DNA from: Chloroflexota bacterium
GTDB lineage: Bacteria; Chloroflexota; UBA5177; JANWHV01
DNA length: 14,505 bases
Direction: 5' to 3'
Assembly (NCBI GenBank): GCA_025450255.1
Contig: JANWHV010000165.1
Span: forward strand, 1-14,505
The translations under genes were made by a program, and so were the position numbers. The notes under the pieces were generated by a model. The model was not told where the DNA came from. It saw nothing but the letters and a program-made list of their open reading frames with translations, and did no database searches. Shown here piece by piece: positions 1 through 14,505 of the stretch (positions are counted from its first letter, which is position 1; each line of letters opens with the position of its first letter).

Positions 1-724
1 GGGAGGGCTCGTCGGCGCGGCCGGCTATGCGCCGGATCTCGGCCTCCGGCAGGTAGCGCGGGCCGCCCGCGCCAAGCGCGATCGTGAGTACCTCGGCCGC
101 CTTTACCGCCATGTCGTTGAACGCCAACGCTTCGACCTCGCACCGCCCCAGCGCCACGAAGCCGTGGTTCCGCAAGTAGATCGCCCTGGGGGCGGCGCCG
201 TGTACGCGGGCGTGGCGGACAAGGGCAGCGGACAGCGCGCGGGCCAGCGGAAGACCGGGGTCGACATAATCGAGGAATAGCCGGTGCGCGCCACACACGA
301 CCACCTGATCGGGGAACAGGGCGCCCGCTGCCAATTCCTCGGCTCGATTGGAGCATAGGATACCGGTGATCGGCATTGGGTGAGTGTGGGCGATGCAGCG
401 CGCGTCCGTGGCGTCGAGGAGCACGGCGTGCATCCACGTTTCCACGGACGGGCGGAGCCCAGGCTCGCCGCCAATCGTCGCCGCGCCGAGGGCGTGCGCG
501 ACAGCTTCGTCGGCCTCGATCTCACCCTGGACGACGTCCAGCACGCGACGCATGTCGCAGCGGACGAACGAATCGGCGCTCGCGGCGGCCAGGGACGCGC
601 CGCTGGCCTTCACCACAAAGGTGTGCTGGTCGAGACGCAGCGAGACGTTGCCCTCGCCCAGGATGGCATAGCGCCTGGGCGGCGCGCCCAGCGCGTGGCA
701 CAGGTCGAGAAGGGTGTCGTTCAT
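1..724 (-). CDS. Class II aldolase/adducin-family protein, C-terminus cut by window edge
   Basis: The open frame runs from ATG at 724 to the left edge without a stop (241 codons seen). The translation has the class II sugar-phosphate aldolase pattern: LGEGNVS (22-28), a GAS phosphate-loop-like segment (42-44), catalytic-type Glu95 in SVETWMHAV, the zinc ligands His113 and His115 in AHTHPMPITG, and the third His187 in YLRNHGFVALG. Family members such as FucA, AraD and RhaD cleave sugar phosphates to DHAP plus an aldehyde. It lies 82 bp downstream of rhaI and is probably in that operon. The ATG has no good Shine-Dalgarno but overlaps the stop of a possible 27-codon leader frame. A fused aldolase is already present in rhaD, so this is either a redundant aldolase or acts on another substrate. 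The fold assignment is firm; the substrate is unknown. Confidence 0.85.
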   Translation of the reverse strand, partial: MNDTLLDLCHALGAPPRRYAILGEGNVSLRLDQHTFVVKASGASLAAASADSFVRCDMRRVLDVVQGEIEADEAVAHALGAATIGGEPGLRPSVETWMHAVLLDATDARCIAHTHPMPITGILCSNRAEELAAGALFPDQVVVCGAHRLFLDYVDPGLPLARALSAALVRHARVHGAAPRAIYLRNHGFVALGRCEVEALAFNDMAVKAAEVLTIALGAGGPRYLPEAEIRRIAGRADEPS

Positions 725-804
725 GCCGCGGCCCACACCCGGCCGCAGCCGGCGTGTTCCTGCCATCCGGCCGCAGCCGGAGGCTTGTACGCTATGTACC
801 ACAT
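721..804 (-). other. Possible 27-codon leader ORF overlapping the aldolase start
   Basis: An ATG at 804, two bases after the rhaI stop, opens 27 codons that end in TGA at 723-721. That TGA overlaps the ATG of the downstream aldolase (ATGA). The arrangement could couple aldolase translation to ribosomes leaving rhaI, which would explain the lack of a Shine-Dalgarno site at the aldolase. The leader itself has poor ribosome-binding spacing and no recognisable peptide, so it may be chance. Confidence 0.2.
739..780. repeat. Two direct copies of a 14-bp hairpin-forming repeat
   Basis: CCGGCCGCAGCCGG occurs exactly at 739-752 and 767-780, 28 bp apart, in the short gap between rhaI and the aldolase gene. 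Each copy can fold as a 5-bp CCGGC/GCCGG stem with a 4-base loop, so the RNA leaving rhaI would carry two small GC hairpins. There is no U-tract, so this does not look like an intrinsic terminator. It could be a processing or stability element, or a short dispersed repeat of this genome. Confidence 0.6.
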
Positions 805-806
805 CC

Positions 807-2048
807 CTACCAGCCCATGGCGCTGCCGCCGGCGCGTTCGCGCTCGATTGTGGCCTGGTAGCCGCTCCGCGTGTATTCCGCTAGCGGATCGGCGGCGGCG
901 CCCATCTCCAGGCGGGTCTGGGCCAGCAACGGGCGCGCGTCGGTCTCATAGGCGTCCATCAGCACCCGGTGCGCCGACACCACGTCGCCCGCTTGCTGCG
1001 CGGCGCGGAGAGTGGGCCGGTCCACCAGCAATGCCCTGGCGTAGGCGGCCTGGCAGTTAAGGACGCTGTGCAGCATGGCCGGGATCTTCTGCTCCACGTT
1101 GTGGCACTGGTCGAGCATATAGGCGACATTTCGGGCCGTGCCGGCCACGGCGCCGTCGGCATCCTCCTCGGCGGCGGCTAACTCGTTGTATATAAGGAAG
1201 AGCTCGAGTGGATTGGTGGTACCCACCATGAGGTCGTCGTCGGCGTACTTGCGCCCGTTGAAGTGGAAGCCGCCCAGGCGCCCGTCCGCCAGCAGCACGG
1301 CGACAATTTGCTCAATGTTCACGCCCTGGGCATGATGCCCCAGATCCACCAGCACCTGCGCCTGGGCGCCGAGGCGCGCGCAGAGCATATAGGCCGTGCC
1401 CCAGTCCGGCAGATCGGTGGAGTAGAATGAAGGCTCGAAGAATTTGTATTCGATCAACATGCGCATGCTGGGATCCATGGCGGCGTAACACTGGTCGAAG
1501 GACTCGAACAGCCGCTTCCGGCGATCGCGCAGGTCATCCTGGCCGGCATAATTGGTGCCGTCGGCCAGCCACATGGAGATCAGGGTTGAGCCGGTCTCGC
1601 GGGCCACGCCAATACACTCCTTGACGTGGTCGATCGCCTGGCGGCGGATGCCCGCATCGGGGTTGGCCAGGGAGCCAAATTTATACGCCTCGTCCTGGAA
1701 GAGATTGGGATTGATGGCGCCGATGCTCAGGCCGCGATCGGCGGCGTAGCGGCGCAGGGCCGTCCAATCGGCGACCTTGTCCCAGGGGATGTGCAGGGCG
1801 ACGGAGGGCGCGACGCCGGTGAGGCGGTGGACGAGCGCGGCATCGTCGAGCTTTTCCTCGACGCTGCGCGGCACGCCGGGCTGCGGAAAGACCTTGAAGC
1901 GCGTGCCGGAATTGGCGTAGCCCCAACTGGGTGTCTCGATGCGCTGGGCACGGAGCCGGCGCTTGATGTCCTCCAATTTCCGGCCCTGGGCGGCAACGCG
2001 TTCCTCGATGTAGGCGTAGCCGGCGGTCGTGGCCTGTGCGGTGGTCAT
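807..2048 (-). CDS. rhaI: L-rhamnose isomerase, rhizobial/Pseudomonas type
   Basis: This 413-residue enzyme interconverts L-rhamnose and L-rhamnulose in the cytoplasm, the first intracellular step of the phosphorylative route. It is an xylose-isomerase-like TIM barrel. The metal-site residues are all visible: Glu200 (LIEYKFFEP), Asp235 and His238 (VDLGHHAQG), His262 (GFHFNGRKY), Asp270 and Asp272 (ADDDLMVG) and Asp313 (LDQCHNVEQK). Their spacing matches the Pseudomonas stutzeri-type isomerase rather than E. coli RhaA. The ATG at 2048 follows a strong GGAGGAG ribosome-binding site. It lies 103 bp downstream of rhaD, and that gap contains a perfect palindrome and a small hairpin. Length and motifs look intact, and I see no sign of damage. 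Confidence 0.95.
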   Translation of the reverse strand: MTTAQATTAGYAYIEERVAAQGRKLEDIKRRLRAQRIETPSWGYANSGTRFKVFPQPGVPRSVEEKLDDAALVHRLTGVAPSVALHIPWDKVADWTALRRYAADRGLSIGAINPNLFQDEAYKFGSLANPDAGIRRQAIDHVKECIGVARETGSTLISMWLADGTNYAGQDDLRDRRKRLFESFDQCYAAMDPSMRMLIEYKFFEPSFYSTDLPDWGTAYMLCARLGAQAQVLVDLGHHAQGVNIEQIVAVLLADGRLGGFHFNGRKYADDDLMVGTTNPLELFLIYNELAAAEEDADGAVAGTARNVAYMLDQCHNVEQKIPAMLHSVLNCQAAYARALLVDRPTLRAAQQAGDVVSAHRVLMDAYETDARPLLAQTRLEMGAAADPLAEYTRSGYQATIERERAGGSAMGW

Positions 2049-2087
2049 GATTATCTCCTCCGCTCGACGACTATCGTTCTGAGGTTT

Positions 2088-2103
2088 CCGCGCATAGGCG
2101 CGG
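2088..2103 (-). other. Small GC hairpin in the rhaD-rhaI gap
   Basis: CCGCGC (2088-2093) and GCGCGG (2098-2103) pair perfectly around a 4-base loop. It lies about 40 bases before the rhaI start in the minus-strand transcript. No U-tract follows, so it is more likely an RNA processing or stability element than a terminator. Confidence 0.45.
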
Positions 2104-2122
2104 CGTCTGTCGCTTTATTCAC

Positions 2123-2137
2123 CACGGAGACTCCGTG
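2123..2137. promoter_or_regulatory. 15-bp perfect palindrome between rhaD and rhaI
   Basis: CACGGAG-A-CTCCGTG is a perfect 7-1-7 inverted repeat that starts 14 bases after the rhaD stop. The one-base centre fits a dimeric repressor site better than an RNA hairpin, though a 5-bp stem with a 5-base loop could form. It has the same 7-A-7 geometry as the palindrome upstream of deoR but a different sequence. Its role is unknown; it could be an internal operator controlling rhaI. Confidence 0.4.
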
Positions 2138-2151
2138 ATTCAATCTCATTC

Positions 2152-4227
2152 CTAGCGTGGGTACGCCGCGGCGACGCCGCCGTCCACGTTCAGGATATTG
2201 CCGGTGCTCTTCCCCGAACGCGCGTTCGAAGCGAAGTAGGCCACGGCCTCGGCGATGTCTTCCGGCAAAATGTTGACGCCGAGCGTGGAGCGCTTCCGGT
2301 AGTGCTCCTCGAGTTGCTCGGGCGCGATGCCGTAGGTGGCGGCGCGTTCCTGCCGCCAGGCGCTGCCCCAGATGCGCGATCCGGAGAGCACGGCGTCTGG
2401 ATTGACGGTGTTCACGCGGATACCCAGATTGCCGCCTTCCTCGGCCAGGCAGCGTGCCAGGTGCAGCTCGGCTGCCTTGGCGGTGGAGTAGGCGGCGGCG
2501 TTCTTCCCGGCCACCAGGGCATTTTTGGAGGCGACGAAGACCAGGCAGCCGCCCAGTCTCTGGTCCTTGAGCGTCTTGAACGCCTCGCGCGCTACCAGAA
2601 AGTAGCCGGTGGCCAGCACGCCGATGTTCTTGTTCCATTCGGCCAGGGTCGTTTCGGTGATCGAAGCGGAGGATGCCAGGCCGGCGTTGTTCACCGCGAT
2701 GTCGATGCCGCCGAAGGCAAGCGCGGCGGCGGCGAAGGCAGCCTGTACGCCCGCTTCATCCGTGACGTCCATGCCGATACCAATGGCCCGGCCGGCGCCG
2801 TGGCGCGTGTTGAGGTCCGCGGCGAGCCGCCGTGCCCCTTCCAGGTCGATATCGGCGGCCACGATATGGGCGCCGTCGCGGGCCAGCCGGTCGCAGATCG
2901 CGGAGCCGATGCCGCCGGCGGCGCCGGTGACCAGGGCAATATGGCGGGCAAGCTCTTTCTCGGGCGGCGCCAGCTTCAGCTTGTACTGCTCGAGCGGCCA
3001 GTATTCCACGGCGTAGCTTTCCGCGTCGGTGAGCGAGACGAAGCCGCCGCACACTTCGGCGCCGCGCATCACGGCCACCGCCCGGTGATACAACTGGGCG
3101 GAAACGCCGGCGTTGGCGGCGTCTTTCCCCGTGGTGATCATGCCCACGCCGGGGATCAAGATCACGCGCGGCGCGGGGTCGGCGGCCGCATCGGCTTCGC
3201 GATGGACCGGCGTGCCGGCATCAGGATCGAGATCCTCGCCCGCGTTGTCCTGCAAGTAGCGCTCGTATGTGGCGATGTAGGTTTCAACGCCGTCATGCAG
3301 GGCATTGGGCAGCGCATCGACGCCATGTTCGGGCAGCCAATCCACCAGCAGCGGCCAGGGCTTGGTGTGTACCAGATGGTCGGGGCAGGCGGCGCCGATC
3401 GCGGTGAGACGCGGCGCGTCCACGCTGGAGGCGAACTCCAGCACGTCGTCGCTATCCTCGAAGCGGAGGATTGGCTTCCGCTGCCCGGCCATGAGGCCGC
3501 GAATAATCGGCATGACCGCGGCGGCGATGGCCTGGCGATCGGGGGCGGGCGTGGCGCGCGCGCCGCCGAAGACGGGCGCCTGGTAGCGGCGGGCCACAAA
3601 CTGGCGGGCGCGGCCAACCATCTCCATGGTGGCGGCGTAACATTCGTCGTCGCTCTCGCCCCAATTGATCAGGCCGTGCTTCGCCAGAATCACCAGGCGG
3701 GCGTTTGGACGCGCGCGCACCGCCAGCGCCACGTCGCGGGCCAGCCCGAAGCCAGGGCGCTTGTAGGGGATCCAGACAAGCTCGTCGCCGTAGATCTGGC
3801 GGGCCAGGCGCTCACCGGCGGCCGCGCAGGCCAGGAAGTTGGTGGCGTCGGCGTGGGTGTGATCGATGTGGGTAAAGGGAAGGAAGGCGTGGAGAAGTGT
3901 TTCGATCGAGGGGCGTGGCCGCCCCGGCTCGAAGAAACAGTGGGCGAGATAGGCCACCATGTCCACGTCGCTCATGCGCTCGCGCTCGATCAGCGGCACG
4001 ATATCCTCAAGATAGAGGCCGGTGAACGAGGCTTCGGTGACGGTCGCCAGGTCGGAGCCGGAGCCTTTCACCCAGAGCACCCGCGCCTCGCGGCCGCGGA
4101 AATCGGTTTCGACCGATTTGACGGAGGTGTTGCCTCCGCCCCAGTTGCAGACCGAGCGATCGGCGCCCAGGCGTCGTGACCGCGCGACCAGTTGAGCGAG
4201 CAAGGATGCGGGCGCCGGGGTCGTCAT
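2152..4227 (-). CDS. rhaD: Bifunctional rhamnulose-1-phosphate aldolase / lactaldehyde dehydrogenase
   Basis: This 691-residue fusion has two enzyme domains. The N-terminal class II aldolase (about 1-420) shows NWGGGNTSVK (28-37), GSGSDLA (55-61), Glu109 in SIETLLHAF, His123/His125 in DHTHADATN and His184 in AKHGLINWG. It cleaves L-rhamnulose-1-phosphate to DHAP and L-lactaldehyde. The C-terminal SDR (about 428-691) has TGAAGGIG (434-441), NNAG (513-516), Ser567 and Tyr580/Lys584 in YSTAK, and oxidises lactaldehyde, so the product is passed within one polypeptide. The same architecture is found in RhaD of rhizobia and RhaEW of Bacillus. ATG 4227 follows AGAGGA and lies 15 bp after the deoR stop, so the two genes are cotranscribed. 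The long plus-strand frame opposite this gene is a compositional shadow. Confidence 0.95.
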   Translation of the reverse strand: MTTPAPASLLAQLVARSRRLGADRSVCNWGGGNTSVKSVETDFRGREARVLWVKGSGSDLATVTEASFTGLYLEDIVPLIERERMSDVDMVAYLAHCFFEPGRPRPSIETLLHAFLPFTHIDHTHADATNFLACAAAGERLARQIYGDELVWIPYKRPGFGLARDVALAVRARPNARLVILAKHGLINWGESDDECYAATMEMVGRARQFVARRYQAPVFGGARATPAPDRQAIAAAVMPIIRGLMAGQRKPILRFEDSDDVLEFASSVDAPRLTAIGAACPDHLVHTKPWPLLVDWLPEHGVDALPNALHDGVETYIATYERYLQDNAGEDLDPDAGTPVHREADAAADPAPRVILIPGVGMITTGKDAANAGVSAQLYHRAVAVMRGAEVCGGFVSLTDAESYAVEYWPLEQYKLKLAPPEKELARHIALVTGAAGGIGSAICDRLARDGAHIVAADIDLEGARRLAADLNTRHGAGRAIGIGMDVTDEAGVQAAFAAAALAFGGIDIAVNNAGLASSASITETTLAEWNKNIGVLATGYFLVAREAFKTLKDQRLGGCLVFVASKNALVAGKNAAAYSTAKAAELHLARCLAEEGGNLGIRVNTVNPDAVLSGSRIWGSAWRQERAATYGIAPEQLEEHYRKRSTLGVNILPEDIAEAVAYFASNARSGKSTGNILNVDGGVAAAYPR

Positions 4228-4242
4228 GCCGATATGTCCTCT

Positions 4243-5037
4243 CTATACGATCTTCAGTTCCGCCGCGGGCGGCTCCGCGACGACGACCTCCACGCCGCAC
4301 TGGCGCAGGGCATCGACCGCCTCAGGGTCGGCCTCCCAATCCGTAATCAGGATGCGCGCGCAGCTTACTGGGGCGAACTGCACCAGGGCCGTTTTGCCAA
4401 GCTTGCTCGAATCAATCAGGGCAATCACGCGGCTGGATTTAGCCACCACCAGCTCTTTGAGCTGCGCCTCATAGGGGTTTGCCTCGGTGAGGCCATGCAC
4501 GGCACTGCAGCCTTTGGCGGAGATCACCGCGGTGTCCACGAACAGGCGGCGCAGCGTGGCCTCGGCGAGCGGGCCCGCGAACGAGAGCGAGGTGTGGCGG
4601 AGCGTTCCGCCAAGGAACGTCACGTTGATGTCATGGCGCCGGCCAAGCTCGTAGCCGATAGGGAGCGCGTTGACCACCGCCGTACCCTGAAAGTCAAGGG
4701 GCAACAGGCGCGCCAGGTGCAGGACGGTGCTGGAGGCATCGAACATGATAGTCTGCCCGCGATCGACAAGCGCCAGGGCGGCATGGGCAATCGCTTCCTT
4801 TTGCGGTCGGTAGGCTTCCTCGCGGGTATGAAACGCCAGCTCGGGACCGTGCTCGCCGCTGCGCGCCACCGCGCCGCCGTAGGTGCGGCGGAGCAGCCCC
4901 TGGTCCTCGAGCGATTGCAGGTCGCGGCGGATCGTTTGGCCGGAGACGGCGAAGCGGCGCGCCAGGGCATCCACGGAGAAGACATCCTGCTCCTCGAGGA
5001 GGTCGATCAATGCCAACCGCCGTTCCGCCGCGATCAT
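4243..5037 (-). CDS. DeoR-family transcriptional repressor of the rhamnose operon
   Basis: The protein has 264 residues and heads the unit with rhaD and rhaI. The winged helix-turn-helix covers about 4-58, with the DeoR signature VSVDALARRFAVSGQTIRRD and the wing RRTYGGA. The C-terminal DeoRC sensor domain shows FDASSTVLHLARLL (99-112), FLGGTLR (141-147) and DSSKLGKTALV (209-219), motifs that bind a sugar phosphate or related intermediate. A GTG at 5061 would add eight residues, but ATG 5037 is preceded by AGGAAGG at good spacing and is preferred. In Rhizobium leguminosarum a DeoR-type RhaR represses rhamnose genes, so a local repressor role is the simplest reading. Likely operators are the palindrome at 5069-5083 and the repeats upstream of the promoter. 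Confidence 0.9.
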   Translation of the reverse strand: MIAAERRLALIDLLEEQDVFSVDALARRFAVSGQTIRRDLQSLEDQGLLRRTYGGAVARSGEHGPELAFHTREEAYRPQKEAIAHAALALVDRGQTIMFDASSTVLHLARLLPLDFQGTAVVNALPIGYELGRRHDINVTFLGGTLRHTSLSFAGPLAEATLRRLFVDTAVISAKGCSAVHGLTEANPYEAQLKELVVAKSSRVIALIDSSKLGKTALVQFAPVSCARILITDWEADPEAVDALRQCGVEVVVAEPPAAELKIV

Positions 5038-5068
5038 CGTGGTTGCCTTCCTCGCGCCCACGCCGTGC

Positions 5069-5083
5069 TTGTAGTAACTACAA
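5069..5083. promoter_or_regulatory. Perfect 15-bp palindrome upstream of deoR, candidate operator
   Basis: TTGTAGT-A-ACTACAA is a perfect 7-1-7 inverted repeat lying 31 bases upstream of the preferred deoR ATG and downstream of the predicted transcription start. It is AT-rich in a GC-rich neighbourhood. A repressor bound here would block the first transcribed bases, which fits autorepression by DeoR. Confidence 0.6.
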
Positions 5084-5097
5084 CATGGCGCTGGACG

Positions 5098-5120
5098 ATA
5101 GCTGGTCTGATCGTAGCTAT
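5098..5120. promoter_or_regulatory. Inverted repeat ATAGCT-N11-AGCTAT over the deoR -10 region
   Basis: Two 6-bp arms (5098-5103 and 5115-5120) enclose the -10 hexamer and the likely start site of the deoR promoter. Position and symmetry suit a repressor site. The interior contains CTGGTCT, which also occurs in the GntR-type operator near 14096, but the other half does not match. Confidence 0.35.
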
Positions 5121-5138
5121 TACGGGACGGTTCGTCAA
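5110..5138 (-). promoter_or_regulatory. Sigma70-like promoter for deoR-rhaD-rhaI
   Basis: On the minus strand TTGACG (5138-5133) is followed after exactly 17 bp by TACGAT (5115-5110). The -35 lies inside the 11-mer GTTGACGAACC, which recurs unchanged at two other promoters in the window. A start near 5103 would give a leader of about 65 bases carrying the 5069-5083 palindrome. Confidence 0.6.
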
Positions 5139-5151
5139 CGAATAATGATAC

Positions 5152-5180
5152 ATTGTGTTGTTTTCTGTGGTATTGTGTTG
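5152..5180. repeat. Direct repeat ATTGTGTTG, 20-bp period, upstream of the deoR promoter
   Basis: ATTGTGTTG occurs at 5152-5160 and 5172-5180 (CAACACAAT on the transcribed strand). The period is 20 bp, so the two copies face nearly the same side of the helix. They begin 13 bases upstream of the -35 box. Similar ATTGnTGTTG repeats sit in the same place upstream of the promoter at 14322-14350, which suggests a shared regulator. Confidence 0.5.
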
Positions 5181-5220
5181 AGGCAAGGTCGGGTATCGCG
5201 ATGCGCCGATCGTCGCATGC

Positions 5221-5538
5221 TCAACCCTCGAAGTAAAACATCTCGGGCAACGCGGGCACGAAGCCGGTCTTGGGGTCGGTTTCGGCGAGCAGGATGTCGC
5301 TCATCATCGCCGCCCAGCGGGCGTTCGCCGGATCGGCGACGATCGCGGCAAGCGTGGCCCGCACATTCTCCGACTCGAAAAAGGCGAAGAGCGTCGTCCC
5401 GTCACGGTGAATGCTGTAGCGCCGGAATCCCGCCTTTCGCAGCGCCTCGACCATCTCCGGCCAGATCTCGTCGTGGCGCCGTAGATATTCGGCCTCGGCG
5501 CCGGGCCGGACGTTCATTCTAAAGGCCATCCGCTCCAC
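5221..5538 (-). CDS. rhaM: L-rhamnose mutarotase
   Basis: This 105-residue protein equilibrates the alpha and beta anomers of L-rhamnose and feeds the isomerase. It aligns along its length with E. coli YiiL/RhaM: an AFRMNVRPG start, the catalytic-type His22 in YLRRHDEIWPEM, Tyr41 in RRYSIHRDG, Trp75 in ANARWAAMMSDI and the closing LPEMFYF. The start is GTG at 5538, because AGGAGGA lies six bases upstream; the internal ATG at 5529 would be too far from it. The gene follows the DapA-family remnant and the MBL-fold gene, and it probably ends the unit that begins with the GntR regulator. Downstream is the deoR promoter region. Confidence 0.93.
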   Translation of the reverse strand: MERMAFRMNVRPGAEAEYLRRHDEIWPEMVEALRKAGFRRYSIHRDGTTLFAFFESENVRATLAAIVADPANARWAAMMSDILLAETDPKTGFVPALPEMFYFEG

Positions 5539-5563
5539 GATTCGTCCTCCTATTCGCTACCGT

Positions 5564-5674
5564 GCCGCCGCCGGCAAGCACATGCCCGACCAGCATTGCC
5601 GGATTGGCCGTGTCGATTCCATCGTCCTCGTCAAATTGCGTGGATAGCATCGGCCACACGCCGGTGAGAGCCAC
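5564..5674 (-). pseudogene. N-terminal remnant of a DapA/KDG-aldolase-family gene
   Basis: Between the MBL-fold gene and rhaM, the minus strand reads GTG at 5674, then VALTGVWPMLSTQFDEDDGID followed by a stretch ending MLVGHVLAGGG. This matches the first strand and helix of dihydrodipicolinate-synthase-family proteins, whose usual start is of the form GVxPAxxTPFxxDGxID, then LVxHxLAGG. About 37 codons are recognisable. The frame then enters the rhaM ribosome-binding site and stops near 5519, so about 250 residues, including the Schiff-base lysine, are absent. The TP of the usual TPF motif reads TQ here. Members of this family include 2-keto-3-deoxy-sugar-acid aldolases, which would suit the oxidative route encoded upstream. 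The call rests on motif resemblance over a short stretch. Confidence 0.55.
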
Positions 5675-5678
5675 TCGA

Positions 5679-6467
5679 TCAGGCAATGACGCCTCCAGGG
5701 TGACGCTCGAGTACGGCCGGATCGTACAACGGTACCTGGATTTGGGCCTGAGCACGCGCCTTTTCGTAGGCGGTTACACACTCCTCATAGCTCTCCATGA
5801 TCCCGATTGGGTGGTTGTTCTCCACGTTTTGGTAGCGGAAGAAACAATCGGAGACGGCAACGGTGCCCTTCGGCGTATCGACGCAGACCAGCAGCGAGCT
5901 GCGATGGTGGCAGCCGGCCCACACCGTGCGCAGTCCGGGCACGATTTCCTCATCGCCGACAAGGCGCACGCGATCCCAGGCGTCGGTGACCAGGTGCGCG
6001 AGGATGCGGTCGGGGATCTCCATCTTACGCGGCTGATGGCCGGGATATCGCGGCAGGTGAAACTCCTGCCAGCCGCGTCGTGAGAGCACGATTCGCGCCT
6101 TGGGGAAGCGATCGATATTTCCCGTGGCGTAGGCCTGAAAGGGCGTGATGATAACGTGGGTGACCTGGTCCGGCGAGATGCCGAGACCGGCAAGGGCCGT
6201 GAGCGGCTGCTCGTCATCCGCCACGCGCAACTGCGTGCGCTCGCCGCCGAAACCGAACCACTGCTCATTCATCCAGGCAAGCTCGTCTGGTGGCGGGCCA
6301 GTATTGACGATCGCCGTCACACCGGGCGCCTGCAGCACGGCCATGTAAAATACCAGCGGTTCCCATTGGTCGTCTCGCAGGTTTCCCATCCAGTACAGCT
6401 CGGCGCCGGGCGCGCCCGCCATGCGGCCTACAACTTTCACGCGCGCCGAGAACGGTCCTATCGCCAT
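5679..6467 (-). CDS. MBL-fold protein (lactonase-like) with erased metal site
   Basis: The 262-residue protein follows the layout of lactonase-type metallo-beta-lactamase proteins, including ITHVIIT-like and GN.D.FPKARIVLSRRGW segments. The ligands are changed. The HxHxDH box is replaced by P109-F-Q111-A-Y113-A114, the GH of the second motif is GC (G185, C186), and the final GHDP is LYDP (247-250). Only Asp207 (VSDCFF) remains, with His187 and His188 close to the second motif. The surrounding fold residues are well kept, so this looks like selection for a non-hydrolytic or metal-independent role, not decay. ATG 6467 follows GGAGAG, 12 bp after the SDR stop. In an oxidative rhamnose operon this is the slot of the rhamnonolactonase, but activity is unproven. 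Confidence 0.8.
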   Translation of the reverse strand: MAIGPFSARVKVVGRMAGAPGAELYWMGNLRDDQWEPLVFYMAVLQAPGVTAIVNTGPPPDELAWMNEQWFGFGGERTQLRVADDEQPLTALAGLGISPDQVTHVIITPFQAYATGNIDRFPKARIVLSRRGWQEFHLPRYPGHQPRKMEIPDRILAHLVTDAWDRVRLVGDEEIVPGLRTVWAGCHHRSSLLVCVDTPKGTVAVSDCFFRYQNVENNHPIGIMESYEECVTAYEKARAQAQIQVPLYDPAVLERHPGGVIA

Positions 6468-6479
6468 GCCATCTCTCCT

Positions 6480-7247
6480 CTAGAGGTGCTTTACAAACTC
6501 ACCGCCATCGACGAGCAATGTGGCGCCGGTCACGTAACGCGCGAGATCCGAGGCGAAAAAGACGACCGCGCTCGCCACTTCGTCCGGCATGCCAAGCCTA
6601 CCCAGGCAGGTTTGCACTTCCAGGTTACGCCGGTTTTCGGGAACGGTCAGATATTCCTTGTTGAGATCGGTTTCGATGGTGCCGGGCAGCACGGAGTTAC
6701 AGGTAATCCCTTGAGGGCCGAGGCTGACGGCCAGAGAAGCCATCAAGGCGATCAATCCCGCTTTGGTCGGCCCATAGTGCGCCTGCACCGTACCACCCTT
6801 GATGGCCGAAATAGAGCTGATGGCGATAATCCGCCCCCCAGTCTGGCCGCGCAGCATCAAGCGGGCCGCCTCCTGGCTGCAAAAGAAGGCGCCCTTGAGG
6901 TTGACGTCCTGCACCCGCTCCCAGAGTGCCTCGGAGATCTCCAGAAACGGCGCCATCGGGCAGATGCCGGCATTATTTACCAGGATATCCAGGCCGCCAA
7001 AGGCTGTGTCCGTCTCGGCGAACATGGTCCGGACCTCGGCTTGCCGGCTGATGTCGGCCCGGACGATCAGTGCTTGCCCACCGGCTGCCTGGATTTCGGC
7101 AACGGTGTCCGCCGCCGCCGATTCTTCGTCCGCACTCGGATAGTTGACGGCGATACGGGCGCCCTCACGCGCCAGGGCTACCGCGCAGGCGCGTCCGATG
7201 CCGCGCGAGGCGCCCGTGACCAGCGCGCGCTTACCAAAAAGGAGCAT
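6480..7247 (-). CDS. Short-chain dehydrogenase, probable L-rhamnose 1-dehydrogenase
   Basis: This 255-residue classical SDR has the cofactor loop TGASRGIG (11-18), NNAG (91-94), Ser145 in ISSISA and the catalytic Tyr158-x3-Lys162 in HYGPTKAG. It ends with the usual YVTGATLLVDGG. No acidic residue follows the second strand (VNYPSADEE), which leaves the choice of NAD or NADP open. The start is ATG 7247, one base after the dehydratase stop (TAGGATG), with GAGGGAG upstream; longer frames starting further up only overlap the dehydratase gene. Next to a rhamnonate-dehydratase-like enzyme, the best role is oxidation of L-rhamnose to rhamnonolactone. A keto-deoxy-rhamnonate dehydrogenase is an alternative. 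The family is certain; the substrate is inferred. Confidence 0.85.
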   Translation of the reverse strand: MLLFGKRALVTGASRGIGRACAVALAREGARIAVNYPSADEESAAADTVAEIQAAGGQALIVRADISRQAEVRTMFAETDTAFGGLDILVNNAGICPMAPFLEISEALWERVQDVNLKGAFFCSQEAARLMLRGQTGGRIIAISSISAIKGGTVQAHYGPTKAGLIALMASLAVSLGPQGITCNSVLPGTIETDLNKEYLTVPENRRNLEVQTCLGRLGMPDEVASAVVFFASDLARYVTGATLLVDGGEFVKHL

Positions 7248-7248
7248 C

Positions 7249-8424
7249 CTACGCTCCCTCGTAGAGCAGATTGCTGATTTCCGCTTCGTCCAGCTCGACT
7301 CCCAGGCCGGGGCCACTTGGCGGCTCGATAAAGCCGTCCCTGGCCTCCGGCTCCCCTTTGAAGACGCGCCAGAACAGCTCATTGCCGGTATCGGGCTCCA
7401 CGCGCGGGAAGTATTCGGCGATTGGCGATCCAAAGTTGGCGGCGATCAGATGAAGGTTGTGCGCCTCGTTGGAATGCGGCACGACCGGGATGTCGGCGGC
7501 GGCGGCCAGCGCGTACACCTTTCGCGCCTCGGTGATCCCGCCGACCCGGTTCGTGTCGGGCTGCAGTATGTTGGCGCAGCGGCGATCGATCAACTCTTTA
7601 AAACCGTAACGCGTGTACTCGTGCTCGCCCATTGAAATGAGGATTGGCGATTCACGCACCAGCTTGCTGTAGCCGTCCAGCTCATCGGGCATCAGCGGCT
7701 CCTCGATCCAGCGCAGATCGAATTCCCGCAGTCGCTTGGCCATCTCCAGGGTGTAGGCAACGTTCCAGCCCATGTAGGCGTCGGCCATCAGATCGATCTC
7801 GTCGCCGATTGCCGCGCGAACTCGGCGCACTAGCTCGACATTCCGCTTCATGCCCGCCGTGCCGTGTTGCGGTCCAAAGCCAAAGCGCTGCTTCAGGGCG
7901 CGAAAGCCCTGCCGTACCCAGCCGCGCGCCTCTTCCTGCAGCGCGTCGAGATCCTCGAGCGCGTAGAGGCGGCTCGCGTAGACCGGGATACGCTCCTTGG
8001 TCTTGCCGCCCAGCAGGTTGTAGATTGGCTGACCCAACGATTTGCCGACAATGTCCCACAGGGCGATGTCGATAGCACTGATCGCCGCCACCACGGCCCC
8101 CTTGCGTCCGAAGCGCACGGTCGAGCGATACATCTTGTGCCAGAGCAGCTCGGTGTTGAACGGGTCCTCGCCCACGATCATCATCGCCAGGTGCTGATCG
8201 ATCACCGTCTTCGGCACGCCGGTGAAGCCGCCCGCGCTTCCGATGCCGGTGATGCCTGTATCGGTGAACACCTCGACCAGTACCAGGCTGACCGGCCCCC
8301 ACCATTCAGTGCCTCGCAGCTCGTGGTCAGGGAATATCGTGGTAGGTGAGACGAGATTGCTCTTCAAGGTAGCGGGCTGGCGCGACCACTTCAATGCGCG
8401 TGTGCGCACGCCTGTAATCTTCAT
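7249..8424 (-). CDS. Enolase-superfamily dehydratase, L-rhamnonate dehydratase-like
   Basis: The 391-residue protein has the mandelate racemase/enolase fold: an N-terminal capping domain (1-about 125) and a barrel. Visible active-site elements are K178-x-R180 (ALKQRFGFG), the metal ligands Asp215 (LMADAYMGW), Glu241 (WIEEP) and Glu267 (SMGEHEY), Asp290 in LQPDTNRVGG and His317 in VVPHSNEAH. The stretch GMKRNVELVRRVR...DLMADAYMGW and the GEHEYTRYGF motif are typical of rhamnonate-dehydratase-like proteins, which convert L-rhamnonate to 2-keto-3-deoxy-L-rhamnonate. Its ATG overlaps the GntR stop (ATGA), so the two are translationally coupled. Another six-carbon aldonate dehydratase remains possible. 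Confidence 0.85.
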   Translation of the reverse strand: MKITGVRTRALKWSRQPATLKSNLVSPTTIFPDHELRGTEWWGPVSLVLVEVFTDTGITGIGSAGGFTGVPKTVIDQHLAMMIVGEDPFNTELLWHKMYRSTVRFGRKGAVVAAISAIDIALWDIVGKSLGQPIYNLLGGKTKERIPVYASRLYALEDLDALQEEARGWVRQGFRALKQRFGFGPQHGTAGMKRNVELVRRVRAAIGDEIDLMADAYMGWNVAYTLEMAKRLREFDLRWIEEPLMPDELDGYSKLVRESPILISMGEHEYTRYGFKELIDRRCANILQPDTNRVGGITEARKVYALAAAADIPVVPHSNEAHNLHLIAANFGSPIAEYFPRVEPDTGNELFWRVFKGEPEARDGFIEPPSGPGLGVELDEAEISNLLYEGA

Positions 8425-9167
8425 CGCTTGGTGCCTCCGTCGGCAAGATCGTCGAAAACGGGTAGCCTTTCACGCCGATCTCGCGCCAGCTCCTGGCGGA
8501 TCAGCGCCTCCACGTCGTCGAGATGAACGTCCATCGCGCCGCGCGCCGCGTCGGCGTCCCCTTCCTCGATCGCCCGCAGGATGCGGAGATGAAACGCCAG
8601 GGCCTTTTCGGCGGCGGCGGGCGTACGTGAGGTAATCTCCAAGTTGCGGATCAGCAGGTCGCGAATTGAACGCAGCATGCGCGCGAACACCGGGTTCCCC
8701 GCCGCGCCGGCAACAAGCTCGTGAAACCCGATATCGAGAGCGATGATTGCGCCGCCCATCGTCACGGCGTCACGCATGGCGTCCAGATTGGCGGCAAGAG
8801 CGGCGAGGTCTTCCGCGGTACGGCGGCGCGCCGCCAGCCCAGCCAGCGCCGTCTCGGCGATCCGCCGTACTTCCACGGCATGCAACATATCGACGTCGGC
8901 CATGTGCCCGGCAATGATCGAGAAATCCGTCGATACCAGGTGGTCGGGATGAAAGCTGTTCACAAAGGCGCCGCTTCGTCGCCGGATCTCAATTATTCTG
9001 CTTCGCTCCAGGCCGCGAAGGGCCTCGCGCACCGCCGGTCGGCCCACGCCAAAACGGATCGCCAGAACCCGTTCAGAGGGTAGGCGTTGGCCTGGCCGCA
9101 CTTCGCCTCCCCGGATCAAATCCGCGATCTTCTCCCTGACCGGTATCAATGGCGGGGACGTTCCCAT
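8421..9167 (-). CDS. GntR-family regulator with FCD domain
   Basis: The 248-residue regulator has an N-terminal winged helix (about 8-72; LPSERVLAIRFGVGRPAVREALRGLE, wing RRRSGAFV) and a helical FCD ligand domain. The FCD metal-binding residues are visible as Asp145-x3-His149, His193 and His215; the 22-residue gap between the last two is typical. Ligands of this class are usually small carboxylates, so rhamnonate or keto-deoxy-rhamnonate is a reasonable guess. ATG 9167 with GGGAGA upstream is preferred to ATG 9191, which has weak ribosome binding. It heads the oxidative-branch unit. FadR-like members bind TGGTNNNACCA, and two such sites lie in the transporter promoter, making that operon its probable target. 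Confidence 0.92.
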   Translation of the reverse strand: MGTSPPLIPVREKIADLIRGGEVRPGQRLPSERVLAIRFGVGRPAVREALRGLERSRIIEIRRRSGAFVNSFHPDHLVSTDFSIIAGHMADVDMLHAVEVRRIAETALAGLAARRRTAEDLAALAANLDAMRDAVTMGGAIIALDIGFHELVAGAAGNPVFARMLRSIRDLLIRNLEITSRTPAAAEKALAFHLRILRAIEEGDADAARGAMDVHLDDVEALIRQELARDRRERLPVFDDLADGGTKR

Positions 9168-9299
9168 GTGGTGGGTCTCCCGTGAGAGCATGCATCAAGG
9201 CGGCGAGGCACGCATCCTGCTGGACGTGTTTCGCCGGTGGTATGTACAGGAAAGACGAAGGCTATGATACGGTCCGGTAGCGCATTGGCTCGCTCCAGA
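9168..9299. other. Leader and upstream region of the gntR unit
   Basis: These 132 bp hold no gene. On the minus strand TATCAT (9269-9264) is a good -10 candidate, but no matching -35 box lies 16-18 bp upstream. No copy of GTTGACGAACC or TGGTNNNACCA is present. A half-like TGTACATACCA near 9240-9251 has the wrong spacing for a FadR site. How this unit is transcribed is not clear. Confidence 0.4.
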
Positions 9300-9329
9300 C
9301 GAGGGGACGAACAGAAAGCCGTCCCCTCG
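9300..9329. other. Perfect 9-bp stem-loop, second after rhaS
   Basis: CGAGGGGAC (9300-9308) pairs with GTCCCCTCG (9321-9329) around a 12-base loop. It lies downstream of rhaS and of the stem-loop at 9341-9363 in the direction of transcription. There is no U-tract, so it may act as a transcript 3' end with Rho, as an RNA stabiliser, or as a protein site. Confidence 0.6.
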
Positions 9330-9340
9330 CCAACACGCCT

Positions 9341-9363
9341 GGCCGGCAAGTCCGTTGCCGGCC
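9341..9363 (-). terminator. Perfect 9-bp hairpin directly after rhaS
   Basis: GGCCGGCAA (9341-9349) and TTGCCGGCC (9355-9363) form a perfect stem with a 5-base loop, six bases after the rhaS stop. The bases that follow in the transcript are not U-rich, so it is not a classical intrinsic terminator. It most likely marks or protects the 3' end of the transporter mRNA and limits read-through into gntR. Confidence 0.55.
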
Positions 9364-9369
9364 GGCTGG

Positions 9370-10386
9370 TTAGAACTTAAAGTTGTTGATATTCTTCGCC
9401 GTGAATGTGAGGAACGGACCGGCCGGCAGCGTGCCTGTCTTGTCGATAGTCACGGTGCCGAACTGTCCGGCCTTGAAGCTGGAGCCCGGCTTGGCGGGAA
9501 ACTTGTTGGCGATCATCTCGTGGAACAGATAGGTCGCGATGATCCCCTCGTTCGCCGGATCCCACAGTTGGAATGCTTTCACCGTGCCGTCGAGCACGTA
9601 TTGGCGCATCTGGCTGGGTAGGCCGAGGCCGGTTACGGACACCTGCTTCCCCATCTTCTTGTCGTCGATTACCTTTGCCGCGGAGCTAATGCCCACGGTG
9701 GTAGGCGACAAGATGCCCTTGAGCTTGGGGAAGGCGGCGAGCAGGGCATTGGTCTGGGTGGTGCTGGTGGCAGGGTCATCGTTGCCGTAGGCAATTTTGA
9801 CCATCTGCATTTTGGCGTAGATAGGCTTCTTGAGTTCTTGCTTCATGTAGCCGATCCACTCGTTCTGGTCGGGCGCGGTGGTGGTGGCGGAAAGGATTGC
9901 GAACTGGCCCGTGTAGTTGATCAGTTTGGCCATGAGCTGGATCTGGAGCCCGCCCGTTTTGGTGAAGTCAACCGGCAGGATGGTCGCGGCAGCGCCGCCG
10001 GCGCCGAGGGGGCCGTTCACGGCAAGCACCTTGATACCGCGGGACATGGCCTGCTTCAGGGCCGGCAGCACGGCGTTCGCGTCGTTGGCCGAGATGGCGA
10101 TGGCGCATACGTGCTGCGCGATGGCGGTATTGATGTAGGGAATCTGCAAGGTGCCGCCGGCGGAGGACGGCGCTTCCGTTTTAAACGAATAGCCGAACTT
10201 GCCGACCGTGCTTTTGAAGCCCTTGATGATCGAATCAAAGTACGGGTTGCCGGTGTTCTTCGGTATGTACTCGATGACGCAGCCGGCATGAGCCTTGTTC
10301 GTCGCGTGTACCAGGCTTGTGGCCGGCAAAGCCGCGGCTGAAGCGACCACCAGCGCCATTGCCCCACGGGCAACAATGCCTTTCAT
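9370..10386 (-). CDS. rhaS: Periplasmic rhamnose-binding protein of the ABC transporter
   Basis: The 338-residue protein begins with a signal peptide (MKGIVARG, a hydrophobic core at about 9-25, probable cleavage after VHA at 28 or AHA at 34). Cys36 follows AHAG, a poor lipobox. The mature part is a Peripla_BP_4 sugar-binding domain: YIPKNTGNPYFDSIIKGF (40-57), AILSATTTAPDQNEWI (163-178), the ELKKPIYAKM segment (184-193), LSPTTVGIS (226-234) and VTGLGLPSQMRQYV (251-264), closely following RhaS of rhizobial rhamnose transporters. The WDSD-like sugar-contact strand expected near 122-126 reads AVNGP, which may alter ligand contacts. ATG 10386 follows GAAAGG. The gene is last in the transporter operon, 38 bp after the second permease. 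Confidence 0.9.
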   Translation of the reverse strand: MKGIVARGAMALVVASAAALPATSLVHATNKAHAGCVIEYIPKNTGNPYFDSIIKGFKSTVGKFGYSFKTEAPSSAGGTLQIPYINTAIAQHVCAIAISANDANAVLPALKQAMSRGIKVLAVNGPLGAGGAAATILPVDFTKTGGLQIQLMAKLINYTGQFAILSATTTAPDQNEWIGYMKQELKKPIYAKMQMVKIAYGNDDPATSTTQTNALLAAFPKLKGILSPTTVGISSAAKVIDDKKMGKQVSVTGLGLPSQMRQYVLDGTVKAFQLWDPANEGIIATYLFHEMIANKFPAKPGSSFKAGQFGTVTIDKTGTLPAGPFLTFTAKNINNFKF

Positions 10387-10424
10387 CAGGATACCTTTCG
10401 TTCATCGGGTGACGATAATTACCG

Positions 10425-11495
10425 CTACGCTTCCTGAGTTTGTGACGCGGATTCCGGCTCTTCCCTCCCTTCTTGCACGGCATGCGCGGCCGCGGAAGCC
10501 TGCATGGTTACAATGTCGGACGGCTTTGGAGAGAATTTCAGATAGAGGCGCCCTAGCAGATGGGGCAGGAGGATGGACAATACCAGCATGGCGCCGATCG
10601 CGGCTTGCTGGCTCTGGCCCGAGAGGTTGTCGAGACCCATACCCCACTGCAGCGAGCCGATGGCGAAGACCGCGAGGACCGTTCCCACAATGCTGCCGCT
10701 GCCGCCAAATATACTGGCGCCGCCAAGCAACACCGCCGTAATGATTGCCAGCTCATCGCCGCTGGCGAGATCGGAGCGGACACTGCCGAAACGCGATATG
10801 AACATTATCGCTCCAATGGCCGACGCGAATCCGGACAGCGTAAAAATGACCACCGTAACGCGGTCCACGTGTACGCCGGAAAAGCGCGCGGCGTCACGAT
10901 TGGTGCCGATCATATAGGCCTGGCGTCCAAGCACCGTGAAGTGCAACAAGACGCCGAATGCCAGAGCGAGGCCAAGAAATATGAGGAGCGACACCGGAAT
11001 GAGCGTGTTGCCCAGGTACTGCAGGTTGATGCCCACGAAGTTGCCCGGAAAGTCCGAGATTGAGTTTGAGCCCAGCAGGGCGCTGGCCAGGCCCGAATAC
11101 AGCGACCGCGTGCCAAGAGTGACGACGAGCGACGAGATCTTAAATCGTGTGACCAGCAGACCGTTGATGGCGCCGAGCGCCGAGCCGAACAGCAGCGCGA
11201 CGATCGTGCAGAGCCAGATTGGCAACCCCGCGTCGTTCAGCTTCCCGAAAACACCGGCCGTAAGCACCACCATCGACGCGACCGATATGTCCACCTCGCC
11301 GGCGGCGATCACCATGGTCATCGCCAGCGCGATAATCCCGTCCTCCATGAAGTTGGTAGGCATGGTGGAGAGATTGGTGGAGTCGATAAAATACGGAGAC
11401 AATTGGCTGCTGACGATCAAGACGATGATGAGCACCAGCACGGTGCCCCACTCCCGATGCCCGAACAGCGCGCGCCAGAGCGAACTTCGCCTCAT
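10425..11495 (-). CDS. rhaQ: Rhamnose ABC transporter permease (second subunit)
   Basis: This 356-residue membrane protein of the BPD_transp_2 (ribose/xylose-type) family has about eight to ten hydrophobic segments from residue 17 to about 312. The conserved AGEVDISVAS (65-74) and the cytoplasmic coupling region AINGLLVTRFKISSLVVTLGT (109-129) are clear, as is ILLGGASIFGG-like AVLLGGASIFGGSGS late in the protein. A hydrophilic tail of about 40 residues, rich in Glu, Gln and Ala, closes it. Its ATG overlaps the stop of the preceding permease by ATGA, so synthesis of the two is coupled. It would form a heterodimeric channel with RhaP. Naming follows the rhamnose context; the two permeases could be swapped in name. 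Confidence 0.88.
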   Translation of the reverse strand: MRRSSLWRALFGHREWGTVLVLIIVLIVSSQLSPYFIDSTNLSTMPTNFMEDGIIALAMTMVIAAGEVDISVASMVVLTAGVFGKLNDAGLPIWLCTIVALLFGSALGAINGLLVTRFKISSLVVTLGTRSLYSGLASALLGSNSISDFPGNFVGINLQYLGNTLIPVSLLIFLGLALAFGVLLHFTVLGRQAYMIGTNRDAARFSGVHVDRVTVVIFTLSGFASAIGAIMFISRFGSVRSDLASGDELAIITAVLLGGASIFGGSGSIVGTVLAVFAIGSLQWGMGLDNLSGQSQQAAIGAMLVLSILLPHLLGRLYLKFSPKPSDIVTMQASAAAHAVQEGREEPESASQTQEA

Positions 11496-12499
11496 CGATG
11501 ACGCCTTGCCTGCTGGGCTATGACCGTGGCACGGCGGCGCAGCGCGCCGTCAACCACCACCGCGATCAGGATAGCGCTGCCGATGAACGCGTCATCCCAA
11601 TATGCCGAGACGTTGGTGATGTATAGACCGTTCGTGACCATTGCAAGCAGCAGCGCGCCTAAAACCGTGCCGAACTGGCGACCATAGCCGCCGAAGAGGC
11701 TGGCGCCGCCGATCACGACCGCGGCAACGGATCGCAGTTCCAACCCGACTCCCGCGTCGGCGGGATTGGCGGTGCCGAACTGGCCGATGTACATGATGCC
11801 CGCCAGACCCGCCAGGGCGCCGCTCGCGACAAACGCCCAGAATGTGGTCCATCCCGCCGGAATGCCGCGCAGCGACGCGGCGCGCGGATTGTCGCCCAAC
11901 GCGTAGCAGCGGCGCCCGAACCGGGTGAAGCGCAAGACGAACGCCATGATCGCGGAAACGACAAGCGCGATATACACGAGCCAGGCCACCGCGAGGTCGG
12001 CGTTCGATAACGACAGCAGCGATCGTGGAAGCTGGTTTGGATCGACCTGGACACTATTGCTAACCCAGTACGCAAGACCACGGTAGAGGCCGAGCGTGCC
12101 CAGAGTCGCCACGATCGACGGCACTTCGAAGAATGCGATAATGATGCCGTTTACCGCCCCCAGTAGGGCCCCTATGGCAATGCCCATCAAGAAAATGAAC
12201 GGCAATGGCAGCCCAGGGTGCTGGACCAGGAATGTGGCGGTGCCCATCACCGTGACCCCGACGATTGAGCCAACCGAAAGATCGACGTTCCGCGTGATTA
12301 CCACCAGCGTTTGTCCGGACGCCACCACGAGCACCACGGCCATGTCGGCTAAAATACCCTGAAAGTTCTGGGTCTGGAAGAAACGCGGCTCGATAGCGGT
12401 AAAGATGGCGACCACCGCCACCAGGAAGATGATGATTCCTGCCTCGCGGAAGCGCAGGACTATGTTGACGAGCTGATCGACGCCGAATTTACGTGTCAT
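11492..12499 (-). CDS. rhaP: Rhamnose ABC transporter permease (first subunit)
   Basis: This 335-residue inner-membrane permease is of the BPD_transp_2 family. Hydrophobic segments begin at about residue 20. RNVDLSVGS (70-78) and the coupling region GAVNGIIIAFFEVPSIVATLGT (114-135) match sugar permeases of the RbsC/XylH/RhaP group, and AVVIGGASLFGGYG lies near the end. The ATG overlaps the stop of the ATPase gene (ATGA), as does its own stop with rhaQ, so the three membrane and ATPase subunits are made in step. It ends in a basic, cytoplasmic RRHR tail. Confidence 0.88.
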   Translation of the reverse strand: MTRKFGVDQLVNIVLRFREAGIIIFLVAVVAIFTAIEPRFFQTQNFQGILADMAVVLVVASGQTLVVITRNVDLSVGSIVGVTVMGTATFLVQHPGLPLPFIFLMGIAIGALLGAVNGIIIAFFEVPSIVATLGTLGLYRGLAYWVSNSVQVDPNQLPRSLLSLSNADLAVAWLVYIALVVSAIMAFVLRFTRFGRRCYALGDNPRAASLRGIPAGWTTFWAFVASGALAGLAGIMYIGQFGTANPADAGVGLELRSVAAVVIGGASLFGGYGRQFGTVLGALLLAMVTNGLYITNVSAYWDDAFIGSAILIAVVVDGALRRRATVIAQQARRHR

Positions 12500-14037
12500 C
12501 CGGCGACCGCGCTCAAGCTTGCCGCGGCGACCACGGCCTCGGGCGTGGCGGTTTCGTGGGAGAAAGCGGAGACTATGCGGCCCTCGCGCATCACCAACAC
12601 GCGGTCGCTGACGCTGAGTAGCTCCGGCAGGTCCGACGAAATCATCAGTATGGCGACTCCCTGTTGCGCCAGTTCACCCATAATGCGGTGAATTTCTGCT
12701 TTGGCGCCCACGTCCACGCCGCGCGTCGGCTCGTCAAGGATCAGCACCTTGGGCGCTGTGGTCAACCACTTGGCGAATACCACTTTCTGCTGGTTGCCAC
12801 CGGAAAGCTCGCGCGGCGCCTGCTGCACGCCACGCGCCACCAGGCGCAGCGGCTGTGTATAGCGGATCGCCTGCGCGCGTTCCGCCGCGGGCCGCAGAAA
12901 GCCGCCGCGCGAGATCGCTCCCAGTCGGGGCAGCGCGATATTCTTGGCAATCGACACCGGAAGCAACAGGCCGTGCAGTTGTCGATCTTCCGGTACGTAG
13001 GCAATACCGTGGCGAATCGCGTCACGGCTTGAGCGGATGCGCGCCACTTTGCCGTTCACGCGAATGCTTCCCCGGTCGGCATGCCGCACGCCGAATATCG
13101 TCTCCGCGACCTCCGTCCGCCCGGCGCCCACCAGGCCGCCAAGGCCCACGATCTCACCGGCGCGCACCTCAAAATCGATATCGTTGAACTCACTCTTACG
13201 GCTGAGTTTTTCTACCGCGAGCACGACCGCGCCAGGCGTGGCGCGCTGGCGCTTGTACAGAGACGACGCTTCGCGCCCAACCATCAGCCGCACAAGCAAA
13301 TCCTCGGTAGCGCCGGCACTGGCAAGGGATTCCACTACCTGGCCGTCGCGCATCACCGTGATCCGGTCGCTGATCGCCAGCACTTCCTCGAGGCGATGGC
13401 CAATGAAGATAATGCCGACCCCTTTTCCGCGCAAGTCGCGGAGGACGCGGAAGAGGTCCCGCACTTCACTCGGCGTAAGCGACGCGGTGGGCTCATCGAC
13501 AATCAGGGCAGTCGGCTCGTCGGCTAGCGCGCTCACCATGTCGACCATCTGGCGCTCGGCCACGGAAAGCCCGCGCACGAGCGTCCTGGCATCCATGTGT
13601 TGGCCAATTGAATTGAGGAGCCGTTCGGTCTCGCGATACATGCGCGGCCAATCCATCACCGTGCCGGCTGGGCCACCTTTCAACTCACGGCCGGCAAAGA
13701 CGTTCGCGGCGATATCCAGCGAGGGAAATAGCGTAGGTTCCTGATGGATGATGCCGATACCGTGGCGCCGCGCGTCGAGCGGCGACGACATGGAGATTGG
13801 CGTGCCGCGATGGACGATGATGCCTGTATCCGGCCGCACTACGCCGCTCAGCATCCGCGCGACGGTAGACTTGCCGGCCCCGTTTTCGCCGATGATCGCA
13901 TGGATCTCGCCGGCTCTCAGCGTGAAGTTCACGTCACGGACGACTTTGATCGGGCCGTACCATTTCGAGACGCCCCGCGCCTCGAGGGCATCGCCGCGCG
14001 GAGCGTTTGCCGGGGCCGCCTGATTCTGAGTCGTCAT
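12496..14037 (-). CDS. rhaT: Rhamnose ABC transporter ATPase, two fused nucleotide-binding domains
   Basis: This is a 513-residue RbsA/XylG-type protein. Domain 1 has Walker A GENGAGKST (50-58), the variant signature LSVAERQM (157-164), Walker B ALIVDEPT (177-184) and His214. Domain 2 has the degenerate Walker A GLVGAGRTE (301-309) usual for this family, LSGGNQQK (411-418) and LILDEPTRGVDVGAK (432-446). It powers import through RhaP/RhaQ. A longer frame from 14094 is possible, but ATG 14037 follows GAAGGA and begins with the disordered MTTQNQAAPA typical of these proteins; the extra 57 bases belong to the leader just below the operator. The gene leads the transporter operon, whereas many related operons start with the binding-protein gene. 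The symbol follows the rhizobial rhaSTPQ scheme. Confidence 0.9.
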   Translation of the reverse strand: MTTQNQAAPANAPRGDALEARGVSKWYGPIKVVRDVNFTLRAGEIHAIIGENGAGKSTVARMLSGVVRPDTGIIVHRGTPISMSSPLDARRHGIGIIHQEPTLFPSLDIAANVFAGRELKGGPAGTVMDWPRMYRETERLLNSIGQHMDARTLVRGLSVAERQMVDMVSALADEPTALIVDEPTASLTPSEVRDLFRVLRDLRGKGVGIIFIGHRLEEVLAISDRITVMRDGQVVESLASAGATEDLLVRLMVGREASSLYKRQRATPGAVVLAVEKLSRKSEFNDIDFEVRAGEIVGLGGLVGAGRTEVAETIFGVRHADRGSIRVNGKVARIRSSRDAIRHGIAYVPEDRQLHGLLLPVSIAKNIALPRLGAISRGGFLRPAAERAQAIRYTQPLRLVARGVQQAPRELSGGNQQKVVFAKWLTTAPKVLILDEPTRGVDVGAKAEIHRIMGELAQQGVAILMISSDLPELLSVSDRVLVMREGRIVSAFSHETATPEAVVAAASLSAVAG

Positions 14038-14091
14038 CGACCGTCCTTCATCGCAACATCGCCGCAAAGCCTGGAATGGAGGCACGGCAGG

Positions 14092-14110
14092 CATCTGGTC
14101 TTACCAGATG
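14092..14110. promoter_or_regulatory. GntR/FadR-type operator, perfect palindrome
   Basis: CATCTGGT-CTT-ACCAGATG is an 8-3-8 perfect palindrome containing TGGTNNNACCA, the core bound by FadR-like GntR proteins. It covers about +1 to +20 of the proximal transporter promoter, a position where binding blocks transcription. The FCD-type GntR regulator encoded at 8421-9167 is the natural candidate to bind it. Confidence 0.7.
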
Positions 14111-14117
14111 ATTGGCA

Positions 14118-14146
14118 ACGCTACCACGGTGTCGCGGGTTCGTCAA
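14118..14146 (-). promoter_or_regulatory. Proximal promoter of the transporter operon
   Basis: On the minus strand TTGACG (14146-14141) lies 17 bp from TAGCGT (14123-14118). The -35 is within a copy of GTTGACGAACC. The -10 is weak, so an activator or relief of repression may be needed. The predicted start is about 74 bases before the ATPase ATG, at the edge of the operator. Confidence 0.45.
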
Positions 14147-14170
14147 CAGGGCCGCGGTTGATTTGCCGTC

Positions 14171-14198
14171 GTCGTGGTGATCCTGGTAAGACCACGAC
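14171..14198. promoter_or_regulatory. Second GntR-type operator inside an 8-bp inverted repeat
   Basis: TGGTAAGACCA (14184-14194) fits TGGTNNNACCA and is the exact reverse complement of the TGGTCTTACCA core at 14096-14106. It overlaps a wider inverted repeat, GTCGTGGT (14171-14178) with ACCACGAC (14191-14198). The centres of the two operators are 88 bp apart, on either side of the proximal promoter, which would allow cooperative binding or a loop. Confidence 0.55.
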
Positions 14199-14321
14199 AC
14201 GGCCCGGCGGTTACAGTGCCCGAAGTGTCCAAACGGTAACCCGATTTGCTGCTCGTCCACCGTCGATGCGGGCTCGCACGAGTCCGCGGCGGATTGACGG
14301 AAGGCGGCGGAAGCTTGCATC

Positions 14322-14350
14322 ATCATAGCCGCCGTTGGGCGGTTCGTCAA
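14322..14350 (-). promoter_or_regulatory. Distal promoter of the transporter operon
   Basis: TTGACG (14350-14345), a 17-bp spacer and TATGAT (14327-14322) make the best sigma70-like promoter in the window (5/6 and 5/6). It reads toward the transporter with a leader of about 280 bases that contains both GntR-type operators. The -35 is again in GTTGACGAACC. Confidence 0.65.
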
Positions 14351-14356
14351 CACTTT

Positions 14357-14401
14357 TTGACCATTGATGTTGATTGCTGTTGTATCTTAGAGTATTCGTC
14401 A
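14357..14401 (+). promoter_or_regulatory. Tentative promoter of the divergent SDR gene
   Basis: TTGACC (14357-14362) faces right, back-to-back with the leftward TTGACG. Possible -10 boxes are TTGTAT after 17 bp or TATTCG (14393-14398) paired with TTGATT (14370-14375). Neither is strong. The repeats at 14363-14382 lie within the spacer region. Confidence 0.3.
14363..14382. repeat. Tandem 10-bp repeat ATTGnTGTTG
   Basis: ATTGATGTTG (14363-14372) and ATTGCTGTTG (14373-14382) are adjacent and differ in one base. They begin 12 bases upstream of the distal promoter -35, almost the same offset as the ATTGTGTTG pair at the deoR promoter. They also lie in the probable promoter of the divergent SDR gene, so one regulator could control both directions. 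Confidence 0.5.
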
Positions 14402-14416
14402 TGATAGGAGGCACGC

Positions 14417-14505
14417 ATGCAACCCGCGGGCAGCGGCAGATTCTCGGGTCGTACGGCGATCGTGACCGGCGCCGCGTCCGGCATTGGACTGGCCACGGCG
14501 CGCGA
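14417..14505 (+). CDS. Short-chain dehydrogenase, N-terminus only
   Basis: ATG 14417 follows TAGGAGG at ideal spacing and opens a frame that runs off the right edge (29 complete codons). The start reads MQPAGSGRFSGRTAIVTGAASGIGLATAR, in which TGAASGIG (17-24) is the cofactor loop of classical SDR enzymes. It is the only plus-strand gene and diverges from the transporter operon. Its substrate cannot be judged from this fragment; by context it may oxidise rhamnose or a later intermediate and so duplicate the SDR at 6480-7247. Confidence 0.85.
   Translation, partial: MQPAGSGRFSGRTAIVTGAASGIGLATAR

What the first reader, a model, noticed from the sequence alone, without database searches (positions are those of the whole stretch)
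5679..6467. MBL-fold protein with its metal site replaced, sitting in the lactonase slot of an oxidative sugar operon
The fold-defining segments of a lactonase-type MBL protein are intact, yet the HxHxDH box is PxQxYA (109-114), the GH motif is GC (185-186) and the last GHDP motif is LYDP (247-250). Only Asp207 survives of the usual ligands. The frame is open, has a good ribosome-binding site and lies between conserved operon genes, so it looks maintained. It may be a pseudoenzyme, a ligand sensor, or an enzyme using a metal-free or rebuilt site. Loss of the ligands is seen directly; the function is inference.
Basis: partly seen in the sequence, partly recalled or inferred. Interest (0 to 1): 0.7.

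Follow-up and report, generated by a model that had tools for sequence, protein, structure and literature searches.

The report
Lactonase-fold protein with rebuilt site
A protein shaped like a zinc enzyme that opens lactone rings has lost five of its seven metal-holding residues and carries a fixed new set instead; it belongs to a large bacterial family usually found near genes for oxidising sugars such as rhamnose, where it probably opens the sugar lactone with little or no metal.

Summary
The minus-strand ORF at 5679-6467 (262 aa) has an AHL-lactonase-type MBL fold, but HxHxDH reads P109-F-Q111-A-Y113-A114 and the last His ligand is Y248. It is not decay: in 262 of 393 aligned rows (class set by P109 and Y113) Q111 is 259/262, H187, H188, D207 and F210 262/262, Y248 261/262. 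Another 130 rows keep HxHxDH (one HxRxDH) and one is HxHxNH. The rebuilt rows lie on one side of a single well-supported branch. Of 80 loci, 70 carry an SDR dehydrogenase (3 of 20 control stretches) and 64 at least one rhamnose-pathway-type gene (2 of 20). In one Sulfobacillus cluster every other step of the oxidative rhamnose route has a candidate gene and this protein is the only lactonase candidate. A canonical relative sits in the same slot of a similar Paenibacillus operon. Most likely it is a sugar-acid lactonase with a rebuilt, possibly metal-free site; chemistry and substrate are inferred. New variant of a known fold family.

The parts
5679..6467 (-). MBL-fold protein of the rebuilt-site family, 262 aa
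6126..6143 (-). PFQAYA, residues 109-114, in place of HxHxDH
5904..5909 (-). H187-H188: kept His ligand plus the family-specific second His
5847..5849 (-). D207, the kept bridging Asp position (AiiA D191)
5724..5726 (-). Y248 in place of the last His ligand (AiiA H235)
6303..6305 (-). N55 in place of the Asp of the canonical DTG motif
6399..6401 (-). E23, rebuilt-family-specific acid in the N-terminal loop
6480..7247 (-). SDR dehydrogenase; best NCBIfam hit L-rhamnose 1-dehydrogenase Lra1 (326.9 bits, cut-off 400); ends 12 nt before the MBL gene
7249..8424 (-). Enolase-superfamily sugar-acid dehydratase; best NCBIfam hit L-rhamnonate dehydratase (231.9 bits, cut-off 393)
5221..5538 (-). RhaM, L-rhamnose mutarotase (PF05336, above cut-off; TIGR02625 63.8 bits, cut-off 99.6)
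8421..9191 (-). GntR/FCD regulator, overlapping the dehydratase gene by 4 nt
4243..5061 (-). DeoR-type regulator
2152..4227 (-). Bifunctional rhamnulose-1-phosphate aldolase/dehydrogenase (phosphorylative route)
807..2048 (-). L-rhamnose isomerase (TIGR02635, above cut-off)
9370..10386 (-). Rhamnose-type ABC substrate-binding protein (TIGR02637, 309.9 bits, cut-off 342.25)
10425..14094 (-). Two permease genes and one ABC ATPase gene; named by position and by reading, not scanned against a library

Best explanation
[quoted passage not shown] RhaM and the SDR dehydrogenase turn rhamnose into rhamnonolactone; this protein opens the lactone; the enolase-type dehydratase takes the rhamnonate on. 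It descends from a dizinc AHL-lactonase-like MBL enzyme. The second metal site is gone (Asp, His, His became Tyr113, Ala114, Tyr248), and in the first only His187 and Asp207 remain beside Gln111. I propose that Asp207-His187 activates water, and that Tyr113, Tyr248, His188 and perhaps Glu23 polarise the carbonyl and protonate the leaving oxygen. Metal is either absent or a single weakly held ion at Gln111/His187/Asp207. Shown: the predicted fold, the replacements, their fixation, the single branch, the gene neighbourhood, and how rarely another known lactonase lies nearby. Inferred: activity, substrate, the role of each residue and the metal state.
For: Near all-or-none pattern: 262 rebuilt against 130 HxHxDH-type rows, one other; one branch, support 100. 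Of 80 loci, 70 have an SDR dehydrogenase (63 on the same strand within 4 kb), 38 an enolase-type dehydratase, 18 RhaM, 13 FAH, 13 GH78, 9 GH106, against 3, 2, 0, 0, 0, 0 of 20 control stretches. L056 reads GH78, rebuilt MBL, zinc ADH, FAH hydrolase, SDR, dehydratase, LutA-type, LutB-type, LUD protein; its dehydratase passes the L-rhamnonate dehydratase cut-off (625.9 against 393). L025 and L052 repeat MBL, ADH, FAH, SDR, dehydratase and add RhaM. An amidohydrolase-type lactonase lies in 1 of 80 loci (L027). Canonical relative L119 lies in a dehydratase-MBL-SDR-ADH operon and is named an N-acyl homoserine lactonase family protein by NCBI.
Against: No activity is known to me for any member. Five of seven metal ligands are gone, so hydrolysis needs new chemistry. 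16 of 80 loci have none of the eight rhamnose-type markers tested; contig ends may explain some, but several (e.g. L011, L013, L049) show other dehydrogenase surroundings. L057, L058, L060 and L065 have SDR plus isomerase and aldolase genes but no dehydratase hit. L056's own genome holds a PF04909 amidohydrolase gene about 21.5 kb away on the same contig (G017), and L027 has one in the locus. Sugar lactones can open slowly on their own (passages of PMC13406643), so a pathway gap need not be filled by an enzyme. In the window itself the dehydrogenase and dehydratase calls are below NCBIfam cut-offs.
Confidence: 0.6

Rival explanations
1. Another enzyme of the same pathway: it interconverts lactone forms (1,5 to 1,4), or isomerises or mutarotates the sugar or a keto-deoxy acid, using the Tyr/His/Asp set without hydrolysis.
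For: Loss of the dimetal site suits non-hydrolytic acid-base chemistry; association is strongest with the SDR dehydrogenase (70 of 80 loci against 38 with a dehydratase), so the ligand could be the sugar or the lactone.
Against: RhaM is also present in 18 of 80 loci; the canonical relative in the same slot keeps the hydrolase site; the L056 cluster would then lack a lactonase.
Confidence: 0.2
2. A pseudoenzyme or ligand sensor that binds the lactone or acid and acts on a regulator or neighbouring enzyme.
For: Most catalytic metal ligands are lost; a GntR-type gene is in 14 of 80 loci and an IclR-type gene in 18, against 1 and 0 of 20 controls. The MBL-fold regulator PqsE may be a precedent (PMC12077149, search listing only).
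Against: The type of regulator varies between loci while the pocket residues stay fixed; several new polar residues are invariant or nearly so (E23, Q111, Y113, H188, E225, Y248), which suits catalysis; Pfam shows no further domain in the window protein.
Confidence: 0.15
3. A decayed canonical lactonase on its way out.
For: Loss of canonical ligands.
Against: The same replacements in 262 rows, from loci titled with seven phyla, intact frame in a packed operon, one old branch.
Confidence: 0.02

Closest known systems
AHL lactonases of the MBL superfamily (AiiA, GcL, 8x78 from Pseudomonas poae)
   Different: Five of seven metal ligands replaced; the DTG Asp is Asn; about 13-20% identity.
'N-acyl homoserine lactonase family protein' of Paenibacillus lignilyticus (P0175/L119)
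   Same: Sequence relative; same dehydratase-MBL-SDR-ADH slot.
   Different: Complete canonical HxHxDH, His, Asp, His site.
P0202/P0204, unnamed canonical relatives
   Same: Share the VPGP N-terminal loop and C-terminal motifs; join the rebuilt branch in the tree at a fork of support 91.
   Different: Keep HLHYDH and the His at 248.
COG3618/Amidohydro_2 sugar lactonases
   Same: L-fucono-1,5-lactonase of Burkholderia multivorans does the matching step for fucose (passages and reference list of PMC13406643); that bacterial and fungal rhamnonolactonases (named in PMC3870299) are of this type is recalled.
   Different: Another fold; found in 1 of the 80 loci.

Membership tests
AHL-lactonase-type MBL (structural family) | MBL alpha-beta-beta-alpha fold with lactonase architecture | tested here: met
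   predicted model
AHL-lactonase-type MBL (structural family) | HxHxDH motif | tested here: not met
   window reads PFQAYA; Q111 in 259 of 262 and Ala/Thr/Ser at 114 in 262 of 262 rebuilt rows, a class that P109 and Y113 define
AHL-lactonase-type MBL (structural family) | Third His ligand, bridging Asp and last His all present | tested here: not met
   H187 and D207 present in 262 of 262; last His is Tyr in 261 of 262, one gap
AHL-lactonase-type MBL (structural family) | NCBIfam or Pfam curated cut-off passed | tested here: not met
   window: AttM model 32.8 bits against 390; Lactamase_B 21.3 against 22.7. Of 34 members of A1, 13 match Lactamase_B at E <= 0.001 (cut-off not shown for each), 22 the AttM and 21 the AiiA model, best E 8.4e-12
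AHL-lactonase-type MBL (structural family) | Dizinc content and lactone hydrolysis | not testable with these tools
   needs purified protein
COG3618 amidohydrolase sugar lactonases | Amidohydro_2 domain | tested here: not met
   no PF04909 hit in the window protein
Lactonase of the oxidative rhamnose pathway (by role) | Gene linked to rhamnose/SDR dehydrogenase and sugar-acid dehydratase | tested here: met
   in the window; in the family SDR in 70 and dehydratase in 38 of 80 loci
Lactonase of the oxidative rhamnose pathway (by role) | Hydrolyses L-rhamnonolactone | not testable with these tools
   needs an assay

The most novel reading that the evidence does not exclude
A whole, cross-phylum family of MBL-fold enzymes that dropped the dimetal machinery and hydrolyses sugar lactones without any metal, using a rebuilt Tyr-Tyr-His-His-Asp(-Gln/Glu) site: a metal-free catalytic solution on a metallohydrolase fold.
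Probability: 0.4. Interest if true: 0.78.

Novelty: new variant of a known kind. Interest (0 to 1): 0.6.

Why it matters
The MBL superfamily is known by its metal site. A family that exchanged that site on one branch, while keeping the fold and probably the pathway position, would be a clean case of how a metallohydrolase can become metal-free or change chemistry. It also offers a gene for the missing lactonase step in many soil bacteria, and it warns that names such as metal-dependent hydrolase or AHL lactonase are probably wrong for its members.

Tried and rejected
Decay: rejected, because the pattern is fixed. GH to GC: rejected as a register slip. Another lactonase hidden in the operons: a local amidohydrolase profile (21 rows, built from proteins fetched) hit 1 of 80 loci and 0 of 20 controls. 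PF04909, PF08450 and PF10282 were also searched in 40 whole genomes and compared by eye with the gene's position: no listed hit lies within 20 kb on the same contig. The nearest are an amidohydrolase about 21.5 kb away in G017, the genome of L056, and an SGL protein about 23.6 kb away in G004. The lists were cut short; for G019 and G025 no PF04909 hit was listed although each has some. Host organism: not identified; no genome is held for the window. Literature: no paper on this family turned up in eight answered searches of an open-licence library that lacks most subscription journals. Patchiness: 20 of 200 genomes of the class of G004 and 2 of 197 of the class of G016 have a match at E <= 1e-60; 5 of 200 of the class of G001 at E <= 1e-20, of which only G001 itself is rebuilt and four are canonical. 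These counts include the seed genomes.

Limits of counts: one search found 246 and one search found 1120 proteins, 120 listed each (174 different together, all rebuilt). One search, seeded with canonical L119, found 765, 120 listed: 118 canonical, one HxHxNH, one rebuilt (worked out from the totals). So 262:130 is not a natural ratio and rare intermediates may be unlisted. In one search, 120 stretches encoded a relative and 80 were kept; some come from one genome (L006 with L038, L027 with L041), many are bins, and many are cut by contig ends. The 393 rows include the window and duplicates (P0001 is nearly the window; P0038 equals L004; L115 repeats part of L039). The 130 canonical rows were set by H109 and D113; one has Arg at 111, two have Glu at 207 and a few have gaps. 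The tree used 156 of 393 rows: the window, the 86 rebuilt rows cut from loci, P0002-P0004, 20 random rebuilt database rows, the 12 canonical rows cut from loci and 35 random canonical-side database rows, less one canonical-side row dropped by the length filter; quick method, long branches. Neighbour labels are best hits by sequence similarity (E <= 1e-8), so 'dehydratase' and 'SDR' mean the superfamily type. The 20 control stretches come from 10 of the same genomes and are rich in actinomycetes.

Full report
Gene and operon. The ORF at 5679-6467 is on the minus strand, 262 aa, with an ATG at 6467 and AGGAG just upstream. In transcription order the packed block reads GntR regulator (8421-9191), enolase-type dehydratase (7249-8424), SDR dehydrogenase (6480-7247), the MBL protein, RhaM (5221-5538), DeoR regulator, bifunctional rhamnulose-1-phosphate aldolase/dehydrogenase and rhamnose isomerase; a rhamnose-type ABC importer lies upstream. 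So genes of an oxidative and of a phosphorylative rhamnose route share one strand. The dehydrogenase and dehydratase names are best hits below NCBIfam cut-offs (326.9 against 400; 231.9 against 393). The two permeases and the ATPase were named by reading only.

A family, not an accident. One search found 246 homologues (120 listed); in the alignment of the window with 119 of these, P109, Y113, H187, H188, D207 and Y248 are 120 of 120 and Q111 is 118 of 120. With two further searches and 98 proteins cut from loci, 393 rows fall into 262 rebuilt, 130 HxHxDH-type and one HxHxNH (P0217). Class was set by positions 109 and 113 only; the other positions follow it: position 55 is Asn in 257 of 262 against Asp in 129 of 130; 111 Gln in 259 against His in 129; 188 His in 262 against Thr/Ser in 124; 248 Tyr in 261 against His in 129. 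Further rebuilt-specific residues are E23, W26, N67, W70, R147, R189 and E225, while N117, G185, H187, D207, N214 and D249 are shared. In a tree of 156 rows the rebuilt type is one side of one branch (support 100, length 1.35; quick method, long branches). P0202 and P0204 carry the family's VPGP loop with an intact HLHYDH, so the loop may have come first and the site change later; that order is inference.

Neighbourhood. One search gave 80 loci; by my reading of the titles 29 are Acidobacteriota, 24 Actinomycetota, 17 Bacillota, 4 Ignavibacteriota, 3 Chloroflexota, 2 Burkholderiales bins and 1 Rokubacteria bin. Many are metagenome bins, so single phylum labels may be wrong (one Actinomycetota record is titled Bifidobacterium breve). 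Presence in the 80 loci against 20 control stretches: SDR 70 and 3; dehydratase 38 and 2; RhaM 18 and 0; zinc ADH 34 and 0; FAH 13 and 0; GH78 13 and 0; GH106 9 and 0; LutA 13 and 0; LutB 12 and 0; GntR 14 and 1; IclR 18 and 0; ABC ATPase 15 and 5. 64 of 80 have at least one of eight rhamnose-type markers against 2 of 20; 16 have none. The clearest cluster is L056 (a Sulfobacillus benefaciens MAG): GH78 rhamnosidase, rebuilt MBL, zinc ADH, FAH-family protein (best NCBIfam hit 2,4-didehydro-3-deoxy-L-rhamnonate hydrolase, 228 bits, cut-off 500), SDR (best hit Lra1, 346.2 against 400), dehydratase (L-rhamnonate dehydratase, 625.9 against 393, passed), then LutA-type (CCG domain), LutB-type (TIGR00273, 409.9 against 444.8) and LUD-domain genes. 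Read as rhamnose to lactone, acid, keto-deoxy acid, diketo acid, then lactate and pyruvate (the route and the role of the zinc ADH are recalled or inferred), every step has a candidate gene except the lactonase, and the MBL is the only candidate seen in the cluster. L025 and L052 repeat the MBL-ADH-FAH-SDR-dehydratase order and add RhaM. Against this reading, the L057/L058/L060/L065 group has SDR, isomerase and aldolase genes but no dehydratase hit.

Rival lactonases. A local amidohydrolase profile hit 1 of 80 loci (L027) and 0 of 20 controls. PF04909, SGL and 7-bladed lactonase families occur in 39, 35 and 31 of the 40 genomes searched, but no listed hit lies within 20 kb of the gene on its contig; the nearest is an amidohydrolase about 21.5 kb away in L056's own genome (positions of the gene; lists of 24 and 28 cut short). 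So a lactonase elsewhere in the genome is not excluded. In Paenibacillus lignilyticus one locus has the rebuilt protein beside a dehydratase (L002) and another has a canonical relative in a dehydratase-MBL-SDR-ADH order (L119). So the two forms fill like slots and may serve different sugars.

Mechanism. Loss of Asp, His, His at metal site 2 and Pro/Gln at site 1 makes a normal dizinc centre very unlikely. H187, D207 and Q111 could hold one ion weakly, or none. Two invariant Tyr and a second His stand where, or beside where, the metal ligands were. I propose Asp-His water activation with Tyr/His acid help. Metal-independent sugar lactonase activity has a precedent in 6-phosphogluconolactonase, and L-fucono-1,4-lactone hydrolyses slowly on its own, so an enzyme would be useful (passages of PMC13406643).

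Verdict. The finding is real and larger than described: a fixed, rebuilt MBL site in the lactonase slot, spread over many bacterial lineages. Function is inferred. Interest 0.6.

Noticed in passing
window 2-802, minus: Open frame running off the window start; its reading (MNDTLLDLCHALGAPPRRYAILGEGNVSLR...) looks like a second class II aldolase and could be the missing keto-deoxy-acid aldolase. Recognised by eye only.
   Followed up: no
window 807-8424: Isomerase/aldolase (phosphorylative) and dehydrogenase/dehydratase (oxidative) rhamnose genes lie in one same-strand block with two regulators; L038 shows the same mixture, while L057/L058/L060/L065 have isomerase, aldolase and SDR without a dehydratase hit.
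   Followed up: partly
L034 4035-7969; also L007, L013, L017, L062: Rebuilt MBL genes near pyruvate-dehydrogenase-like E1/E2 genes plus SDRs in Chloroflexota and Ignavibacteriota (names by eye); the cleavage step may differ there.
   Followed up: no
L039 7123-8771: Two rebuilt-type MBL genes in tandem beside an aminotransferase-like gene (by eye).
   Followed up: no
P0217: A relative with HxHxNH, the only row of 393 that is neither HxHxDH-type nor rebuilt.
   Followed up: partly
L060: Record titled Bifidobacterium breve, but its protein groups with those of L057, L058 and L065 on very short branches; possibly a mislabelled MAG.
   Followed up: no
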